A stretch of DNA of 59,547 nt from Bifidobacterium breve (GTDB lineage: Bacteria > Myxococcota_A > UBA796 > SXON01): contig CALQBK020000006.1 in the NCBI GenBank assembly GCA_943328795.2, forward strand, positions 1 through 59,547, written 5' to 3'. Of this stretch, positions 1 to 59,547 are shown in pieces. The notes beneath the pieces were generated by a model, which did no database searches, was not told the origin of the DNA, and saw nothing but the letters and a program-made list of their open reading frames with translations. The position numbers were made by a program, and so were the translations under genes. Position 1 is the first letter of the stretch; the number at the start of each line of letters is the position of its first letter.

Positions 1-1
1 C

Positions 2-499
2 CTAGCGGTGTGGGTCCAGGGGTGCTCGGTCCGGTGCCCGGGGTGCTGCAACCCGGAGCTGTTCGGCGCGACCGGCGGGCGCAGCATCGACGTTGACGCG
101 CTGGCCACCGAGGTCGAAGGCAGCGCCGGTGTCACGATCCTGGGCGGCGAGCCCCTGGACCAGGCCGCGGCGGTGACGGCGCTCGCCCGTGCGGTACGCG
201 CGCGCGGGCTGACCGTCATCGTCTTCTCCGGCTACCCCCGCGCGGAGGTCGAGCACCGCGCCCCCGGCCTGCTCCGCGCGGTCGACGTCCTGGTGGACGG
301 GCCGTTTGACGCGCGCCAGCCTGAGCGCGCCGCGCCGCAGCCGCGACGCTGGATCGGCTCACAGAACCAGGGGCTCCACTTCTTGACCGACCGCTACGGG
401 CCGCGCGACTTCGTGGGCGCCAACACCGTGGAGCTGCGCATCGCGGGCGGCGTCCTGACCGTGAATGGCTGGCCAACCCCACGGGCGGAGCGGCGATGA
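2..499 (+). CDS. Radical SAM activating-enzyme-like protein (5' truncated)
   Basis: The open frame enters from the left edge, so the true start lies outside the window; the GTG at 8 is only the first in-window start-like codon. The visible N-terminus reads VWVQGCSVRCPGCCNPEL. This gives the CX3CX2C cluster motif typical of short radical SAM activases such as anaerobic ribonucleotide-reductase activators. A glycine-rich GGEPLDQ segment follows, matching the family's GGEPL S-adenosylmethionine motif. About 164 residues are visible, close to the family's usual size, so few residues should be missing. Its stop overlaps the start of the next gene (ATGA), which supports one operon with the unknown 348-aa protein and the FtsH-like protease downstream. 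The role in this locus is inferred: it could modify or activate a partner protein. No glycyl-radical enzyme is visible here. Confidence 0.8.
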   Translation, partial: LAVWVQGCSVRCPGCCNPELFGATGGRSIDVDALATEVEGSAGVTILGGEPLDQAAAVTALARAVRARGLTVIVFSGYPRAEVEHRAPGLLRAVDVLVDGPFDARQPERAAPQPRRWIGSQNQGLHFLTDRYGPRDFVGANTVELRIAGGVLTVNGWPTPRAERR

Positions 500-1542
500 T
501 CACCGTCCGGGAGCGGGACTACGAGCTCGTGCTGCTCGCGCGAGCGGTGGTCGGCGCGGGGTCCGCGCAGGCCGCGGCGCTGCTGCGGACCCCCCGGGCG
601 TCGGGCCGCGTCGGGAAAGGCGGGCAGCAGGGGCCGGGGCTCTCCCCGCTGGGCGTCCAAGCGCTCGAGCGGACCTTTGGAGTCGGCATCGTCCGGGCCC
701 TCGCGCGCGGGGGCGGGGCGAGAAAGGAGCACCTGGGCGGCCGCTCCGGGCGGCTTTGGGAGCGCCACGCTGCGCCGAAGCTCGCGGTCACGGAGCTGCC
801 CGTGGAGGTGCTCCAGTGGTGCCTCGCCGAGCCGCTCGGGTTGGTGAGCCGGGCACCCTGCACGGTACACGCGGCGACGGAGCCCGCGGACATCGCGGTG
901 GTCTACCTCCTCGCGCGGCTGCTCGTGGCGGAGGGGCTTGGCCACGTGCTCGAGGAGGAGGTGTTCGCCGCCAACCCGCTCGTGCACCTCGCGTTCGCCG
1001 ACCGGCTGGCCGCCGCGCGCCGCACCGGCGGGGAGCGCCGAACCACCGGAGCCAACCCGAGCACGGCGGACGCGTTCACCGCGTTCCTCCGGCGCGGCGC
1101 GCTGCTGGTCGAAGCCTTCGCCGCGTGGCTCGCTACGGACATCCTCCGCGCCGACCAGCCTGCGGCGAGCGTGAGCGACGCCATCGCGATCTCGGCCCGT
1201 CGTCGCGCCACCTACGAGGCGTGGCTGCTCGCCTGCGAGCGCTCCGGCCGGCTCGACCTCGCGCTGCCCCTCGTGGACGCCGCCGTCGCCGCGATGCGCA
1301 AACCGGCGCCCCCGGTGCTCGACGAGGGCGCGTCGCTGCGGGACCGCGCGGAGGCCGCCCGCGGCGGAAACGTGATGTGCGAGGTCGTGCTGCGGCTCAC
1401 GCGCCACCTCGACGTCCTCGGGACCCTTGACTTCTTCGACGACGGCTACGCGGAGGCCGTCGCCTTGCGCGCGCGCTGGGCGCGGCTCGAAGCCGCGCGG
1501 CCGGTGGCCGAGGCGCGCACCCTGGCTGCCGCGGGAGTGTGA
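496..1542 (+). CDS. Unknown 348-aa protein, likely accessory protein of the FtsH-like locus
   Basis: This begins with ATG overlapping the stop of the radical SAM gene. The protein is rich in Ala, Arg and Leu and appears mostly helical, with no signal peptide, membrane segment or enzyme motif that I can recognise. A Gly/Arg-rich, probably flexible stretch lies around residues 30-80. The rest alternates hydrophobic and charged residues, as in an alpha-helical scaffold. Its place between a radical SAM activase and an FtsH-like AAA+ protease suggests one of the family-specific accessory proteins (fvmX-type) of the FtsH/vWA/MoxR ternary systems. That is an inference from gene order, not from a recognised domain. 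The coding frame itself is secure because it is long and coupled to its neighbour. Confidence 0.75.
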   Translation: MITVRERDYELVLLARAVVGAGSAQAAALLRTPRASGRVGKGGQQGPGLSPLGVQALERTFGVGIVRALARGGGARKEHLGGRSGRLWERHAAPKLAVTELPVEVLQWCLAEPLGLVSRAPCTVHAATEPADIAVVYLLARLLVAEGLGHVLEEEVFAANPLVHLAFADRLAAARRTGGERRTTGANPSTADAFTAFLRRGALLVEAFAAWLATDILRADQPAASVSDAIAISARRRATYEAWLLACERSGRLDLALPLVDAAVAAMRKPAPPVLDEGASLRDRAEAARGGNVMCEVVLRLTRHLDVLGTLDFFDDGYAEAVALRARWARLEAARPVAEARTLAAAGV

Positions 1543-1568
1543 ACCAGGCGCCGGGTTAGGCCCCGCCC

Positions 1569-1964
1569 ATGCTCCGCGCTCCCCTCTTGGTCCTCGCCAG
1601 CCTCTGCCACCTCGGTGGGTGCTCGACGACGGCGACAACAGCAACGACGACCCCGACGACGCCGGCCGACCCCTGGGCGTCTGTGCAGGTCGCCGAGGGC
1701 GCCGCGCATGACGCCGTAGCCCCGCCCCCGTTTCGAAACGCCGCTGGGCAGATCGCGTGCCCGGTGATGGGCTTGGCCATCGCGTCCGCGGCCGACGCCG
1801 TCTCCTACGCCGACCACGAGGGCGTTCGCTACTACTTCTGCTGCGACAGCTGCGAGAAGCTGTTCCTCGAGGAGCCCGCCACCTACGCGAACGGGAAGTA
1901 CCTCGCGGAGCACGCGCTCGACCCCACGGCTGCGCCAAGCTGCTCGGACGCTCCTCCCGGGTGA
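1569..1964 (+). CDS. YHS-domain lipoprotein
   Basis: This 131-aa protein opens with a hydrophobic signal segment ending in HLGGC, a plausible lipobox. A Thr-rich linker follows, and then a C-terminal YHS domain. The domain shows the CPVMG start at about residue 62 and later YYFCCDSC, matching the CPV(C/M)G ... YYFC pattern of YHS/TRASH-like small metal-binding modules. Such proteins bind heavy metals or accompany metal-transport and redox enzymes; here the substrate is unknown. It is predicted to sit in the periplasm, anchored to a membrane. It is an unexpected neighbour for the presumably cytoplasmic proteins on both sides, so it may be a passenger gene rather than a functional member of the locus. 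Confidence 0.8.
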   Translation: MLRAPLLVLASLCHLGGCSTTATTATTTPTTPADPWASVQVAEGAAHDAVAPPPFRNAAGQIACPVMGLAIASAADAVSYADHEGVRYYFCCDSCEKLFLEEPATYANGKYLAEHALDPTAAPSCSDAPPG

Positions 1965-1986
1965 GGAAACGGGGTAAGCCCGGGGC

Positions 1987-2556
1987 ATGAGCCGCGCCTA
2001 CCGCATCCAAGTCTCCGAGGGTGTTCAACGCATCGTGCACGTCGAGGACGGGGTGCAAGGCAGCATCGACGTGCTGCCCATCCTCGCGCCCGAGCGGATG
2101 GCCGAGCTGCTCGCGGCCGAGCTCGAGAAGCGCGGCTACGTCCGCACGGACCAAGACGGCGAGCTCGTGCTGGTGAAGGTCGGCGACGACAACGTCACGG
2201 TCGAGGTCAACGTGCGCACGGGCACCGTGACGGTGAGCATCGCGGAGGACGTGCAGGTGGACGTCACCACCACCGCGACGGGCACGGCGGAGAGCGTCGA
2301 AGCAGCGCGTCAGCAAGCTGAGCGGATGGCGAAGCAACAGCTCGAGGCTGCGGTTGGGCCGTTGCGAGAGGCCGCGAGGCGCGAGCTGACGGCGAAGCTG
2401 GAGGCCGAGCTGGCGGAGATCCGGCCAGAGCTGGACGCTGCGGTGAACGCGGCGACGGCGGACGCGCTGGTGGAGAAGGCCCGCGAGCTCGGCGACATCG
2501 AGTCGATCGAGGGCAGCGCCGCCGACGGTAACCTCACCATCAAGGTGCGAGTCTAG
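1987..2556 (+). CDS. Unknown 189-aa protein beside FtsH-like protease
   Basis: The first half (residues about 1-100) looks beta-rich, with alternating Val/Thr strands including a repeated TVEV...TVTV pattern. The second half (about 105-170) is a long charged Ala/Glu/Arg helix likely to form a coiled coil, ending in a short strand. No catalytic motif is visible. Size, architecture and the position directly before the FtsH-like protease fit the small X-domain proteins of FtsH ternary systems; I recall the X5-type as similar but cannot confirm it by alignment. The stop lies 7 bases before the GTG of the protease gene, so the two are probably co-expressed. It may act as an adaptor or substrate-recognition component, which is inference. 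Confidence 0.75.
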   Translation: MSRAYRIQVSEGVQRIVHVEDGVQGSIDVLPILAPERMAELLAAELEKRGYVRTDQDGELVLVKVGDDNVTVEVNVRTGTVTVSIAEDVQVDVTTTATGTAESVEAARQQAERMAKQQLEAAVGPLREAARRELTAKLEAELAEIRPELDAAVNAATADALVEKARELGDIESIEGSAADGNLTIKVRV

Positions 2557-2563
2557 GTCCCCC

Positions 2564-4645
2564 GTGTCCATCTCCATCCCCATCTCTGAGCTGCCCCAGT
2601 CGCTCACGCCGTTCGAGGCCGTCGAGGCCGCGTACCCCGCGGAGCTCGCCGCGATCGTCGAGGCCCTGCGTGCGGACCTGCCCGTGCTCATCGAGTGTGA
2701 CAAGGGCCTCGGCCCCTACCTGTGGCGCTGCATCCGGGACCGGATCAAGGCCGCAGGCCTGCAGTCCGTCTACCTGAACGGCAGGCCGGACCCGACCGCG
2801 CCGCCGAACCCGCTGGCGGGCGGGATCGTGGCCACGATGATCGGCCAGCTCCGCGACGCCGTCCGCGGCGCGACTGAGCACCGCGTGATCGTGATGCCCC
2901 ACCTCGACCTGCTCACCACGAGCCAGGGCGGGCTCACCGCTGAGGCCCGCGAGGTCATCCCGCTGTTGTACGAGAACCCGATGCTCGTGTGGGTTGGGTT
3001 CAAGGACCCGTCCATGCCGCTGCCCCGGGTGATCGAGAGCCTGTTCCCGCGGCGCGTCTCGATCCTCGGGATCAGCCGCGATCGGCTCCGCTACCTGGTC
3101 ACCCAGCGCGAAGCCCAGAAGTTCGGGCGCGCGTTCAACCCCTACGGCCTGTACACGTTCGTCTCCGGCCTGCACGCCGCGCGGCTCCGCCGCGTATTGC
3201 CGGCGATCCAGGGCGAAGACTTCCCCCCGAACCCCCGGCCGGCCTACGACCAGCTCCGGCAGGCCACCCAGTCCACCGATGTCGCCGTCCCGAACATCGA
3301 CCTGGAGGCCGACATCGGCGGCTACGCGGCCGTGAAGAAGCGCTTGCGGTCCGAGATCCTCGACCTGCTCACCGAGCGCGCGAAGCTCGACAACGCCGAC
3401 GCCATCACGCGCGTCGAGCAGCTGATCCCGCGCGGGATGATCTTCTGGGGCCCCCCGGGCACCGGCAAGACCCTGTTTGCGAAGGCGATGGCGACTGCCC
3501 TCGGCGCCGCAGTCACCATCGTGAGCGGCCCGGAGCTCAAGAGCCGCTGGGTAGGCGAGAGCGAAGAGCGCATCCGCCAGATCTTCGTCCAGGCCCGCCA
3601 GGCCGCGCCCGCCATCATCGTGTTCGACGAGCTCGACAGCTTCGCCACCGCGCGCGGGACCTACACCGGCAGCGGCGTCGAGCACTCGATGGTGAACCAG
3701 CTGCTCACCGAGATGGACGGGTTCCGCCGGAACGAGATGGTGTTCGTCGTCGGCACCACCAACTTCCCGGAGTCGCTCGACCCCGCGTTGCTGCGGCCCG
3801 GCCGTTTCGAGTTCCAGCTGCACATCCCCTTCCCCGACGGAAACGATCGCCGCGCGATCCTCGGCGTCTACGACCAGAAGCTCGGCCTGCAGCTGACGGA
3901 GCGGGCCCTCGAGTACGCCGTGCGCCGCACGTCCGGCGTGGTGGAGGGCGGCACGAGCCGCTTCTCAGGGGACCACCTGCAAGCGTTGGCGCGGAGCATC
4001 GCGCGCAGGCGGATCCGCGAGCAGCTCACCGGGCCGACCGACGTGCCCGACGTCGAGCACGCGCTCACCGCGCACTTGGACCTCCCCCAGCTCACCCCGA
4101 CCGAGGAGCGGGTGGTCGCCACTCACGAGGCCGGGCACGCGATCTGCGCGCTCCACTGCGCGCACGCGCCGCCCATCGAGCGGATCAGCATCCGCGGCGA
4201 CCTCGTCGGGGCGCTCGGGTTCGTCCAGTACGGCGACCAGGCCCACAAGTACGTCACGACCCGGAACCAGCTGATCGACCACGTCTGCATCCTGTTCGGC
4301 GGGCGCGAGGCGGAGGAGCTCTTGCTCACCGACCTGTCGATCGGCTCGGCGCAGGACCTGGAGCGCGCGACGGGCATCGCGCGTGGGCTCGTCGAGCAGC
4401 TCGGGATGGGCTCGGAGGTGCGCGTGTGGCCGGAGGCGGAAGGGCGACACCCCGAGCGGGAGCCGTCGGACGCGGGGAAGCAGCGCATCGAGCGCGAGGT
4501 GCTGGAGCTCCTCGCCCGGGAGCGCCAGCGCGCGAAGACCCTGCTCGTGGAGCACCGCGTCGAGGTCGAAGCGCTGCGGGACCTGCTGCTTGAGAAGAAG
4601 GTGCTCGACCGCGCCGCGATGATGAGCGTGATCACGCCCGGCTGA
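2564..4645 (+). CDS. FtsH-like AAA+ ATPase / M41 metalloprotease lacking a membrane anchor
   Basis: The 693-aa protein has an N-terminal region of about 260 residues that looks like a degenerate AAA-like module. A classical AAA+ domain follows: Walker A GPPGTGKT near residue 296, Walker B IIVFDELD near 351, and a second region of homology around 397-416 ending in LLRPGRFE. The C-terminal peptidase domain has HEAGH at 521-525 and a probable third zinc ligand Asp at 598 in the AQDLERAT context. These are the active-site features of M41 FtsH proteases. Unlike housekeeping FtsH it shows no N-terminal transmembrane segment, so it is probably cytosolic. The start is GTG at 2564. FtsH-like proteins of this kind form the protease arm of FtsH/vWA/MoxR ternary systems; the other ATPase arm is not in this window. 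Confidence 0.92.
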   Translation: MSISIPISELPQSLTPFEAVEAAYPAELAAIVEALRADLPVLIECDKGLGPYLWRCIRDRIKAAGLQSVYLNGRPDPTAPPNPLAGGIVATMIGQLRDAVRGATEHRVIVMPHLDLLTTSQGGLTAEAREVIPLLYENPMLVWVGFKDPSMPLPRVIESLFPRRVSILGISRDRLRYLVTQREAQKFGRAFNPYGLYTFVSGLHAARLRRVLPAIQGEDFPPNPRPAYDQLRQATQSTDVAVPNIDLEADIGGYAAVKKRLRSEILDLLTERAKLDNADAITRVEQLIPRGMIFWGPPGTGKTLFAKAMATALGAAVTIVSGPELKSRWVGESEERIRQIFVQARQAAPAIIVFDELDSFATARGTYTGSGVEHSMVNQLLTEMDGFRRNEMVFVVGTTNFPESLDPALLRPGRFEFQLHIPFPDGNDRRAILGVYDQKLGLQLTERALEYAVRRTSGVVEGGTSRFSGDHLQALARSIARRRIREQLTGPTDVPDVEHALTAHLDLPQLTPTEERVVATHEAGHAICALHCAHAPPIERISIRGDLVGALGFVQYGDQAHKYVTTRNQLIDHVCILFGGREAEELLLTDLSIGSAQDLERATGIARGLVEQLGMGSEVRVWPEAEGRHPEREPSDAGKQRIEREVLELLARERQRAKTLLVEHRVEVEALRDLLLEKKVLDRAAMMSVITPG

Positions 4646-4742
4646 CCAGTCCGTAGCGGGGCGCACCGCCGGCGTAGTGCCCGGGATGCCCGTCCAGGGC
4701 GGCCCGAGGCTGCGTGGTATGCTCGGAAGCGTCGAAGGAACC

Positions 4743-5585
4743 ATGCTGAACGTCCTGTTCAAGATCAACGACAAGCTGGTCCCGAAGCAGCACAGGGCGG
4801 GCCTGCGCGACGTGTACGACCGCGGCGACTACTACTGGTCCCGGCTCACCCAGCGGCGGGACATCTTCACGCAGGTCGAGATCGAGACGAACACGAACTG
4901 CAACCGCAAGTGCCGGATCTGCCCGCGGCACAAGCACGAGCGCGAGATCGGGTTCATGCCCGACGCCCTCTACAGCCACCTGCTCGACCAGCTGGCGTCG
5001 ATCGGGTTCCGGGGCCGGCTGTCGCCGGTGTTCTACAACGAGCCGCTGATGGACCCGCGGATCTTCCGCCTGATGAAGGAGGCGAAGGAGAAGCTCCCGC
5101 GCACCAACATCGTGCTGTTCACCAACGGGTCGTTGCTGACCAAGGAGAACATCGAGGAGCTGGTCGAGGCCGGCGTCGACACGCTCCTGGTAAGCCAGTA
5201 CGAGGGCAACCTGCGGGCGGACGAGGAGACGTACGTGGACGCCGCGCGAGACGTCTCCCCGCGGGCCCGGAAGACCATCCGGTACCGCACGCTCGGGGAC
5301 GAGGACTTCTTGTCGTCCAGCGGCGGGCTGGTGCGGGTGAAGAAGCCCGTGACGAAGTCACGGTGCATGCAGGCGTCGCTCTCCTGCGTCGTAGACTTCC
5401 GCGGGGACGTCGTGCTCTGCTGCAACGACTACAACGGGAACCACGTGTTCGGGAACGTCGGCAAGGAGCACATCCTCGACATCTGGAACAAGCCGGAGTT
5501 CAAGAAGCTGCGAAAGCAGCTTCGGCACGGAGACTTCCAGCTCGACATCTGCAAGACCTGCGCGGCGGGCGGCGTGCCGGCCTAG
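4743..5585 (+). CDS. Radical SAM/SPASM protein
   Basis: I chose ATG 4743 because GAAGGA lies just upstream at good ribosome-binding spacing; the frame is open to GTG 4677. The 280-aa protein has the radical SAM cluster motif CNRKCRICP near its N-terminus. The C-terminal SPASM-type region runs from CVVDFRGDVVLCC through LDIWN to DICKTC, supplying cysteines for auxiliary iron-sulphur clusters. SPASM enzymes modify peptides or small metabolites; the substrate here is unknown and no small precursor peptide is obvious beside it. Its TAG stop overlaps, inside the palindrome CTAG, the TAG stop of the convergent FG-GAP gene. It lies about 100 bases after the FtsH-like gene, so membership in that operon is uncertain. 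Confidence 0.88.
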   Translation: MLNVLFKINDKLVPKQHRAGLRDVYDRGDYYWSRLTQRRDIFTQVEIETNTNCNRKCRICPRHKHEREIGFMPDALYSHLLDQLASIGFRGRLSPVFYNEPLMDPRIFRLMKEAKEKLPRTNIVLFTNGSLLTKENIEELVEAGVDTLLVSQYEGNLRADEETYVDAARDVSPRARKTIRYRTLGDEDFLSSSGGLVRVKKPVTKSRCMQASLSCVVDFRGDVVLCCNDYNGNHVFGNVGKEHILDIWNKPEFKKLRKQLRHGDFQLDICKTCAAGGVPA

Positions 5586-8503
5586 CGCACGGCCGTGCGC
5601 TGCGGCTGCCGCCGTCTCCGGGACACGGCAGCGACGCAGACTGCCAGCCCGACGAGCCCCGCGCGCCCAGCGCCGCCGGTCGCACACCCCGCGCACCCCG
5701 GGGGATCCACCGTCCCCCCGTTGGCGTCGCCCCCGGAGTCGGAGTCCCCAGGGGGCGCGGAGTCTTCCGCGGTGTCCATGGGCGCGTCGTCGGCGCCGTC
5801 ACAGTCTTGGTCGATGCCATCTGCGGGGACCTCGGTCGCGCCAGGGTGGATGGCCGCGTCCGCGTCATCGCAGTCCGCGCTCACGCTTGCCGGCGCGTAG
5901 CCGTCCGGGGCGACGCATGCGACCACGGAGCTGCCCGGGTCTGTGTACCCGTCCGCGTCGGCGTCCGCGTAGTAGGCCTCCGACGGGCGGCCTGCGCCCG
6001 CATCGCCATCGTCGCAGTCTTCAGAGGCGCGCACGCCATCCCCGTCGGCGTCCGAGTAGCCCTCGTAGAGGTACACAGCGTGGTCCCGGTCGAGGTAGCT
6101 GCTGTCCGACGCCAAGAGGTCCGCCCACCCGTCGCCGTTCACGTCCCCCGCCGCGACGACCCGCGTGCCGAGGTGTCCGGCGCCGAGCAGGACCTCGGCC
6201 CCCGCCGTGCTCACTCCGTCGGCGGAGCCGTGCAGGACCGTCACGGATCCAACGCCGTCTGCGCCCGGCGCCCCGATCGCGACGTCATCGTAGCCATCGG
6301 CGTCCACGTCCCCGATCCCGGCGACCGCGGTACCGAACCCCTCCCCCGCCGCTCCCCCTCCCAGGTCGAGCGCAGCGGAGGTCGAGATCCCAGCCGCCGA
6401 CCCGAGGTAGACGTAGGCGCGACCGGCGTCGTCGTCCGCTTCCGGCGCCCCGACGACGATGTCCGCGAAGCCGTCGCCGTTGACGTCTCCAGCGGCCGCG
6501 ATCGCCTCGCCGAAGCCGTCGCCGAGGGCGTCCCCTGCGAGGGTGGTCCCCCAGGGTCGCGCGAGCCCCGACGAGGAGCCCGCGTAGATGTACACCTTCC
6601 CCACGCTGTCGCCGATCCCGACCAGCAGCTCGTCATACCCATCCCCGTCTACGTCCCCGGCGCCGGCGAGCGCCACAGCGTCGTGGTGCAGGACGGGCAG
6701 GAACGCGGCGCTGCGGGCGTCCGGGCCGGTCCGCCCGCCGGGGTAGACGATCAAGAGGCCGCCACGACTGGCGTTCTCATCCGAGACCACCAGGTCGTCG
6801 AAGCCGTCGCCGTTGAAGTCGGCCCCCGCCGCGAGGAGCTGCCCGAAGTAGTAGCCGGAGCCCGCGGTCAGCTTCACCCCGGAGGCGCTGGAGATGCCCA
6901 GCGCAGACCCCGCGTAGAGGTAGGCCGCGCCCGCGACGCTGTCCGCGCGGTAGGCCGTGACGACGAGGTCGTCGAACCCGTCGCCGTTCCAGTCCCCGCC
7001 GCCGGCCACTGCGAAACCGAACCGGTCCTCGACCTCGGCGCCGGCGAAGGTCGCGCTCGCGGTGCTCGCCAGGCCGATCGCGGAGCCGAGGAACAGCGAC
7101 GCAGCGCCCGTGTTGCCGTGCTCGCCGTACGCGCCGATCACCACGTCGTCGTACCCATCGCCGTTCACGTCGCCCGCGGGCGATGTCGCCATCCCGAGGC
7201 GATCGTCGCTGTGCTCCACCTGGACCACGCTGGAGAGGTCCGCGCTGGCGGACCCGGCGAACACCCAGACAGCCCCTGAGTTCTCACCGAATTGCGGCGA
7301 CCCAACGGCGAGATCGGCGTAGCCGTCCCCGTTGGTGTCGCCAGCCCGGGAGAGCCGGTCGAGAGACTGATCGGAGGCGCCCTCCGCCGTCCACGCGGCA
7401 GTGGTCCCGACGCCCGAGGGCCCTCCGAGGTGCACGAACACCGCCCCGACGTACTGGTTCCGCAGCGGCGCGCCGATGGCGACGTCGTCGCACCCATCTG
7501 CGTTGACGTCTCCGAGCCCGGCCAGCAGCTGGCCGAAGCCCTCGGACGCGCTGCCGACGAGCGTGGACAACGGGGCTTCGCCGAGCCCGGAGGCGGAGCC
7601 GGAATACACGGCAGCGGTCCCCGCTGTCCAGCTGAGCAGCACGTCGTCGAACCCGTCGCCGTCCACGTCCCCCGCTGCGGCCGCGCGGGGATCGCTGTTC
7701 CGAGGGCCGGCCACCGTAGATGCCGGCGACGACTCCATGCGCGTCGCCGCGCCCCCAAACACCGCGAACGTGCCGTCCCCGTCCCCCACCAGGACGTCGT
7801 CGAAGCCATCCCCGTTGACGTCCCCAACGCCGGTCACCGAGGCGCCGCCGTAGCCCTCGAGCGTCGTGTAGGACGACTCGGTGACCCCGACGGGGGAGCC
7901 GTAGTACACGTACGCGTCGTCGGCGTTCACAGCACCGACTACGAGATCGTCCCAGCCGTCCCCGTTCACGTCCCCCGCGCCCGAGACCGCCCCGCCGAAC
8001 GTGCGATCCTGCGTGAGCGTGACGTCCGGCGACGCGCTCAACCCGGATGGGCTGCCGCGGTAGACGAAGGCGAAGCCGGGCTCGACGTTCGCCGTGGTGC
8101 CACCCACGACGACGTCTGCGTAGCCGTCTCCGTCCAGGTCCCCGACCCCGGCGATCGGCCCGCCGAAGTCGAGGTCCTCCACGGGGGACTCCAAGACGCT
8201 GAGCGCCGTGTCCGAGACCCCGGCGGCGGTGCCACGAAGCAGGTAGACGCGGCCGTGCGAGGTGCTGGACGCCAACACGTCGTCGAACCCGTCGCCGTCC
8301 ACGTCCCCGGCGGCAGCCACGTAGTTGCCGAAATTCGGGACGAACGCCCCGACCGAGCCCAGGCTCCAGTTCGCCACACCGTCGGGCGGGGCCAACGCGA
8401 CGGCCTGGCGACCGATCGGGTCTTCCGCCGGCTTCTCGGGCGCGCGTGCACACCCGACAACGACGACGACTGCGTAGAGCGCCAGCCAGCGCGTACAAGA
8501 CAT
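5582..8503 (-). CDS. FG-GAP repeat lipoprotein with MopE-type metal-binding repeats and MYXO-CTERM-like tail
   Basis: This 973-aa protein begins with a signal segment ending in VVVVGC, a good lipobox. It then carries roughly a dozen integrin-alpha-like FG-GAP repeats, each with a calcium-loop signature such as AGDVDGDGFDD or GDVNGDGYDD. These would fold as beta-propellers. Near the C-terminus two CDD-containing repeats end in IDQDCDGADD, which matches the putative copper-binding MopE-type motif. The last 40 residues (GCAGCATGG, a hydrophobic stretch, then RRRR) resemble the MYXO-CTERM sorting signal of Myxococcota. The protein is almost certainly displayed on the cell surface. Having both a lipobox and a C-terminal sorting signal is noteworthy. 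It may be expressed from its own promoter in the 32-base gap after the amidinotransferase gene or by read-through. Confidence 0.92.
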   Translation of the reverse strand: MSCTRWLALYAVVVVVGCARAPEKPAEDPIGRQAVALAPPDGVANWSLGSVGAFVPNFGNYVAAAGDVDGDGFDDVLASSTSHGRVYLLRGTAAGVSDTALSVLESPVEDLDFGGPIAGVGDLDGDGYADVVVGGTTANVEPGFAFVYRGSPSGLSASPDVTLTQDRTFGGAVSGAGDVNGDGWDDLVVGAVNADDAYVYYGSPVGVTESSYTTLEGYGGASVTGVGDVNGDGFDDVLVGDGDGTFAVFGGAATRMESSPASTVAGPRNSDPRAAAAGDVDGDGFDDVLLSWTAGTAAVYSGSASGLGEAPLSTLVGSASEGFGQLLAGLGDVNADGCDDVAIGAPLRNQYVGAVFVHLGGPSGVGTTAAWTAEGASDQSLDRLSRAGDTNGDGYADLAVGSPQFGENSGAVWVFAGSASADLSSVVQVEHSDDRLGMATSPAGDVNGDGYDDVVIGAYGEHGNTGAASLFLGSAIGLASTASATFAGAEVEDRFGFAVAGGGDWNGDGFDDLVVTAYRADSVAGAAYLYAGSALGISSASGVKLTAGSGYYFGQLLAAGADFNGDGFDDLVVSDENASRGGLLIVYPGGRTGPDARSAAFLPVLHHDAVALAGAGDVDGDGYDELLVGIGDSVGKVYIYAGSSSGLARPWGTTLAGDALGDGFGEAIAAAGDVNGDGFADIVVGAPEADDDAGRAYVYLGSAAGISTSAALDLGGGAAGEGFGTAVAGIGDVDADGYDDVAIGAPGADGVGSVTVLHGSADGVSTAGAEVLLGAGHLGTRVVAAGDVNGDGWADLLASDSSYLDRDHAVYLYEGYSDADGDGVRASEDCDDGDAGAGRPSEAYYADADADGYTDPGSSVVACVAPDGYAPASVSADCDDADAAIHPGATEVPADGIDQDCDGADDAPMDTAEDSAPPGDSDSGGDANGGTVDPPGCAGCATGGAGRAGLVGLAVCVAAVSRRRRQPQRTAVR

Positions 8504-8535
8504 TTGAGCCCCGAGGTTGCCCTACTCTACACCAT

Positions 8536-9654
8536 TTAGAAGTACGACTCCAAGGTCCCCCGCCGCCGCACGTCGAGCGTCGCGCAGTGCAGCCCGGCCC
8601 CGAACATCTTGTAGTGCACAAACGGGCACGGCACCGGCGTGAAGCCCCACGACTCGAACGCGCGGATCAGCGAGACCTGCTGCTCTTCGACCACGACACG
8701 TTTTGGGTCGAGCATGAACACGTTCAGCGAGATCCAGTCGCCCGCCAGCAGCAGGTACGAGTTCAGGCCGCTCGCCTTCACCGGGTCCGGCCGCGGGGGG
8801 ACCAGGATGTCCCACTTCTTCAGCATCGGCGGCAGCATGTCCGGGTCGATGAACTCCGGGTTGATCATCATCTTGCCCGGCGCCAGCGGGATCAGCGTGG
8901 TGTCGATGTGCTGCGGCTTGCGCTGCTTGGTCTCGACCTGGTGCACCCGGTAGGCAGGCCCAAGGTGACGGCGCAGCCACTCGATCCCGACCAGGTTCGT
9001 GGTGTTGCTCCGGATGACGAACAGGTCCCGGCCGCAGCGCGTGAAGTCGGCGGCGTCGAGCATCGGCTCGTTCTCGGTGATCGCGTAGCGCATCGGCTCG
9101 CCCTCGCGCGGGGGCGTGAAGTCATAGTTGTACGAGTTGTCGTCCAGCCGGGGGCGGGGTGCCGCCGACCAGCGCGCGCCGCCGCGGAAGTACTCGTTCA
9201 GCAGGTTGCGGTAGCCGAACATCTCAAAATAGCGGGAGCGCCAGGCGCCGGCGGTCTCGATGATGTGATCCCCGACGACGAGCAAGCCGTCGCGCGGGCT
9301 AGCGGTGCAGAAGCCGGTGGAGCTCCAGTCGGGGGTCTTGAACCGCGCGCCGAGGTTCAACGGGTCGGGCCGGCGGACCCGCACGCCCGCTTGCGTGAGG
9401 ATCTCGACGAAGCGCTCGACCTCCTCCGTCGCCCGGTTCACGACGTAGCTGGGGTAGTGCTTGCCCGCGCTCGCCCGGCCAATCATGGCCCCGAGCGTGC
9501 TCAAGCCCCACACCCGCTCCGCGATGTGCCGCGTCGGGAGCATCGCGCCCGTGACCCGGCCGACGATGACCTCCTCGAGCGGGTCCCACTCGTTGTACGA
9601 GCACACCGGCGCGTCCTTCGCGACCTCGGGAACATCAAGCACAGGCATCTCCAC
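8536..9654 (-). CDS. L-arginine amidinotransferase (AGAT / StrB-like family)
   Basis: The 372-aa sequence closely matches the arginine:glycine amidinotransferase fold. It contains DAADFTRCGRD with the conserved Asp, HIDTT with the catalytic His, and GLHCATLDVRRRGTLESY with catalytic Cys at residue 357. This family moves the amidino group of arginine to an amine acceptor such as glycine (guanidinoacetate), or to sugar or toxin precursors in secondary metabolism. The acceptor cannot be read from sequence. The start is GTG 9654, preceded by GGGAGGG at proper spacing; ATG 9648 is an alternative. It is the third gene of a minus-strand run with an M50 protease and a UPF0104 membrane protein, 18 bases after the latter. 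Neighbours give no clear pathway. Confidence 0.93.
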   Translation of the reverse strand: MEMPVLDVPEVAKDAPVCSYNEWDPLEEVIVGRVTGAMLPTRHIAERVWGLSTLGAMIGRASAGKHYPSYVVNRATEEVERFVEILTQAGVRVRRPDPLNLGARFKTPDWSSTGFCTASPRDGLLVVGDHIIETAGAWRSRYFEMFGYRNLLNEYFRGGARWSAAPRPRLDDNSYNYDFTPPREGEPMRYAITENEPMLDAADFTRCGRDLFVIRSNTTNLVGIEWLRRHLGPAYRVHQVETKQRKPQHIDTTLIPLAPGKMMINPEFIDPDMLPPMLKKWDILVPPRPDPVKASGLNSYLLLAGDWISLNVFMLDPKRVVVEEQQVSLIRAFESWGFTPVPCPFVHYKMFGAGLHCATLDVRRRGTLESYF

Positions 9655-9672
9655 TCGGCCCTCCCGTATCCC

Positions 9673-10566
9673 TCAAGCCGATGGCCGCGCCATGCGCCAG
9701 AGCTCGACGCCCCCGCCCAGCAACACGAACACGGCGAACGTGCCCGTGAGCGCGATGGCCGCGGCGTCCGCGGCGGGCCCCGGGACCAACACCATGCCGA
9801 GGCTGCTGATGGTGAGCTCGCGCACGCCAAAGCCGCCGACCGTGACCGGGGCGATCTGGGCGACAGACGTGAGCGCACAGACCACGGCGCCCGCGGCGAA
9901 CGAGATCCAGTACCCGACGGCTCCGAAGCAGGCCGAGAACACGAGCGCGAACGCCGTGTGGGTCACGATCGCCAGCAGGAACGCGAAGCCCAGGTCACGC
10001 AACGCCGGGAACTTGCCGACCGGCAGCCGGGTCGCCACCACGCGGGGCAACGCGGCTGGGCCGATCTTCAGCGCAAGGAGCCCGCCGACCCCCACCCCGG
10101 TGGTAGCCAAGAGCGCAGCCCCGCCGAGCGCCCGGTACAGCCCCTCGAACCCCGAGAACGGCAAGCACACGAGCCCGAGCCCACACGCGACCGACCCGCC
10201 GACGAGGCGTGCGCACAGGATCGACACCGCGACCGAGCCGGCGTCAGCGTCCCGCGAGAGCCGCACGCCCTTGAGCAGCTCGCCAGCGACGCCACCGGGC
10301 AACACCGACGACCAGAACACGCTCGACAGGTCGTGCAGGATCATCTCGGTGACGGAGACCCTGCCGCCAGCCTGGATCAGCAGGTGGCGCCACGCGAGCC
10401 CGTTCAGCAGCTGCCCGACGGAGTAGGCCAGGAGCGCGCCGCACAGCCAGCCACCCGCGCGCCACGAGGCCAACGCACCGAGGCCCGAGGTGTCCAGCCG
10501 GGACAGGAACAGCGCGCACAGGGCGACCAAGCCGAGCACACGAAGGACGGAGAGGACGTGCTTCAC
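9673..10566 (-). CDS. UPF0104 / lysylphosphatidylglycerol-synthase-type membrane protein
   Basis: The 297-aa protein has about eight hydrophobic segments. It also carries the family's conserved pattern, including VFWSSVLPGGVAGELLKGVRL and the later IAPVTVGGFGVRE loop. These are the hallmarks of the flippase-like transmembrane region of LPG synthases (UPF0104/AglD2), without the catalytic cytoplasmic domain. It therefore probably flips or handles a lipid or lipid-linked substrate rather than aminoacylating one. I chose GTG 10566 because a longer frame would run well into the upstream M50 gene, whose stop lies 11 bases before this start. A second paralogue is present at 56791-57813. Confidence 0.85.
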   Translation of the reverse strand: MKHVLSVLRVLGLVALCALFLSRLDTSGLGALASWRAGGWLCGALLAYSVGQLLNGLAWRHLLIQAGGRVSVTEMILHDLSSVFWSSVLPGGVAGELLKGVRLSRDADAGSVAVSILCARLVGGSVACGLGLVCLPFSGFEGLYRALGGAALLATTGVGVGGLLALKIGPAALPRVVATRLPVGKFPALRDLGFAFLLAIVTHTAFALVFSACFGAVGYWISFAAGAVVCALTSVAQIAPVTVGGFGVRELTISSLGMVLVPGPAADAAAIALTGTFAVFVLLGGGVELWRMARPSA

Positions 10567-10577
10567 GACGCCGAGCG

Positions 10578-11420
10578 CTACAGGGCGGCGAGGATGTGGT
10601 GCGTCTCGGTCATGGCGGTCGCGAGGAACAACACGAGCCCAAAGTACGCCGTGGTGATCAGCATCCGCTGCCACGGCGTGCACTCAAAGTAGCGCTGGCT
10701 CGCCGGGTTGTTCCGGTTCTTGAACAGCCGGTACACGCGCGGAAGGCTGGTCGCGACGAGCAGGAGGATGTAAATCCCGGCCCCGGAGAGGTTGAGCAGC
10801 AAGTACGGCACGAGGATCACGATGCCGACGATCCAGAGCCACGGCGAGATGGCGGTCACCACCCGGCCGCCGTCGAGCGGGACGATGGGCACCAGGTTGA
10901 ACAGGTTCAGGAAGAACGCCGAGCTGGCCAGCGCAAAGTAGAGCGGGCTGCCGGTGAGCATCCCCATGACGAACACGACGAGCCCCCCGATCGTGCCGAG
11001 CAGCGGCCCACCGAACCCGACGATCGACTCGACCCACGCGTTCGCGGGCATCTCCTTGAGCAGGATCTGCGCCCCGAGGAACGGGATGAACACCGGTGCG
11101 GAGACCTTCAAGCCAAACCACTTCGCGGCCAGCGAGTGCCCCAGCTCGTGCACCAACAGCAGCAAGACGAACCCGAGGCCGAACTTCCAGCCGTACAGCC
11201 ACGCATAGGCGCCGATGGACAGCAACATGCTGCCACCCGTCTTCAAGACCAGCGGGAGGAACTTCAGCACCGGCGCCGCAAACTTGAACGTCGCGGCGAG
11301 CCCCCCGAGGAGGGGCGCGAGCATCTTTCGCAGCCCGGACGGCGGCTCGGGCTCAGCCCGCCGAGCCTCTTCGGGCTTTCGGGACAGCGAATCCCAGTTG
11401 AGTTCGTCGGCCATGTCCAT
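10578..11420 (-). CDS. M50 site-2-type zinc metalloprotease
   Basis: The 280-aa membrane protein carries LLLVHELGHSLAAK in a transmembrane helix (the HExxH zinc site). It also has NLVPIVPLDGGRV (the NPxxxxDG-type site supplying the third ligand) in a later helix. These define intramembrane site-2 proteases and SREBP-like M50 peptidases. A charged N-terminal tail of about 35 residues precedes the first hydrophobic helix. Such enzymes usually cleave membrane-bound regulators; the substrate here is unknown. ATG 11420 was taken, and ATG 11414 is equally possible. It appears to be the first gene of a minus-strand run with the UPF0104 protein and the amidinotransferase, and it is divergent from the 77-aa gene across 44 bases. 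Confidence 0.9.
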   Translation of the reverse strand: MDMADELNWDSLSRKPEEARRAEPEPPSGLRKMLAPLLGGLAATFKFAAPVLKFLPLVLKTGGSMLLSIGAYAWLYGWKFGLGFVLLLLVHELGHSLAAKWFGLKVSAPVFIPFLGAQILLKEMPANAWVESIVGFGGPLLGTIGGLVVFVMGMLTGSPLYFALASSAFFLNLFNLVPIVPLDGGRVVTAISPWLWIVGIVILVPYLLLNLSGAGIYILLLVATSLPRVYRLFKNRNNPASQRYFECTPWQRMLITTAYFGLVLFLATAMTETHHILAAL

Positions 11421-11464
11421 CAGCTAACCACCGGCCGCGACCCAGACCGGCTAATGATGTCACG

Positions 11465-11698
11465 ATGGCACGCCTCACCCTCCAGCTCCGGGTCGATCCG
11501 GTCACGAAGAAGCGCGAGGTGCTGATCGGCTACGAGTCCGACAGCGACGCGCTCCCGATGGAGCACGAGGACGACCACAAGGCGCTGGTGCAGAGGGTGG
11601 TCGGGAAGGCCAGCGCGAGCCGCGTCCAAGCGAACGAGGGGCTGCTCGAGCCGGCGAGCGCCGCCCCGGTCGCCGAGGGGATCGAGCAAAAATCGTGA
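11465..11698 (+). CDS. Small 77-aa protein, possibly DUF2997-like
   Basis: The protein begins with two predicted beta strands (RLTLQLRVDP and REVLIGYESD), then an acidic turn and one helix (HKALVQRVVGK), and ends with a disordered Ala-rich tail. This small hairpin-plus-helix layout recalls DUF2997-type proteins found beside AAA+ ternary systems, but I cannot align it and the call is tentative. Its stop codon overlaps the GTG of the 1043-aa gene (GTGA), so the two are translationally coupled. That coupling is the best evidence that this short frame is real. Confidence 0.65.
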   Translation: MARLTLQLRVDPVTKKREVLIGYESDSDALPMEHEDDHKALVQRVVGKASASRVQANEGLLEPASAAPVAEGIEQKS

Positions 11699-14600
11699 CG
11701 ACCTGGCGGTTTCCAACGCTCGACGCGTTCCGAGCGGTGCTGTCGGCCTTGCCGACGGACCTGGTCGCCGGGCCGGTGCGCGCGGCGAGCGTCGACGGCG
11801 GGGTGGTCGTCGAGACCGCGTACGATCTCGGGCGGGTCGGCGCAGAGCCAGTGGCCGCTTCCGGCGACGCGACGCAGCGGTCCTGCTGGGCCGAGGTGCT
11901 CCCGCTGCGCCCAGTGCACGACGCCTCGCCCGCGCCGATGGCGCTGTTCGTCCTCGAGGCCCGCGGGGCGATCTCGGCGGAGGAGGCCGCCCTCGAGCTC
12001 GCGGGGGAGATGGTCCGGCTCGGCTGCGACCAGCAAGACCTGCTGCTGGTGCCGGCGCGGTCGGTGGCCGTGCTCCGCGTCGCCGGGCCGCCCTACTACA
12101 CGCTGCTGCGCGCGCTCGACGGTGGCAGCGTCCGCGCGTTCGTGCCCTCCGGCGGCGCGTGGGTGCAAGCGGGCTTCGCCCCGCCGACGTCGACGACCCT
12201 GCGGGCGACCACCGGGCAGCTCTTCCTCATCCCGGCGGCCAGCCCATGGACGACGCTGCCCGACGGCCCGTGGACCCCCCTCGGGCGCCAGGTGGACTTC
12301 CAGTTCACCGGGCCGACCCCCGAGCCGGCTGTCGCACCGACGCGCCGGCTCACGGTCCCGCTGCGCCTCGGGCGCGCCCCTACGCGGCCCGCCGCGCTGT
12401 GGATCTCGGACGACCCGGACGCGATCGACGCGCTGCTGCACGAGCTCCCCGAGGCGATCACGAGCCAGCTGGAGTTCGCCGTGCTGCCCGCCGTAGGGGC
12501 CCGGGAGCGGGTGATCCTCAGGACCCGGCGCGCCGCGCGGGCCGGGCAGGCTCCGCCCGAGCTCCCTGGGACCGCGTTCGCGGCGTCGGACTCCGTCCCA
12601 GGCCTGTTCCTGCCGGTCGGCACCACCATCGAGCCGCCCGTCCGCTCCGCGCGGCTGCGGGCGCTGCTGCACCCGCCCGAGGGCTCCGTCGCCTGGGTCG
12701 ACCCCGGGGCGGGCGCCGTGCACGTGCACTTCGTCACAGCGGACCGGTTCGCGCCGCTCGAGGACTGGGTCGACTACCTGCTCGACCGCGACGCCGACGT
12801 GCTGCACGCCTGGGTCCAAGGGGTACAATTCCGCTTCGACGCGCTCCGGGTGACCGAGGACGCCGCGCCCGTGCCGTCGGGCCCAGAGCGCAAACCCCGG
12901 GACCGCAAGGAGCGGGCTGAGCCGACGCCTCCTGCGCCCGCGCCGGTGGAGGCCGCGCCAGCGCCCAAGCCCGCGCCGAGGGGCACGCGCCCGACGGCCA
13001 TCCGGGTGGACCTTGCGCCGGGCGCGGCAGCGAAAGCGGTGGACGCGGCGGAGCGGGGCTTCCTCGCGCTCGACGTCCCAGGGGACGCGCCAGGGCGCGG
13101 CGCGATGTGGCACGAGCTGGCGCTTTTGTACGGCGCCGCCGGGCGGCCGAGGGACGCCGGGCTGGCCTGGGGGCGCGCCGCCTGGGCTGACTCCACCATG
13201 GCACCCGCGTTCGCCGAGGCGATGAGCACGCACGGCGCCGCGCCGGCGCTGCTCGCGCTGACCGAGCCGAGCCGCGACCAGGTGCGGGCGCTCGCGGCGC
13301 TCGCGCTCGTTGGTCAAGCCCCGCTCGCCGGGACGCGCGAGTGGCTCGAGCGCCACGGCCACGTGCTCGACTTGCGCACGTGGTGGCTCACCCAGGTCGC
13401 GCTCGCTGGCAGCGGCGCCGGGCGCGACGTGCTGCTGCTCGCTCGCGCGCGCGACCGCGTGTTCGCTGAGCTTCAACACGGCTTGCCGGCTGCCCGAGAG
13501 CTGCCCGCGTTCTTGCGCTTCTCCGGCGTCGGCAACGCGGCCCGCCTCGCCGAGCCGCTCGAGCGCATCCGGGGGCAGTTCTTCACCGCCAAGCGCAGCC
13601 GCCACGCGCTCGAGGCGCCCGTGGCGCTCACCCGCGTGTACGTCGACCTGGTGTTCGCGTGGGGGTTTGCGCGCCTCGGGGTCGTGGACCGCGCGGCCGA
13701 CCTGCGCACGCAGGCCATCGCCCAGCTCCCCGCGGGGGCCGACGCGATCCACCGGTTCTGCTCCAGCGGGCTCGCGGCCCGGATCACCCAGGCGATCGAC
13801 GGGGAGCCCTTCGGCGTGCCGCTGCCCCCCCCGATCGCCGCGCAGCTCACCGATCTCCCCCGCTTCGACAGGTACAAGGTGGATCGCCTGCGCCAAGCCT
13901 GCTCGATCCTCGAGCCCCAGGAGCGGCTCGACCCCATCCTCGGCTTCACGACGCGCGAGGCCGACGCGCGCGGCGAGGTGTTCGCCGCCCTGCGCGGCAT
14001 CGTGGACACCGAGCAGCTGAACACTGCGCTGGTCGGCATCCTCGGCGACGCGTCAACCCTCGCCGAGCAGCAGGCCGCGCGCCTCTACGATGGCGTGCTG
14101 GACTTCCTCCCCGCGCTCCCCGCGGGCGCGTTGGCCGAGCGCTTGGCCTACGTGATCGCCGCGATCGCCCCGCTCTCGACGCCCGTACGCGCCCCGCTCG
14201 CGGCGGAGGCCCTCGCGGTCGCGTCATCGGCGCGAGAGCTGGGCCTGGTCGAGCACGCGACGAGCCTCGTCGTCGAGAGCTTCACCGCGCTCGGGGGCAC
14301 GCACCCCACCGTGGTCCAGCACCTCGACGGCGTGCTGCGTAGCTTGCGCCGCGCGCGCCGGGCCGAGAACGCGCAGCCGATGCTCACGCAGCTCGTCTCG
14401 GGCGTCGGGGCCGTGACCCCGGGCGAAGACCTCGCCGCTCGGCTCGCGCTGGCCGGCGGGCTGCTCGCGATCGGGAGCCCGGAGCAGGCGCAGCCCGCGT
14501 TCACGGCGGCGTGGCAGCGCCTTGGGCAAGCGCCGTCGCTGGCCGACAGGATGTCCATCGCGCGGGGCCTCTCCCGGGCCCAGGCGTTCGCCAGCCCCGA

Positions 14601-14826
14601 GTCCGCCGTCGAGACCGCCCTGCGGCTCTTCGCCGCGATTGGGCCGGTCACCGACAGCTTCAACACGAACTCTCACTTCGCGATCTCGCTGGTCGAGTAC
14701 GCGGAGTGCATCGTCCAGGCGGTTGCCCACGAGGAGCTCACGCTCGGTGCGCGGGGCCTCGGCCTCGTCGAAGAGGACGAGTTCTTGCTCCGCCAACGCG
14801 TGCACCGCGACCTCGCCGGGGCGTAA
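11695..14826 (+). CDS. Unknown 1043-aa two-part protein coupled to the 77-aa gene
   Basis: The start is GTG 11695, overlapping the previous stop. Residues about 1-390 form a mixed alpha/beta region with no motif I recognise. A Pro/Ala-rich linker follows at about 400-440. Residues 440-1043 are strongly helical, with TPR/HEAT-like alternation, and form a probable scaffold. There is no signal peptide or membrane segment, so it is likely cytoplasmic. The gene pair lies about 7 kb from the FtsH-like locus. Large proteins with a unique N-terminal domain and a helical tail occur as effector or scaffold components of MoxR/vWA-type systems, so a link is possible but unproven. The frame is secure: it is over 3 kb long with consistent G+C-rich third positions. 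Confidence 0.8.
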   Translation: MTTWRFPTLDAFRAVLSALPTDLVAGPVRAASVDGGVVVETAYDLGRVGAEPVAASGDATQRSCWAEVLPLRPVHDASPAPMALFVLEARGAISAEEAALELAGEMVRLGCDQQDLLLVPARSVAVLRVAGPPYYTLLRALDGGSVRAFVPSGGAWVQAGFAPPTSTTLRATTGQLFLIPAASPWTTLPDGPWTPLGRQVDFQFTGPTPEPAVAPTRRLTVPLRLGRAPTRPAALWISDDPDAIDALLHELPEAITSQLEFAVLPAVGARERVILRTRRAARAGQAPPELPGTAFAASDSVPGLFLPVGTTIEPPVRSARLRALLHPPEGSVAWVDPGAGAVHVHFVTADRFAPLEDWVDYLLDRDADVLHAWVQGVQFRFDALRVTEDAAPVPSGPERKPRDRKERAEPTPPAPAPVEAAPAPKPAPRGTRPTAIRVDLAPGAAAKAVDAAERGFLALDVPGDAPGRGAMWHELALLYGAAGRPRDAGLAWGRAAWADSTMAPAFAEAMSTHGAAPALLALTEPSRDQVRALAALALVGQAPLAGTREWLERHGHVLDLRTWWLTQVALAGSGAGRDVLLLARARDRVFAELQHGLPAARELPAFLRFSGVGNAARLAEPLERIRGQFFTAKRSRHALEAPVALTRVYVDLVFAWGFARLGVVDRAADLRTQAIAQLPAGADAIHRFCSSGLAARITQAIDGEPFGVPLPPPIAAQLTDLPRFDRYKVDRLRQACSILEPQERLDPILGFTTREADARGEVFAALRGIVDTEQLNTALVGILGDASTLAEQQAARLYDGVLDFLPALPAGALAERLAYVIAAIAPLSTPVRAPLAAEALAVASSARELGLVEHATSLVVESFTALGGTHPTVVQHLDGVLRSLRRARRAENAQPMLTQLVSGVGAVTPGEDLAARLALAGGLLAIGSPEQAQPAFTAAWQRLGQAPSLADRMSIARGLSRAQAFASPESAVETALRLFAAIGPVTDSFNTNSHFAISLVEYAECIVQAVAHEELTLGARGLGLVEEDEFLLRQRVHRDLAGA

Positions 14827-14841
14827 CGGCCCGCCGTCGGA

Positions 14842-15432
14842 TCAGACCTTCGCGAGCCGGGCCGCGACGTCCGCCCAGTTCACCTTGGTCCACCACGCCT
14901 CGACGTACTTGGCGCGCAGGTTCTGGTAACCGAGGTAGTACGCGTGCTCCCACACGTCGCACACCAGGAGCGGCGTAGCGCCCCAGATCGCGAGGTCCTG
15001 GTGCTTCTCGGCGACCATCACCTGCAGGCGGCCCGCGTAGGGGTCCCACGCGAGCACGCCCCAGCCGGAGGCCTCGACGGCGACGGTGACGGCGGTGAAC
15101 AGCTTCTTGAACGCGTCGAAGCTGCCAAAGTCCTGCGCGATGCGGTCGGCCAGCGCGCCGGTGGGCTCGCCACCGCCGGCGGGGGACAGGTTGTCCCAGT
15201 ACAGGGCGTGCAGCGCGGCGCCGGCGCCGTGGAACGCGAGCTCGCGGGTCCAGTGCTTCACGCTGCCGAAATCGCCCGTCGCGGCGGCCTCCTTCAGCTT
15301 GGTCTCGGCGGTGTTGTACCCGGCGACGTAGGCGGCGTGGTGCTTGTCGTGGTGCAGCTCGACGGTCGCCTTGTTGATTGCGGGCTCGAGACCGTCGTAA
15401 GCGTACGGGAGGGCGGGGAGAGTGATGGGCAT
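14842..15432 (-). CDS. Fe/Mn superoxide dismutase
   Basis: The 196-aa protein starts at ATG 15432 with MPITLPALPYAYDGLEP, the classic Fe/Mn-SOD opening. Metal-ligand contexts are visible: ELHHDKHH, ALHALYWDNL and DVWEHAYYLGYQN, which supply three His and one Asp. The enzyme converts superoxide to oxygen and hydrogen peroxide in the cytoplasm. The LHxLYWxNLSPxGG pattern is of the archaeal/actinobacterial-like branch rather than the enterobacterial SodB type; metal choice cannot be decided from what I see. The frame stays open far upstream, but the added residues match nothing and overlap the divergent phosphatase gene, so the short start is right. The 87-base gap to that gene should hold promoters for both. 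Confidence 0.95.
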   Translation of the reverse strand: MPITLPALPYAYDGLEPAINKATVELHHDKHHAAYVAGYNTAETKLKEAAATGDFGSVKHWTRELAFHGAGAALHALYWDNLSPAGGGEPTGALADRIAQDFGSFDAFKKLFTAVTVAVEASGWGVLAWDPYAGRLQVMVAEKHQDLAIWGATPLLVCDVWEHAYYLGYQNLRAKYVEAWWTKVNWADVAARLAKV

Positions 15433-15519
15433 GAAGAACTCCGGTTGGTGAAGATTGTGGGCCGCCGAAGCGTAGCCCCCAATTAGACAGCGTCCAGACC
15501 GCGGCGTGAAAAGGACTGC

Positions 15520-16230
15520 ATGGCACTGATAGAAAAGCTCAACTATTCCGTACCTGTCGCGATCCTCGGGGACATCCACGGAGACGCTGACCGGCTCGAG
15601 CAGATGCTTCGGCTGCTCGGTAGCCGGCAGGTGCTGGTATGCGGCGACCTGTGCGACCGGGGCCCGGACGCCAAGCGGGTGTTCGACCTGCTGATCGCCC
15701 GCGGCGCGCGCGGCGTACGCGGCAACCACGAGGAGTGGATGATCGCGCTGGTCAACGGGCGCTTCGATCCGTTCGCGCTGCACCCGGTGATGGGGGGCGA
15801 GGCGACGCTCCGCAGCTACGGCTTCGAGGGGCGGAGCCCGGGGGCGATCGAGTCCCAGCGGTGGCGAATCCCCTTGGCGCACCAAGCGTTTTTGCTCAGC
15901 CTGCCGATCGCCGTCGACCTGGAGATGGGGGGCGAGCGCTACTGGCTCATCCACGCCGGCGTGCCACCGACGACGCGGCTCGCGCCGGGGGCGACCCTCG
16001 CGGACGTCGTGCCGTGGCTCGCGGCCCAGAAGCCGGACACCCTGCTGTGGAGCCACAACGAGCCCGAGTCCGCGCTGCCGATCGACCGACCGGTGATCAT
16101 GGGTCACGTCCCCCAGCGCGCGCCGGTGGACCTGCAGCACGTGATCGCCCTGGACACCGGCTGCGGCACCTGCCCGCCGTACCAGCTCTCCGCGCTCCTG
16201 CTGCCCGAGCGCAGGTTCCTGACCGTCTGA
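15520..16230 (+). CDS. PPP-family metallophosphatase
   Basis: The 236-aa protein has the three metal-binding signatures of calcineurin-like Ser/Thr or diadenosine-tetraphosphate phosphatases: GDIHG at residues 17-21, GDLCDRG at 42-48 and GNHE at 68-71. His residues in the WLIHAG and MGHV contexts follow later. The ATG is preceded by AAAAGGA, a good ribosome binding site. The substrate may be phosphoprotein or a dinucleoside polyphosphate; bacterial members of this size do either. It is divergent from superoxide dismutase and is followed after 84 bases by the deoxyhypusine-synthase-like gene. Confidence 0.92.
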   Translation: MALIEKLNYSVPVAILGDIHGDADRLEQMLRLLGSRQVLVCGDLCDRGPDAKRVFDLLIARGARGVRGNHEEWMIALVNGRFDPFALHPVMGGEATLRSYGFEGRSPGAIESQRWRIPLAHQAFLLSLPIAVDLEMGGERYWLIHAGVPPTTRLAPGATLADVVPWLAAQKPDTLLWSHNEPESALPIDRPVIMGHVPQRAPVDLQHVIALDTGCGTCPPYQLSALLLPERRFLTV

Positions 16231-16314
16231 ATCTGCGGCCGACAGTACCGTTGGATCCCGGGCCGCCGCGCGCGCCGGGGGTTAGCTCCGCGCCTCCTCC
16301 CCCGAGCGACACCC

Positions 16315-17523
16315 ATGTCCACCGACCCCACCGAGCCCACCGAGACCGAAGCCGCGGAAGCCGCCCAGGTCCAGGCCGTCTTTGACGCCTCCCCCGAGGT
16401 CCGCCCGCGCGGCATCACGGGCCTCGAGTCCCCGGCAGACCTGCTGGCAACGGCGTTCCCGGCGTTCGTCGGGCGGCAGGTGCGCGAGGCCGCGCGCTTG
16501 ATGACGAAGTCGGCCACCGAGGGCCACACGGTGTTCTGCACGATGTCCGGCGCCATGACGCCCGCGGGCCTTCACCGCTCGTGCATCGTCCCGCTGATCG
16601 AGGCCGGCGTCATCGACGTGCTCACCACCACCGGCGCGAACCTGTACCATGACGCCCACCGCGTCCTCGGCTTCCGGCTGCGCGAGATCGCCCCGGACGC
16701 CGGCGACACGAAGCTGCGCGCGGCCCGCATCATCCGCATCTACGACATCGGGTTCCCGGAGGACGTGCTGCTCCGGACCGACCGCCTGTTCGGCTGGCTG
16801 ATGCAGCTGCCGGAGTTCGGCAAGGCGATGACCACCGCGGAGTTCCACTACCTGCTCGGCAAGCACCTGTACGAGCTGGAGACGCGCATCGGCGTGGACC
16901 AACACTCGCTGCTGGCGACCGCCTACAAGCACGCCGTGCCCATCTTCGTCGGCGCGCCGCAGGACGGGTCGATCTTCCTCAACGCGGTGAAGCTCCGCGC
17001 GCTGTTCGGGGACGCCTTCACGTTCTCGCTGGACGTGAACCGGGACGTCTACACGATGGCCGCGGTGCAGTACCTGGCCCAGAACGAGGGGCAGACCGCC
17101 GTGTGGATCCTCGGCGGCGGCGTGCCGAAGAACTACACGCTGCAGGGGGAGCCGACGCTCTCGCAGATCTTGGAGCTCGAAGCCCGTGGGTTCGACATCG
17201 ACCTGCAGTTCTGCGTCGACCCAGTGGACAACGGCGCGTTGTCGTCGTGCCCGGCCGGCGAAGGGCACACCTGGGGCAAGGTGTCGGCGGAGTGCGTCGA
17301 GTACGCCAGCGTGTACTGCCACTGCGACGTGACCGCCGTGTTCCCGTGGCTCACCCACGCGCTGCTGCACGCGACCGCGAAGGGCCCCGAGCGCAAGGTG
17401 CGGCCTCACAAGCGGCTCTACGACCGCTTGCCGGAGGCCATCGCGAAGATCGACGCCGACGTGCTCGCGATCCGTGACCGGCTCATCGCCGAGGGCGCCG
17501 GGCGACCGGACGAGATCGGCTGA
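16315..17523 (+). CDS. Deoxyhypusine synthase-like protein
   Basis: The 402-aa protein shows DHS-family landmarks: LTTTGANLYHDAHRVLG, PIFVGAPQDGSIF, and GHTWGKVS near the C-terminus, whose lysine corresponds to the catalytic Lys of deoxyhypusine synthase. Eukaryotic DHS transfers aminobutyl from spermidine to eIF5A. Bacteria lack eIF5A, and their DHS-like enzymes are thought to act on polyamines, for example in homospermidine formation, or on unknown substrates. An acidic N-terminal tail of about 25 residues precedes the fold. The gene stops 8 bases before the heterodimeric ABC exporter, which runs with 4-bp overlaps into a flavoprotein, so a four-gene operon is likely. A polyamine-related role for the operon is inference. 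Confidence 0.88.
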   Translation: MSTDPTEPTETEAAEAAQVQAVFDASPEVRPRGITGLESPADLLATAFPAFVGRQVREAARLMTKSATEGHTVFCTMSGAMTPAGLHRSCIVPLIEAGVIDVLTTTGANLYHDAHRVLGFRLREIAPDAGDTKLRAARIIRIYDIGFPEDVLLRTDRLFGWLMQLPEFGKAMTTAEFHYLLGKHLYELETRIGVDQHSLLATAYKHAVPIFVGAPQDGSIFLNAVKLRALFGDAFTFSLDVNRDVYTMAAVQYLAQNEGQTAVWILGGGVPKNYTLQGEPTLSQILELEARGFDIDLQFCVDPVDNGALSSCPAGEGHTWGKVSAECVEYASVYCHCDVTAVFPWLTHALLHATAKGPERKVRPHKRLYDRLPEAIAKIDADVLAIRDRLIAEGAGRPDEIG

Positions 17524-17531
17524 CCGTCTCG

Positions 17532-19502
17532 GTGGCCATGCCCTTCCCGAACCTGCGCCGGTTCAGCGGCCGGTACATCGCCCCCCGGTGGCGCTGGTAC
17601 GTCGCGGGCACGCTCGCCGTGCTGCTGACGAACTGGATGGCCGTGCGCATCCCCGTCGAGCTCGCGCTCGGGCTCGACGCGCTGCGCGCCTCCGAGGTGC
17701 CCACGGTGAGCACCGCGGCCTGGCACATCTTCGCGCTCGGGGCCGCGATCATCGTGGTCCGCACCGCCAGCCGGCTGTGGTTCTTCACCCCGGCCCGGCT
17801 CGCGGAGTTCGACCTGCGGGAGGACCTGTTCGCCACTCTGCTGGCTCTGCAGCCTGACTTTTACGCGAAGTACCGGACCGGGGACCTGCTCTCGCGCGCG
17901 ACGACGGACATCACGTTCGCACGCGCGTTCGCCGGCTTCGCGACCCTCCAGGGCGCCAACATCATCGCGGCGCTGGCCACGGCGATCGGCCAGATGACGG
18001 CGTTCTCGCCGAAGCTCACGCTGCTCACGCTGGTCCCGGTGACCCTGGGCTTCTTGTTCGTGCGCAAGGGTTCGGAGAGCTTGATGGGCCTGCAACGCGA
18101 CACCCAGCGCCAGGGCGGCCTCTACGCGGACCAGTTGCTCGGGGCGCTGCAGGGCATCGCGACCATCCAGGCCTTTAGCGTCGAGGAGCCGTTCGCCGAG
18201 CGCCTGGGCGAGCGCGCCGAGCGCCTCCGGAAGAACAACATCGCGCTGGCCCAGCTCCGCGCGCTGGTGTTCCCGCTGTTCACCGTCTCCGGGGGCATCG
18301 CGATCTTCCTGCTGCTCGGGTTCGGCGGGGAGATGGTGCTCGCCGGCGAGCTGACTGCGGGCCAGCTCGCGGCGTTCCTCTCGCTGATCGCGTACCTGAT
18401 CATGCCGCTGCGGCTCATGGGCTTCCTGTTGCCCGTGTTCCAGCGGGCCGAGGCCTCCCTCGAGCGCATCCACGCGCTGGTGGACGCGCCCGTGCGCCGG
18501 CCGGAGCGCGACCAGCCGCTCGCGGCGCAGGCCGCTGCCCCTGCCGCGCCGCCGATGCCGGCGCTCGGCACACCTCGCGTCGGCACGGCGGTTGCCTTTG
18601 CGCCGTTCCAAGGCACGGTCTGGCGAAGCCGCCGAAGACGTCGGCTCCGCCAGACCCTGCGGGGAACGGCGCGGGAGGGGGCCAGCGTGCGTCTCGCTTC
18701 AAGCGATTTCAGGACGTTCGGGCCCATTTGTGTGCGCAGCGCCGGGGCTGGCCCCCGAGCCCCGAGCGTACACATCGCCGGCCTGTCGTTCACCTACGAC
18801 GCCAAGCCGACGCTGCTTGACGTGAGCCTGGACGTCCCGGCGGGCTCCTCGCTCGGCGTGTTCGGCCGCTCCGGCGCGGGCAAGAGCACCCTGCTCCGCG
18901 TCCTGTCCCGGCTGGAGAACCCCCCGCGCGGCACCGTGTTCGTCGATGGCGTCGACATCACGGCGCTCGACCTCGACCGCTGGCGGGAGCGCATGGTGCT
19001 CGTGCCGCAGGCCGCTTGGCTGTTCTCCGAGACAATCGCGGAGAACGTGGCGCTCGGGCTGCCGGCGAGCGTGCTGCCCGAAGCCGTGCGGGACGCCGCG
19101 CTGGATCCAGACCTCGCGTCGCTGCCGGACGGCATCCAGACCGTCGTCGGGGAGCGCGGGATCGTGCTGTCTGGCGGGCAACGGCAGCGCGTCGCCCTCG
19201 CGCGCGGGTTGGCTTACGGGGCGCGCGGCACCGACCGCCTGCTGCTGTTCGACGACGTGCTCTCGGCCGTGGACCACCACACCGAGCAGCTGCTGATCCA
19301 CACCCTGCTCGGCCGCGGCGCGAGTCGCCCGACCTGCATCTTGGTCACCCACCGGATGTCCGCCCTGCAGCACTGCGACCGCGTCGTCGTGCTCGACGCC
19401 GGGCGGATCGTGCAGTCCGGCACCCACACGGAGCTGCTCGCCGCACCCGGCGTCTACAAGGAGGCCTGGGACACCCAGCAGGGCTCCGGGGAGGTCGCAT
19501 GA
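17532..19502 (+). CDS. ABC exporter half-transporter, subunit 1, with unusual linker insertion
   Basis: The 656-aa protein has a six-helix type IV exporter domain (about 15-320) and a nucleotide-binding domain. Walker A is GRSGAGKST near residue 445, the signature is LSGGQRQR near 546, Walker B is LLLFDDVLSAVD near 570 and the switch is VTHRMS. The catalytic Glu after Walker B is replaced by Asp (FDD), so its own ATP site is probably weak. Between the two domains sits a roughly 75-residue extra segment, Arg-rich and low in order (about 340-415), which contains a 40-bp DNA palindrome. Typical exporters have a short linker here. It starts at GTG 17532 (ATG 17538 also possible) and overlaps subunit 2 by ATGA. 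The substrate is unknown; MdlA/B-like drug or lipid export is the family norm. Confidence 0.92.
   Translation: MAMPFPNLRRFSGRYIAPRWRWYVAGTLAVLLTNWMAVRIPVELALGLDALRASEVPTVSTAAWHIFALGAAIIVVRTASRLWFFTPARLAEFDLREDLFATLLALQPDFYAKYRTGDLLSRATTDITFARAFAGFATLQGANIIAALATAIGQMTAFSPKLTLLTLVPVTLGFLFVRKGSESLMGLQRDTQRQGGLYADQLLGALQGIATIQAFSVEEPFAERLGERAERLRKNNIALAQLRALVFPLFTVSGGIAIFLLLGFGGEMVLAGELTAGQLAAFLSLIAYLIMPLRLMGFLLPVFQRAEASLERIHALVDAPVRRPERDQPLAAQAAAPAAPPMPALGTPRVGTAVAFAPFQGTVWRSRRRRRLRQTLRGTAREGASVRLASSDFRTFGPICVRSAGAGPRAPSVHIAGLSFTYDAKPTLLDVSLDVPAGSSLGVFGRSGAGKSTLLRVLSRLENPPRGTVFVDGVDITALDLDRWRERMVLVPQAAWLFSETIAENVALGLPASVLPEAVRDAALDPDLASLPDGIQTVVGERGIVLSGGQRQRVALARGLAYGARGTDRLLLFDDVLSAVDHHTEQLLIHTLLGRGASRPTCILVTHRMSALQHCDRVVVLDAGRIVQSGTHTELLAAPGVYKEAWDTQQGSGEVA
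18617..18656. repeat. Near-perfect 40-bp palindrome inside the ABC subunit 1 coding region
   Basis: Arms 18617-18634 and 18639-18656 pair at 16 of 18 positions around a 4-base loop; the outer nine (GGTCTGGCG / CGCCAGACC) are perfect. The palindrome sits in frame in the linker between transporter and ATPase domains and encodes an Arg-rich stretch. This resembles repetitive palindromic elements that invade coding regions in some genomes. I found no second copy by eye in this window. Confidence 0.75.
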
Positions 19503-21244
19503 CCTCGCGGTGGGCGCTGCTCGTCCAGGACGTAAAACCGGACCTCCCGCGGTTCACGTTCGCGCTGGTGTCGATCCCGCTGATCAGCGCGCTGGGGGCG
19601 GCGCAGCCGGTGTTGCTCAAGCGGGTGCTGGACGAGCACCTGGTCGCGCGGCAAGCGGAGGGGCTCTGGACGGCCGCGGGGCTCTACCTCGCCGCGGTGC
19701 TCGGCTCGTTCGTGATCGAGGGGCTGTACACGGTGGCGCTGGCCGTCGCGGCGGAGAGCTCGATCTACCGGCTGCGGCAGCGGCTGGTCAAGCACACGCT
19801 GGGCCTGTCGCAGCGCTTCTTCGAGGGGCAGCCGACCGGCCAGGTCCTCACCCGCGCGACGAGCGACGTGGACGCGCTCTCCGAGGCCCTCTCGCAGGGC
19901 AGCATCTCCATCCTGCTCGACATCAGCAACATCGCTGCGGTGCTGATCGCGATGGCCTGGCTCAACTCGGGCATGACGCTCGCGCTGCTGTGCCTGGCGC
20001 CGCCGCTGGTCGCCATGATCGAGTTCTTCCGGCGCCGCATGCGGGTCCTGTTCGCCGAGGTGCGGGACGCGCTGGCCGCGCTCAACTCGTTCACGGCGGA
20101 GCGGCTCTCGGGCATCGAGGTCCTGCAGCTCTACCGACAGGAGGAGCGAACCCAGGCGCGGTTCCGCGCGCTCGACGCCGCCCACCGCGACGCGAACGTG
20201 AAGAACAACTTCTACGACGCCGCGCTGTACGCGCTGATCGACGGGATCTCGTCGATGTGCGTCGCCCTGATGTTGTTCTGGGGCGCGCGCCAGGTCGGGC
20301 TCGCGGATGGCGCCGTCACCGTCGGGCTGGTCGTCGCGTTCGTGGACTACATCGACCGCGTGTTCCGCCCGCTGCGGGAGTTCTCGGGCAAGGTCACGTT
20401 CCTCCAGCGCGCCGGCGCATCGCTCGAGAAGATCGGCTGGCTGCTCGGCGTCGAGGACCGGATCACCGCGGGGTCGCGCGAGCTGCCCCCGCATTCGCCG
20501 GGCCGGCTCGTGCTCCGCGACGTTCGGTTCGCCTACCGCCCCGGGAACGACATCCTCAAGGGGGTCTCGTTCAGCGTGGAGCCCGGCGAGGTGATCGCGG
20601 TCGTTGGCCGGACGGGGTCTGGGAAGAGCACGCTGGTGCGCCTGCTCGCGCGGGTTCACGACGGGTACCGGGGCAGCATCGAGGTCGACGGGGTCGAGCT
20701 GCGCGACATCTCGCCGGCGAGCATTCGCCGCGCGATCGGCAGCGTGCGCCAGGAGGTGCAGCTGTTCAGCGACACCCTCCGGTTCAACCTCACGCTCGGC
20801 GAGGCGCTGGACCCCGAGCGGCTGCGCGAGGCCGTCGAGCTGACCAACGCGCAGGTGATCGCGGACCGTCACCCGGACGGGCTGGACCAGGAGCTGCGCG
20901 AGCGGGGGGCCAACGTCTCGGCCGGCGAAGGTCAGATCCTCGCGCTCGCCCGGGCGATGGCCCGCGACCCGGCGATCGTGATCCTGGACGAGGCGACGGC
21001 CAGCGTGGATCCGCTCTCGGAGCGGCTCCTGCAAGAGGGGATCGAGCGCGTGTTCGCGCGGAAGACCTGCCTCGTCATCGCCCACCGGCTGTCGACCATC
21101 ACCCACGCAGACCGCATCGTGGTCCTCGAGGCCGGCGAGGTGATTGAGATCGGCACACACGCGGAGCTGCTCGCGAAGGGCGGCGCGTACGCGGCCCTCT
21201 ACGCAGAGGGCTTCGAGAACACGATAAGGGTGGCGTCCAAATGA
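19499..21244 (+). CDS. ABC exporter half-transporter, subunit 2
   Basis: The 581-aa protein starts at ATG 19499, overlapping subunit 1's stop. It has six transmembrane helices (about 15-310), then Walker A GRTGSGKST near residue 370, Walker B IVILDEATASVD near 493 with the catalytic Glu intact, and switch AHRLS. Its signature is VSAGEGQ instead of LSGGQ. This complements subunit 1: the degenerate ATP site would combine subunit 1 Walker motifs with this poor signature. The active site would combine these Walker motifs with subunit 1's LSGGQ. That split is the mark of heterodimeric exporters such as TM287/288 or MdlA/B. Its stop region overlaps the flavoprotein start (ATGA). Confidence 0.93.
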   Translation: MTSRWALLVQDVKPDLPRFTFALVSIPLISALGAAQPVLLKRVLDEHLVARQAEGLWTAAGLYLAAVLGSFVIEGLYTVALAVAAESSIYRLRQRLVKHTLGLSQRFFEGQPTGQVLTRATSDVDALSEALSQGSISILLDISNIAAVLIAMAWLNSGMTLALLCLAPPLVAMIEFFRRRMRVLFAEVRDALAALNSFTAERLSGIEVLQLYRQEERTQARFRALDAAHRDANVKNNFYDAALYALIDGISSMCVALMLFWGARQVGLADGAVTVGLVVAFVDYIDRVFRPLREFSGKVTFLQRAGASLEKIGWLLGVEDRITAGSRELPPHSPGRLVLRDVRFAYRPGNDILKGVSFSVEPGEVIAVVGRTGSGKSTLVRLLARVHDGYRGSIEVDGVELRDISPASIRRAIGSVRQEVQLFSDTLRFNLTLGEALDPERLREAVELTNAQVIADRHPDGLDQELRERGANVSAGEGQILALARAMARDPAIVILDEATASVDPLSERLLQEGIERVFARKTCLVIAHRLSTITHADRIVVLEAGEVIEIGTHAELLAKGGAYAALYAEGFENTIRVASK

Positions 21245-22485
21245 CCTCCGACTCCGACTCTCCTGGATCGACCTCCCACCGGCGCACGTTCGACTTCGTG
21301 GTTGTCGGGGACGGGACGGGGGCGATGGTCACCGCCGCTACGCTCCGCCGTCACGGCAAGTCGGTGATCCGCGTCGGCGCCCCCTTCCCGCACTCCGAGC
21401 GCCCAGTCGGCGCGAGTTGGTCTCCTGGGCAGCCCCCGACTGGCTTCACCGCGGCCCCTGCCCCCGCGCGTGGGCTGTCGCTGCACGGCCGGCTCATGGC
21501 GTTGCCGCTCTCTGGGCCCGACCTCGCGCGGCTCTTGCCGCCGGCGCGCGTGCTCCCGGCGGGGGTGGCGCTCGCGCGGGCCCGCGCGTCGTCCGCGATC
21601 GCCGCGTTCGTCGGCGGTGGGCGCGAGGAGCGCAGCTACAAGGACTGGGTGTGCTACCGCTTTGGGCAGCCCGTCTACGAAGCCCTGTTCGCGCCGTACG
21701 CGAGCGCCCGGTTCGGGGACCCGGAGCACTTGCTCTGCGGGGTCGCGCGGATGGTGCACGGCGAGCGACCGGTTGGGGGCAGCGCGCCGCCGGACGGCCT
21801 GTTCACGGACGGCGAGACCTTGGACGCCGTGGTGACTGAGATCCGCGAGGGCTGCGTCCGCACGGACCGCGGGGACCTGGAAGGCGCCGTGGTCGCCGAC
21901 CTCGCGCCGCAGGCCGTGGTCGCGCGGTGGCAAGCGCTGCCAGACGCCACCCTCGCGATCGAAGCGGGCCGACTGCACGCGCGGGACGGCATCGAGGTCC
22001 ACCTCGAAGGCGCCCTGCCGGCCGGGATGGCGGAGGTTCACGCCGTGGGCGCCCCGTTCTTCCGCGCCGTCGCCTACCCGGGCCACGTCGCGCTTCACCT
22101 CGCGGTCGAGCCAGGAGCACCGGAGTGCTCAGAGGCCCCGGCATCGCTCGCGCGGCGCATCGTAGACGCTGCCGCTGCGGCGGGCGTCCACGGCCTTCGA
22201 GCCGAAGGGGCGGTCGTCCGGCGCTTGCCCAGGCACCACCCCGCGTGGCAGACGAGCCACCTCACCCGGCTTCGGACCTGGAGCGAGGCGCTGGTCGAGG
22301 GCGGCATTGAGCCCGTCGGCCGCGTCGGCCTCGTCGCGCCGATGAGCCTCGCCGCGATCGCCGCCTACGCCGAGGACCGCCTGGTGCACGGCGCGTCGCT
22401 GCGAGACTGCATCCGACACCACGTGGAGCCGGCCGCGCGCGACGCGGAGGCCCGGCCCCGGCTCTCGGACTTCGTCAGCCGATAG
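21241..22485 (+). CDS. NAD(P)/FAD-binding oxidoreductase-like protein
   Basis: The 414-aa protein opens, after a Ser/Asp-rich tail, with DFVVVGDGTGAMVTAATL, a slightly degenerate dinucleotide-binding motif where GxGxxG is expected. A middle segment, YEALFAPYASARFGDPEHL, resembles the FxxxYxxxxWGxxPxxL pattern of amine-oxidase/protoporphyrinogen-oxidase relatives. The C-terminal PVGRVGLVAPMSLAAIAAYAEDR matches the closing FAD-contact region in position, though the usual Gly-rich GD motif is weak. The substrate is unknown; FAD binding is inferred and may be impaired. It overlaps the ABC subunit 2 stop by four bases and ends the operon that begins with the DHS-like gene. Confidence 0.72.
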   Translation: MTSDSDSPGSTSHRRTFDFVVVGDGTGAMVTAATLRRHGKSVIRVGAPFPHSERPVGASWSPGQPPTGFTAAPAPARGLSLHGRLMALPLSGPDLARLLPPARVLPAGVALARARASSAIAAFVGGGREERSYKDWVCYRFGQPVYEALFAPYASARFGDPEHLLCGVARMVHGERPVGGSAPPDGLFTDGETLDAVVTEIREGCVRTDRGDLEGAVVADLAPQAVVARWQALPDATLAIEAGRLHARDGIEVHLEGALPAGMAEVHAVGAPFFRAVAYPGHVALHLAVEPGAPECSEAPASLARRIVDAAAAAGVHGLRAEGAVVRRLPRHHPAWQTSHLTRLRTWSEALVEGGIEPVGRVGLVAPMSLAAIAAYAEDRLVHGASLRDCIRHHVEPAARDAEARPRLSDFVSR

Positions 22486-22495
22486 CTCCTCGCCG

Positions 22496-24775
22496 CTAGA
22501 AGGCGATGCTCTCGACGACCCAGTCGCCGGTCCCAGCGTCCAGGCTCGCGAACACCCCGTCATCGGAGACGTCCAGGCCGGAGATACGCGGGCTGCTCGT
22601 CTCGACGCACTCCTCGGCGCCTTCCGGCTGGATCCGACAGACCTCGACCGTGTCCGCGCTCGAGAGACGCGCCCAGTAGAACTCCCCGTGGTACCAGACC
22701 GGGGGGATGTGCCCGAACACCCGGCCGGTCGTGTCGAGCCGCTCCGGGGTGTTCCACTCGGCGCCCTTGCTCTCCCCGGTGACCATCAGCAGCGTGTTGC
22801 CAACGTCGCCGTAGCCCACGTAGGCCACGTACAGCGCGGTGCCGACCGAGCCGAGCACGGGGTGCTCGAACCGCCCGTAGTCGTTGCCCTCCGTGTCTAC
22901 GGTAGGCGTAGCGACCGGGCACTCCCCGCCGGCGGGGCACTCTTCCGTGAAGTTGCGCCACACCTCGGTCCAGCGCTGCGTCTCTCCCCAGGCGATCGCC
23001 TGGACCGAAACGTGGCGGGTGTACCGGCCCGGGTTGCTCGAGCCGTTGATCGCGAGGTCGGAGTTCGCGTAGGTGAGGAACACCGAGCCGTCGATCGAGG
23101 TCATCGACGGGTTGCCCGGGAAGATGGACTCGATCTCGGGCCCGGTGTACTCGGTGCCCTCCCAGCCCGCGCTCGACGACCAGCGCCACAGGCGGATCGA
23201 GGCCGGGTTGCTCGCGTTGAAGTAGGTGGTGGCGTTGGTGTTGTCCGCGAACGCGAAGAGCATGTGCCCCTCGCCGTCGTCCATCATCGTCGGCTCCCAC
23301 AGCGGGGAGACCACCTTGTCCGGGAGCGTGAGGTCGGACCAGGAGCCGCCGCCGAGGCGCGTCCGGCACTCGCCGAACCAGGGCCAGTCGATCTCGTCGG
23401 AGTCGAGCATCAGGGTCAACTCTCGCCAGCACACCACGTCGCGTGAGCCATCGGTGTAGACCGTTGGGCCCTCGGCGTGGATCGCGTCGGTGCTGGAGAC
23501 CTGCGTGCCGTCGACAGTGACGATGCTCTGGGCACCGTCGTCCTCGATGTACTCCTCGGCCGCCGTGACACCGTTGCCGGTGGCCACGTGGACCTCGCCG
23601 TTCCGGTCGTGCACCGAAGCGCCGTCCTCCAGCGCCTCCGAGATGACCTTGCCCGACGCGTAGGGCAGCGACACGCCGAGCAAGCGCGCGACGGTCGCGC
23701 CGACGTCCTCTTGCGTGTAGGGCGTGGTGACCGTGACGCCCTGCTTGATCCCCGCGCCGACGAACAGCAGCGGGATCTCCCGGCACCCGCGGCACTGGTC
23801 GCCGTGGTTCCGGTAGTCGGGGCCATCCTCGCCGTTCAGCCGCTCCTCGGCCTCGTCCCCCCAGCGGTGGCGGCCGTGGTCGGCGACGATCACGAGGGTG
23901 GTGTTGTCCTTCATCCCGTGGCTCTGATCGGACTGGATCCAGTCCCACATGTCGACCACGGGCTGGGCCAGCTGCTCGACGCGCGTGCCGTACTCGTCGG
24001 GGTTCGGGTTGTAGTGCCCGGCGCGGTCCATCGAGTGCAGGTTCGCGAGCAGGATCCGCGGCTGGTCTGCGTCGAGCACCGCCTGGACCGCCTCGACCAC
24101 CGCCCCGTCGTTGTTCGCGGGCTCGGTGTCGCTCGCGCCGTCTGGCTCGGGGACGAGGGTGTACTCGGCGCCAGAGCCGCTCCCCATGCCCGGGTACAGG
24201 CTGTAGTTCAGCGCCTGGATGTGGTCGGTGTTGCCAGTCAGCTCGAGATCCGTGGTTGCCGCGCCGAACTGCGACTTGAACGCCTCGTAGAGGGTGGGCA
24301 GCTCCGGCCGGTACCAGCCCGCGCCGTCGGGGGTCGCGAAGTGCCCGAACTCCTGGCGCGTGCCCGTGAGCAGGTTGCAGTGACCGGGCCCCGTGATGGT
24401 GATGCCCGTGTTGTACCCGGGAAGGACGAGCGCGCCGATGGGCACCAGGTGGTCCTTGATCGGCAAGAACAGGTTGGACGTGTCGGTGTGGGAGGCGTCC
24501 GAGAAGCCTTCCCCAAAGGTCTCGTCGATGCGCGCGCCGTCGTACACCATGATCACGACGTGCCCGGTCAGCGCGTCGAGCGGCTGGTCGGTGTCCGAGT
24601 CCGTGTCCGTGTCGGTGTCGGCGTCCTGCTCGGTGGTGTCGATCCCGGTGTCCGGTTGCTCGAGCGACCCCCGGCAGCCGGCTGAGCCGGGGCCAAACGC
24701 GAGGCAGCCCTGCGCCACCGAGAGGGCGGGGAGCAGGAGGAGGGTGAGGGGCTTAAGCCCGAGTGCGCTGCGCAT
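22496..24775 (-). CDS. Alkaline-phosphatase-superfamily lipoprotein
   Basis: I chose ATG 24775; GTG 24784 would add three residues. A signal segment ends near SVAQGC, followed by an Asp-Thr repeat linker and then a phosphatase/sulfatase-type domain. Metal-site motifs are in order: VMVYDGARID-like Asp, TGPGHCNLLTG with a probable Thr nucleophile, NLHSMDRAGH, VADHGRHRWGD and RNHGDQCRGC. This order fits nucleotide pyrophosphatase/phosphodiesterase or sulfatase relatives. The C-terminal 350 residues are beta-rich and may form a propeller with no motif I recognise. The substrate is unknown. The protein is likely on the outside of the cell or in the periplasm. Confidence 0.85.
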   Translation of the reverse strand: MRSALGLKPLTLLLLPALSVAQGCLAFGPGSAGCRGSLEQPDTGIDTTEQDADTDTDTDSDTDQPLDALTGHVVIMVYDGARIDETFGEGFSDASHTDTSNLFLPIKDHLVPIGALVLPGYNTGITITGPGHCNLLTGTRQEFGHFATPDGAGWYRPELPTLYEAFKSQFGAATTDLELTGNTDHIQALNYSLYPGMGSGSGAEYTLVPEPDGASDTEPANNDGAVVEAVQAVLDADQPRILLANLHSMDRAGHYNPNPDEYGTRVEQLAQPVVDMWDWIQSDQSHGMKDNTTLVIVADHGRHRWGDEAEERLNGEDGPDYRNHGDQCRGCREIPLLFVGAGIKQGVTVTTPYTQEDVGATVARLLGVSLPYASGKVISEALEDGASVHDRNGEVHVATGNGVTAAEEYIEDDGAQSIVTVDGTQVSSTDAIHAEGPTVYTDGSRDVVCWRELTLMLDSDEIDWPWFGECRTRLGGGSWSDLTLPDKVVSPLWEPTMMDDGEGHMLFAFADNTNATTYFNASNPASIRLWRWSSSAGWEGTEYTGPEIESIFPGNPSMTSIDGSVFLTYANSDLAINGSSNPGRYTRHVSVQAIAWGETQRWTEVWRNFTEECPAGGECPVATPTVDTEGNDYGRFEHPVLGSVGTALYVAYVGYGDVGNTLLMVTGESKGAEWNTPERLDTTGRVFGHIPPVWYHGEFYWARLSSADTVEVCRIQPEGAEECVETSSPRISGLDVSDDGVFASLDAGTGDWVVESIAF

Positions 24776-24838
24776 CTGAACCACCGCGGAGGGACGAGGT
24801 TTAGCCTGAGACTGACGGCTTTGTCACCTTCACGTGTC

Positions 24839-24860
24839 GCCGTCGGTCATTCCCGACGGC
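24839..24860. other. Inverted repeat at the 3' end of the GTPase gene
   Basis: Eight perfect base pairs (GCCGTCGG / CCGACGGC) flank a 6-base loop and cover the GTPase stop codon. No T-run follows on the minus strand, so this is not a standard intrinsic terminator. It could still slow transcription or protect the mRNA end. Confidence 0.35.
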
Positions 24861-25953
24861 GCTTGTAGTCCCACGCGGCCGCATCAAAGACGACGCGGAG
24901 CGCCGAGGAGTCGAGGGTGCGGCCGGACTGGAAGTACTGGACCGAAGCCTTGCCTACGCCGTACGTCGTAGCGCCAGAGACCAGCGCGCCGATCCCCAGG
25001 ATCGCGGCCTCGACGATCTGCGTGCCCGGGATCCAGCCCGCCGCCTTCAACGCCTCCGCGCCCCACCGGACGAACCCGCGCATCCCCCCGGACAGCAGCT
25101 CCCCGATGATGAACAGCGCGACCTCCTTGTCGATGGGGGCGCCATGGATCGCCGCGAGGTCGCGGATGAGCTTGACCTGGATCGCGGTGACGATCGCCAG
25201 GTCAGCCCCGGGGACCGGGATGGCCCCGGCGACCGACGCGCGCTTCGCGGCGGCCTGGATGACAGGCTCGCAGGCCAGCGCCTTGTTGCGGAGCTGCTTT
25301 GCGAAAAGCAGCGCCTTGCCGCTCGCGCTGAGCTGCTCGTAGATCCACGCGGTGGTCTCCCCGACGCCGATAGGCTCGGGCGACAGCTGGGGCAGCGGGT
25401 CGAAGGCCGCCACCACGCAGTCCTTGCGCTCCACGCCGAGCTGATCCAGGGTCGCGGCGATGAACGCCTCGCGGTCCCTCACCCGGATCAGGTCGATCTT
25501 GTTCAGGCACACCAGCACGGGCCTCTGCCGCGCGCGGATCGCGTCCAGGTCCCGCCGCTCGTCGATCGTGGCCCCGCCTTCGCAGTTCACCACGTAGACG
25601 ATCACGTCGAGGTCATCGAGCACCTTGCGCGCCACCTGGTCCACGTCGGCCCGCACGTCTCCGAAGCCCGGCGCGTTGACCAGCAGCACCTGGCCGGCGT
25701 CGTCCAACGGGATGACCTTGAGCGTAGACGTCGACCCGGGGATCGGCGAGATCTCCCCGAAGTCCACGCCGAAGATCGCGCGGATCGCGCTGTCCTTGCC
25801 CGAGCTGGCAGACCCCAGGAACGCGAGCGTTAGGCGCCCGCTCAGCTGGGTGACCAGCTCCGCGGACGTCTGCTCCCAGGCGAGCGTGCCCTCGCGGCGC
25901 ACGATCGCGGCGATGCTCTCCGCTACCTCCGGGGGGTTCGTCGGCTCGGCCAT
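24847..25953 (-). CDS. P-loop GTPase with C-terminal DUF697-like hydrophobic region
   Basis: The 368-aa protein has a TRAFAC-type GTPase domain with G1 GSASSGKDS at residues 47-55, G3 NAPGFGD at 93-99 and G4 NKID at 151-154. The G3 Asp that normally starts DxxG is Asn here. The C-terminal half (about 215-350) has amphipathic and hydrophobic helices like the DUF697/YcjF-type membrane-associating region. Such proteins are thought to act at the inner membrane in stress or envelope homeostasis; the exact role is unknown. The start ATG directly abuts the TAG stop of grpE with no gap, so the two are co-transcribed. A link to chaperone function is inferred from that. Confidence 0.85.
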   Translation of the reverse strand: MAEPTNPPEVAESIAAIVRREGTLAWEQTSAELVTQLSGRLTLAFLGSASSGKDSAIRAIFGVDFGEISPIPGSTSTLKVIPLDDAGQVLLVNAPGFGDVRADVDQVARKVLDDLDVIVYVVNCEGGATIDERRDLDAIRARQRPVLVCLNKIDLIRVRDREAFIAATLDQLGVERKDCVVAAFDPLPQLSPEPIGVGETTAWIYEQLSASGKALLFAKQLRNKALACEPVIQAAAKRASVAGAIPVPGADLAIVTAIQVKLIRDLAAIHGAPIDKEVALFIIGELLSGGMRGFVRWGAEALKAAGWIPGTQIVEAAILGIGALVSGATTYGVGKASVQYFQSGRTLDSSALRVVFDAAAWDYKRRRE

Positions 25954-26538
25954 CTACTGCTCCTGGAACGCCCCGATGATGACCCGCGCGGGCCGGATCA
26001 GCCGGGTCCCGATGCGGAACCCGATGGAGAACACGTTCACGACCATGTTGTCCTGCGTGCGGTCGGTCACGGGCATCGTCGCGATCGCCTCGTGGACGTT
26101 CGGGTCGAACTTGTGGCCGAGGCCCGGCACTTCTTGGAGGCCGAGCTTCCCGAGCGCAGACATGAATTCCTGGTGGACCATGCGCAGCCCACCCTCCGCG
26201 ACCGTGCCTTTCACCGTCTCGAGCGAGCGGTGGAGGTTCTCGACGGGCTCGAACAAGCTCTCGACAACCTCGCCGCGCCGGATCTCCTCTTGCACCGCTG
26301 CTTGGCGCGAGAGCCGGTCCTTGATCGAGTCGATCTCCTCTACCTTTTGGCGGTACGCCGAGCTCACCTGGCGCAAGCGCGCCTCAGTCTCCGCCGCCCG
26401 GGCGTTCGCCTCGGCGAGCTCGGCCTGCAGGCGGGCGACGCGCGGGTCGCCCAGGAGGACCTCGGGCGAGTCGCCCTGCTGGGCCGGAGCTGACTCGGGG
26501 GTCGCAGAATCCATCTCATCTTGTCGCGAAGCGCTCAT
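25954..26538 (-). CDS. grpE: GrpE-family nucleotide exchange factor
   Basis: The 194-aa protein has a Ser/Asp/Gln-rich N-terminal tail, a long coiled-coil helix (about 35-95), and then the GrpE beta domain. Landmarks include LFEPVENLHRSLE, FDPNVHEAIATMPV (the family's FDPxxHEAv motif) and a conserved GFRIGTRLIRPARVIIG closing segment. GrpE releases ADP from DnaK. No dnaK or dnaJ is in the window, so this may be the main copy placed elsewhere from its partners, or a paralogue. ATG 26538 was taken; ATG 26514 is an alternative. It is divergent from the DUF4340 gene. Confidence 0.92.
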   Translation of the reverse strand: MSASRQDEMDSATPESAPAQQGDSPEVLLGDPRVARLQAELAEANARAAETEARLRQVSSAYRQKVEEIDSIKDRLSRQAAVQEEIRRGEVVESLFEPVENLHRSLETVKGTVAEGGLRMVHQEFMSALGKLGLQEVPGLGHKFDPNVHEAIATMPVTDRTQDNMVVNVFSIGFRIGTRLIRPARVIIGAFQEQ

Positions 26539-26625
26539 CGGGGATGCCCGGGAAGATGGCCGGAGGATAGGCACCGCCCCTGCCCCGTCAACTCCCGACC
26601 GCCGCTCCGAGCGCCCAGAATCCCC

Positions 26626-28005
26626 ATGGAACGTCAGAATCGCCTCCTCTCTATTCTCGCCGTCGTGCTGCTCGTCGTGATCGCTGCGATCGCCATCGAC
26701 AACCAGCAAAACGGCGGAAAGACCCACAGCGACGATCCCCACGCGCCGGACACGCACGAGCTCGTAGACTACAAGCCGGAGGAGATCACGAAGCTCACCG
26801 TCCAGGACGCCGACGCTGGCGCGGTGACGTTCGAGAAGTCGGGCAGCGCATGGACCATGGTCGACCCGAAGCAAGTGCCGATCGAAGAGCGAAAGGTCAG
26901 CGAGATCGTCGATAGGTTCGACCCCGTCAAGGTCGAAGAGCGCGAGCTGACGGGCGACCCCGCCGGCTACGGGCTCGACCCGGCGACCCGCGCGGTCGTG
27001 ACGTTGGCCACGGCGGACGGCCGGACCTGGACCGTCTACGTCGGCAAGGCCACGCCCGTCGGGTACGGCACCTACGTGCAGACCGCCGAGGGTGGGCCCG
27101 TGGGCGTCGCCCAGACGCACTTGGACGTCGCTCATCGCAAGCTCGACGACTTCCGCAGCAAGACCGTGTGGAGCATCTCGGCGGGGACCGCCCGGCGGAT
27201 CCAGATCGACGTGGGAGACAAGCGCGTCGTCCTCCGCAAGGACGACCACGGCTGGTGGCAAGGCGACGAGGGCCCGCGGGTGGACGAGAGCGCAGTGAAG
27301 GACTGGCTGCAAAAGGCCGACCTGGTGCGCGCGGAGAGCTTCGACGACCGGCCCGTCGTCGACCTGGCGACCACCGCGACGCTGAGCGTAGAGGACGCGG
27401 ATGGCGTCCACACGTTGGCCATCGGGGACGCGACGGGGGAAGGCGAAGGGGCGAGCGTCACCGTGATGGGTGAAGGGCCGCTGGCGAACGTCGCGCCGAC
27501 CGTGCGCGACCTCGTGAAGGTCGACGGCTGGGCGGGCACCGCGCTCCTGCCGGTGAACAGCTACCAGGTCGACAGCGTGGCCATCGTGCTCGGTGACTAC
27601 AAGACCACGTTGACGAAGACCGACGGCGCGTGGAAAGACGCCGCCGGCAAGCCCGTCGCGTTCGGGGACGGCGTCTTGGAGCAGATCAAGGCGACGCACG
27701 CCGACCGCACGGCCGTGCCCGCCGGGGCGGCGACCGGCTGGGGTTCGATCACCTTGACCGAGAGCGCCGGCGGCACCCCCCACTCGGAGGCGGTGACGCT
27801 GGGCGCCGCGTCCGACGGCGGGGTCCGGCCCGCGAAGGACGTCGCCGGGGGCCCGGCGTTCACGGTGCTCCAAGCCGACCTCGACGTCCTCCTCGGGGTC
27901 TCGCGCGGGACGCTGCCGCCGCCGAAGAGCGCGCAGCCGGAGACCCCCGAGGGTATGGGCCTCGAAGGGTTTGAGGGCCTGAGCGGGCTCCAGGGCCTGC
28001 AGTAG
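26626..28005 (+). CDS. DUF4340-type membrane-anchored protein
   Basis: The 459-aa protein has one N-terminal transmembrane helix (about residues 6-24), then a long extracytoplasmic part. It contains repeated modules of the form ITKLTVQDADAGAVTFEKSGSAW and a GYGLDPATRAVVTL segment, which are characteristic of DUF4340 proteins. In other bacteria these often accompany gliding-related ABC transporter components (GldF/GldG-like), but none is present here. The C-terminus is Gly/Leu/Gln-rich. ATG 26626 places the hydrophobic helix properly; the upstream frame adds only low-quality residues. The function is unknown. Confidence 0.82.
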   Translation: MERQNRLLSILAVVLLVVIAAIAIDNQQNGGKTHSDDPHAPDTHELVDYKPEEITKLTVQDADAGAVTFEKSGSAWTMVDPKQVPIEERKVSEIVDRFDPVKVEERELTGDPAGYGLDPATRAVVTLATADGRTWTVYVGKATPVGYGTYVQTAEGGPVGVAQTHLDVAHRKLDDFRSKTVWSISAGTARRIQIDVGDKRVVLRKDDHGWWQGDEGPRVDESAVKDWLQKADLVRAESFDDRPVVDLATTATLSVEDADGVHTLAIGDATGEGEGASVTVMGEGPLANVAPTVRDLVKVDGWAGTALLPVNSYQVDSVAIVLGDYKTTLTKTDGAWKDAAGKPVAFGDGVLEQIKATHADRTAVPAGAATGWGSITLTESAGGTPHSEAVTLGAASDGGVRPAKDVAGGPAFTVLQADLDVLLGVSRGTLPPPKSAQPETPEGMGLEGFEGLSGLQGLQ

Positions 28006-28096
28006 GCTTCGCGTTCGACTACGTTCGCGGAGCGCCCGGCGGGGCCATCGGCATCGGCGGCTGCCCGAAGAGCGCGCACCTTGGGGCGCGAAGGGC

Positions 28097-29401
28097 CTAC
28101 CGGGCCTTCGAGCCGAGCAGCTCCATCCCCAAAAGCAGCCCAGGCTCGACTTCAGCCCGGAGGATTTTGCCCGCGTGCCGAGCCAGGTGGACCAGCACCC
28201 CGGCGGGGACGGCCAACGCCGCGGTGGCCAGGAGCAGCGTCAGCGCTGCGTGAGCGGGGTACAGCGCAGCCGCGACGGCGCCGATCCCGGCGGACCCCGC
28301 AACAGCGCCCGCACACCAACGCAGGCCCCAGGCCCTCACCCAGGCCACGGCGCGCTGCCCCGGCCCCGCGTCCACGGGGTTTCGGAGCAGCCCGAGCACC
28401 TGGAACCGCGCCAGGTCGAGCAAGAGCGCGACGGCGTGCGTGAGCGGCGCCCCGGGCGTGCGTGCGATCACCTCGCGCGCGGCGCCGGGGTCGTGCAGCC
28501 GAAAGAGCGAGACGCCGAGCATCGCGCCGAGCAGCGGCCGAACGGGGTCACCCTCCGCCGCGTGCAAGAGCCCGTAGCTGGCGGCGAAGCGCGCGCGCTC
28601 CACCTGTTGGTCGAGCAGCGCGACCGCCGAGGTGGCCAACGCCAGGCTCGGCCGGAGCGGGGCCTGCTCCATCGCCTCCTCGAAGATGCGCACGGCGTCG
28701 CCGATGTTGCCCTCCTTCAACGCGCGGAGCGCGACCGCCTCCGCCGGGCCCTCCGCCACCTCCACCTCGCCGTCCACGGCGGGATCGGCTGTCACCCCGT
28801 GCCAAGCACCGCGGCCCGCGAGCAGGATGCCCACCTCGGTCGTCTCCCAGGCCACAAAGAGCCGCTCGGCGCCGTCCCCGTCGTGCTCATCGGCGTGCCC
28901 CGGCCCGGTCTCGAGCACCCGGCGCTGCGCTGCGAAGGCGGCCCGGGCACCGGCGGTGTCCATCCGCCACGCGTACACCAGGAACGACCGTCCGGACGTG
29001 CTCCCGATCCAGAGGGTGTCGCCCCCGCCCGTCCCGACGAGCTTGAGGCTCCCGAGGTCGAGCCCCTCGAAGCCCTGCCGCGCGAGGAACGCGTACACCT
29101 CGGCGCCGAGCAAAGAGCCCATGACCTGCCCCTCGCCGGGCCCTTCGCCGTGTTGCTCTAAGAAGCTACGGCGCAGCTGCTCGATGCGCAGCTTGCAGTG
29201 ACGGACCTCGGCGTCGACCAGCTCGACGTCGTCCAAGCGCGCGATCGCGGACCGGATCCGGCGCTGGTAAAGGCGGACGGACTCGTCGTACGAGTACCGC
29301 CGAACGCGCCCATCCCGGCCGACGATCTCCACCGGGAAGTCCACGCTCTGCGTGTAGTCCTTCCGGTGGTACTTGCGAAGGCGGGAGGAGCGTTCCAACA
29401 A
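28097..29401 (-). CDS. Unknown protein with TPR-like region and C-terminal membrane helices
   Basis: The 434-aa protein starts at TTG 29401, preceded by GAGG at fair spacing. Residues 1-80 are charged, and 90-200 appear mixed alpha/beta. Residues about 215-335 show helical-hairpin repeats of TPR type (EGNIGDAVRIFEEAMEQAPLR). Two hydrophobic helices at about 365-415 probably anchor it in the membrane. No enzyme motif was seen. It follows the ICMT-like gene on the same strand after about 50 bases and may be the last gene of an operon starting with the giant TPR gene. Confidence 0.72.
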   Translation of the reverse strand: MLERSSRLRKYHRKDYTQSVDFPVEIVGRDGRVRRYSYDESVRLYQRRIRSAIARLDDVELVDAEVRHCKLRIEQLRRSFLEQHGEGPGEGQVMGSLLGAEVYAFLARQGFEGLDLGSLKLVGTGGGDTLWIGSTSGRSFLVYAWRMDTAGARAAFAAQRRVLETGPGHADEHDGDGAERLFVAWETTEVGILLAGRGAWHGVTADPAVDGEVEVAEGPAEAVALRALKEGNIGDAVRIFEEAMEQAPLRPSLALATSAVALLDQQVERARFAASYGLLHAAEGDPVRPLLGAMLGVSLFRLHDPGAAREVIARTPGAPLTHAVALLLDLARFQVLGLLRNPVDAGPGQRAVAWVRAWGLRWCAGAVAGSAGIGAVAAALYPAHAALTLLLATAALAVPAGVLVHLARHAGKILRAEVEPGLLLGMELLGSKAR

Positions 29402-29452
29402 ATGCCTCGGGCAACAAACGTAGCACGCTCCTCGCCTGGTGCGCGCCGCCGA

Positions 29453-29998
29453 TCAGCGCCCGGCGACCGCCATCACCCCGAGGACGATGGCCAACGCAGC
29501 CAAGGTGCTTCGCTCACTCCGGAGCGCCTCTCGCCCATCCCACGCCCCGCGCGGGTCCGAGCCCCACCTGGGCACCCAACGCCGCACGCGACTGCAGTAG
29601 TCCGCGTACTCGCTCCCGAGCTTCGCGAGCAGGTTCGACTCCTCCCAGGCCACGATGAAGTGGTACTCGACCGCGAGCAGGGGGGCTGCGACCAGGGCCC
29701 AGGGCCAGGTCATCACGCCGAGCCCCGCGAAGATGAGCACGTTGCCGACGTAGAGCGGGTTCCGGACCAGCGCGTACGGGCCGGAGTCCACCACGCGGTG
29801 CGCGCCTTCGCCCCGCGTCCGACTCGGGAGGCCGATGTGCCCGACCGCCCACAGGCGGAGCGCCTCGCCAGCGCACACGATCACGAGCCCAGCGGCGGGG
29901 AACGCCACCGGGCTCGCGACCATGCCCACCAACAGCGGCACCGGCAGCCAGCCGCGGTTGCGGAACATCCAGGCGCCGACCCGCCTAGCGGCCTCCAC
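29453..29998 (-). CDS. Isoprenylcysteine carboxyl methyltransferase-family membrane protein
   Basis: The 181-aa protein has four to five hydrophobic segments and the family core: VDSGPYALVRNPLYVGN, then EESNLLAKLGSEYADYCSRVRRWVP. These match the C-terminal SAM-binding region of ICMT/PEMT-like methyltransferases. Bacterial members methylate lipids, isoprenoids or unknown small molecules. The start is GTG 29998 with GAGG upstream, 12 bases after the stop of the large TPR gene, so the two are probably co-transcribed. Confidence 0.85.
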   Translation of the reverse strand: MEAARRVGAWMFRNRGWLPVPLLVGMVASPVAFPAAGLVIVCAGEALRLWAVGHIGLPSRTRGEGAHRVVDSGPYALVRNPLYVGNVLIFAGLGVMTWPWALVAAPLLAVEYHFIVAWEESNLLAKLGSEYADYCSRVRRWVPRWGSDPRGAWDGREALRSERSTLAALAIVLGVMAVAGR

Positions 29999-30010
29999 GA
30001 CGCACCTCGC

Positions 30011-33000
30011 TCAACTGAACTTGAGGGTCGCCTGCAGACGCTGCTGCAACCGGCTGTGGGCTTCTTCCGGGCCGGCGATGGTCGTGCCCGCGAGCATGTC
30101 CGCTACGGACTCGTGCTGGGCGCACGCCTCACTCCACCCCTCGGCCGCGGCAGCCGCGTCCCCGCACGCCTGGTAGGCGATGGCCTTCACGAGCAGCAAG
30201 CAGCCGCGCTCCGGCGTGTTCGGCGCGGCGATCACGAGCCCGCGCTCGCTGATGCTCGCGGCCTCCGGCCAGTCCTGGCGCCGCAGCGCGAGCTCCGCGA
30301 GCCGGAGCAGCGTGATCGGCTGGTTGCCGTCGAACGCGAGCCCCTTCTCGAAGTGCTGCGCGGCCTTGTCCGGCAGTTGCAGCCGCGCGTCGAGCACGAA
30401 GCCCTTGGCGACGTAGGCGTCCACGACGTCTGAGGGCTCCTGCGTGTGGTAGATGATGTTGTTGTAGATGTTCAGCAGGTTGTTCCAGTCTCCTGCTTGG
30501 AACAGCACACGCGCCAGCCCACGCAGCGCGAGCACCTCGTTCGCCCGCAGCTCGAGCGCCTTCGAGAAGCGCTTGCGCGCCTTGTCCGGCTGGCCGAGGT
30601 TGAGCTCCACGATGCCGAGGTTCGCGTAGACGGACGCCAGCTGTTCGTTGTTCCCGTGCCCGCCGGTGAGCTGCAAGATCTGCTTGAAGACCTTGTCCGC
30701 GCGTTGCCACTGCCCGGCCTCCGTGTACATCGGCCCCACGGCCTCCAGGGACGGGAGGTGCGTCGGGTTGAGCTGGAGCGCGCGTTCGTAGCGGGCCATC
30801 GCCTCCGGGACGCTGCCCGAGCGCCGAAGCGACTCGGCCGACCGGTAGTAGAACATCGCGACGTCCACTTGCTCGTCGAAGTCCTCTACGTCTCGGGCCG
30901 ACTCGACGGGCTCGAGCTTCTCGTAGATCGCCGCAGCTGCGGCGAACTGCCCGCTCTCGAACAGGTGCTCTGCCCGGAAGCGGAGCGCCTCGTGGTTGTC
31001 CGGGTCGATCTCGATCAGGCGATCGTAGAGCACCGCGGCCCCGCTGCGATCGCGGTTCATCTCCATGCGCATGCGCGCTGCGCGGCCAAGAGCGTCGATC
31101 CGGCGCTCCAGCGGCGCGTTCGACCGGGCGACCCGCTGCAGCGCGTCCCCCGCGCGGTCCCAGTCGCCGCGGTTCGTGTAGATGCGCTCCAGCGCCGTCG
31201 CCGCTTCGGCGTCCACGGCAGCGCCCCCGGTCGCCGCGTCGAAGAAGCGGATCGCCTCGTCGTCCCGGCGCAGGTTCTCGTGGTAGACGACGCCGATCCT
31301 GCGCTGCATCGCGCTGCGCTCGGCCCCCTCCAAGAACGGGAGCAGGGCCTGGGCGACCTGGACGAACCCGTTCCAGTCCCGACCGCCCTCCGACAACCCA
31401 AGCAAGCGGCGAAGCGCCTCCTGGTCCTCGGGTGCCAAGTCGAGCACCTTGCGCCACGCGTCGGCCGCGAGCGCCTTGTTCTGGCTCTTCTCTTCGTAGA
31501 TCCGCGCGACCTCGGCATACCGCTCGACGCGGTCGGCCCCGGAGGAGATCGCGGCCGTGCGCTCGAGCACGCGGACGACCGCCTCCCAGTCGCCGGCTGC
31601 CTCGCCGAGCCGCTTCAGCCCGGCGAGCGCCAAGCTGTCCTGCGGGTCGAGGTCGAGCGCACGTGCATATGCAGCACCCGCTCCAGTGGGATCGTTGGCG
31701 GCCTCGAGGGCCTCGGCCATCCGGCGTTGGTACCGCGCAGCGTCGCTCGGCGTCGCTGCCGTGCGCGCGAGGTCCTCCAAGAACAGGACTGCGCGGCCGG
31801 TGTCGCCGCGCGCGCCTGCGATGCGCGCGAGGGCTTCGAGCACCTCCCGGTTGTCCGGGTCGGCCTCCTGCAGCTTCTGGTAGTACTCCCACGCCTCGTC
31901 GCTCCCAGCGAGCTTCTCCGCGAGGATCCAACGGCACCGCGCGGCGCCCTCGGCCCGCAGCGACTCGGGCAATCCGGGCGCGCGCTCGTTGATGAGGTCG
32001 AGCACGCCCTTCCACTCGCCCATCGTCACCAACAGGCGCTCGAGGCGCAGGCTCCAAGGCAACGGCTCCGAGGCGGTCGCCATCTCCGCGCGGTAGCTGG
32101 CGGCGGCCCCTTCGAGGTCGCCAGCCTCTTCGAGCGCTTCGCCGAGGCCGGCGCGGTGGTCTTCACTCAGCGTCGCGAACAGCGCACGGAGCGCTTCGGC
32201 GTCGCGCTGTGCGACCAGCGCGGCGCGCAGGCCGTCAAAGGCGACGCGCGAGGTCGGCTGCGCGGCGAGCGCGAGCTCCCAAGCAGCGCGCGAGGCGTCC
32301 AGGTCCCCCGAGACGCGGAACAGGGTCGCCGCGACCCGCGCATGGTTTGCGCCGACGCCGCCGTTCACCGCCGAGTCGGCGAGCGCACGCTGGGCGCGCG
32401 CAGCTTCACCGGGAGACGCGCGCAAGCGCATCGCGGCGAGGGCGAGCGCCGGGTCCGGCGCTGCTGCCAGCGCTTCGAACACGCCGTCGGCAGCGCCGAC
32501 TCGCACTGCGTCCACGGTCGCGGTCAAGCCGCCGGCGCGGAGGGCCTCCCCAGCCACGTCCGACCGACCCGCAGACTCGGCGCTGCGCGCGAGCGTGCGG
32601 AAAGGCGCCGCGGCGCCGGTAGCGGCCGCTTGGCCAACCGCGCGCACGAGCTCCCCTGCGTCCCCCGCCTCGGAGGCGACCTCCGCGAGCCGCACCCAGG
32701 CGCCGGCATCGCTGTACAGGCGCCCGAGCGCCTCGGCGTCCCCAGCCCGGAGCGCGCTGCGCTCGAGCACCTCCAGCGCCGCCTCCCGGGCCGCGCTGTC
32801 CGTCGACGGCTCCTCGCGGATCACCGTGTTTGCGAGCGACTCGGCGTCGTCGCCGATCGCCCGTGCGACCTCGGCCGCGGCCAGCAGCCGCCAGTGGCGC
32901 CGGTCGACGTCCTCGCCCATGTCCGCGTGCGCCCGCTCCAAGTTGAGCAGCTCCGCCAGGTCGCCGGAGTTCGCCGCGAGGTCCTTCAGCAGCAGCACGG

Positions 33001-35626
33001 CCGGGAGGAACCCGGGGGACGCCTCGAGCGCCTTCCGGAGGCACGTGCGCGCGCCGTCTACGTCGTTCGAGTGATCCGCGAGGACGCGGGCAGCCCGGTA
33101 GTACAAGCTCACCGTCTCCATCGCGTCACGCGTGCTGGCGGCGGCGGCGCGGAGCACCCGGCCGAGCTCGACCCACTCGCCATCGTGCTCGAGGAGCCGC
33201 GCGTACGCGTCCACGCTCGGCGAGAAGTCCGGCACGTTCTCCAGGACGAGCCGGTAGGCCTCCTTCGCCCGCGCGGTGTTGCCGAGCCGGATCTCGTAGG
33301 TCGCGCCCGCGCGGTGCCGCTGCAGCGCGGCGCTCGCGGGGTCCTCGGCCAACAACGAGCGCTGCTCGTAGATCGCGGCGAGCTCGGGCCACGCGGCCGA
33401 GCGGTGGTAGACGCGCTCGAGCGCCTCGAGCACCGGCAAGTACCCGGGTGCGAGCTCCAGCACGCGCTCGTAGTAGATCCGCGCGTTCGCCAAGTCGCCG
33501 AGCGGGCCTTCGGCCGTCTCGCCGGCCCGGTACCAAGCCGTGACGAGCAGCGAGGGGTCGTGCAGCTTCGACGTGCGGCGCACCAGGAAGTCGATGGTGT
33601 CTTGCCAGCGGCCGGCCTTGTGCAGGAGGCGCAGGGCAGCCTCTGCAGCGGGCGCAGCGGCCGGGTCATCCGCGGCCTCCATGTAGAGCGCGCACGCCGC
33701 CGACCAGTCCTTCGTCTCGATCTCGCGGGCGAGCCGGTACAGGCCGAACGCCCGCGCCGGGCCGGCCAACGCGTCGACCTCTTCCCGCAGCGCGGTGACC
33801 AGCGCGTCCCGGTCCTGGGACTCCACGAGGTGCGCCTGGAGCTCGTGTCGCAGCCCGAGCGAGCCCGGGGACGCCTCGACCGCGGCCCGGAAGCAGCGCG
33901 ACGCGTCCTGGTTGCTGAAGACCTGGCCACGGTACACGCGGGCCGCACGGGCCCACCACCACGCGGCCTCTGCCCGCTGGAGCCCGTCTGACAGCGACGG
34001 ATCCGCCGCGAGGCGCCCGGCTTCGGCCTCGTACAAGCCGGCTACCGCAGCCCAGTCGCCGGCCTCCCGCAGCGCGCCGTCGAGGCCCGCCAGGGCCGCC
34101 GAGTTCGCGGAGTCCGCCGCGCGCGCCGCTTGCCACGCCTCGAGCGCGCTCGGCGTCCGAGCGAGCAGCCCCGCCCGCTCGACCAGCAAGCCCGCGGCCA
34201 CGGGCCCGACCTGCAGGGCCGCGAGGCGCGCGAGCGACTCGGGGAGCGCGGGGTCCGCCCGGCGACGCTGCACCTCGACGAGCAACGAGAGCGCGGAGGC
34301 GTCCTCGCCTTGCGAGAGCGCCCGCACCAACGACGCCGTGACGGCCTCGTCGGCGCCGGTCGCCACGTGCAGCTTCGCGGCATCGACCTCGGCCTCGGCC
34401 GCGCTTGGGCTGACAGCACCGAGCGCCTCGTACGCCGCGGCAGCGGCCGCCCGGTCGCCGAGGGCCTCGAGCGCGCGGGCGCGTTCGAGCCAGTAGGCGG
34501 CGTCGCCCCGGCCCTCGCCCTTGCTCCGCGTGCCGACGCCCGCCAGGTCCAACAACACCAGCGCGTCGGAGGCAACGTTCAGGCGCGTGCGCGCGAAGTG
34601 CGCGGCGGCCGTACAGAGCACGATGCGGCGAGCACCCGACGCGCGCTCAGCCTCTTGCCGCAACAGCGCCAGCGCCTCAGCCCACGATCCCTCCCCGCTG
34701 ACGACCGGCGCCTGCGGGGTGACCACCGCCGCTGGCTCGGCCTCCGGCTGGCTCTCCATCACCGCTGCGAGGCCCGGCTCCATCTGGGTCTCGGCGTCCT
34801 CGGACGGCTGGTCCGCCAGCTCGGCCTGCAGCGCCGCGGGGTCGAACACCAACGTCGGGTTCGCCCGCCGCGTGACAGCCATCGTGACCTGCGGTGCGGG
34901 CCTCGCGGCGGCCTCCGCGGCCGCGCGTGCAGCGTCCTCCGCGGCCGCGCGTGCAGCGTCCTCTTCCGCCTCCAGCTTCGCGAGCTCGGCGACGCGCGCG
35001 GCTACCGCACGGTCCACGGCCTCTTGCGCGGCGCGCTGCTCCGCCTCCTCGCGGGCGACGCGCTCGGCGTCCATCCGCCGCATCTCGGCCAGCTGCGCGC
35101 CCTCGACCATCGCACGCTCACGCTCGGCCTCCTCGGCGGCGTGGAGCAGTGCCTCCTCGGCGCGGCGGGCCTCCTCGGCCTTGCGCTCCTTCGAAGACCG
35201 CTTCTTGAACACGTCCGACTGCTCTCGCGCCTCGCGCTCGGCCTCTTTCCCCGACGCTGGCTCCGCTGCCGCGGCTTGCTCAGCGGCGGCCTTCTCGGCA
35301 GCAGCCCTGTCTACGGCGGCCTTCTCCGCAGCAGCCTTCTCGGCAGCGGCCTTCTCGGCAGCAGCCTTCTCCGCAGCGGCCTTCTCCGCAGCGGCCTTCT
35401 CCGCAGCGGCCTTCTCCGCGGCAGCGCTCTCAGCAGCGGCCTTCTCGGCGGCGGCCTTCTCGGCAGCGGCCTTCTCGGCAGCGGCCTTCTCGGCAGCGGC
35501 CTTCTCGGCAGCGGCCTTGGCGGCGGCCCCGCCGTCCTCGTCCTCTTCGCCCCAGCCACCTGCGCTGAAAAAGTCGTCTTCCAACGCTCCGAAGGACGCA
35601 TCTTGAGACTCTTTCTTCTTGCTCAT
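30011..35626 (-). CDS. 1871-aa TPR repeat protein with (AAAEK)n N-terminal region
   Basis: A short acidic N-terminus is followed by about 17 tandem pentads of KAAAE type and then charged coiled-coil sequence to about residue 240. The next 1600 residues are successive TPR-like helical hairpins, such as YYERVLELAPGYLPVLEALERVYHR and RAEHLFESGQFAAAAAIYEKLEPV. No signal peptide or membrane helix was seen, so it is presumably a cytoplasmic scaffold. Very large TPR proteins with Lys/Ala/Glu-rich heads are common in Myxococcota and some serve in motility or polarity, but nothing here proves that. The start ATG has GGAG upstream. Co-transcribed downstream genes encode an ICMT-like enzyme and possibly a TPR membrane protein. 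Confidence 0.92.
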   Translation of the reverse strand: MSKKKESQDASFGALEDDFFSAGGWGEEDEDGGAAAKAAAEKAAAEKAAAEKAAAEKAAAEKAAAESAAAEKAAAEKAAAEKAAAEKAAAEKAAAEKAAAEKAAVDRAAAEKAAAEQAAAAEPASGKEAEREAREQSDVFKKRSSKERKAEEARRAEEALLHAAEEAERERAMVEGAQLAEMRRMDAERVAREEAEQRAAQEAVDRAVAARVAELAKLEAEEDAARAAAEDAARAAAEAAARPAPQVTMAVTRRANPTLVFDPAALQAELADQPSEDAETQMEPGLAAVMESQPEAEPAAVVTPQAPVVSGEGSWAEALALLRQEAERASGARRIVLCTAAAHFARTRLNVASDALVLLDLAGVGTRSKGEGRGDAAYWLERARALEALGDRAAAAAAYEALGAVSPSAAEAEVDAAKLHVATGADEAVTASLVRALSQGEDASALSLLVEVQRRRADPALPESLARLAALQVGPVAAGLLVERAGLLARTPSALEAWQAARAADSANSAALAGLDGALREAGDWAAVAGLYEAEAGRLAADPSLSDGLQRAEAAWWWARAARVYRGQVFSNQDASRCFRAAVEASPGSLGLRHELQAHLVESQDRDALVTALREEVDALAGPARAFGLYRLAREIETKDWSAACALYMEAADDPAAAPAAEAALRLLHKAGRWQDTIDFLVRRTSKLHDPSLLVTAWYRAGETAEGPLGDLANARIYYERVLELAPGYLPVLEALERVYHRSAAWPELAAIYEQRSLLAEDPASAALQRHRAGATYEIRLGNTARAKEAYRLVLENVPDFSPSVDAYARLLEHDGEWVELGRVLRAAAASTRDAMETVSLYYRAARVLADHSNDVDGARTCLRKALEASPGFLPAVLLLKDLAANSGDLAELLNLERAHADMGEDVDRRHWRLLAAAEVARAIGDDAESLANTVIREEPSTDSAAREAALEVLERSALRAGDAEALGRLYSDAGAWVRLAEVASEAGDAGELVRAVGQAAATGAAAPFRTLARSAESAGRSDVAGEALRAGGLTATVDAVRVGAADGVFEALAAAPDPALALAAMRLRASPGEAARAQRALADSAVNGGVGANHARVAATLFRVSGDLDASRAAWELALAAQPTSRVAFDGLRAALVAQRDAEALRALFATLSEDHRAGLGEALEEAGDLEGAAASYRAEMATASEPLPWSLRLERLLVTMGEWKGVLDLINERAPGLPESLRAEGAARCRWILAEKLAGSDEAWEYYQKLQEADPDNREVLEALARIAGARGDTGRAVLFLEDLARTAATPSDAARYQRRMAEALEAANDPTGAGAAYARALDLDPQDSLALAGLKRLGEAAGDWEAVVRVLERTAAISSGADRVERYAEVARIYEEKSQNKALAADAWRKVLDLAPEDQEALRRLLGLSEGGRDWNGFVQVAQALLPFLEGAERSAMQRRIGVVYHENLRRDDEAIRFFDAATGGAAVDAEAATALERIYTNRGDWDRAGDALQRVARSNAPLERRIDALGRAARMRMEMNRDRSGAAVLYDRLIEIDPDNHEALRFRAEHLFESGQFAAAAAIYEKLEPVESARDVEDFDEQVDVAMFYYRSAESLRRSGSVPEAMARYERALQLNPTHLPSLEAVGPMYTEAGQWQRADKVFKQILQLTGGHGNNEQLASVYANLGIVELNLGQPDKARKRFSKALELRANEVLALRGLARVLFQAGDWNNLLNIYNNIIYHTQEPSDVVDAYVAKGFVLDARLQLPDKAAQHFEKGLAFDGNQPITLLRLAELALRRQDWPEAASISERGLVIAAPNTPERGCLLLVKAIAYQACGDAAAAAEGWSEACAQHESVADMLAGTTIAGPEEAHSRLQQRLQATLKFS
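35264..35518. repeat. 15-bp tandem repeats encoding KAAAE pentads
   Basis: About 17 in-frame 15-bp units lie near the 5' end of the large TPR gene. Individual units differ at synonymous positions and a few encode S, R or Q variants. Because the unit is a multiple of three, copy changes would alter length without breaking the frame. The encoded segment would form a long, regular Ala-rich helix. Boundaries are approximate. Confidence 0.85.
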
Positions 35627-35757
35627 CAGAAACTCCGGCCGGGATCTTTAGCGCGCTTCGATGCCGGGAGAATGTCACCCCCGTGTGAAGATTGCGGTTT
35701 GGGCAGAATTACCCTTGGTGAATCTGCGTTCCCACATTCCGTACTCCTCGTGAGTCG

Positions 35758-37230
35758 CTACGGGCTGAACGGGAGCGCGGAGAGGATGAACTTGAGGTCG
35801 TTGTCGGTGAACCGGAATCCGCCGCCGATGAACCCGGTGACGAACCCGTACTTTGCTCCCAGCGCCACGTTGTCCATGCCGCCCTCCAGGTACAGGTACT
35901 TCAGCGGGTAAGCACGGGCGTTCAACTGGACATCGGGGGTCCCGTCCATCACGGGCCAGGAGCCGTACGTGAAGTCGTAGACATCGGCCGAGACCACGAG
36001 ACGATCGTGGAAGAAGAGGCCGTCGAAGCCCACGCCCCCGGAGCTCTCCTTCAACCCGAACCGGAACACCACGTCGTGAAAGCGCTTTGCGATCTGGAAC
36101 GTGTACCGGTAGTCCGGCAGCACCACGTACTCGCGGTAGCTCGTGCCCAGGTCCGGGATGGAGTGATCCTCGAACGAGATCGAGCCGATCGGGTGGCTCA
36201 CGAACTCGAACACGTACCAGTAGTCCTCCCGCGGCATGATCCGCGCGCCGAGCACGTTCCGGGTGCCCCCCGCCACCGGGTTCCCGTCGAAGTCCCCGGA
36301 CTGCGGGTCGGTGCCCATGTAGAAGTCCCCGCGGTAGTAGACCTCGGTTTGCAGGCGGGACACCTGGCCGAGCAGGCCGTGCACATCCGTCACCGTGTCC
36401 TGGACCTCGGACAGCGTCTCGTTGACGGTCTTCAACGTGGAGCCGTCGTTGATCAGCCCGCCGACGGTGCCTTCGCCCTGGTCGATCTTCTGCACGATCG
36501 ACTCCACGTGCGCCGCGGTGCGGTCCAACGACTCCGTCGCCTGCGCGATCTTCGCCATCTCGGCGTCCACCCCGTTCCCCTTCGTGCCCACCACCGCCTT
36601 GAGCGCCTCGCTCACCTCGCGCAGGTTCTTCGCGATGGCGTCCAGCTCCTCGCGGTTTCCCGTCGCGGTCTCCTTCAGCGACTGGCTCAAGAGCTGCACG
36701 TTCTCCAGCGTCGCGCGGAGCTGGCCCTGGATCCCGGCGTCCCCCGTCAGCTCCTTCACGTGCCCGGTGATCTCCTTGATGTCGTCCGCGATCAGGCCCG
36801 CCTTCTTCTGCAGCGCCTCGAGGTCGGGCGAGGCCTCGTCAAGGCCGATGCTGTCCCCCTCGTGGAGCAGCGTCGCCCCCTTGCCCGGGCTGACCCGGAC
36901 GAACTTGTCGCCGAGGATGCCTTCGCTCGCGAGCGACACCACCGAGTCGATCGGCAGCTGCACGTTCCCTTGGATCTCGAGCTCGACGCGGGCCTGGCCG
37001 CCGTCCAGCTCGACGAGGCTGACCGCGCCGATCGGCACACCCGCGACCCGGATCGGCGTGGTCGCGTAAACGCCCTCCGCAGAGGGGAAAACCGCCCGCA
37101 GGTGGTAGGTGCCTGCCACGCCCTCGGGCCGGTCGTTCGTCAACACCACCCCGACGATGACGAGCCCGATGGCGAACAGGGCGAGCAGGCCGACAAGGAA
37201 TTCGTTCGTGAGGCGACGCACGCCGGGCAC
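35758..37230 (-). CDS. MCE/MlaD-family protein with beta-rich C-terminal domain
   Basis: The 490-aa protein has one N-terminal transmembrane helix (about 10-30) and an MCE domain (about 40-120) with the typical VRVAGVPIGAV-like and GDKFVRVSPG segments. A long coiled coil follows at about 130-290 (LKETATGNREELDAIAKN). So far this is a normal lipid-transport MCE protein of the Mla/Ttg2 type. The last 190 residues differ: short alternating aromatic strands, for example DYRYTFQIAKRFHDVVFRFG and FIGGGFRFTDNDLKF, resemble an outer-membrane barrel. If so, the protein could bridge both membranes. GTG 37230 is the likely start. No MlaE/MlaF partners are adjacent. Confidence 0.88.
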   Translation of the reverse strand: MPGVRRLTNEFLVGLLALFAIGLVIVGVVLTNDRPEGVAGTYHLRAVFPSAEGVYATTPIRVAGVPIGAVSLVELDGGQARVELEIQGNVQLPIDSVVSLASEGILGDKFVRVSPGKGATLLHEGDSIGLDEASPDLEALQKKAGLIADDIKEITGHVKELTGDAGIQGQLRATLENVQLLSQSLKETATGNREELDAIAKNLREVSEALKAVVGTKGNGVDAEMAKIAQATESLDRTAAHVESIVQKIDQGEGTVGGLINDGSTLKTVNETLSEVQDTVTDVHGLLGQVSRLQTEVYYRGDFYMGTDPQSGDFDGNPVAGGTRNVLGARIMPREDYWYVFEFVSHPIGSISFEDHSIPDLGTSYREYVVLPDYRYTFQIAKRFHDVVFRFGLKESSGGVGFDGLFFHDRLVVSADVYDFTYGSWPVMDGTPDVQLNARAYPLKYLYLEGGMDNVALGAKYGFVTGFIGGGFRFTDNDLKFILSALPFSP

Positions 37231-37315
37231 TTAGCCCAAACTGCGCAGGACGCGCGGCTGCAGGTCACGCCGGCGGCACGGGTCGGGGCCGGCGGGTTTC
37301 TTGATAGGCTCCCGC

Positions 37316-40300
37316 GTGCGCTCTCTGCTCGCTCTCGTGCTCCTGTCCCTCGCGGCGCCCGCACAGGCCGCCCCGTTCAGCCCCACGCTGCGTTGGCAGG
37401 TGATCGAGACCGACCACTTTCGCATCACCTACCACGTGCCCGGGGTGAAGAAGGACGGCTCGGTCCAGACCGGCAGCGACGAGTCCCAGCTGGCGCAAGA
37501 GATGGCCGTGGACGCCGAGGTCGCGTACGCGAAGCTCACCGCCGAGATCAAGACGACCCCCAGGGCGAAGATCGAGGTCGTGCTCGTCGACTGGACGGAC
37601 GACGCGAACGGCTACGCCACCATCGTCCCGCAGGACCACATCGTGATCTACGTGACCGCCCCGGAGGCGGACAGCACGCTGTCGCTCTACCGGGACTGGA
37701 ACGAGGCGATCATCACGCACGAGCTCACGCACATCCTGCACATCGATACCGTGGAGGGCCTGCCGCGGGTCGCCCGGGCGGTGCTCGGGCACATCATCTC
37801 GACGCACCAGCTGTCGCCGGGCTGGCTCACCGAGGGCCTCGCGACCTACGAGGAGACGAAGCACACGACCGGTGGACGCGGCCGGAGCGCGCTGGTGGAC
37901 ATGGTGAAGCGCACGGCGGTGCTCGAGGACCGCTTCCCGCCGCTCGGGAACCTGGAGGGGTACCAGTCGACGCCGCCCGGCGGCAACCTGCGCTACCTGT
38001 TCGGCGAGGACTTCGTCCAGTTCGCCGCGGAGCAGGCGGCGAAGGCCGCGCCTGAGGGGCTCGGGAAGCCGGACGCGTGGACCGACTGGATCCACCGGTA
38101 CGGGCGGTCGATCCCGTTCTTGCTGCCCGCGAAAAAGACGTTCGGGCACAGCTTCGTCAACCTGTACTTCCAGTGGAAGGCCGCGCTGCAGGCGCGCTAC
38201 CAAGGGCAGCAGGCCGAGATCGAGGCCGAGGGGCTCACCCCCTACACCGTGGTGTCCCCGAAGGACAACGGCTGCGGCGTGCCGAGCTGGTCGCCCGACG
38301 GGGAGACGCTCGCCTACGCGTGCTCCGATCCCCACACCGGGAGCTCGTTCTGGCTCACCGACAAGGCGGGCGCCAACGGCCGCGAGGTGCTGAAGAACAA
38401 GGCGGCGCGCAGCATCGCGTGGCGGTCGGACTCCACCGGGTTCGCGTTCTCGATGAGCCACGTCGTGGACCTGTACAACAGCTACGACGACGTGTACCTG
38501 TACGACATCGCCGGCGACACGCTCAAGGCGCTGACCTCCGGCAAGCGCGCGCGCGACCCGGTGTTCTCCCCCGACGGGAGCCGCCTCCTGGTGGTGACGA
38601 ACGCCGCGCAGGACACCGCGCTGCAGTACCTGACCATCGACGGCGAGCTGCGGCCGCTGGTCCCCGACGACAACGCCCACTCCCAGTACGGCACGCCCCG
38701 CTACTCGCCCGACGGCTCGCTGATCGCGCTTAGCGCGTGGAAGGACGGCCAGCGCGACCTCTGGATCTACGGCGCAGACGGCGCGCCCGTCGAGCGCATC
38801 ACGGACGATGTCGCGATCGACCGCGACCCGTCGTGGTCGCCCGACGGTCGCTGGCTCTTCTTCGCGTCCGACCGCTCCGGTGTCCCGAACATCTACGCGT
38901 TCGACCGGGAGGGCCGCGGCATCTTCCGGGTCACCAACGTGGTGACAGGCGCCTACGGGCCCTCTGTCCACCCCGACGGCGCGTCCCTCGCGTTCAACGT
39001 GTTCACCACGATGGGGTCGCAGGTCGCGCTGATGCCGCTCGACCCCGCGGCGTGGAAGCACGTGGACGACCTGGACGGGGCGATGACCACGCGGTCGACC
39101 GACTCGGTGCCGAGCCCGATCCGGCCTACGCTCCCCGCCGCCCCGCTCGCGCCCGATCCCGAGCCGGCCGCCCCCCTCGCCCACGTCGATCTCCCCCCGC
39201 GCCCGTACCGGCCCTGGGGCACGCTGCTCCCACCGCGCTTCTGGCTCCCCTCCGGCTCCTTGACCTCCACAGGCGACACCCTCGGCTTCCTGGGCGCCGC
39301 GGCCACCTACGGGCAAGACCTGCTCGGGTTCGTCAGCTACTCCGGGTACCTGACGTGGCGGACGGACGCCTCGTTCCTCGGCGGCGGGGCCTCGCTCGTC
39401 CTCAACCGGTGGCGGCCCGTGTTCGGCCTGTCGTTCGCCGACTACATCTCGGGCTCCACGCTGCTCTACGCCCCGACGCCCACGCCGTCCGACGGCGGCG
39501 GGTACCTGCCTTCGATCGCCCCGAACGGCGAGCGCTACTGGGACAAGCGCATCCGGGCAAACGCGTCGATGGGCTACCCGCTGGGCCCTCGCTCGAGCTT
39601 GAGCGCCTACTGGTCGGGCTCGCTCCGTACGCCCCGGGACGCGATCCCCGAGGACACGTACTTGCCCGCGCTGCCCACGCGCGGCTTCTTCTCGGGGGTC
39701 GGCGTCGGCTGGCGCTACTCCAAGGGCCAGAGCTATACGCGCTCGATCAGCCCCGAGGCGACGCGGTCGTTGGCGGTCGGCGCCGAGCTCACCCCGTCGT
39801 TCCTCGGGAGCTACCGCTTCGACGACACGGGGGCGCGGCAGGCGTTTACCCAGGCGCAGGCGACCGCGGAGTGGCGGGAGTACGTCACCAACCCGCTCAT
39901 CCCGAACCAGGTGTTCGCCTGGAAGCTCTCCGGTGGCGCCACCGTCGGGGACAAGTTCCGGTACGGCAGCTACCGGCTCGGCGGCTCGTTCTCTGAGACC
40001 GGCATCACGGTGGTCCCTGGGGAGTGGCGCATGCTCCGCGGGTACTACCCGGCCTCCGACAGCGGCGAGTGGTACTGGCTCGGCTCGCTCGAAGCACGCT
40101 TCCCGTTGATCCAGATCGACCGCGGCCTCGGCACCTTGCCGTTCTTCCTCCGCTACATCTCGGGCGCCGTGTACGTCGACACGGGCAACGCGTTCGACGA
40201 CTTCTCCGACACGTCGGCGCTCGGGCAAGTGCTGGTGGGCACCGGCGCGGAGCTCCAGCTTTACGCGCTCGCTGGGTACGGCGGCGGGTACATCGTCCGC

Positions 40301-40387
40301 GCGGGGTACGCGTTCGCGCCCCAGGGCGACGGCATCGCGCTTGGCGACCCCGGCGGGGCCTACCTCTCGTTCGGCGTCAGCTTCTGA
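37316..40387 (+). CDS. Secreted gluzincin-like protease with TolB propeller and beta-barrel C-terminus
   Basis: GTG 37316 starts a clean signal peptide (LLALVLLSLAAPAQA); TTG 37301 would prepend five residues. An M1/M61-like metalloprotease region shows HELTH at residues 135-139 and WLTEGLATYEE with Glu 173 as the likely third ligand. Residues about 300-600 hold PD40/TolB-type propeller blades (PSWSPDGETLAYACS, PRYSPDGSLIALSAW, PSWSPDGRWLFFASD). The final 350 residues read like an Omp85/BamA-type 16-strand barrel and end in an aromatic GVSF, a common outer-membrane signal. The 1023-aa protein is probably inserted in the outer membrane with its peptidase and propeller in the periplasm. The stop overlaps the cyclase start (TGATG). 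Confidence 0.88.
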   Translation: MRSLLALVLLSLAAPAQAAPFSPTLRWQVIETDHFRITYHVPGVKKDGSVQTGSDESQLAQEMAVDAEVAYAKLTAEIKTTPRAKIEVVLVDWTDDANGYATIVPQDHIVIYVTAPEADSTLSLYRDWNEAIITHELTHILHIDTVEGLPRVARAVLGHIISTHQLSPGWLTEGLATYEETKHTTGGRGRSALVDMVKRTAVLEDRFPPLGNLEGYQSTPPGGNLRYLFGEDFVQFAAEQAAKAAPEGLGKPDAWTDWIHRYGRSIPFLLPAKKTFGHSFVNLYFQWKAALQARYQGQQAEIEAEGLTPYTVVSPKDNGCGVPSWSPDGETLAYACSDPHTGSSFWLTDKAGANGREVLKNKAARSIAWRSDSTGFAFSMSHVVDLYNSYDDVYLYDIAGDTLKALTSGKRARDPVFSPDGSRLLVVTNAAQDTALQYLTIDGELRPLVPDDNAHSQYGTPRYSPDGSLIALSAWKDGQRDLWIYGADGAPVERITDDVAIDRDPSWSPDGRWLFFASDRSGVPNIYAFDREGRGIFRVTNVVTGAYGPSVHPDGASLAFNVFTTMGSQVALMPLDPAAWKHVDDLDGAMTTRSTDSVPSPIRPTLPAAPLAPDPEPAAPLAHVDLPPRPYRPWGTLLPPRFWLPSGSLTSTGDTLGFLGAAATYGQDLLGFVSYSGYLTWRTDASFLGGGASLVLNRWRPVFGLSFADYISGSTLLYAPTPTPSDGGGYLPSIAPNGERYWDKRIRANASMGYPLGPRSSLSAYWSGSLRTPRDAIPEDTYLPALPTRGFFSGVGVGWRYSKGQSYTRSISPEATRSLAVGAELTPSFLGSYRFDDTGARQAFTQAQATAEWREYVTNPLIPNQVFAWKLSGGATVGDKFRYGSYRLGGSFSETGITVVPGEWRMLRGYYPASDSGEWYWLGSLEARFPLIQIDRGLGTLPFFLRYISGAVYVDTGNAFDDFSDTSALGQVLVGTGAELQLYALAGYGGGYIVRAGYAFAPQGDGIALGDPGGAYLSFGVSF

Positions 40388-42447
40388 TGGCCGCCCACCG
40401 CGGCACGCGGCGCGACGAGGAGCTCGTGTTCAGCTGCCGGCTCGTCGAGCCGATGCTCCGCTACTTCGATGAGAAGTTCGGCGCGGACGCGCTCGCGCGG
40501 CTCGTCGAGCACACGGACACGCCGCTCGCGCTGCTGCGGGATCCCGACCAGTGGCTGTCCACCGGCCAGCTGCTCCGCTTGAGCCTCGCGATGGTCGAGG
40601 CCAGCCACGACCCGCTGGTCACCTACCGCGCCGGCCTGGAGCTGCTGCACCCGAGCGTCCTCGGGACGGCCTGGTACCTGATGCGCGCGCTCGGCGGGCC
40701 CGGCCTCGTCTACGGCCGGATGGCAGGGTTCACCGACCTCTCTCGCATCACGCAGTGGAAGCTCGTGGAGTCCGCCTCCACGCGTGTCGTGATGCGGTTC
40801 GAGGTGGCCGACGGGCACCGGGATCACCCGCTGTTCTGCTTGAACCGACAAGGCGCGCTCGCCGGCATCCCGCGCGTGTTCGACATGCCGCTGGCCCGGG
40901 TGTCCCACCCGTACTGCATCCACGAGGGCGCGCCGTTCTGCGAGTACAAGGTGGAGTGGATCGCCGCGCCGATCGGGCAGGGGCTCTTGCCGTGGGCAGC
41001 GGGCGGCAGCGTAGCGCTCACGACCGGGCTGGCACTGCTCCCGTCGGTGTCGGCCGGCGCAGCCCTTGGCGCGGCTGCGGTGACCATCGGCCTGCTCGGA
41101 GCGTGGATCCGGCTGCTGGACGGGCGGAACCGCCGGGCGCTCAGCGACCAGCAAGAGCAGCTGACCGTCGCGCGCACCCTGCTGGACGAGAACCTCGCCC
41201 GGAACCGCGAGCGCATCCTGCTGGAGAAGGTGGACCAGCTCACGCGCCGGGAGACCGACAGCGAGCGCCTCGTCAGCACCGCGCTGAACGCGATCCGGAA
41301 CACCCTCGGCTACGACCGCGCGATGTTCCTCGCGGTCAACCAGGAGACCCAGCGCCTCGTGTTCGGCGGCGGCGTCGGGCTCGAGGACGCTGCGCTCTCC
41401 GTCCTCGGCTCCCTCTCGCTGATGCTCGATGCGCCGCGCGAGGACGAATTCCTGTTCGCGAACATCTTGCGGCGGGAGACTGGCGCGATGGTGGCCGACG
41501 TCGCGGCGTTCCGGTCCAAGGTGAACGCCAAGAACCAGGCGTTGCTCGACCGCCTCGGGAGCCACGCGTTCATCGCGGTCCCCGTGCGCGGGGCCGATGG
41601 CCCGCTCGGGCTCCTCGTGGTCGACCAGGTCGACGACACCCGCTCGCTGGGCCCGCGGGACCACCAGATGCTCCAGCAGGTCGGCAACCTCGTGGGGCTG
41701 GCGCTTGCGAACGCCAAGCTGGTGGAGAGCTTGCGGAGGGAGCGCCAGGTCCTGGAGTCGGCGCTGCTGCTCAACCAGAAGATCTCCCAGTACCTGCCGC
41801 GCACCGTCGTGGACTCGCTCTCCGACGCGCCGGAGCGGGCGCTGCAGCTGGGCGGCAAGCGCCGGCGGGCGGCCGTGTTGTTCTCCGACATCGTCGGCTT
41901 CACGCCGTGGTCGGAGCTCGCCGAGCCGGAGAACGCCGTCGCGTTCTTGAACTGGTACTTCGCGGCGATGGACCAGATCGTGGACGCCGAGCACGGGATC
42001 TTGGACAAGCGGATCGGCGACGGCATGATGGTGGTGTTCCTGGACGGGGACGGCCAGGAGGCCCCTGCCCGCAGGGCGCTGCGGTGTGGGATGCGGATGC
42101 AGGCGGCGGTCGCCGACCTCAACCGCGCGCCGTCCCGGCCGCGGGAGGACGCGTTCGCGTTGCGGATCGGCGTGAGCTACGGCGAGCCGGTCGCAGGGAA
42201 CCTGGGGTCGGCGCAGCGGATGGAGTACACCGTGATCGGGGACACCGTGAACGTGGCGAGCCGGCTCGAAGGTCGGTGCTCGCCGGGATCGGTGCTCGCG
42301 ACAGCACAGGCGCTCGAGGCCGCTGGGCCCGGCGTGCGCGCCGAGGGCCGGCAAGAGTACCAGCTTAAGGGCCGCACCGCCCCCGTCGTCGCCTTCGAGA
42401 TCCTCGGCGTCGACGACGCCCCGTCCTCGGAAATCGAACCGAACTGA
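40387..42447 (+). CDS. Class III adenylate cyclase with GAF domain
   Basis: The 686-aa protein starts at ATG 40387, overlapping the previous stop. The N-terminal 195 residues form an uncharacterised sensor region ending in HEGAPFCEYKVEW. Two hydrophobic helices follow at about 200-240. A GAF domain covers about 290-440. The C-terminal cyclase domain has FSDIVGFT with metal Asp 501, DKRIGDGMM with Lys 541 and Asp 545, and YTVIGDTVNVASRLE with Thr 615 and the Asn/Arg pair. The substrate pair Lys/Thr, instead of Lys/Asp, is typical of class IIIb cyclases such as CyaC and suggests cAMP production with possible bicarbonate response. The overlap with the protease/barrel gene implies co-expression. 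Confidence 0.93.
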   Translation: MAAHRGTRRDEELVFSCRLVEPMLRYFDEKFGADALARLVEHTDTPLALLRDPDQWLSTGQLLRLSLAMVEASHDPLVTYRAGLELLHPSVLGTAWYLMRALGGPGLVYGRMAGFTDLSRITQWKLVESASTRVVMRFEVADGHRDHPLFCLNRQGALAGIPRVFDMPLARVSHPYCIHEGAPFCEYKVEWIAAPIGQGLLPWAAGGSVALTTGLALLPSVSAGAALGAAAVTIGLLGAWIRLLDGRNRRALSDQQEQLTVARTLLDENLARNRERILLEKVDQLTRRETDSERLVSTALNAIRNTLGYDRAMFLAVNQETQRLVFGGGVGLEDAALSVLGSLSLMLDAPREDEFLFANILRRETGAMVADVAAFRSKVNAKNQALLDRLGSHAFIAVPVRGADGPLGLLVVDQVDDTRSLGPRDHQMLQQVGNLVGLALANAKLVESLRRERQVLESALLLNQKISQYLPRTVVDSLSDAPERALQLGGKRRRAAVLFSDIVGFTPWSELAEPENAVAFLNWYFAAMDQIVDAEHGILDKRIGDGMMVVFLDGDGQEAPARRALRCGMRMQAAVADLNRAPSRPREDAFALRIGVSYGEPVAGNLGSAQRMEYTVIGDTVNVASRLEGRCSPGSVLATAQALEAAGPGVRAEGRQEYQLKGRTAPVVAFEILGVDDAPSSEIEPN

Positions 42448-42503
42448 GAGACTGAGATTCGTTGCATCGCCGGCCCAGCCCGGCCGCGTCGTGCCCCGCG
42501 CGG

Positions 42504-43229
42504 TCAGCCGACGCGCTTCTCGAACACGAACGCGTCGGTCCGGTGCACCTGCGTCAACCGCGCGGTGGTGCGCAGGGGCCACTCCAGCTCGTGCGCCTCC
42601 ACCAGCGTGAGCGCCCCGGCTTGCACGGCCCCGAAGCCCCCACCGAGGTCCGCCGGCGTGAACCTCGGCGGGCCGTCGCCGGTGAACGCGTACGGGCAAG
42701 TCACCACGAGCCGCCCACCCGGCCCCGCGAGCGCAAACGCCTGCTGAAACGCCAGCAGCGGGTCGATCAGCAAGTCCAGCACGTTCGCGAGCACCACCAC
42801 GTCGAACGCGCCAGGTAAGAACGGGGGATCCAACAGGTCGGCGCACACGCACGCCCCGGCGCCCGCGCCGCGCGCGAGGCGGAGCATCGGCAGCCCCTGG
42901 TCCAGCACCACCGTGCCTGGCCTCACGCCCACGCCGCCGCCGAGCTCCAGCGCGCCGACCGGGACCACACCCCGGAGCCAGTCTTGCAGCGGCCCGGCCG
43001 TCGACCTTGCGTAGATGTCGGCCAGCGCGGCTCCGGCCGGCGTGTCGGCGGCCAGCAACGGGGCGCAGTCCCGGGCGACCACGGGGATCCCGTCCACCAG
43101 CGGGTACTCTGCCCCGCACGCCTGGCACCGCAGCCCCTCGCCCCCCGGGTCCAACGTGCCGACGTGCAGCCCCCCGGCGTCCGCACGTCGACAGCGCGGG
43201 CAGACGAGCATGGGCGAGGGCGTGGGCAT
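42504..43229 (-). CDS. SAM-dependent methyltransferase with Trm112-like zinc N-terminus
   Basis: The 241-aa protein begins with MLVCPRCRR and then RCQACGAEYPLVDGIPVV, a two-CxxC zinc knuckle like Trm112 and the heads of many bacterial methyltransferases. A Rossmann-like domain follows with ALELGGGVGVRPG as motif I and FDVVVLANVLDLL as motif IV/V. The substrate cannot be read. It is convergent to the cyclase gene across 56 bases, and its upstream end faces the secreted-protein remnant. Confidence 0.82.
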   Translation of the reverse strand: MPTPSPMLVCPRCRRADAGGLHVGTLDPGGEGLRCQACGAEYPLVDGIPVVARDCAPLLAADTPAGAALADIYARSTAGPLQDWLRGVVPVGALELGGGVGVRPGTVVLDQGLPMLRLARGAGAGACVCADLLDPPFLPGAFDVVVLANVLDLLIDPLLAFQQAFALAGPGGRLVVTCPYAFTGDGPPRFTPADLGGGFGAVQAGALTLVEAHELEWPLRTTARLTQVHRTDAFVFEKRVG

Positions 43230-43268
43230 TCGCCGATCGTCCCATGCCCGCCAGGCCGCGTCAACGCG

Positions 43269-43532
43269 CTACTTCACGCACACGTGGTAGAGCGACACCC
43301 ACGTCGGGCTGCCGGGGAACGTGGTGACGCCCTCCCAGCACGTCGAGCTCGTGCCGTAGCCCTCGAACTCGGCGATGATGGCGCCGGTCTCGTCGTAGTG
43401 CTCGAACGCGAGCGAGTCCGCAGTGGGCTGGCTCCAGGTGCCGCTGTAGCTCGGCTCGGCGGTGAAGCTGATGCTGCCGTCCAGGTTGAACGTGGACTCG
43501 TGCCGGGACACCGAGCCGGACGTGCACTCGAA
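43269..43532 (-). pseudogene. 3' part of secreted-protein gene cut off by an in-frame TAA
   Basis: This 88-codon stretch directly continues the frame of the upstream secreted-protein gene after a single TAA at 43533-43535. It reads on sensibly (FECTSGS, then NLDGSISFTAEPS, a Cys-containing TCWEGVTTF and a final VCVK) and keeps the same Thr/Ser-rich style. This supports a single gene of about 257 codons broken by one stop, or one read through. A GTG at 43511 could restart translation weakly, but no ribosome binding site is evident. Confidence 0.7.
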
Positions 43533-44039
43533 TTAGGAGGTGAGCGCCGTGGTGCCCGTGCAGTGGTCGTTGGTGAAGTCGTGCGGCGCCGTGAACGCGA
43601 CGCTGTAGTTGTTCACCTGCGCGACGTACGTGGAGTTGTTGTTCGTCGTGTTGGACTCGGTCGTGGACGTCGTCGGAGCGGCGGTCATCGTGAGCGCGCC
43701 GGTGGTCTCGGGGTACGCGATGTCCACGTACACGCTGCCGGAGTGGCCCTTGGTGATCGAGGACATGGTGCACGTGATCCGGGTCCCGGACTGCACGCAC
43801 CCGGTGCTCTTGCCGCTCACCGTGCCCATGACCGTGACCGTGCTGCCGTGCGTGACGGGCAGCTGGATCACGACCTGCGGGCTGGAGGCCGTCGCCTGGC
43901 CGCCGTTCGACACCGTCACGGTGTACCGGGCCGTCGCGTACACGTACGGGATCGTGGACTGGGTGATCGCCGACGTAAGGTCGGGGCGGTTGGCGGCTTG
44001 GGCGGAGGGGGCGAAGGCGAGGAGCGCGAGGGTGAGCAT
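43533..44039 (-). CDS. Secreted DUF11-like protein truncated by TAA
   Basis: ATG 44039 has AAGGA upstream and gives a clean signal peptide (MLTLALLAFAPSAQA). The mature part is Thr/Ser-rich and beta-like: YTVTVSNGGQATASS and TSTTESNTTNNNST match DUF11/CARDB-style Ig modules found on surface proteins. Translation stops after 168 aa at TAA, and the same frame then continues for 87 more sensible codons. TAA is unusual in this G+C-rich DNA, so a recent point mutation is likely. The protein is probably exported, and its function is unknown. It is divergent from the FHA regulator gene across a 136-base gap. Confidence 0.75.
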   Translation of the reverse strand: MLTLALLAFAPSAQAANRPDLTSAITQSTIPYVYATARYTVTVSNGGQATASSPQVVIQLPVTHGSTVTVMGTVSGKSTGCVQSGTRITCTMSSITKGHSGSVYVDIAYPETTGALTMTAAPTTSTTESNTTNNNSTYVAQVNNYSVAFTAPHDFTNDHCTGTTALTS

Positions 44040-44120
44040 GGGAGTTCCTTTGGTGGTGGGTAGGGGGCGAGATGCCCTGGCTGCCCCTTGGATGTACCCG
44101 TGGCCTGCACCCACCGGAAC

Positions 44121-44138
44121 CTGTCAGACCTCTGTCAG
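44121..44138. promoter_or_regulatory. Pho-box-like direct repeat CTGTCAG-N4-CTGTCAG
   Basis: Two identical heptamers at 44121-44127 and 44132-44138 start 11 bases apart, one helical turn. They lie between divergent genes, 38 bases before the FHA regulator's ATG. The layout matches sites bound by PhoB/OmpR-type winged-helix proteins, whose E. coli consensus repeat is CTGTCAT with the same phasing. The adjacent FHA gene itself encodes such a winged helix, so self-regulation is a natural guess. Confidence 0.55.
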
Positions 44139-44175
44139 CACCGGACGCCGCCCCGAGGTCCGGGTACAAGGGAAC

Positions 44176-45076
44176 ATGCACGCTCATGTCCGCGTCCGCG
44201 ATCCAGAAGGTCACGAGCACGAGCTCGTGCACGGGGACATCGTGGGGCGCCTGTGGACAGCCGCGCTGCAGCTGGACGACGGGCGCTTGAGCGAAGCCCA
44301 CGCGATGGTGAGCTTGCGCGAGGGGCAGCTGCAGCTGGTGCCGCTGCGCGGGGCGCTGGCCGTGGGGGGGCAGCCGCAGGGCCAAGTGCTCTTGCGACCG
44401 AACCTGCGGGTCCAGCTCGCGCCGGGCGTAGAGATCGAGGTGCTGAGCGTCGTGTTGCCGGACCGCGTGCTGGGGGTGGAGAGCACCGACCTCGTGCGCC
44501 AGATGCTGCCGGCCGTCTGCTCGATCGTCGCAGACCCCACGCCGCGCGTCGTGCGGGGCTGGCGGGAAGACGCCGCGCTGCACGTGTGGACCAAGGGCGA
44601 CTCGTGGATGGGACGCCAGCCGGGGGCGCCCCCCCGGGCGGTCGACGCCGGGCTCGACTGGGTGGTCGGCGGCTTCACCCTCCGCTTCGTCGACATCTCG
44701 CTCGACGACGCCGGCCCGCAGACGACGCGGCGGCAAGGTGCCCTGGACGTCGCGCTGCACGTCGTCGCCCAGTACGACACAGTGCAGGTGCACCGCGAGG
44801 GCTGGGCGCCGCTCGTGCTCGCCGGGATGCAAGCCCGGCTCGTCAGCGAGCTCGTCGCGCTCGGCGGGCCGGTCGCGTGGGCGACGCTCGCCGCGGAGCT
44901 CTGGCCCTGGGGAAGATGACCTGCCGCTGCAGCGGGGCCGGCTGGACACGCTCGTCTCGCGGGTTCGCCGTCGCCTTCGCTCCGCCGGGGTGCGCGCGGA
45001 CCTCGTGCACACCGACGGCGCCGGGGCCGTCGAGCTCTTGTTGTACCCCCACGACCACGTCGAGGACCGCTCGTGA
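44176..45076 (+). CDS. FHA + winged-helix regulator, interrupted by a single-base frameshift
   Basis: ATG 44176 has AAGGGA upstream. The first frame encodes a 247-aa protein with an FHA-like phosphothreonine-binding module (about 1-85, with HGDIVGRLW and SEAHAMVSLREG) and a second beta region. It then runs into the start of an OmpR-type winged helix (LVSELVALGGPVAWATLAAELWP) before a TGA at 44917-44919. Skipping one G near 44911 joins ELWPW to EDDLPLQRGRLDTLVSRVRRRLR and completes the winged helix, ending at 45076. That end overlaps the kinase GTG by GTGA, which shows the second frame is the native end. It is either a mutation, a sequencing error or programmed +1 shifting. The full protein would couple phospho-recognition to DNA binding beside a Ser/Thr kinase. 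Confidence 0.8.
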
Positions 45077-48021
45077 CGGACCCGCCGCGTCGGCCGCTCA
45101 ACACGACGGGGCCGGACCCGTGGCACAGCGGCGCGCCAGCCGCGCTGCTGTCGGAGCCGGACGGCGAGCCCGCGCCCGAGGGGTACGACGTCGGCGGGCT
45201 GCTCGGCCGCGGAGGGATGGGGCAGGTCCACGTCGCGCACGACAGGCGGCTCGGGCGCCAGGTCGCGCTCAAGACCACGCGGGTGCAAGACAGCGCCAGC
45301 GCCGAGCGGCTCGCCCGCGAGGCCCGGCTGACCGCGCGGCTGGAGCACCCGAACATCGTGCCCGTCTACGCGGCGGGCCGGGATGAGAACGGGGCAGCCT
45401 GGTACACGATGCGTGTCCTCTCCGGCCGCTCGCTCGCGCACGCGCTGGCCGAGGCCGACGGCCTGCCGTCCCGGCTCAAGCTCGTGCGGCACGTCCTCGG
45501 CGCCGCGGACGCGCTGGCCTACGCGCACGGGCGCGGCGTGCTGCACCGCGACCTGAAGCCCGCGAACATCATGGTCGGGCAGTTCGGCGAGACCGTGGTC
45601 GCCGACTGGGGCATCGCCTGCGTCATCAGCGAGCAAGCGGATGACCGGGGCGGCGGCACGCCGCGGTACGTGAGCCCCGAGCAGGCGCACGGCGAGCTGC
45701 TGGACGAGCGCTCGGACGTCTACGCGCTCGGCGCCATCTTGTGCGAGGTGCTGAGCGGGGAGCCGCCGCAGCCCGGGGTGACCGACCTCCAGATCCCCGG
45801 CGCTCCGCCCGAGCTGGTGGCGATCGCCCGGCGCGCCCTGCACGTCCGCCGCGAGGATCGCTACCCGACCGCGCGGGCGTTCGCGGGCGACCTGCTGGCC
45901 TGGTTCGAAGGCCGCCGGGTCGGCGCCCACGTATACGGCCGTCGCGAGCTCGCGAAGCGGATGTGGTCGGCATGGCGGGTCCCGATCGTCATCGGGTCGG
46001 TCAGCATGGTCGCGCTCGTGCTCACGATCGCGATCGGGTGGTACCGCACGGCGGCGCAGCGCGGGCGGGCGGAGCTGTCCGAGTCGCGGGCGGTAGCCGC
46101 GCAGCAAGCCGAGCAATCGGCGTTCGCCGCCGCGCTGGTCGCAGGCTCGCTCACGGCCGCGGAGGCCGAGCACCGGATGGACGCCGAGATCCTGGCCGCG
46201 AACGCGCTGGTGCGGGAAGAGACGCCCGAGGCCCGCGGCGTGCTCGCGCGCTTCGGAGGCCGCCCGCGGATGGCGATGCTCGCCCGGTCGTCGCTCCCGC
46301 CGGCCCGGTCGATGGCGATGTTCCCGACGGGGGACACGCTCGCGATCGTCGACGCGCACGGCGTCGCGATCGTGGACGCCAGCGACCCGAGCCGCGTGAT
46401 CGCCGACGCCCCGGGGGACTTCCTCGGCGTCGGGTTCGCCGGCGACGAAGGCCACCTCGTGCTCACCGGCATGCACACGCTGTGGACGTGGGTCCCGCCC
46501 GAGCCCCCGCGCCAGCTCCAAGGGCAGTCCGCCGACGACGCGCTGTTCGGCGAGAGCGACATCCCAGGCCAGCTGGCCCTGACGTGGCACTCCTCCTCGA
46601 TGGTGGTCGACACCACGACCCGCTCGGCCGTGACCTGGCGGAGCTGTGGCGCGATCGCAGACAGCGCGGCTACGCTGGCGGCGAACGGGGACGTCTACGT
46701 CGCGTGCACCGACGGCCGTATTGTCCGCGGGCCCAGCGGCCAACCGGGGGAGCTCTGGGTGCGGCTGCCCGAGCGCGACGACCCGCGCTTGGTGCGGTTC
46801 CCGCCAGGCGGGCAGCCGGGCGCCTTCATCGGGACCTCCCACGGCAACGTGCTCCGGCTGGACGAGCGAGGCGTAGAGCAGCGGCGCTGGTCGCTCGGCG
46901 CCGAGGGGGTGTCCTCGCTGGCCGTCTCCGAGGACAAGCTCGCGTTCTCCACCGTCGACGGGCTGCTCGGGGCCTGGGCGGTCGACACCGGGCTCCCGCT
47001 CGGGCGCCTGAGCGGCTCCCCGACCCTCCTGGCCTGGCGCCCCGACGGCGCCCTGCGCATCGCGGGCGCCACCGTCGAAGACCGCAGCGTGCCGAGCGCG
47101 ACCCTCCCGCACCTGGTCTCGGTCGAGGCCGGGGTCGCCTCGCTCGTGCTGTCTCCCGACCAGGCGGACGTGGCCATCGCGGAGGGCGACGGCACCGTGG
47201 AGATCCGCCGACTCGCGGACGGCAAGCAGCTCCGGTCGTGGCGCTGGCAAGGCGGCGTCGCAAAAGACGTCGCGTTCAGCCCCGACGGCCGGTACCTGGC
47301 GACAGCGATGGCGAAGGGCGCCGACCAACGCATCTACGACCTGCAGAGCGGCACCTTCACGTCCCCGTTTCCGCTGCCCCTGCGTCGGATCTCGTGGTTC
47401 AAGAGCGGGTGGGTGCTGGCCCAGCCCTACCTGCCGGGGCTGCTCGCGTGGAACGGGGGGGAGACCAAGGTGCTGAACCCCGGGCAATTCCAGACGATGG
47501 AGCTCGACAGCACCGGGTCCGTGGGCGTCGGGGTCTCCTCCGACGACGGGGTGTGGCGGGTGACGGACGGCGACCCGCCCGAGCCACGGCGCATCGCGAC
47601 GATCCCCGACAACCGCGCCGCGGTGCCGCTCGGCGACGACACGCTGGTGCTCGTGCCGGGCTGGGTGTTGCGGTTGGGCCTAGACGGCCACGAGGTCTCT
47701 CGAACGCCGGTGCCTGGCCAGATCAGCACCGTCATGGCCTCCCCCGACCTGCGGTGGTTCGCCGTCGGCATGCTCGACGGGGACGTGGTGCTGTGGCGAA
47801 CGGGCGGCGAAGCGCCCGTGGCGCGCCTGCGCGGCCACCGGGCCCGCGTGGTCGCGATGCAGTTCACGGCGGACACGCGCTGGCTCTTGACGAGCGACTG
47901 GGACAACAGCGTACGGGTCTGGTCGCTGGCCGACCTGGAGGTGCCCGGGGAGGAGCTCAAGCTACGCATCGAGACCGAGTGGGGCCGAACGCTCGACGGG
48001 GTGCTCGCGGGGACGCGGTAG
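45073..48021 (+). CDS. Membrane Ser/Thr protein kinase with WD40-type sensor domain
   Basis: The 982-aa protein starts at GTG 45073, overlapping the winged-helix frame. An N-terminal Hanks-type kinase domain (about 38-285) shows GRGGMGQVHVA, VALK, the HRDLKPANIMV catalytic loop near 158 and PRYVSPEQAHG. The usual DFG is DWG (VADWGIA), a variant seen in some active bacterial kinases. One transmembrane helix lies at about 300-322. The remaining 650 residues carry WD40/PQQ-like blades (LVLSPDQADVAIAEGDGTVEIRRL, MQFTADTRWLLTSDWDNSVRVWSL) and probably form one or two extracytoplasmic propellers. With the FHA-winged-helix protein it forms a plausible sensor-kinase to regulator circuit. Confidence 0.92.
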   Translation: MTDPPRRPLNTTGPDPWHSGAPAALLSEPDGEPAPEGYDVGGLLGRGGMGQVHVAHDRRLGRQVALKTTRVQDSASAERLAREARLTARLEHPNIVPVYAAGRDENGAAWYTMRVLSGRSLAHALAEADGLPSRLKLVRHVLGAADALAYAHGRGVLHRDLKPANIMVGQFGETVVADWGIACVISEQADDRGGGTPRYVSPEQAHGELLDERSDVYALGAILCEVLSGEPPQPGVTDLQIPGAPPELVAIARRALHVRREDRYPTARAFAGDLLAWFEGRRVGAHVYGRRELAKRMWSAWRVPIVIGSVSMVALVLTIAIGWYRTAAQRGRAELSESRAVAAQQAEQSAFAAALVAGSLTAAEAEHRMDAEILAANALVREETPEARGVLARFGGRPRMAMLARSSLPPARSMAMFPTGDTLAIVDAHGVAIVDASDPSRVIADAPGDFLGVGFAGDEGHLVLTGMHTLWTWVPPEPPRQLQGQSADDALFGESDIPGQLALTWHSSSMVVDTTTRSAVTWRSCGAIADSAATLAANGDVYVACTDGRIVRGPSGQPGELWVRLPERDDPRLVRFPPGGQPGAFIGTSHGNVLRLDERGVEQRRWSLGAEGVSSLAVSEDKLAFSTVDGLLGAWAVDTGLPLGRLSGSPTLLAWRPDGALRIAGATVEDRSVPSATLPHLVSVEAGVASLVLSPDQADVAIAEGDGTVEIRRLADGKQLRSWRWQGGVAKDVAFSPDGRYLATAMAKGADQRIYDLQSGTFTSPFPLPLRRISWFKSGWVLAQPYLPGLLAWNGGETKVLNPGQFQTMELDSTGSVGVGVSSDDGVWRVTDGDPPEPRRIATIPDNRAAVPLGDDTLVLVPGWVLRLGLDGHEVSRTPVPGQISTVMASPDLRWFAVGMLDGDVVLWRTGGEAPVARLRGHRARVVAMQFTADTRWLLTSDWDNSVRVWSLADLEVPGEELKLRIETEWGRTLDGVLAGTR

Positions 48022-48102
48022 CGCTGCCAGCCCGGCCCCGGCCCCCCCGGCTCTTGGGAGGTCTGGAGCATCACGCCCAACCCAGAGTGATAGCGTCCGA
48101 GT

Positions 48103-49641
48103 GTGCTGTTCTTCGCCCTGCCGATCGCCCTGGCCACCGAGCACCCCGAGGTCGGGGTCTACGACCGGTACCGCGTGGAGGTCCCCGGCTGGCCCGGCGC
48201 CGAGGCATCGAGCGAGACCGGCAGCGTGTTGCTGGCGCCGCCGGACGGCGTCGCGTGGACGGTCGAGGAGGCCCCCAGCCTCGACGACGACCCGCTGCCC
48301 GGCGACGACGTCGGCACCTACGACGCGAACGAGGGCATCGACGCGCTGGCCGCCCGCCCCTGGCGCGAGGCCGGCATCGACGGCAGCGGCGTCCGCATCG
48401 CCGTGTTCGACTCCCAGTTCTACAACGCGGAGCTCTGGGCCGACGAGCTCGGCGACTACCAGACGAACGACTGCCAAGCCGAGGCGAGCTGCGACTTGCC
48501 GATCGACAGCATCCACCCGGACTACAGCTTCGAGGAGGGCAGCCACGGCGTCGCCTGCGCCCAGGTGATCCACGACATCGCGCCCGGCGCCGAGCTGCAC
48601 CTCGTGCGCGTGAACGGCACCACGACGCTCGAGAACGCCGCGAACTGGGCGATCCGCAACGACATCGACCTCGTCAGCCTCTCGATGAGCTTCTTCTCCA
48701 GCAGCTACTACGACGGGGACGGGCTCCCCAGCACCCTCGCGTCGCAGATGGCCGCGCAGGGCGTGCAGCTGGTGAACTCGGCGGGCAACTACGCGGACGA
48801 GCACTGGGACGGCGACTACTACGACGCCGACAACGACGACGACATGGACTTCCCGTGGGGGTCCAGCTACCTGCCCGTGTACTACGGCGCCGGCGACCCC
48901 ACGGTGGTGGTGTCCTGGGACCAGTACCACTCCTGCGGGGACACCGACTTCGACGCCTACGTGTTCGACGCCGACGGCGCGGTCGTAGGCCGCAGCGAAG
49001 CAAACCAGCCGGACGGCGAGAGCTGCTCCCCGCTCGAGCGCGTGAACTTCCACGCAGCGCAGCAGGGCTGGTACTACCTGAAGATCATCCGGCGGGCGGG
49101 GGATCCGCTCGTCCGGTTGACCGTCTACGCGCGGGAGGGCACCGCGTACCAGGCCACCCCGGGCAGCATCGCGGATCCGGGCTCGAGCGCGTCTGCGTTC
49201 ACCGTCGGGGCCGTCCGGGCGATCGACTACTTGCAGAACGGCGCGGAGGGGTTCAGCAGCGTGGGGCCGACGCAGGGCGGCCTCGCAAAACCCGACATCG
49301 CGGGGCCGGACGGCCTCACGACAGCCGTCTACGGCGCGTACGGGTTCTACGGCACGAGCGCGTCTACCCCGGCCGTCACGGCGGCCATCGCGCTCGTGAT
49401 GCAAGCGGAGGGGCTCGACGCCCACGACGCTGCCGAGCGGCTCGCCGGGAACGCGCAGACCGACCACCGCGTGTACACCGAGTGGGATGGTGAGCTCGGC
49501 GCGGGCAAGGCGCGGCTCTGGTCGCTAGACACCGCGCGCGCGGCCTGCTCGGCGCTGCCCGCCGATGGGCCGCCGATCCGCACTGCGCTGATCCTAGTGA
49601 GCGGGCTATGGTGCGGGATCATGAGTCGGAGAAGACGGTGA
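48103..49641 (+). CDS. Secreted subtilisin-like serine protease (S8)
   Basis: The 512-aa protein starts at GTG 48103 with a short hydrophobic signal (LFFALPIALA). The S8 triad is visible: Asp 103 in RIAVFDSQF, His 148 in EGSHGVACA and Ser 419 in YGTSASTPAVTAA, with the oxyanion Asn in NSAGNYADE. An Asp-rich segment at about 240-260 may bind calcium. The C-terminus ends in a hydrophobic stretch and RRRR, reminiscent of a sorting or anchor tail but lacking the Gly-Cys motif of MYXO-CTERM. Its stop overlaps the GTG of the next lipoprotein gene (GTGA), so protease and lipoproteins are co-expressed. Confidence 0.92.
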   Translation: MLFFALPIALATEHPEVGVYDRYRVEVPGWPGAEASSETGSVLLAPPDGVAWTVEEAPSLDDDPLPGDDVGTYDANEGIDALAARPWREAGIDGSGVRIAVFDSQFYNAELWADELGDYQTNDCQAEASCDLPIDSIHPDYSFEEGSHGVACAQVIHDIAPGAELHLVRVNGTTTLENAANWAIRNDIDLVSLSMSFFSSSYYDGDGLPSTLASQMAAQGVQLVNSAGNYADEHWDGDYYDADNDDDMDFPWGSSYLPVYYGAGDPTVVVSWDQYHSCGDTDFDAYVFDADGAVVGRSEANQPDGESCSPLERVNFHAAQQGWYYLKIIRRAGDPLVRLTVYAREGTAYQATPGSIADPGSSASAFTVGAVRAIDYLQNGAEGFSSVGPTQGGLAKPDIAGPDGLTTAVYGAYGFYGTSASTPAVTAAIALVMQAEGLDAHDAAERLAGNAQTDHRVYTEWDGELGAGKARLWSLDTARAACSALPADGPPIRTALILVSGLWCGIMSRRRR

Positions 49642-50624
49642 AGACGCTGCGGTTGCTCCCCCTCGCCCTCACCGGGCTGGGTTGTCACGTGTTCGGCAGG
49701 CTCGACATCACCTGCACGGAAGGCATGCCGTGCGCGTCCGCTGACACCGACACCGACACCGACACCGACTCGGACACCGACGCCGACTCGGACACCGACG
49801 CCGACTCGGACACCGACACCGACACGGACACCGACACCGAGCCTGCGGACCCGACCCAAGGGTACGCAGTCAGCTACGCGGTCTCCGGCAACGGCGCCGC
49901 GATCGTCTACGAGCCGGACGGCTCTGAGCGGCGGCGTTGGAGCGGCTACGCCGAGATGACGGGGCCCATCGCCTACTCGGCGGCAACGGACACCGCGTAC
50001 GTGTTCCAGGCCGACCAGATCGCCCAGCTCTACCCCGACGGCAGCGTCTCCTACGGCGCGCTCGGGTTCCACCAGACGTTCGACGCCGACATCGACGCGA
50101 GCACCGGCTACGCGTGGGTCGACTTCGGGACGGACGTCGGGATCTACGACTTGACCAACGGGAGCGAGACCCTCCCGTTCGGGGGCAGCCTCACCGACTC
50201 GCGTGGCCTCGTCGTTGTCAACGGCGTTGCATACGTCGTGGACAACAACGACGGCGGCCCGGACGCCTACCAGTGCGACAGCCGAGGGACCTGCTCCCGC
50301 ATCTACCTGGACTTCGACACCACGGCAGCCCGCGGCCGCAACGTGTTCATGGGCCCCGGCAACGAGCCGTACGGGTGCACGGGGGCCGGCGCCGTGTACG
50401 CGCTGGGAGACCTCGCCGCTGGGAGCACCAGCCCCGTCGCGTTCTACGACGGCGCGTCGCTCACGGACGTGACCGACTGCGCGTGGGACTCCGGCTCTGC
50501 ACAGTTCCTGTTGTTCTCGCCGTCGAGCGGCGTGATCCGGATGAACCAAGACAGCACGGGCGAGATCGCAACGCCGATCCCAGCGGGGTCCACTGGCGCA
50601 CGAGCGCACTTCTACACCGAATAG
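49638..50624 (+). CDS. Lipoprotein with Asp-Thr repeat linker
   Basis: GTG 49638 overlaps the protease stop; a longer frame from 49608 is less likely because it adds charged residues before the signal. The signal segment ends in LTGLGC, a probable lipobox. Sixteen Asp-X pairs (mostly DT, some DS or DA) follow at residues 36-67. The remaining 260 residues are beta-rich with repeated YAVSYAV and TAYVF strands and may form a propeller. There is no known enzyme motif. The 328-aa protein is probably surface-exposed, with the acidic repeats acting as a spacer or calcium-binding stalk. Confidence 0.82.
   Translation: MKTLRLLPLALTGLGCHVFGRLDITCTEGMPCASADTDTDTDTDSDTDADSDTDADSDTDTDTDTDTEPADPTQGYAVSYAVSGNGAAIVYEPDGSERRRWSGYAEMTGPIAYSAATDTAYVFQADQIAQLYPDGSVSYGALGFHQTFDADIDASTGYAWVDFGTDVGIYDLTNGSETLPFGGSLTDSRGLVVVNGVAYVVDNNDGGPDAYQCDSRGTCSRIYLDFDTTAARGRNVFMGPGNEPYGCTGAGAVYALGDLAAGSTSPVAFYDGASLTDVTDCAWDSGSAQFLLFSPSSGVIRMNQDSTGEIATPIPAGSTGARAHFYTE
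49743..49838. repeat. Hexanucleotide tract encoding 16 Asp-X pairs
   Basis: The tract is built of GACACC units with variants GACTCG, GACGCC and GACACG. It encodes the Asp-Thr stalk of a lipoprotein. Unit length is a multiple of three, so slippage would change stalk length without frame loss. A shorter relative occurs in the phosphatase-like lipoprotein near 24590-24629. Confidence 0.9.
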
Positions 50625-50635
50625 CGGGGGCCACC

Positions 50636-52915
50636 GTGCGCAGTTCCAGGTACTTCACCCTCCTCGTACTGGCTGGCTGCAAGGGGTGTGTGGAGGTCGA
50701 CGCGCCGCCGACGGATCTCGTCGCGGTGTCGGCGGACGCCGTCGGGGTGTACGTCGGCGAGGCCGTCGGGGCCGGGGCGGCGAACGTGCCCGTCTACGCG
50801 GTGAACGCGCTCGGGGCGGCCGTCGTAGCGAGCGATCTGACGGTGTCCGACGGCAGCGTGACCGTAGACGGCGCGGGGTGGGGCACGGTGAACGTGACCT
50901 CGACGTCGTCGGTCACGGCGTCCGCCGCAGGCGTGAGCGCGACGGGCACCGGCTGGGTGACCACCGCGGACGCGCCGACCTTCGAAATGCCGGGGTACGC
51001 GCTCGGGGATCTCGTGCCGCCCGACCACGTGGCGGTCGCCGGCGGCGGGGTCGCGTGGGTGAGCGCCGGGGTGACCTGGTGGGCGAGCCCGAGCCAACCC
51101 GCGGTGAAGGTCGCGGTGTTCCCGGACGAGGCCGCGAGCGTGCAGGCGATCCAGCTCGACACCGACGGCGTGACGGACCTCTTGGTGTACAGCGCCCGCA
51201 ACGTCGTGCTCCTGCGCGGCCGAGATGGCGGCGGCTTGGCGTTCGCGGCCGGCTGGTCCACCGAGGGCACGATCGTCGGCTGCGACGTGCAGGACCTCGA
51301 CGGGGACGCGCTGGTCGACGTGCAGGTCGCGGTCTCGGACGGCGCGAGCACGCGCGTGCTGTGGTTCCTCGCCGACGGGACATCGTGGACGCTGTCGGAC
51401 TGGCTGACTGTCGAGTACGTCGCGCTCGGCGTCGCGGGCGAGGACTACACCGGGGACGGCGAGATCGAGGCGAGCCTCGTCTCCGAGGACGGCCTGCTGG
51501 AGCGCTACGCCCGCTACGACGAGGGGTGGGAGCCCGCGTCGTCGAGTGACCTGCCGCTCGGGTTCACCACGGGGACCCACCTGTACCCCTCTACCGATCT
51601 CGACGACGATGGCATCGACGAGGTGTTGGTGGCCGGGCCGCTCGCCGACGGGACCGGCTGGCAAGCGGAGGCGGTCACCGCGGGCGCTTCGACGACGATG
51701 AGCTACCAGTTCTACTCGGGGGGCACCGCCTCGGGGTTGCCGAGCGCGATCGAGATCGCGATCGGGGACCTCACGGGCGACGGCCTCTCGGACCTGGCGA
51801 TGGCCAGCGACCTTGGCCTCAGCCGAGTCGCGTGGGGCGCAGGCGCGGACCCCGGCTTCGTGAGCGTTTCGTCGGCGGGCTATCCGACGTCCCGCGGGAT
51901 CGGCATCGGGGACCTGGACAGCGACACCGTCGCCGACATCCTGCTCGGGTCCGACAGCTACGTGCTCGGCGTGCTCGGCCTCCGGGTGGAGGACGACCCC
52001 GACACCGCGATGACCGAGGCCTGGGGCGTCAAGCCCTCTGCGTTCATCGCCTACGACATGGCGATCGCCGGCTCCCCCGTGCTGGCGGACCTCGACGGGG
52101 ACGGCCACGCAGACCTGTTGTCGTTCAGCCAAGGGGCGTCCGGCCTGCAGCTCGACACCTGGCGGTCGTACCCTGCGATCGACGACTCGCCGGAGGGGTG
52201 GACCCTCGCGGGGAGCACGTGGCTCTCCCCCGCCGCCGACCCGGTGGACCTCGCCGTGTGTTCGGGCGTCGGGTGGGCGCTGTACGAGGAGTCGGGGACG
52301 ACGCACCTGCGGGGCTACGTCCTCGACGGGAGCGGCGTCGCTGGCGCCCTGTCGATGGACATCACCGTGGCCGGCGACCAGCTCGCGTGTGGCCCGTTCG
52401 ACGACGACGCTGGCTCGGTCATCGCCGTCGTAGACGGGGACCAGGTCACGCTGGTCGCGGCGGATGGGACGACGACGAGCGAGGCCTCGCCCGGGTCGCT
52501 GGTGGCGAGCGCGGACACGGATGGCGATGGCCTCCGCGAGCTCGTCGGCGTGTCGGGCGACGGGGAGGTGCTGGCGGCGGACTTCGACGGGGACGGCGAC
52601 GAAGAGCTCGTGAGCTCGTTCGACGACGCTGTCGGGCTCGACGCGCTCCGGCCGTCGTTCGGCGGCGCGCTCTCGCTGCAGGACGCCGACGGCGACGGCC
52701 TCCCGGACGTCGTGCTCAGCGCGGAGGGGACCGTGTGGGTCTACCGCGTGGTGGACGGCTCGCTCACGCCGCCGGCCGTGTTCCACACGAACCGCCCGGT
52801 CCAAGGGCCGGCGCTGTTCGCCGACATCAGCGGGGACGGGAAGCCCGACCTGCTCGAACTCGGGAGCGACGCCGACCCGGACTGGGCGGGGAAGCTGCTG
52901 TATACGAATCACTAG
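50636..52915 (+). CDS. FG-GAP/VCBS-like repeat lipoprotein
   Basis: GTG 50636 gives a short signal ending in the lipobox LAGC. The 759-aa mature protein begins with an Ig-like region (TVSDGSVTVDGAGWGTVNV), followed by many repeats with calcium-loop motifs such as DLDGDALVD, DLDDDGIDE, DLTGDGLSD and DADGDGLPD. These define integrin-alpha-like FG-GAP/VCBS propeller blades. The gene starts 11 bases after the previous lipoprotein stop, so the subtilase and two lipoproteins look like one operon. Two DNA dyads and a sigma-54 promoter follow its stop. Function is probably adhesion or ligand binding at the cell surface. Confidence 0.88.
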   Translation: MRSSRYFTLLVLAGCKGCVEVDAPPTDLVAVSADAVGVYVGEAVGAGAANVPVYAVNALGAAVVASDLTVSDGSVTVDGAGWGTVNVTSTSSVTASAAGVSATGTGWVTTADAPTFEMPGYALGDLVPPDHVAVAGGGVAWVSAGVTWWASPSQPAVKVAVFPDEAASVQAIQLDTDGVTDLLVYSARNVVLLRGRDGGGLAFAAGWSTEGTIVGCDVQDLDGDALVDVQVAVSDGASTRVLWFLADGTSWTLSDWLTVEYVALGVAGEDYTGDGEIEASLVSEDGLLERYARYDEGWEPASSSDLPLGFTTGTHLYPSTDLDDDGIDEVLVAGPLADGTGWQAEAVTAGASTTMSYQFYSGGTASGLPSAIEIAIGDLTGDGLSDLAMASDLGLSRVAWGAGADPGFVSVSSAGYPTSRGIGIGDLDSDTVADILLGSDSYVLGVLGLRVEDDPDTAMTEAWGVKPSAFIAYDMAIAGSPVLADLDGDGHADLLSFSQGASGLQLDTWRSYPAIDDSPEGWTLAGSTWLSPAADPVDLAVCSGVGWALYEESGTTHLRGYVLDGSGVAGALSMDITVAGDQLACGPFDDDAGSVIAVVDGDQVTLVAADGTTTSEASPGSLVASADTDGDGLRELVGVSGDGEVLAADFDGDGDEELVSSFDDAVGLDALRPSFGGALSLQDADGDGLPDVVLSAEGTVWVYRVVDGSLTPPAVFHTNRPVQGPALFADISGDGKPDLLELGSDADPDWAGKLLYTNH

Positions 52916-52929
52916 GCCAGCGGCCAACG

Positions 52930-52944
52930 GGGTGTCGGACACCC
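52930..52944. promoter_or_regulatory. Upstream dyad 1 (GGGTGT-CGG-ACACCC)
   Basis: This perfect 6-bp inverted repeat lies 54 to 70 bases upstream of the sigma-54 -24 element. Its core TGTCGGACA is typical of a dimeric activator site. It could also act as a hairpin in the transcript leaving the lipoprotein gene, but no T-run follows. Confidence 0.5.
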
Positions 52945-52947
52945 GTC

Positions 52948-52963
52948 ACTGACAACCGTCAGT
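52948..52963. promoter_or_regulatory. Upstream dyad 2 (ACTGAC-AACC-GTCAGT)
   Basis: This perfect 6-bp inverted repeat with 4-base spacer lies three bases after dyad 1. Two adjacent dyads upstream of a -24/-12 promoter fit an enhancer-binding-protein site, as expected for sigma-54 activation. Confidence 0.5.
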
Positions 52964-52998
52964 CGGCTTGACAGGGGGCAACTACCGGCGTTCCTCCA

Positions 52999-53015
52999 TT
53001 GGCACGCCCGTTGCT
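52999..53015 (+). promoter_or_regulatory. Sigma-54 (-24/-12) promoter
   Basis: The sequence TTGGCACGCCCGTTGCT matches the sigma-54 consensus TTGGCACG-N4-TTGCW at every defined base, with GG at 53001-53002 and GC at 53013-53014 separated by ten bases. The expected start of transcription is near 53025, leaving a short leader with GGAG before ATG 53043. Confidence 0.85.
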
Positions 53016-53042
53016 CCGGGGTCCGGGAACCCTGGAGCCCCG

Positions 53043-54284
53043 ATGCTGGCCAACGCGACGACCCGATTTCCGACCCCCCTCCCGACCGACCCGTGGTGGA
53101 ACATCTTCCTGCCCGCGATGATGGGCGAGCACCGCTTCGTCCAGCAGGCGGTGGAGCGGCTCTTGGACGACACGCCGGACAGCGACACGCTGGTGGTGAG
53201 CGCACGGGCGCTCTTCGCCTGCGGGGACCGGGTGCGCGCGGGGCGGCTCGCGGCGGAGGGGATCCGGCTCGGCGGCGTCGAGGCCGACCGGCTGGCGATC
53301 CTCTACGCGGCGGGGGGCAGAGAGCGGGCGCCCGGCCTCGCGCTCTCGACGCCCAGGCGCGGGCTCCGGGCCGAGACTTGGTGTGACCTGGCGGCTCGCG
53401 CGCTGCTCGACGACGACGCCCGCGCGGCGAGCGAGGCGATCACGCTGGCCCTGGAGTCCTTGCCCGAGCACGCGGAGGCGCGCCGCTGGGGGCGGTTCCT
53501 CGCGGACGCGCCCGACCCCGCGTCGATGTTCGCCGCCGCCTCGCGGGCGCCGATGGCCCCGGGGGACACCCCCCCTTGGCGGGACGCGTGTGCGCTCGTC
53601 GCGTGCGAGCGCAACGGGTTCGTGAGCGCGGAGCGCTGGCAGCGGCGGTATTGCTCAGAGGGGTTCGACACCGTTCGCGGCTCTGCGCTTCACCGCCTGC
53701 GCGAGGCGGGCCTGGCGCGCCCGCGGCTCTGCACGGACCGCGAGCTGGCGCGCGCGGCGTCGTCGGACTCCCGCGCGGAGCTGGAGCTGCGGGCGGACGA
53801 CGCGGTCTCGCTCGTCGCGGAGGGCCGCCAGGCGCGGTCGAGCGTGAGGGTGCTGCTCGCCGAGGCTCGCCGGTTCGGCCCCGACACGCTGGCCGCCACG
53901 GCGCGCGCGTGCGCCAACCTGGCCGCGCGTGACCCGGCGCTCGTCCCCGACACGCTGGACACCCTGGAGCGCCTGTTGCCGCACGACCCCGCGCGCTGGA
54001 CCCCCTGGGTCGCGCTGCTCGGGCGCACGTCCCGGCCCGACCGCTCCATCCGGTTCGCCCGGGCGCTGCTCAGCGACCCACGTACGCCCGCGGACGCGTT
54101 CTTGCTCGCCCACGACGCCCTGCGCCTGTGCGGCGAGCCCGACGAAGCCCGCGCGTTCGCCGTGAACGCCAAGGGCCGGCCCGGGCTCACGCGCGCGGTC
54201 CGCCACGCGATCGCGGCGCGGCCGGGCGACCCGCCGCGGGGGTTGCCAGCGCTCTACTCCAACTCAGCCTGGGGGCGCGGGTGA
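53043..54284 (+). CDS. Unknown helical-repeat protein under sigma-54 control
   Basis: ATG 53043 follows GGAG at proper spacing and lies about 18 bases after the predicted sigma-54 start; the frame is open upstream, but those codons cover the promoter. The 413-aa protein is strongly helical, with alternating Ala/Leu/Arg helices like TPR or HEAT repeats (SDTLVVSARALFACGDRVRA, DPALVPDTLDTLERLLPHDP). It has no signal peptide, membrane helix or catalytic motif. It probably acts in the cytoplasm as a scaffold. Its end overlaps by 31 bases the convergent 119-aa gene. Confidence 0.78.
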   Translation: MLANATTRFPTPLPTDPWWNIFLPAMMGEHRFVQQAVERLLDDTPDSDTLVVSARALFACGDRVRAGRLAAEGIRLGGVEADRLAILYAAGGRERAPGLALSTPRRGLRAETWCDLAARALLDDDARAASEAITLALESLPEHAEARRWGRFLADAPDPASMFAAASRAPMAPGDTPPWRDACALVACERNGFVSAERWQRRYCSEGFDTVRGSALHRLREAGLARPRLCTDRELARAASSDSRAELELRADDAVSLVAEGRQARSSVRVLLAEARRFGPDTLAATARACANLAARDPALVPDTLDTLERLLPHDPARWTPWVALLGRTSRPDRSIRFARALLSDPRTPADAFLLAHDALRLCGEPDEARAFAVNAKGRPGLTRAVRHAIAARPGDPPRGLPALYSNSAWGRG

Positions 54285-54613
54285 GCCGCCCACTGGTCAG
54301 CGACCTCCGCGCGGGCCACCACGCCGTCCGCCACGAGGCGGGCGTCCGCCCGTAGCTGCCGCTCGGCCAACGCCGGGTGGGTCACCAACAGGTACATCTT
54401 CACCCCCGTCGCGCGGTCCACCACGACCCAGTGGGAGGCCCCCACGTTCGGGAGCGCGCCCTGCTCGAGCCCGACCTCCCGCGTGCGCTCGGCGTCCGCG
54501 CGCAACAGCCCCTTCGGGTCGAGCGTAAAGATGCTCGCGGGGCCATCCTTGGCCAACGCGGCGTCCCAGGCGCTCGCGAAGGGCCAGTGGGGCTCGCGGT
54601 CGGCGATGCTCAC
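54254..54613 (-). CDS. Unknown 119-aa protein at the end of the pan operon
   Basis: GTG 54613 overlaps the stop of the 29-codon gene before it (GTGA), which argues for real coupling. The protein has a compact mixed alpha/beta look (HWVVVDRATGVKMYLLVTHP) and no known motif. It ends inside the convergent helical-repeat gene. The function is unknown. Confidence 0.6.
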   Translation of the reverse strand: MSIADREPHWPFASAWDAALAKDGPASIFTLDPKGLLRADAERTREVGLEQGALPNVGASHWVVVDRATGVKMYLLVTHPALAERQLRADARLVADGVVARAEVADQWAAHPRPQAELE

Positions 54614-54699
54614 GAGTCGGGCGAGAGGCGGATCAGGTGGATGACCAAGCCGACCAGCAGCGCGAGGCTGCCGAGGCCGACGAACAGCGAGTAGGGCAT
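54610..54699 (-). CDS. 29-aa single-helix membrane peptide
   Basis: The frame encodes Met-Pro-Tyr-Ser followed by one hydrophobic helix (SLFVGLGSLALLVGLVIHLI) and RLSPDS. It starts 8 bases after the previous gene's stop and overlaps the next start by four bases. That spacing is unlikely by chance and supports translation. Single-helix peptides of this kind often modulate larger membrane proteins; no target is known. Confidence 0.55.
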   Translation of the reverse strand: MPYSLFVGLGSLALLVGLVIHLIRLSPDS

Positions 54700-54707
54700 C
54701 CGAAAAG

Positions 54708-55088
54708 CTAATCCGCCCCGGTGGCACCCGGCGGCTCGGCCGAAGGGCCCGGCGGCTCGGCCGAAGGGCCCGGCGAGTCCGCCGTGTGGGCGCGGGCGGC
54801 GGCCAGCCGGGCGGCGCGGAGCTTCCCGGCCATCTCGACGCGGTCCCGCTCCCGCGCGCGCAGCGAGAGGTTCTGGGCCACGTGGAAGAGCAGCAGCGTG
54901 CCGATCAGCAGCCGGACGGCGGTCTGGTCCTCCATGCCGGGAAAGCCGCGGACGTAGATGTACACGGCGCCAGCGACATCGAGCGCGTTCACGAGCCAGA
55001 AGACGGGCGCGTTCTGGAGCACCCGCGGGAGCACCAGGCGGTTCACTGCGAACAGCACCGCGAGGAGCAGCAGCTCCGGCGGGATCAT
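54708..55088 (-). CDS. Small membrane protein, 126 aa
   Basis: ATG 55088 overlaps the panC stop (ATGA). Three hydrophobic helices (LLLLAVLFAVNRLVL, APVFWLVNALDVAGAVYIYV, AVRLLIGTLLLFHVAQN) are followed by a charged helix and a C-terminal tail with two PSAEPPG repeats. The family was not recognised. Coupling to panC suggests co-expression, but not necessarily a shared role. Confidence 0.75.
   Translation of the reverse strand: MIPPELLLLAVLFAVNRLVLPRVLQNAPVFWLVNALDVAGAVYIYVRGFPGMEDQTAVRLLIGTLLLFHVAQNLSLRARERDRVEMAGKLRAARLAAARAHTADSPGPSAEPPGPSAEPPGATGAD
54727..54768. repeat. Two 21-bp tandem repeats
   Basis: Two identical 21-bp units, plus a 7-base partial third, encode the PSAEPPG repeats in the C-terminal tail of the small membrane protein. 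The tail is probably disordered. Confidence 0.9.
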
Positions 55089-55924
55089 CCGCCGACCTCG
55101 GCCTCGATCGCCACGTTGTCGAGCAGGCGGACCGAGCCGTACCGCGCGGTCACGATCACGCGCGCGGGGCCGGAGACCGGGCGCTCCGGCGGGAGCGGCT
55201 CGAGCGACTCGGAGTCGACGATCGCGAGGTAGTCGAGCCGGTCGGAGTCGATGAGCGCCACCCCGATCGCCGTACGCTCCGCCGCGGAGAGCCCGGCGGG
55301 CGCGTCCCGCACCGCGAACAGCGCGCGGTGCAGGCTGCGAGCCCGCTCCCGCTGCTCGGGGGTCAGGTAGACGTTCCGCGAGGACAGCGCGATGCCGTCG
55401 TAGTCGCGCACCAGCGGCCCCGACAGGATGCGGATCGGCAATGCCAGGTCGCGGGTCATCGACCGGATCACGGTGAGCTGCTGGAAGTCCTTCTCGCCGA
55501 AGCACCCGATGGTCGGCTGGACGACGCCGAACAGGCGCGAGACGACCGTGGACACGCCCTCGAAGTGCCCAGGGCGCTCGGCGCCCTCCCAGCGTGCGGT
55601 CACGCCGCTGACGATGACCTGGGTGCGGAAGGTCGCCGGGTAGAAGCCCTCGGGGATGAAGAGGAAGTCCACGCCCGCCGCCTCGCACTTCTTCGCGTCA
55701 CCGTCGAGATCGCGGGGGTACCGCGCGAGGTCGTCCGTCGGGGCGAACTGCAGCGGGTTCACGTAGATGCTGACGACCAGGTGGTCGCACAGCGGGCGGG
55801 TGAGCTCCATCAGCGAGGTGTGCCCGCGGTGCAGATAGCCCATGGTGGGGACGAACCCGACCTCGTGGCCCCGGAGCGAGTGCCCGAGCGCCTGCATCTC
55901 GGCGACGTCGTGGATGATTCGCAT
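55085..55924 (-). CDS. panC: Pantothenate synthetase
   Basis: The 279-aa enzyme shows the ATP-binding PTMGYLHRGH motif near the N-terminus, VVSIYVNPLQF, CFGEKDFQQL and the DYDGIALSSRN(V)YL segment, all hallmarks of PanC. It condenses pantoate with beta-alanine using ATP, the last step of vitamin B5 synthesis. Usual family length is about 280, so it is complete. It begins two bases after the panB stop, and its own stop overlaps a small membrane protein gene. The pathway for beta-alanine (panD) is not in the window. Confidence 0.97.
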   Translation of the reverse strand: MRIIHDVAEMQALGHSLRGHEVGFVPTMGYLHRGHTSLMELTRPLCDHLVVSIYVNPLQFAPTDDLARYPRDLDGDAKKCEAAGVDFLFIPEGFYPATFRTQVIVSGVTARWEGAERPGHFEGVSTVVSRLFGVVQPTIGCFGEKDFQQLTVIRSMTRDLALPIRILSGPLVRDYDGIALSSRNVYLTPEQRERARSLHRALFAVRDAPAGLSAAERTAIGVALIDSDRLDYLAIVDSESLEPLPPERPVSGPARVIVTARYGSVRLLDNVAIEAEVGG

Positions 55925-55926
55925 CG

Positions 55927-56733
55927 TCAGTAGCTGTGTGCAGGGGTGGGGAACGCGCCGCTCTTCACGTCCGCGATGTAGCCCTGCACAGCCTCGCAGA
56001 TGGTGACCTCGAGGTTCGCGTAGCGCTGCAGGAACCGCGGGGCGAACCGCTGGTCCATCCCGAGCATGTCGGTGCACACCAGCACCTGCCCGTCGCAGCC
56101 GACCCCGGCGCCGATCCCGATGGTCGGGATGCCCAGCTCCGCGGTGATCTGGGCGGCGAGCGCTTGCGGCACCATCTCCAGCACGATGGCGAACGCCCCG
56201 GCCTCCGCGACGGCGTGGGCGTCCGCGAGGATCCGCGCGGCGTTCTCCTGGTCCCGGCCCTGCACCCGGAAGCCCCCGAACGCGTTGACCGACTGCGGCG
56301 TCAGCCCGACGTGCCCGACCACCGGGATGCCGGCGTCGACGATCGCGCGGATCGCCGGGGCGGAGCGCACGCCGCCCTCGAGCTTCACGCTCTGGGCCTT
56401 GCCCTTCCGCACCAGCAGCCCGGCCGTCCGCATCGCCTGGGCCACGCTGACCTGGTAGCTCATGAACGGCATGTCCACGGTGAGGTGCGCCCGCTCGAGC
56501 CCCGCCGCGACGCAGCGCCCGTGGTACGCCATCTCGCTGGCGGTCACCGAGAGCGTGTCGTTGCCGCCCTGGATCACCATGCCGAGGGAGTCCCCTACGA
56601 GCACCATGTCCACGCCAGCCATGTCCACGAGGCGCGCCATCTGGGCGTCGTAGGCGGTGACCATCGTGATCTTGTCTTCCGTCCGGCCCGCAATCTTGCG
56701 GCGGAGCAGGTCGGGAGCGGAGATGCGGGACAC
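55927..56733 (-). CDS. panB: 3-methyl-2-oxobutanoate hydroxymethyltransferase
   Basis: The 268-aa protein carries ITMVTAYDAQMARLVD, MVLVGDSLGMV, an EGG motif (VKLEGGVRS), VGHVGLTPQS, FAIVLEMVP and GIGAG(V)GCDGQVLVCTDMLG. These are the full set of PanB landmarks, including metal-binding Asp/Glu positions. The enzyme makes ketopantoate from ketoisovalerate and methylene-tetrahydrofolate. It starts at GTG 56733. It is the second gene, 57 bases after a UPF0104 membrane-protein gene, and leads directly into panC. Confidence 0.97.
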   Translation of the reverse strand: MSRISAPDLLRRKIAGRTEDKITMVTAYDAQMARLVDMAGVDMVLVGDSLGMVIQGGNDTLSVTASEMAYHGRCVAAGLERAHLTVDMPFMSYQVSVAQAMRTAGLLVRKGKAQSVKLEGGVRSAPAIRAIVDAGIPVVGHVGLTPQSVNAFGGFRVQGRDQENAARILADAHAVAEAGAFAIVLEMVPQALAAQITAELGIPTIGIGAGVGCDGQVLVCTDMLGMDQRFAPRFLQRYANLEVTICEAVQGYIADVKSGAFPTPAHSY

Positions 56734-56790
56734 GGCAGACCCTGGCGACGGGCCGCGCTATCAAGAAACCGGCCCCCCGTCGCGCGCAGG

Positions 56791-57813
56791 TCAGCCGGTG
56801 GCGCGCGCCCGGGTCGAGACGCCCATCAGCGAGAACGCGCCGATCACGACGCCGAGCCAGAGCGTCGCGAGCCGGATCAGCAAGGCGCTCGCGAGCGCGC
56901 TGCCCGGGTCGAGCCCCGGCACGAGCCGGCGCGGAAGCTCGACCAGCATGCCATCCGCGACGCCCAGCCCGCCGGGCGAGGCCCCACCCGACGCCGTCGC
57001 GAACGCGTACAGAAACGTGGACAGCTCCAGCGTCGGCTGCGCGCCGAAGCCCTTCAACACGAGCCAGTAGCCGACACACTCGCCACCCCACGCGACGATG
57101 CTCACCGCGACCAAGATCGCGAGCGACATCGGCGCGACGCAGATCCGCATCGCCCGGTACATCATCGTGAGCCGCACCGCGATCGGCTTCACCCCCGGCA
57201 CCCGCGCCATGGCCGAGAGGATCGCGAGGGACACACGCTCGTTCGCGAGCACCACGAGCCCGGCGACCGTGAGCCCGATCGGCACGAAGACGAGGTTCGC
57301 CTGGTCGCCCGCGTACGTGCTGACCGAGATCGCCGCGAGGACCAAGATCGCGATGCCGTCGGTGAGCCGCTCGGTCACGAGGGCCGGCACCGTGTCCAGG
57401 ATGGGGGTCCCCGTACGCTCGCGCACCAACCAGGGCTTCAGCAGCTCCCCCACCTTGAGCGGCGAGAGCACCATCGCGAGGCCCGAGCCGAAGATCGTGG
57501 CGTCCTCGGCCCAGCCGAGCCGGACCCCCAGCCGGCCCATCAGGTAGTGCCACTTCCAGTACCGCAGCGCGTAGTTCAACAACGTGAGCAGCACCGCGGG
57601 CACGTAGTACACCCACGAAAAGCGCCGCAGCGCGTCCTCGACGGTGTCGATGCCCACGTACGCGCTGTACCCGACGTACATGAGCGCCGCGCCGGCTACC
57701 CCCCACACGAGCCAACGGCGAAAGCGGGCGATCAGGTCCCCGGCGGACGGGGGCTCGGACGGGGGCTCGGTCGGGCGCGAGGCGGGCGGGGCGACAGGGT
57801 CGGCGGAGGTCAA
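56791..57813 (-). CDS. UPF0104 / LPG-synthase-type membrane protein, second copy
   Basis: The 340-aa protein has a Pro/Ser-rich tail and then about eight transmembrane helices. The conserved LSPLKVGELLKPWLVR segment and ASGGASPGGLGVADG loop match the flippase-like region of LPG synthases. TTG 57813 is the only plausible start before the Pro/Ser tail. It is divergent from the GAF gene and leads the pan genes, although any role beside panB/C is unclear. It is distant in sequence from the copy at 9673-10566. Confidence 0.85.
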   Translation of the reverse strand: MTSADPVAPPASRPTEPPSEPPSAGDLIARFRRWLVWGVAGAALMYVGYSAYVGIDTVEDALRRFSWVYYVPAVLLTLLNYALRYWKWHYLMGRLGVRLGWAEDATIFGSGLAMVLSPLKVGELLKPWLVRERTGTPILDTVPALVTERLTDGIAILVLAAISVSTYAGDQANLVFVPIGLTVAGLVVLANERVSLAILSAMARVPGVKPIAVRLTMMYRAMRICVAPMSLAILVAVSIVAWGGECVGYWLVLKGFGAQPTLELSTFLYAFATASGGASPGGLGVADGMLVELPRRLVPGLDPGSALASALLIRLATLWLGVVIGAFSLMGVSTRARATG

Positions 57814-57928
57814 GGCGGTCCGAGGGTGGCGGGCGCCTTAACCGAGCGACGGATCCCGACGATCCTTCGCCGAGCGTCGGCTTCGGCAGGCCAGCCACGA
57901 ACCGGGTTCCGGATTAGTCGTGCCCCCC

Positions 57929-58699
57929 ATGCCCGGCTTCCGAATCAGCTCAAGGACCCACGGTACGATCGACGTGCAGGCGTCGAATTGGCTCGTCGCG
58001 CTTGGCGAAGGGCTCGAGCACCTCGGCGGTGTGATGAACATGGACAGGATCGCGTGCGAGTCGCTGCCGAACGGCACGATCTTGGTGCGCGACGTGCGCA
58101 CCGGGTCCGGCTTCGTCGTGCAGCCGCTCGAGGGCGGCGTGGTCTCGGACGAGGCGACCGAAGAGGTGTTCCCGGCGCCCGAGGACACGGAGGACGAGCA
58201 GACGGGCCGCGAGCGGGTGATCGTCTCGGCGCTCGGCACCGTGCACGCTGCAGCGTCCCGGTCTTCCGCCGCCCAGCTGGCGCTGGACGCGGCGACGACG
58301 GTCATCCCCGCGGAGAGCGGCGCGGTGCTGCTCGGCGAGCGCGGGAAGGCGCTCGCGTTCGCTGCCGCCTTCGGGCCGGAGGCGCACAAGCTCCGTGAGA
58401 TCGCTATCCCCGCCGGTACCGGCTTCGCGGGCTTCAGCTCGAGCTTCCTCACCGCGCTCTCAGTGAACAACCCCTACGAAGACAGCCGGTTCTGCCGCGC
58501 GATCGACGACATCACCGGCTACCGCACCCGCAGCTTGCTGGTCGTGCCGATCGCGGTGGAACGCCGGTGCTTTGGCGTGATCGAGCTCATCAACTCGCCG
58601 TCGCAGCACGGGTTCGACGACGGCGCGATGGTGGTGCTCACGCGGGTCGCCCAGGCGCTCGGGGTCCGGCTCGCGGCATCGGGGCCCGTCGAAGGGTGA
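57929..58699 (+). CDS. GAF-domain protein
   Basis: ATG 57929 is preferred over GTG 57920. The first 60 residues are beta-rich and unknown. An acidic linker is followed by a GAF domain (about 95-245) with SLLVVPIAVERRCFGVIELIN, the classic GAF core, and a PYEDSRFC segment like cyclic-nucleotide or small-ligand GAF members. No output domain is attached, so it probably regulates a partner. Its stop overlaps the start of the GT-C-like gene (GTGA), suggesting joint expression. Confidence 0.85.
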   Translation: MPGFRISSRTHGTIDVQASNWLVALGEGLEHLGGVMNMDRIACESLPNGTILVRDVRTGSGFVVQPLEGGVVSDEATEEVFPAPEDTEDEQTGRERVIVSALGTVHAAASRSSAAQLALDAATTVIPAESGAVLLGERGKALAFAAAFGPEAHKLREIAIPAGTGFAGFSSSFLTALSVNNPYEDSRFCRAIDDITGYRTRSLLVVPIAVERRCFGVIELINSPSQHGFDDGAMVVLTRVAQALGVRLAASGPVEG

Positions 58700-59547
58700 A
58701 CGCGGACGCGCTCGGGGCGGTCGCGACGTCTTTGCCCCTCCCGGTGGCTGTCCTCGCGCTGACCGGCTGGACCGGGCGGATCGAGCCCGCACGGCTCGCG
58801 CGAGCGGCAGGCCTGGTGCTTGGCTGGACCCAGGTCGGCGCGATGGGGCTGCTGGCTACGGGGTTGTTGACGCCCGCGGCGGTGTGGACGTGGTGGGCCC
58901 TCGGCCTGGTCGGGTTCTTCGCCCTTCGCAGGCCCGCCGTGGCCCTCGACAACACCGTCCGAGAGCCGTTCCCGGCCGGGTGGGCCCTGGTCGCGCTCGC
59001 GGCGGCGGTCCTCTTGGCGCTCGCCGCCGTGCCGCCCTGGTACCGCGACGAGATGGTGTACCACCTCGCCCTCCCCCAGCAATTCGCCGCGGCCCACGCT
59101 TATATCCGGCCGGACGACAACATCTTCGCGAGCTTCCCGCTCGGCTGGGAGACCATCGTGTCCGCCGCCATGTCCGTGGGGGTCACCAACCCTCGGCCGA
59201 TCGGCGCCTGGGTGATGATCGCAGACGCGTTGGCGGTCGCAGGGATCGCCGGGCAGCTCGGCGCCCCGCGTGGCGGACGAGCGGCCGCGGCCGCGACGTT
59301 CCTGCTCCTCCCGACCGTGGTGGAGTTCGGCGCGTCCGCCTACGTGGAGCCCTGGCTCGTGCTCGTCTCGCTGCTGGGCTTCGCCGCCGCGCTGCGCTGC
59401 CGGGAACACGCCACCCCGCTCGACGCGCTCGAGGTGGGCGCCTGGGGCGGGCTGGCGGCGTCCGCGAAGTACCCCGGGATGGTCATCGCGCTCGGCCTGG
59501 TGCTCGCGTTGCCGTCGACCGGGTCGCGCGCGCGCCCAGCCCCCGCC
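58696..59547 (+). CDS. GT-C-like polytopic glycosyltransferase (3' truncated)
   Basis: The frame is open from GTG 58696 to the right edge, 284 codons, and continues beyond. Several transmembrane helices are evident (PVAVLALTGWTG, LVALAAAVLLALAAV and others). The loop WYRDEMVYHLALP carries the acidic Asp-Glu pair and HL context expected in the first outer loop of GT-C enzymes, which use lipid-linked sugar donors. A FASFPLGWE segment follows. The start overlaps the GAF gene stop. The substrate is unknown, and completeness cannot be judged. Confidence 0.75.
   Translation, partial: MNADALGAVATSLPLPVAVLALTGWTGRIEPARLARAAGLVLGWTQVGAMGLLATGLLTPAAVWTWWALGLVGFFALRRPAVALDNTVREPFPAGWALVALAAAVLLALAAVPPWYRDEMVYHLALPQQFAAAHAYIRPDDNIFASFPLGWETIVSAAMSVGVTNPRPIGAWVMIADALAVAGIAGQLGAPRGGRAAAAATFLLLPTVVEFGASAYVEPWLVLVSLLGFAAALRCREHATPLDALEVGAWGGLAASAKYPGMVIALGLVLALPSTGSRARPAPA

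Follow-up and report, generated by a model that had tools for sequence, protein, structure and literature searches.

The simpler type of FtsH ternary system was described by Kaur, Burroughs, Iyer and Aravind (2020; PMC7159879). The sections of that paper that treat ternary systems predict a role in biological conflict (e.g., virus attack), report a MoxR protein with a GXXXTAKS P-loop for the FtsH class and call the FtsH component a chaperone (section 21); the term "M41" does not occur in the main text. The systems gave their name to the Pfam families fvmX5, fvmX6, fvmX7 and fvmX3-analog. Our literature search found no experiment on any FtsH ternary system, which counts against the reading favoured below; as far as this search shows, they are known only as predictions.

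Judged by its sequence, the locus studied here belongs to the simpler class of FtsH ternary systems as those sections present it. It shares the FtsH-type AAA+ protein, the GXXXTAKS MoxR, the divergent vWA protein with a helical N-terminal region and the radical SAM gene. In contrast to the systems described there, this genus carries its MoxR and vWA genes away from the remaining ones, and other genes separate X3-analog and X7 from FtsH. We consider it somewhat probable that this locus encodes most of such a system, with the MoxR-ivWA pair on another contig.

The window (the whole 59,547-nucleotide stretch analysed) is the entire contig G000:C6, and its left end is the contig edge (Table 1). 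An earlier note on this DNA had described a truncated locus of five genes at 2-4645 with a resemblance to FtsH/vWA/MoxR ternary systems. The five genes are where it placed them, the contig edge does truncate the locus, and the resemblance is borne out by the fvmX5 and fvmX6 matches and by MoxR and ivWA genes elsewhere in the genome, on contig C82. The extent was drawn too narrowly: ternary-system genes reach 14826, with two further members beyond an intervening block. The two proteins of 348 and 189 amino acids, listed in the note as unknowns to be compared with ternary-system domains, belong to families with relatives. All four fvm families are above the Pfam cut-off in the window.

Table 1. 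Features of the window around the FtsH-like gene.
Feature	Position	Strand	Remarks
Radical SAM protein (NrdG/Fer4_12-like)	2..499	+	5' end cut at contig edge; Pfam Fer4_12 E 4.8e-22
fvmX6 protein, 348 aa	496..1542	+	PF20004 E 4.5e-14, 52.7 bits (cut-off 27), residues 6-341
YHS-domain lipoprotein	1569..1964	+	PF04945 E 1.1e-7; judged local, outside the system
fvmX5 protein, 189 aa	1987..2556	+	PF20003 E 6.8e-42, residues 1-189
Soluble FtsH-like AAA+ M41 protease, 693 aa	2564..4645	+	Pfam AAA 292-422, Peptidase_M41 511-688
Block separating the two halves, four genes	4677..10683	mixed	Judged outside the system
SPASM radical SAM protein	4677..5585	+	First gene of the block
FG-GAP protein	within 4677..10683	-	
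372-aa protein	within 4677..10683	-	No Pfam match at E 0.001
LPG-synthase-TM protein	within 4677..10683	-	
M50 peptidase, divergent from the adjoining fvmX3-analog	10578..11420	-	PF02163 E 1.1e-14 on the window copy
fvmX3-analog protein, 77 aa	11465..11698	+	PF20002 E 2.6e-19
fvmX7 protein, 1043 aa	11695..14826	+	PF20005 E 4.4e-37, residues 2-364

The radical SAM gene, correctly recognised in the note, retains CxxxCxxC despite the 5' cut. This motif is present in 17/17 rows of the family (motif counts throughout are for rows with at least 75% profile coverage, include the window and represent some genomes twice), and the gene lies at most 400 bases 5' of fvmX6 in 18 of the 30 genomes or records examined.

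The description of the FtsH-like protein as soluble, with complete Walker and HEAGH motifs, also held. GPPGTGKT is at residues 296-303, Walker B at about 351-356 and HEAGH at 521-525, and GPPGTGKT, Walker B and HExGH each occur in 27/27 rows. No membrane anchor was seen by hydropathy, because the highest mean over 19 residues is 1.53, versus 2.6 and 3.2 in the two ordinary FtsH-like proteins of the genome. The second AAA+ domain, with intact Walker A and B motifs, is followed by an M41 motif kept in every row, and the output of the system may thus be protein degradation. The protein shares the AAA plus M41 arrangement and HExGH with membrane FtsH (TIGR01241), but its score of 275.8 bits is below the cut-off of 600; its pore region reads WVGESE versus FVGVGA in L002, an FtsH-like protein of the same genome.

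Among solved structures, the best-scoring sequence matches are VCP-like ATPases, and a tandem pair of AAA-like units, as in CDC48/VCP (p97), is suggested. Unlike p97, the protein bears an M41 protease, and its first unit has no P-loop (G4GK[ST] is absent from the first 230 residues in 27/27 rows). Residues 16-170 alternate helix and strand as AAA domains do, in a poor model (mean pLDDT 49.2, seven sequences) that, like the X7 model (56.5, five sequences), was used for helix/strand order only. Foldseek aligned it with p97 over 537-574 columns, but with low TM-scores, and a profile comparison of the N-terminal domain with the second AAA domain (0.1%) did not confirm an AAA fold. By pairwise score, the AAA domain is about as distant from the two FtsH-like proteins of the genome (135 and 127 bits) as from L004 and L005, AAA proteins without a protease match (130 and 128 bits). 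An AAA-domain tree of FtsH-like versus CDC48-like origin was set aside because of very long branches. In a tree of the FtsH-like protein itself (26 rows), the window's genus forms a single clade with support 100/100. Five families contribute several rows each; of these, f31 and f37 are not monophyletic, and descent is thus partly, though not simply, vertical.

In the second half of the locus, the small fvmX3-analog conserves P-x-EHE in 22 and EHE-x2-H in 23 of 25 rows. The fvmX7 protein has a beta-rich N-terminal part and a long helical C-terminal part in a low-confidence model; Foldseek listed helical repeat proteins for it, none of which reached E 0.001.

The earlier note proposed a search for vWA and MoxR genes within about 10 kb upstream, a region that for the window falls beyond the contig edge. 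In the relatives L039, L040 and L041, our MoxR and ivWA profiles detected neither gene in the 7.3-8.4 kb that precede the radical SAM gene; the two genes do exist in the window's genome and stand together on C82, away from the FtsH-like gene. The MoxR belongs to the bpMoxR family (E 5.8e-61) and carries GPPGTAKS, in line with GxxxTAKS in 23/23 MoxR rows. The vWA protein matches ivWA (PF19997, E 3.9e-33) and ivWA-helical_N (PF19996, E 3.2e-8), and is among the 18 of 21 ivWA rows that lack DxSxS. The bpMoxR assignment and the score of fvmX7 against bpX2 (23.5 bits, just below the cut-off of 23.6) are shared with the beta-propeller ternary systems as treated in PMC7159879; unlike those, the vWA protein on C82 has no beta-propeller match, and an FtsH-like protease is present. 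Another MoxR-like gene, on the 7.6 kb contig C202, was dropped as a candidate partner for want of an X7 or ivWA match there. The MoxR-ivWA pair and the FtsH-like gene are on separate contigs in the window's genome and in G087 and share one neighbourhood in others, such as L050, so we read the unlinked state as a rearrangement inside the family.

Two sets of genes were judged to be outside the system. The YHS lipoprotein, whose place inside the run the note found unexpected, was rejected because it has no counterpart between X6 and X5 in L039, L040 (YHS search) or L041 (by eye). In L039, the nearest relative, 39 bases separate X6 from X5. In L040 and L041 the gap holds frames that by eye resemble other lipoproteins, that of L040 giving no YHS match, and in G127 the two genes have different neighbours. 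The block at 4677-10683 was either inserted here or lost elsewhere. Its SPASM radical SAM gene was rejected as a system part since the genus members compared have no counterpart there, and the three genes called in the block (W_05 to W_07) have no cluster partner in any other stretch of the comparison.

Among 377 genomes of the phylum, fvmX5 is above cut-off in 38 and ivWA in 34, and all 34 fall within the 38, whether the genes are linked or not. That the two gene blocks co-occur even when unlinked is a simple genomic argument for one working unit, and names the components to purify together. fvmX7 is above cut-off in 36 of the 38; each of fvmX5, ivWA, fvmX6 and fvmX7 was found in 0/14 control genomes. 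The most frequent order among relatives is rSAM-X6-X5-FtsH-X3a-X7-MoxR-ivWA (complete in L050, for example), and several more distant relatives have MoxR and ivWA in a single run with the remaining genes. In the window's genus this order is fragmented into several blocks, but the parts are retained. Some points weigh against a ternary system: here MoxR and vWA do not adjoin the other genes, fvmX6 is above cut-off in only 23/38 (although in G269, missed by the Pfam cut-off, our own profile found X6), the order deviates in G126, G234, G255, G282, G340 and G363, and G169 has X5 and FtsH with no ivWA, fvmX6 or fvmX7.

If the locus does work as a ternary system, the soluble FtsH-like protein would assemble into a ring that uses ATP to unfold and degrade proteins. 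Its P-loop-less N-terminal domain, X5, X6 and the small X3-analog could be docking or gating parts; X7, whose tail is long and helical, could be a scaffold. The MoxR ring and the divergent vWA protein may remodel or load the complex and time its firing, and the radical SAM enzyme would modify one component or the substrate. Six of these genomes also have a separate operon, without FtsH, that encodes an X7-like protein and a MoxR, in some with an ivWA-like protein and in one with a HEAT protein. A stricter version, which we regard as unlikely, makes the eight genes an obligate machine: a cytosolic p97-like tandem AAA protease gated by the MoxR ring through a vWA protein that lacks the metal-binding motif. 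The radical SAM enzyme would then arm the X3-analog (P-x-EHE-x2-H) as trigger, and X7-MoxR-ivWA would be an older core reused in the FtsH-less operon.

The same machinery might instead serve protein assembly or quality control as a housekeeping function, in the manner of RavA-ViaA. We hold this quite possible, at less than an even chance. fvmX5, ivWA and fvmX7 are present in 5/5 sampled genus members, and the surroundings of MoxR-ivWA are common to the other four. X5 gave no tblastn match to plasmids or phages, and between the window's genome and G087 the motors (FtsH 92%, MoxR 95%) are as conserved as the downstream superoxide dismutase gene (83%). However, the distribution across the phylum is patchy, with fvmX5 in 0/17 genomes sampled from the family's other genera, and several partners evolve fast in the same genome pair (X6 56%, X7 63%, ivWA 65%, radical SAM 68%, with X5 at 86%). 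PADLOC matched AAA-type and regulator-type models, a viperin-type model for the gene at 4677-5585, and no other; with the plasmid and phage result, this gives no independent pointer to defence.

Fragmentation in the genus, the foreign block in the window and the seemingly incomplete set in G169 could also mark a decaying remnant that is losing its function. This is very unlikely, given that the frames in the window are open with intact motifs (except the radical SAM gene at the contig edge), that both halves are retained across genus members, and that G127 still has the radical SAM-X6 pair, on a separate contig.

Still more doubtful is kinship with the DUF1257-DUF2997-Ycf46-like operon, in which X5 would be DUF1257, the X3-analog DUF2997 and the AAA protein Ycf46. 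The size pattern with an AAA neighbour is alike, DUF1257 is found in 71 of 282 phylum genomes counted for this comparison, and the AAA parts match (99.7% in profile comparison; E 7e-19 to 4e-25). Profile comparison nevertheless failed to support homology for X5 with DUF1257 (0.4%), the X3-analog with DUF2997 (0.2%) or the two N-terminal domains (0.6%), against controls of 99.7% and 98.9%, and our X5 and X3-analog profiles had no match in those loci; since this comparison did not connect the FtsH-like protein's own two halves either, a distant relationship could go undetected. That the genes are chance neighbours with no joint function, as the broken window copy might suggest, is scarcely credible in view of the co-occurrence counts and the common order. 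Beside the fvmX3-analog, the M50 peptidase falls into the same protein cluster in 5/5 genus members.

All five genes that the earlier note had placed at 2–4645, and had likened to an FtsH/vWA/MoxR ternary conflict system, are present in the window. The radical SAM gene (rSAM) is cut by the contig edge and retains its CxxxCxxC motif. The two proteins that the note had left without a family match ternary-system profiles: the 348-aa protein is fvmX6 (X6; PF20004, E 4.5e-14, 52.7 bits, cut-off 27) and the 189-aa protein is fvmX5 over its full length (X5; PF20003, E 6.8e-42). In Pfam, both families are entered as domains of FtsH ternary systems. The right-hand limit of the locus did not hold: because matches to the fvmX3-analog (X3a) and fvmX7 (X7) lie farther right, the system extends to 14826 in the window, not just to 4645. 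Between these parts, at 8536–9654 (-), is a 372-aa protein with zero Pfam matches at E 0.001, which by eye we take to resemble an amidinotransferase. The sole tRNA found in the window by ARAGORN is a tRNA-Arg (gcg) at 31782–31874 (+).

Genes of the system and a neighboring gene in the window and on contig G000:C82 of the same genome
Feature	Location	Evidence
Radical SAM (rSAM)	window 2-499	
FtsH-like protein	window 2564-4645	693 aa
fvmX3-analog	window 11465-11698	E 2.6e-19
fvmX7	window 11695-14826	fvmX7 domain, residues 2-364, E 4.4e-37
MoxR	G000:C82 4737-5744 (start picked by eye)	bpMoxR E 5.8e-61; P-loop GPPGTAKS
Divergent vWA protein (ivWA)	G000:C82 5741-7087	ivWA E 3.9e-33; ivWA-helical_N E 3.2e-8
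TIGR02996/leucine-rich protein	G000:C82 7364-8485 (L095:7364-8485)	third after MoxR, ivWA

The FtsH-like protein has the complete motifs ascribed to it earlier: Walker A at residues 296–303, Walker B at about 351–356 and HEAGH at 521–525. The 27 aligned rows, one of them the window's, represent 26 genomes or records. Each row had to cover 75% or more of the profile, so cut or interrupted copies are excluded. GPPGTGKT, Walker B, HExGH and RPGRFE each occur in 27/27 rows. Aspartate 598, presumably the third zinc ligand as in FtsH, is conserved in 90% or more of them. The NCBI FtsH model gives 275.8 bits against a cut-off of 600, and among solved structures VCP-like ATPases are the top sequence matches, with FtsH next at 230 bits. 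The pattern G4GK[ST] is absent from the first 230 residues (0/27). This missing P-loop agrees with PMC7159879 (Kaur et al. 2020), which describes the N-terminal unit of the FtsH component as an inactive AAA domain, and so does the helix/strand order in the more reliable region of a low-quality model; profile comparison of the N-terminal unit with the second AAA unit was negative, which leaves the former a candidate AAA domain. In G282, an intein with splicing and LAGLIDADG domains lies within the AAA region of the FtsH-like gene (L060:10677–14225).

MoxR and ivWA are encoded on another contig of the window genome, an assembly of 4.79 Mb in 298 contigs with 86% completeness. The window is contig C6 in full, which ends within rSAM, and MoxR starts 4.7 kb from one end of C82. 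The nearest genus member, G087, carries X5 102 kb into a contig of 254 kb and ivWA 84 kb into one of 121 kb; both are deep inside different long contigs, and the two blocks are therefore truly separate there. Several genes flanking MoxR-ivWA are common to the other four genus members, G087, G223, G269 and G127. C82 shares with them only the leucine-rich gene and one more, whose cluster occurs elsewhere too. FtsH ternary systems have MoxR, vWA and FtsH in a joint neighborhood, whereas in the window's genus we found them apart; we read this as rearrangement. It is close to certain that the locus belongs to the FtsH ternary systems of the simpler type; its mechanism and purpose are inferred.

TIGR02996/STM4015-like leucine-rich proteins, some with WGR (L095:7364–8485, L097:10731–12101, L103:10043–11359, L048:7434–10176), lie near ivWA (G000, G087, G223, G317) or ahead of rSAM (G334, G303), and are a candidate accessory part of the system. 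The ivWA match on L107 (G221:C81) is split in three, which may mean that this copy is broken or that the assembly is at fault there. A further MoxR-like gene spans more than one frame near the end of contig G000:C202 (L172:5233–7311), on which searches for X7 and ivWA found neither.

Across the phylum set, fvmX5 exceeds its cut-off in 38/377 genomes and ivWA in 34/377, with weak sub-cut-off ivWA matches in 10 more; all 34 lie inside the fvmX5 set, although these genomes are akin to one another and the counts are therefore not independent events. The four fvmX5 genomes without ivWA are G307, whose contig stops inside a MoxR adjoining X7; G255, with 65% completeness; G169, with no fvmX6 or fvmX7 match either; and G183. 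In 11/34 genomes X5 and ivWA are found on one contig, and many of the remaining 23 separations may be only assembly splits. Within the fvmX5 set, fvmX7 is over cut-off in 36/38 and fvmX6 in 23/38. Some fvmX6 misses are Pfam's limit: X6 of G269 was found with a custom profile though missed by Pfam, and profile comparison places the divergent X6b proteins with X6 (98.9% probability). None of the four families occurs in 14 control genomes (each 0/14); bpMoxR matches 12/14 and is not specific. Six relatives of X5 from named records are all MAGs (three uncultured proteobacteria, two Myxococcales and one deltaproteobacterium).

Gene order was counted in 30 genomes or records, namely 28 of the 38 fvmX5 genomes and two named records, with many of the stretches cut off by contig ends; pairs were neighbors if in the given order within 400 bases. 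The counts out of 30 were X5-FtsH 24, MoxR-ivWA 21, X3a-X7 19, X6-X5 19, rSAM-X6 18, FtsH-X3a 16 and X7-MoxR 14, and L050 has all eight genes in one row. Departures include X5 ahead of X6 (G255, G282), an X5-X3a pair (G234, G340), ivWA ahead of rSAM (G126) and an FtsH-X3a pair reversed relative to the rest (G363). In the window's genus, other genes separate FtsH from X3a (window, L039, L041, L044), X3a is inverted on the far side of the block (L040), or rSAM-X6 is on a separate contig (G127). An M50-cluster protein (Pfam M50 match from the window copy) adjoins X3a in 5/5 genus members, which may reflect shared ancestry only. Stretches L145–L164 carry a conserved run of a ~650-aa protein of unknown family, an AAA protein that we take to be Ycf46-like, DUF1257, a small protein, presumably DUF2997, and a ~250-aa protein. 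DUF1257 is found in 71/282 phylum genomes and 0/5 of the window's genus.

PMC7159879 defined the class by comparative genomics, and the terms M41, leucine-rich and WGR are absent from its main text by text search. PMC10907252 deals with putative conflict systems that are related to these and have been diversified by retroelements; the word FtsH occurs in it 0 times. Among titles and abstract openings, subscription journals being outside the scope, no experiment on FtsH ternary systems is reported. In a PADLOC search, IetA and TRIP13 models hit the AAA part, two regulator models hit MoxR weakly, viperin models hit the gene at 4677–5585 (E 3.3e-7), and no model hits the X proteins or ivWA.

In the X7 model (mean pLDDT 56.5) the N-terminal part is rich in beta strands, and there are 33 helices from residue 442 onward. 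Foldseek returned helical repeat proteins, all with E above 0.001. Six genomes (G334, G231, G158, G234, G139, G340; L165–L170) have a separate MoxR operon without FtsH, whose first gene encodes a 526–565-aa protein over the fvmX7 cut-off in six-frame search (27.5 bits is the lowest such score at these second places). Against single proteins, fvmX7 matched 2/3 (L168 29.4 bits, L166 41.5 bits, L167 none). A custom X7 N-terminal profile found 4/6 (L166, L167, L168, L170; E 7.5e-10 to 5.7e-14), and pairwise BLASTP of window X7 with the L168 protein was not significant (E 0.076). In 6,489 control frames of other stretches, the sole match at E<=0.01 yet weaker than 1e-20 was the L109 X7 frame, stronger matches being assumed to be X7 itself. 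Later genes include an ivWA-like protein in 4/6 (weak in L165) and a HEAT protein in L167. This operon possibly links FtsH and beta-propeller ternary systems.

Between the window genome and G087, identity is 95% for MoxR, 92% for FtsH and 86% for X5, and 68% for rSAM, 65% for ivWA, 63% for X7 and 56% for X6. Superoxide dismutase, encoded downstream of X7, shows 83–90% identity with its three counterparts. By these comparisons the two motors, MoxR and FtsH, are conserved like household genes while their partners drift. Such drift would fit plain weak constraint, and would fit as well partners that are fast-changing recognition parts.
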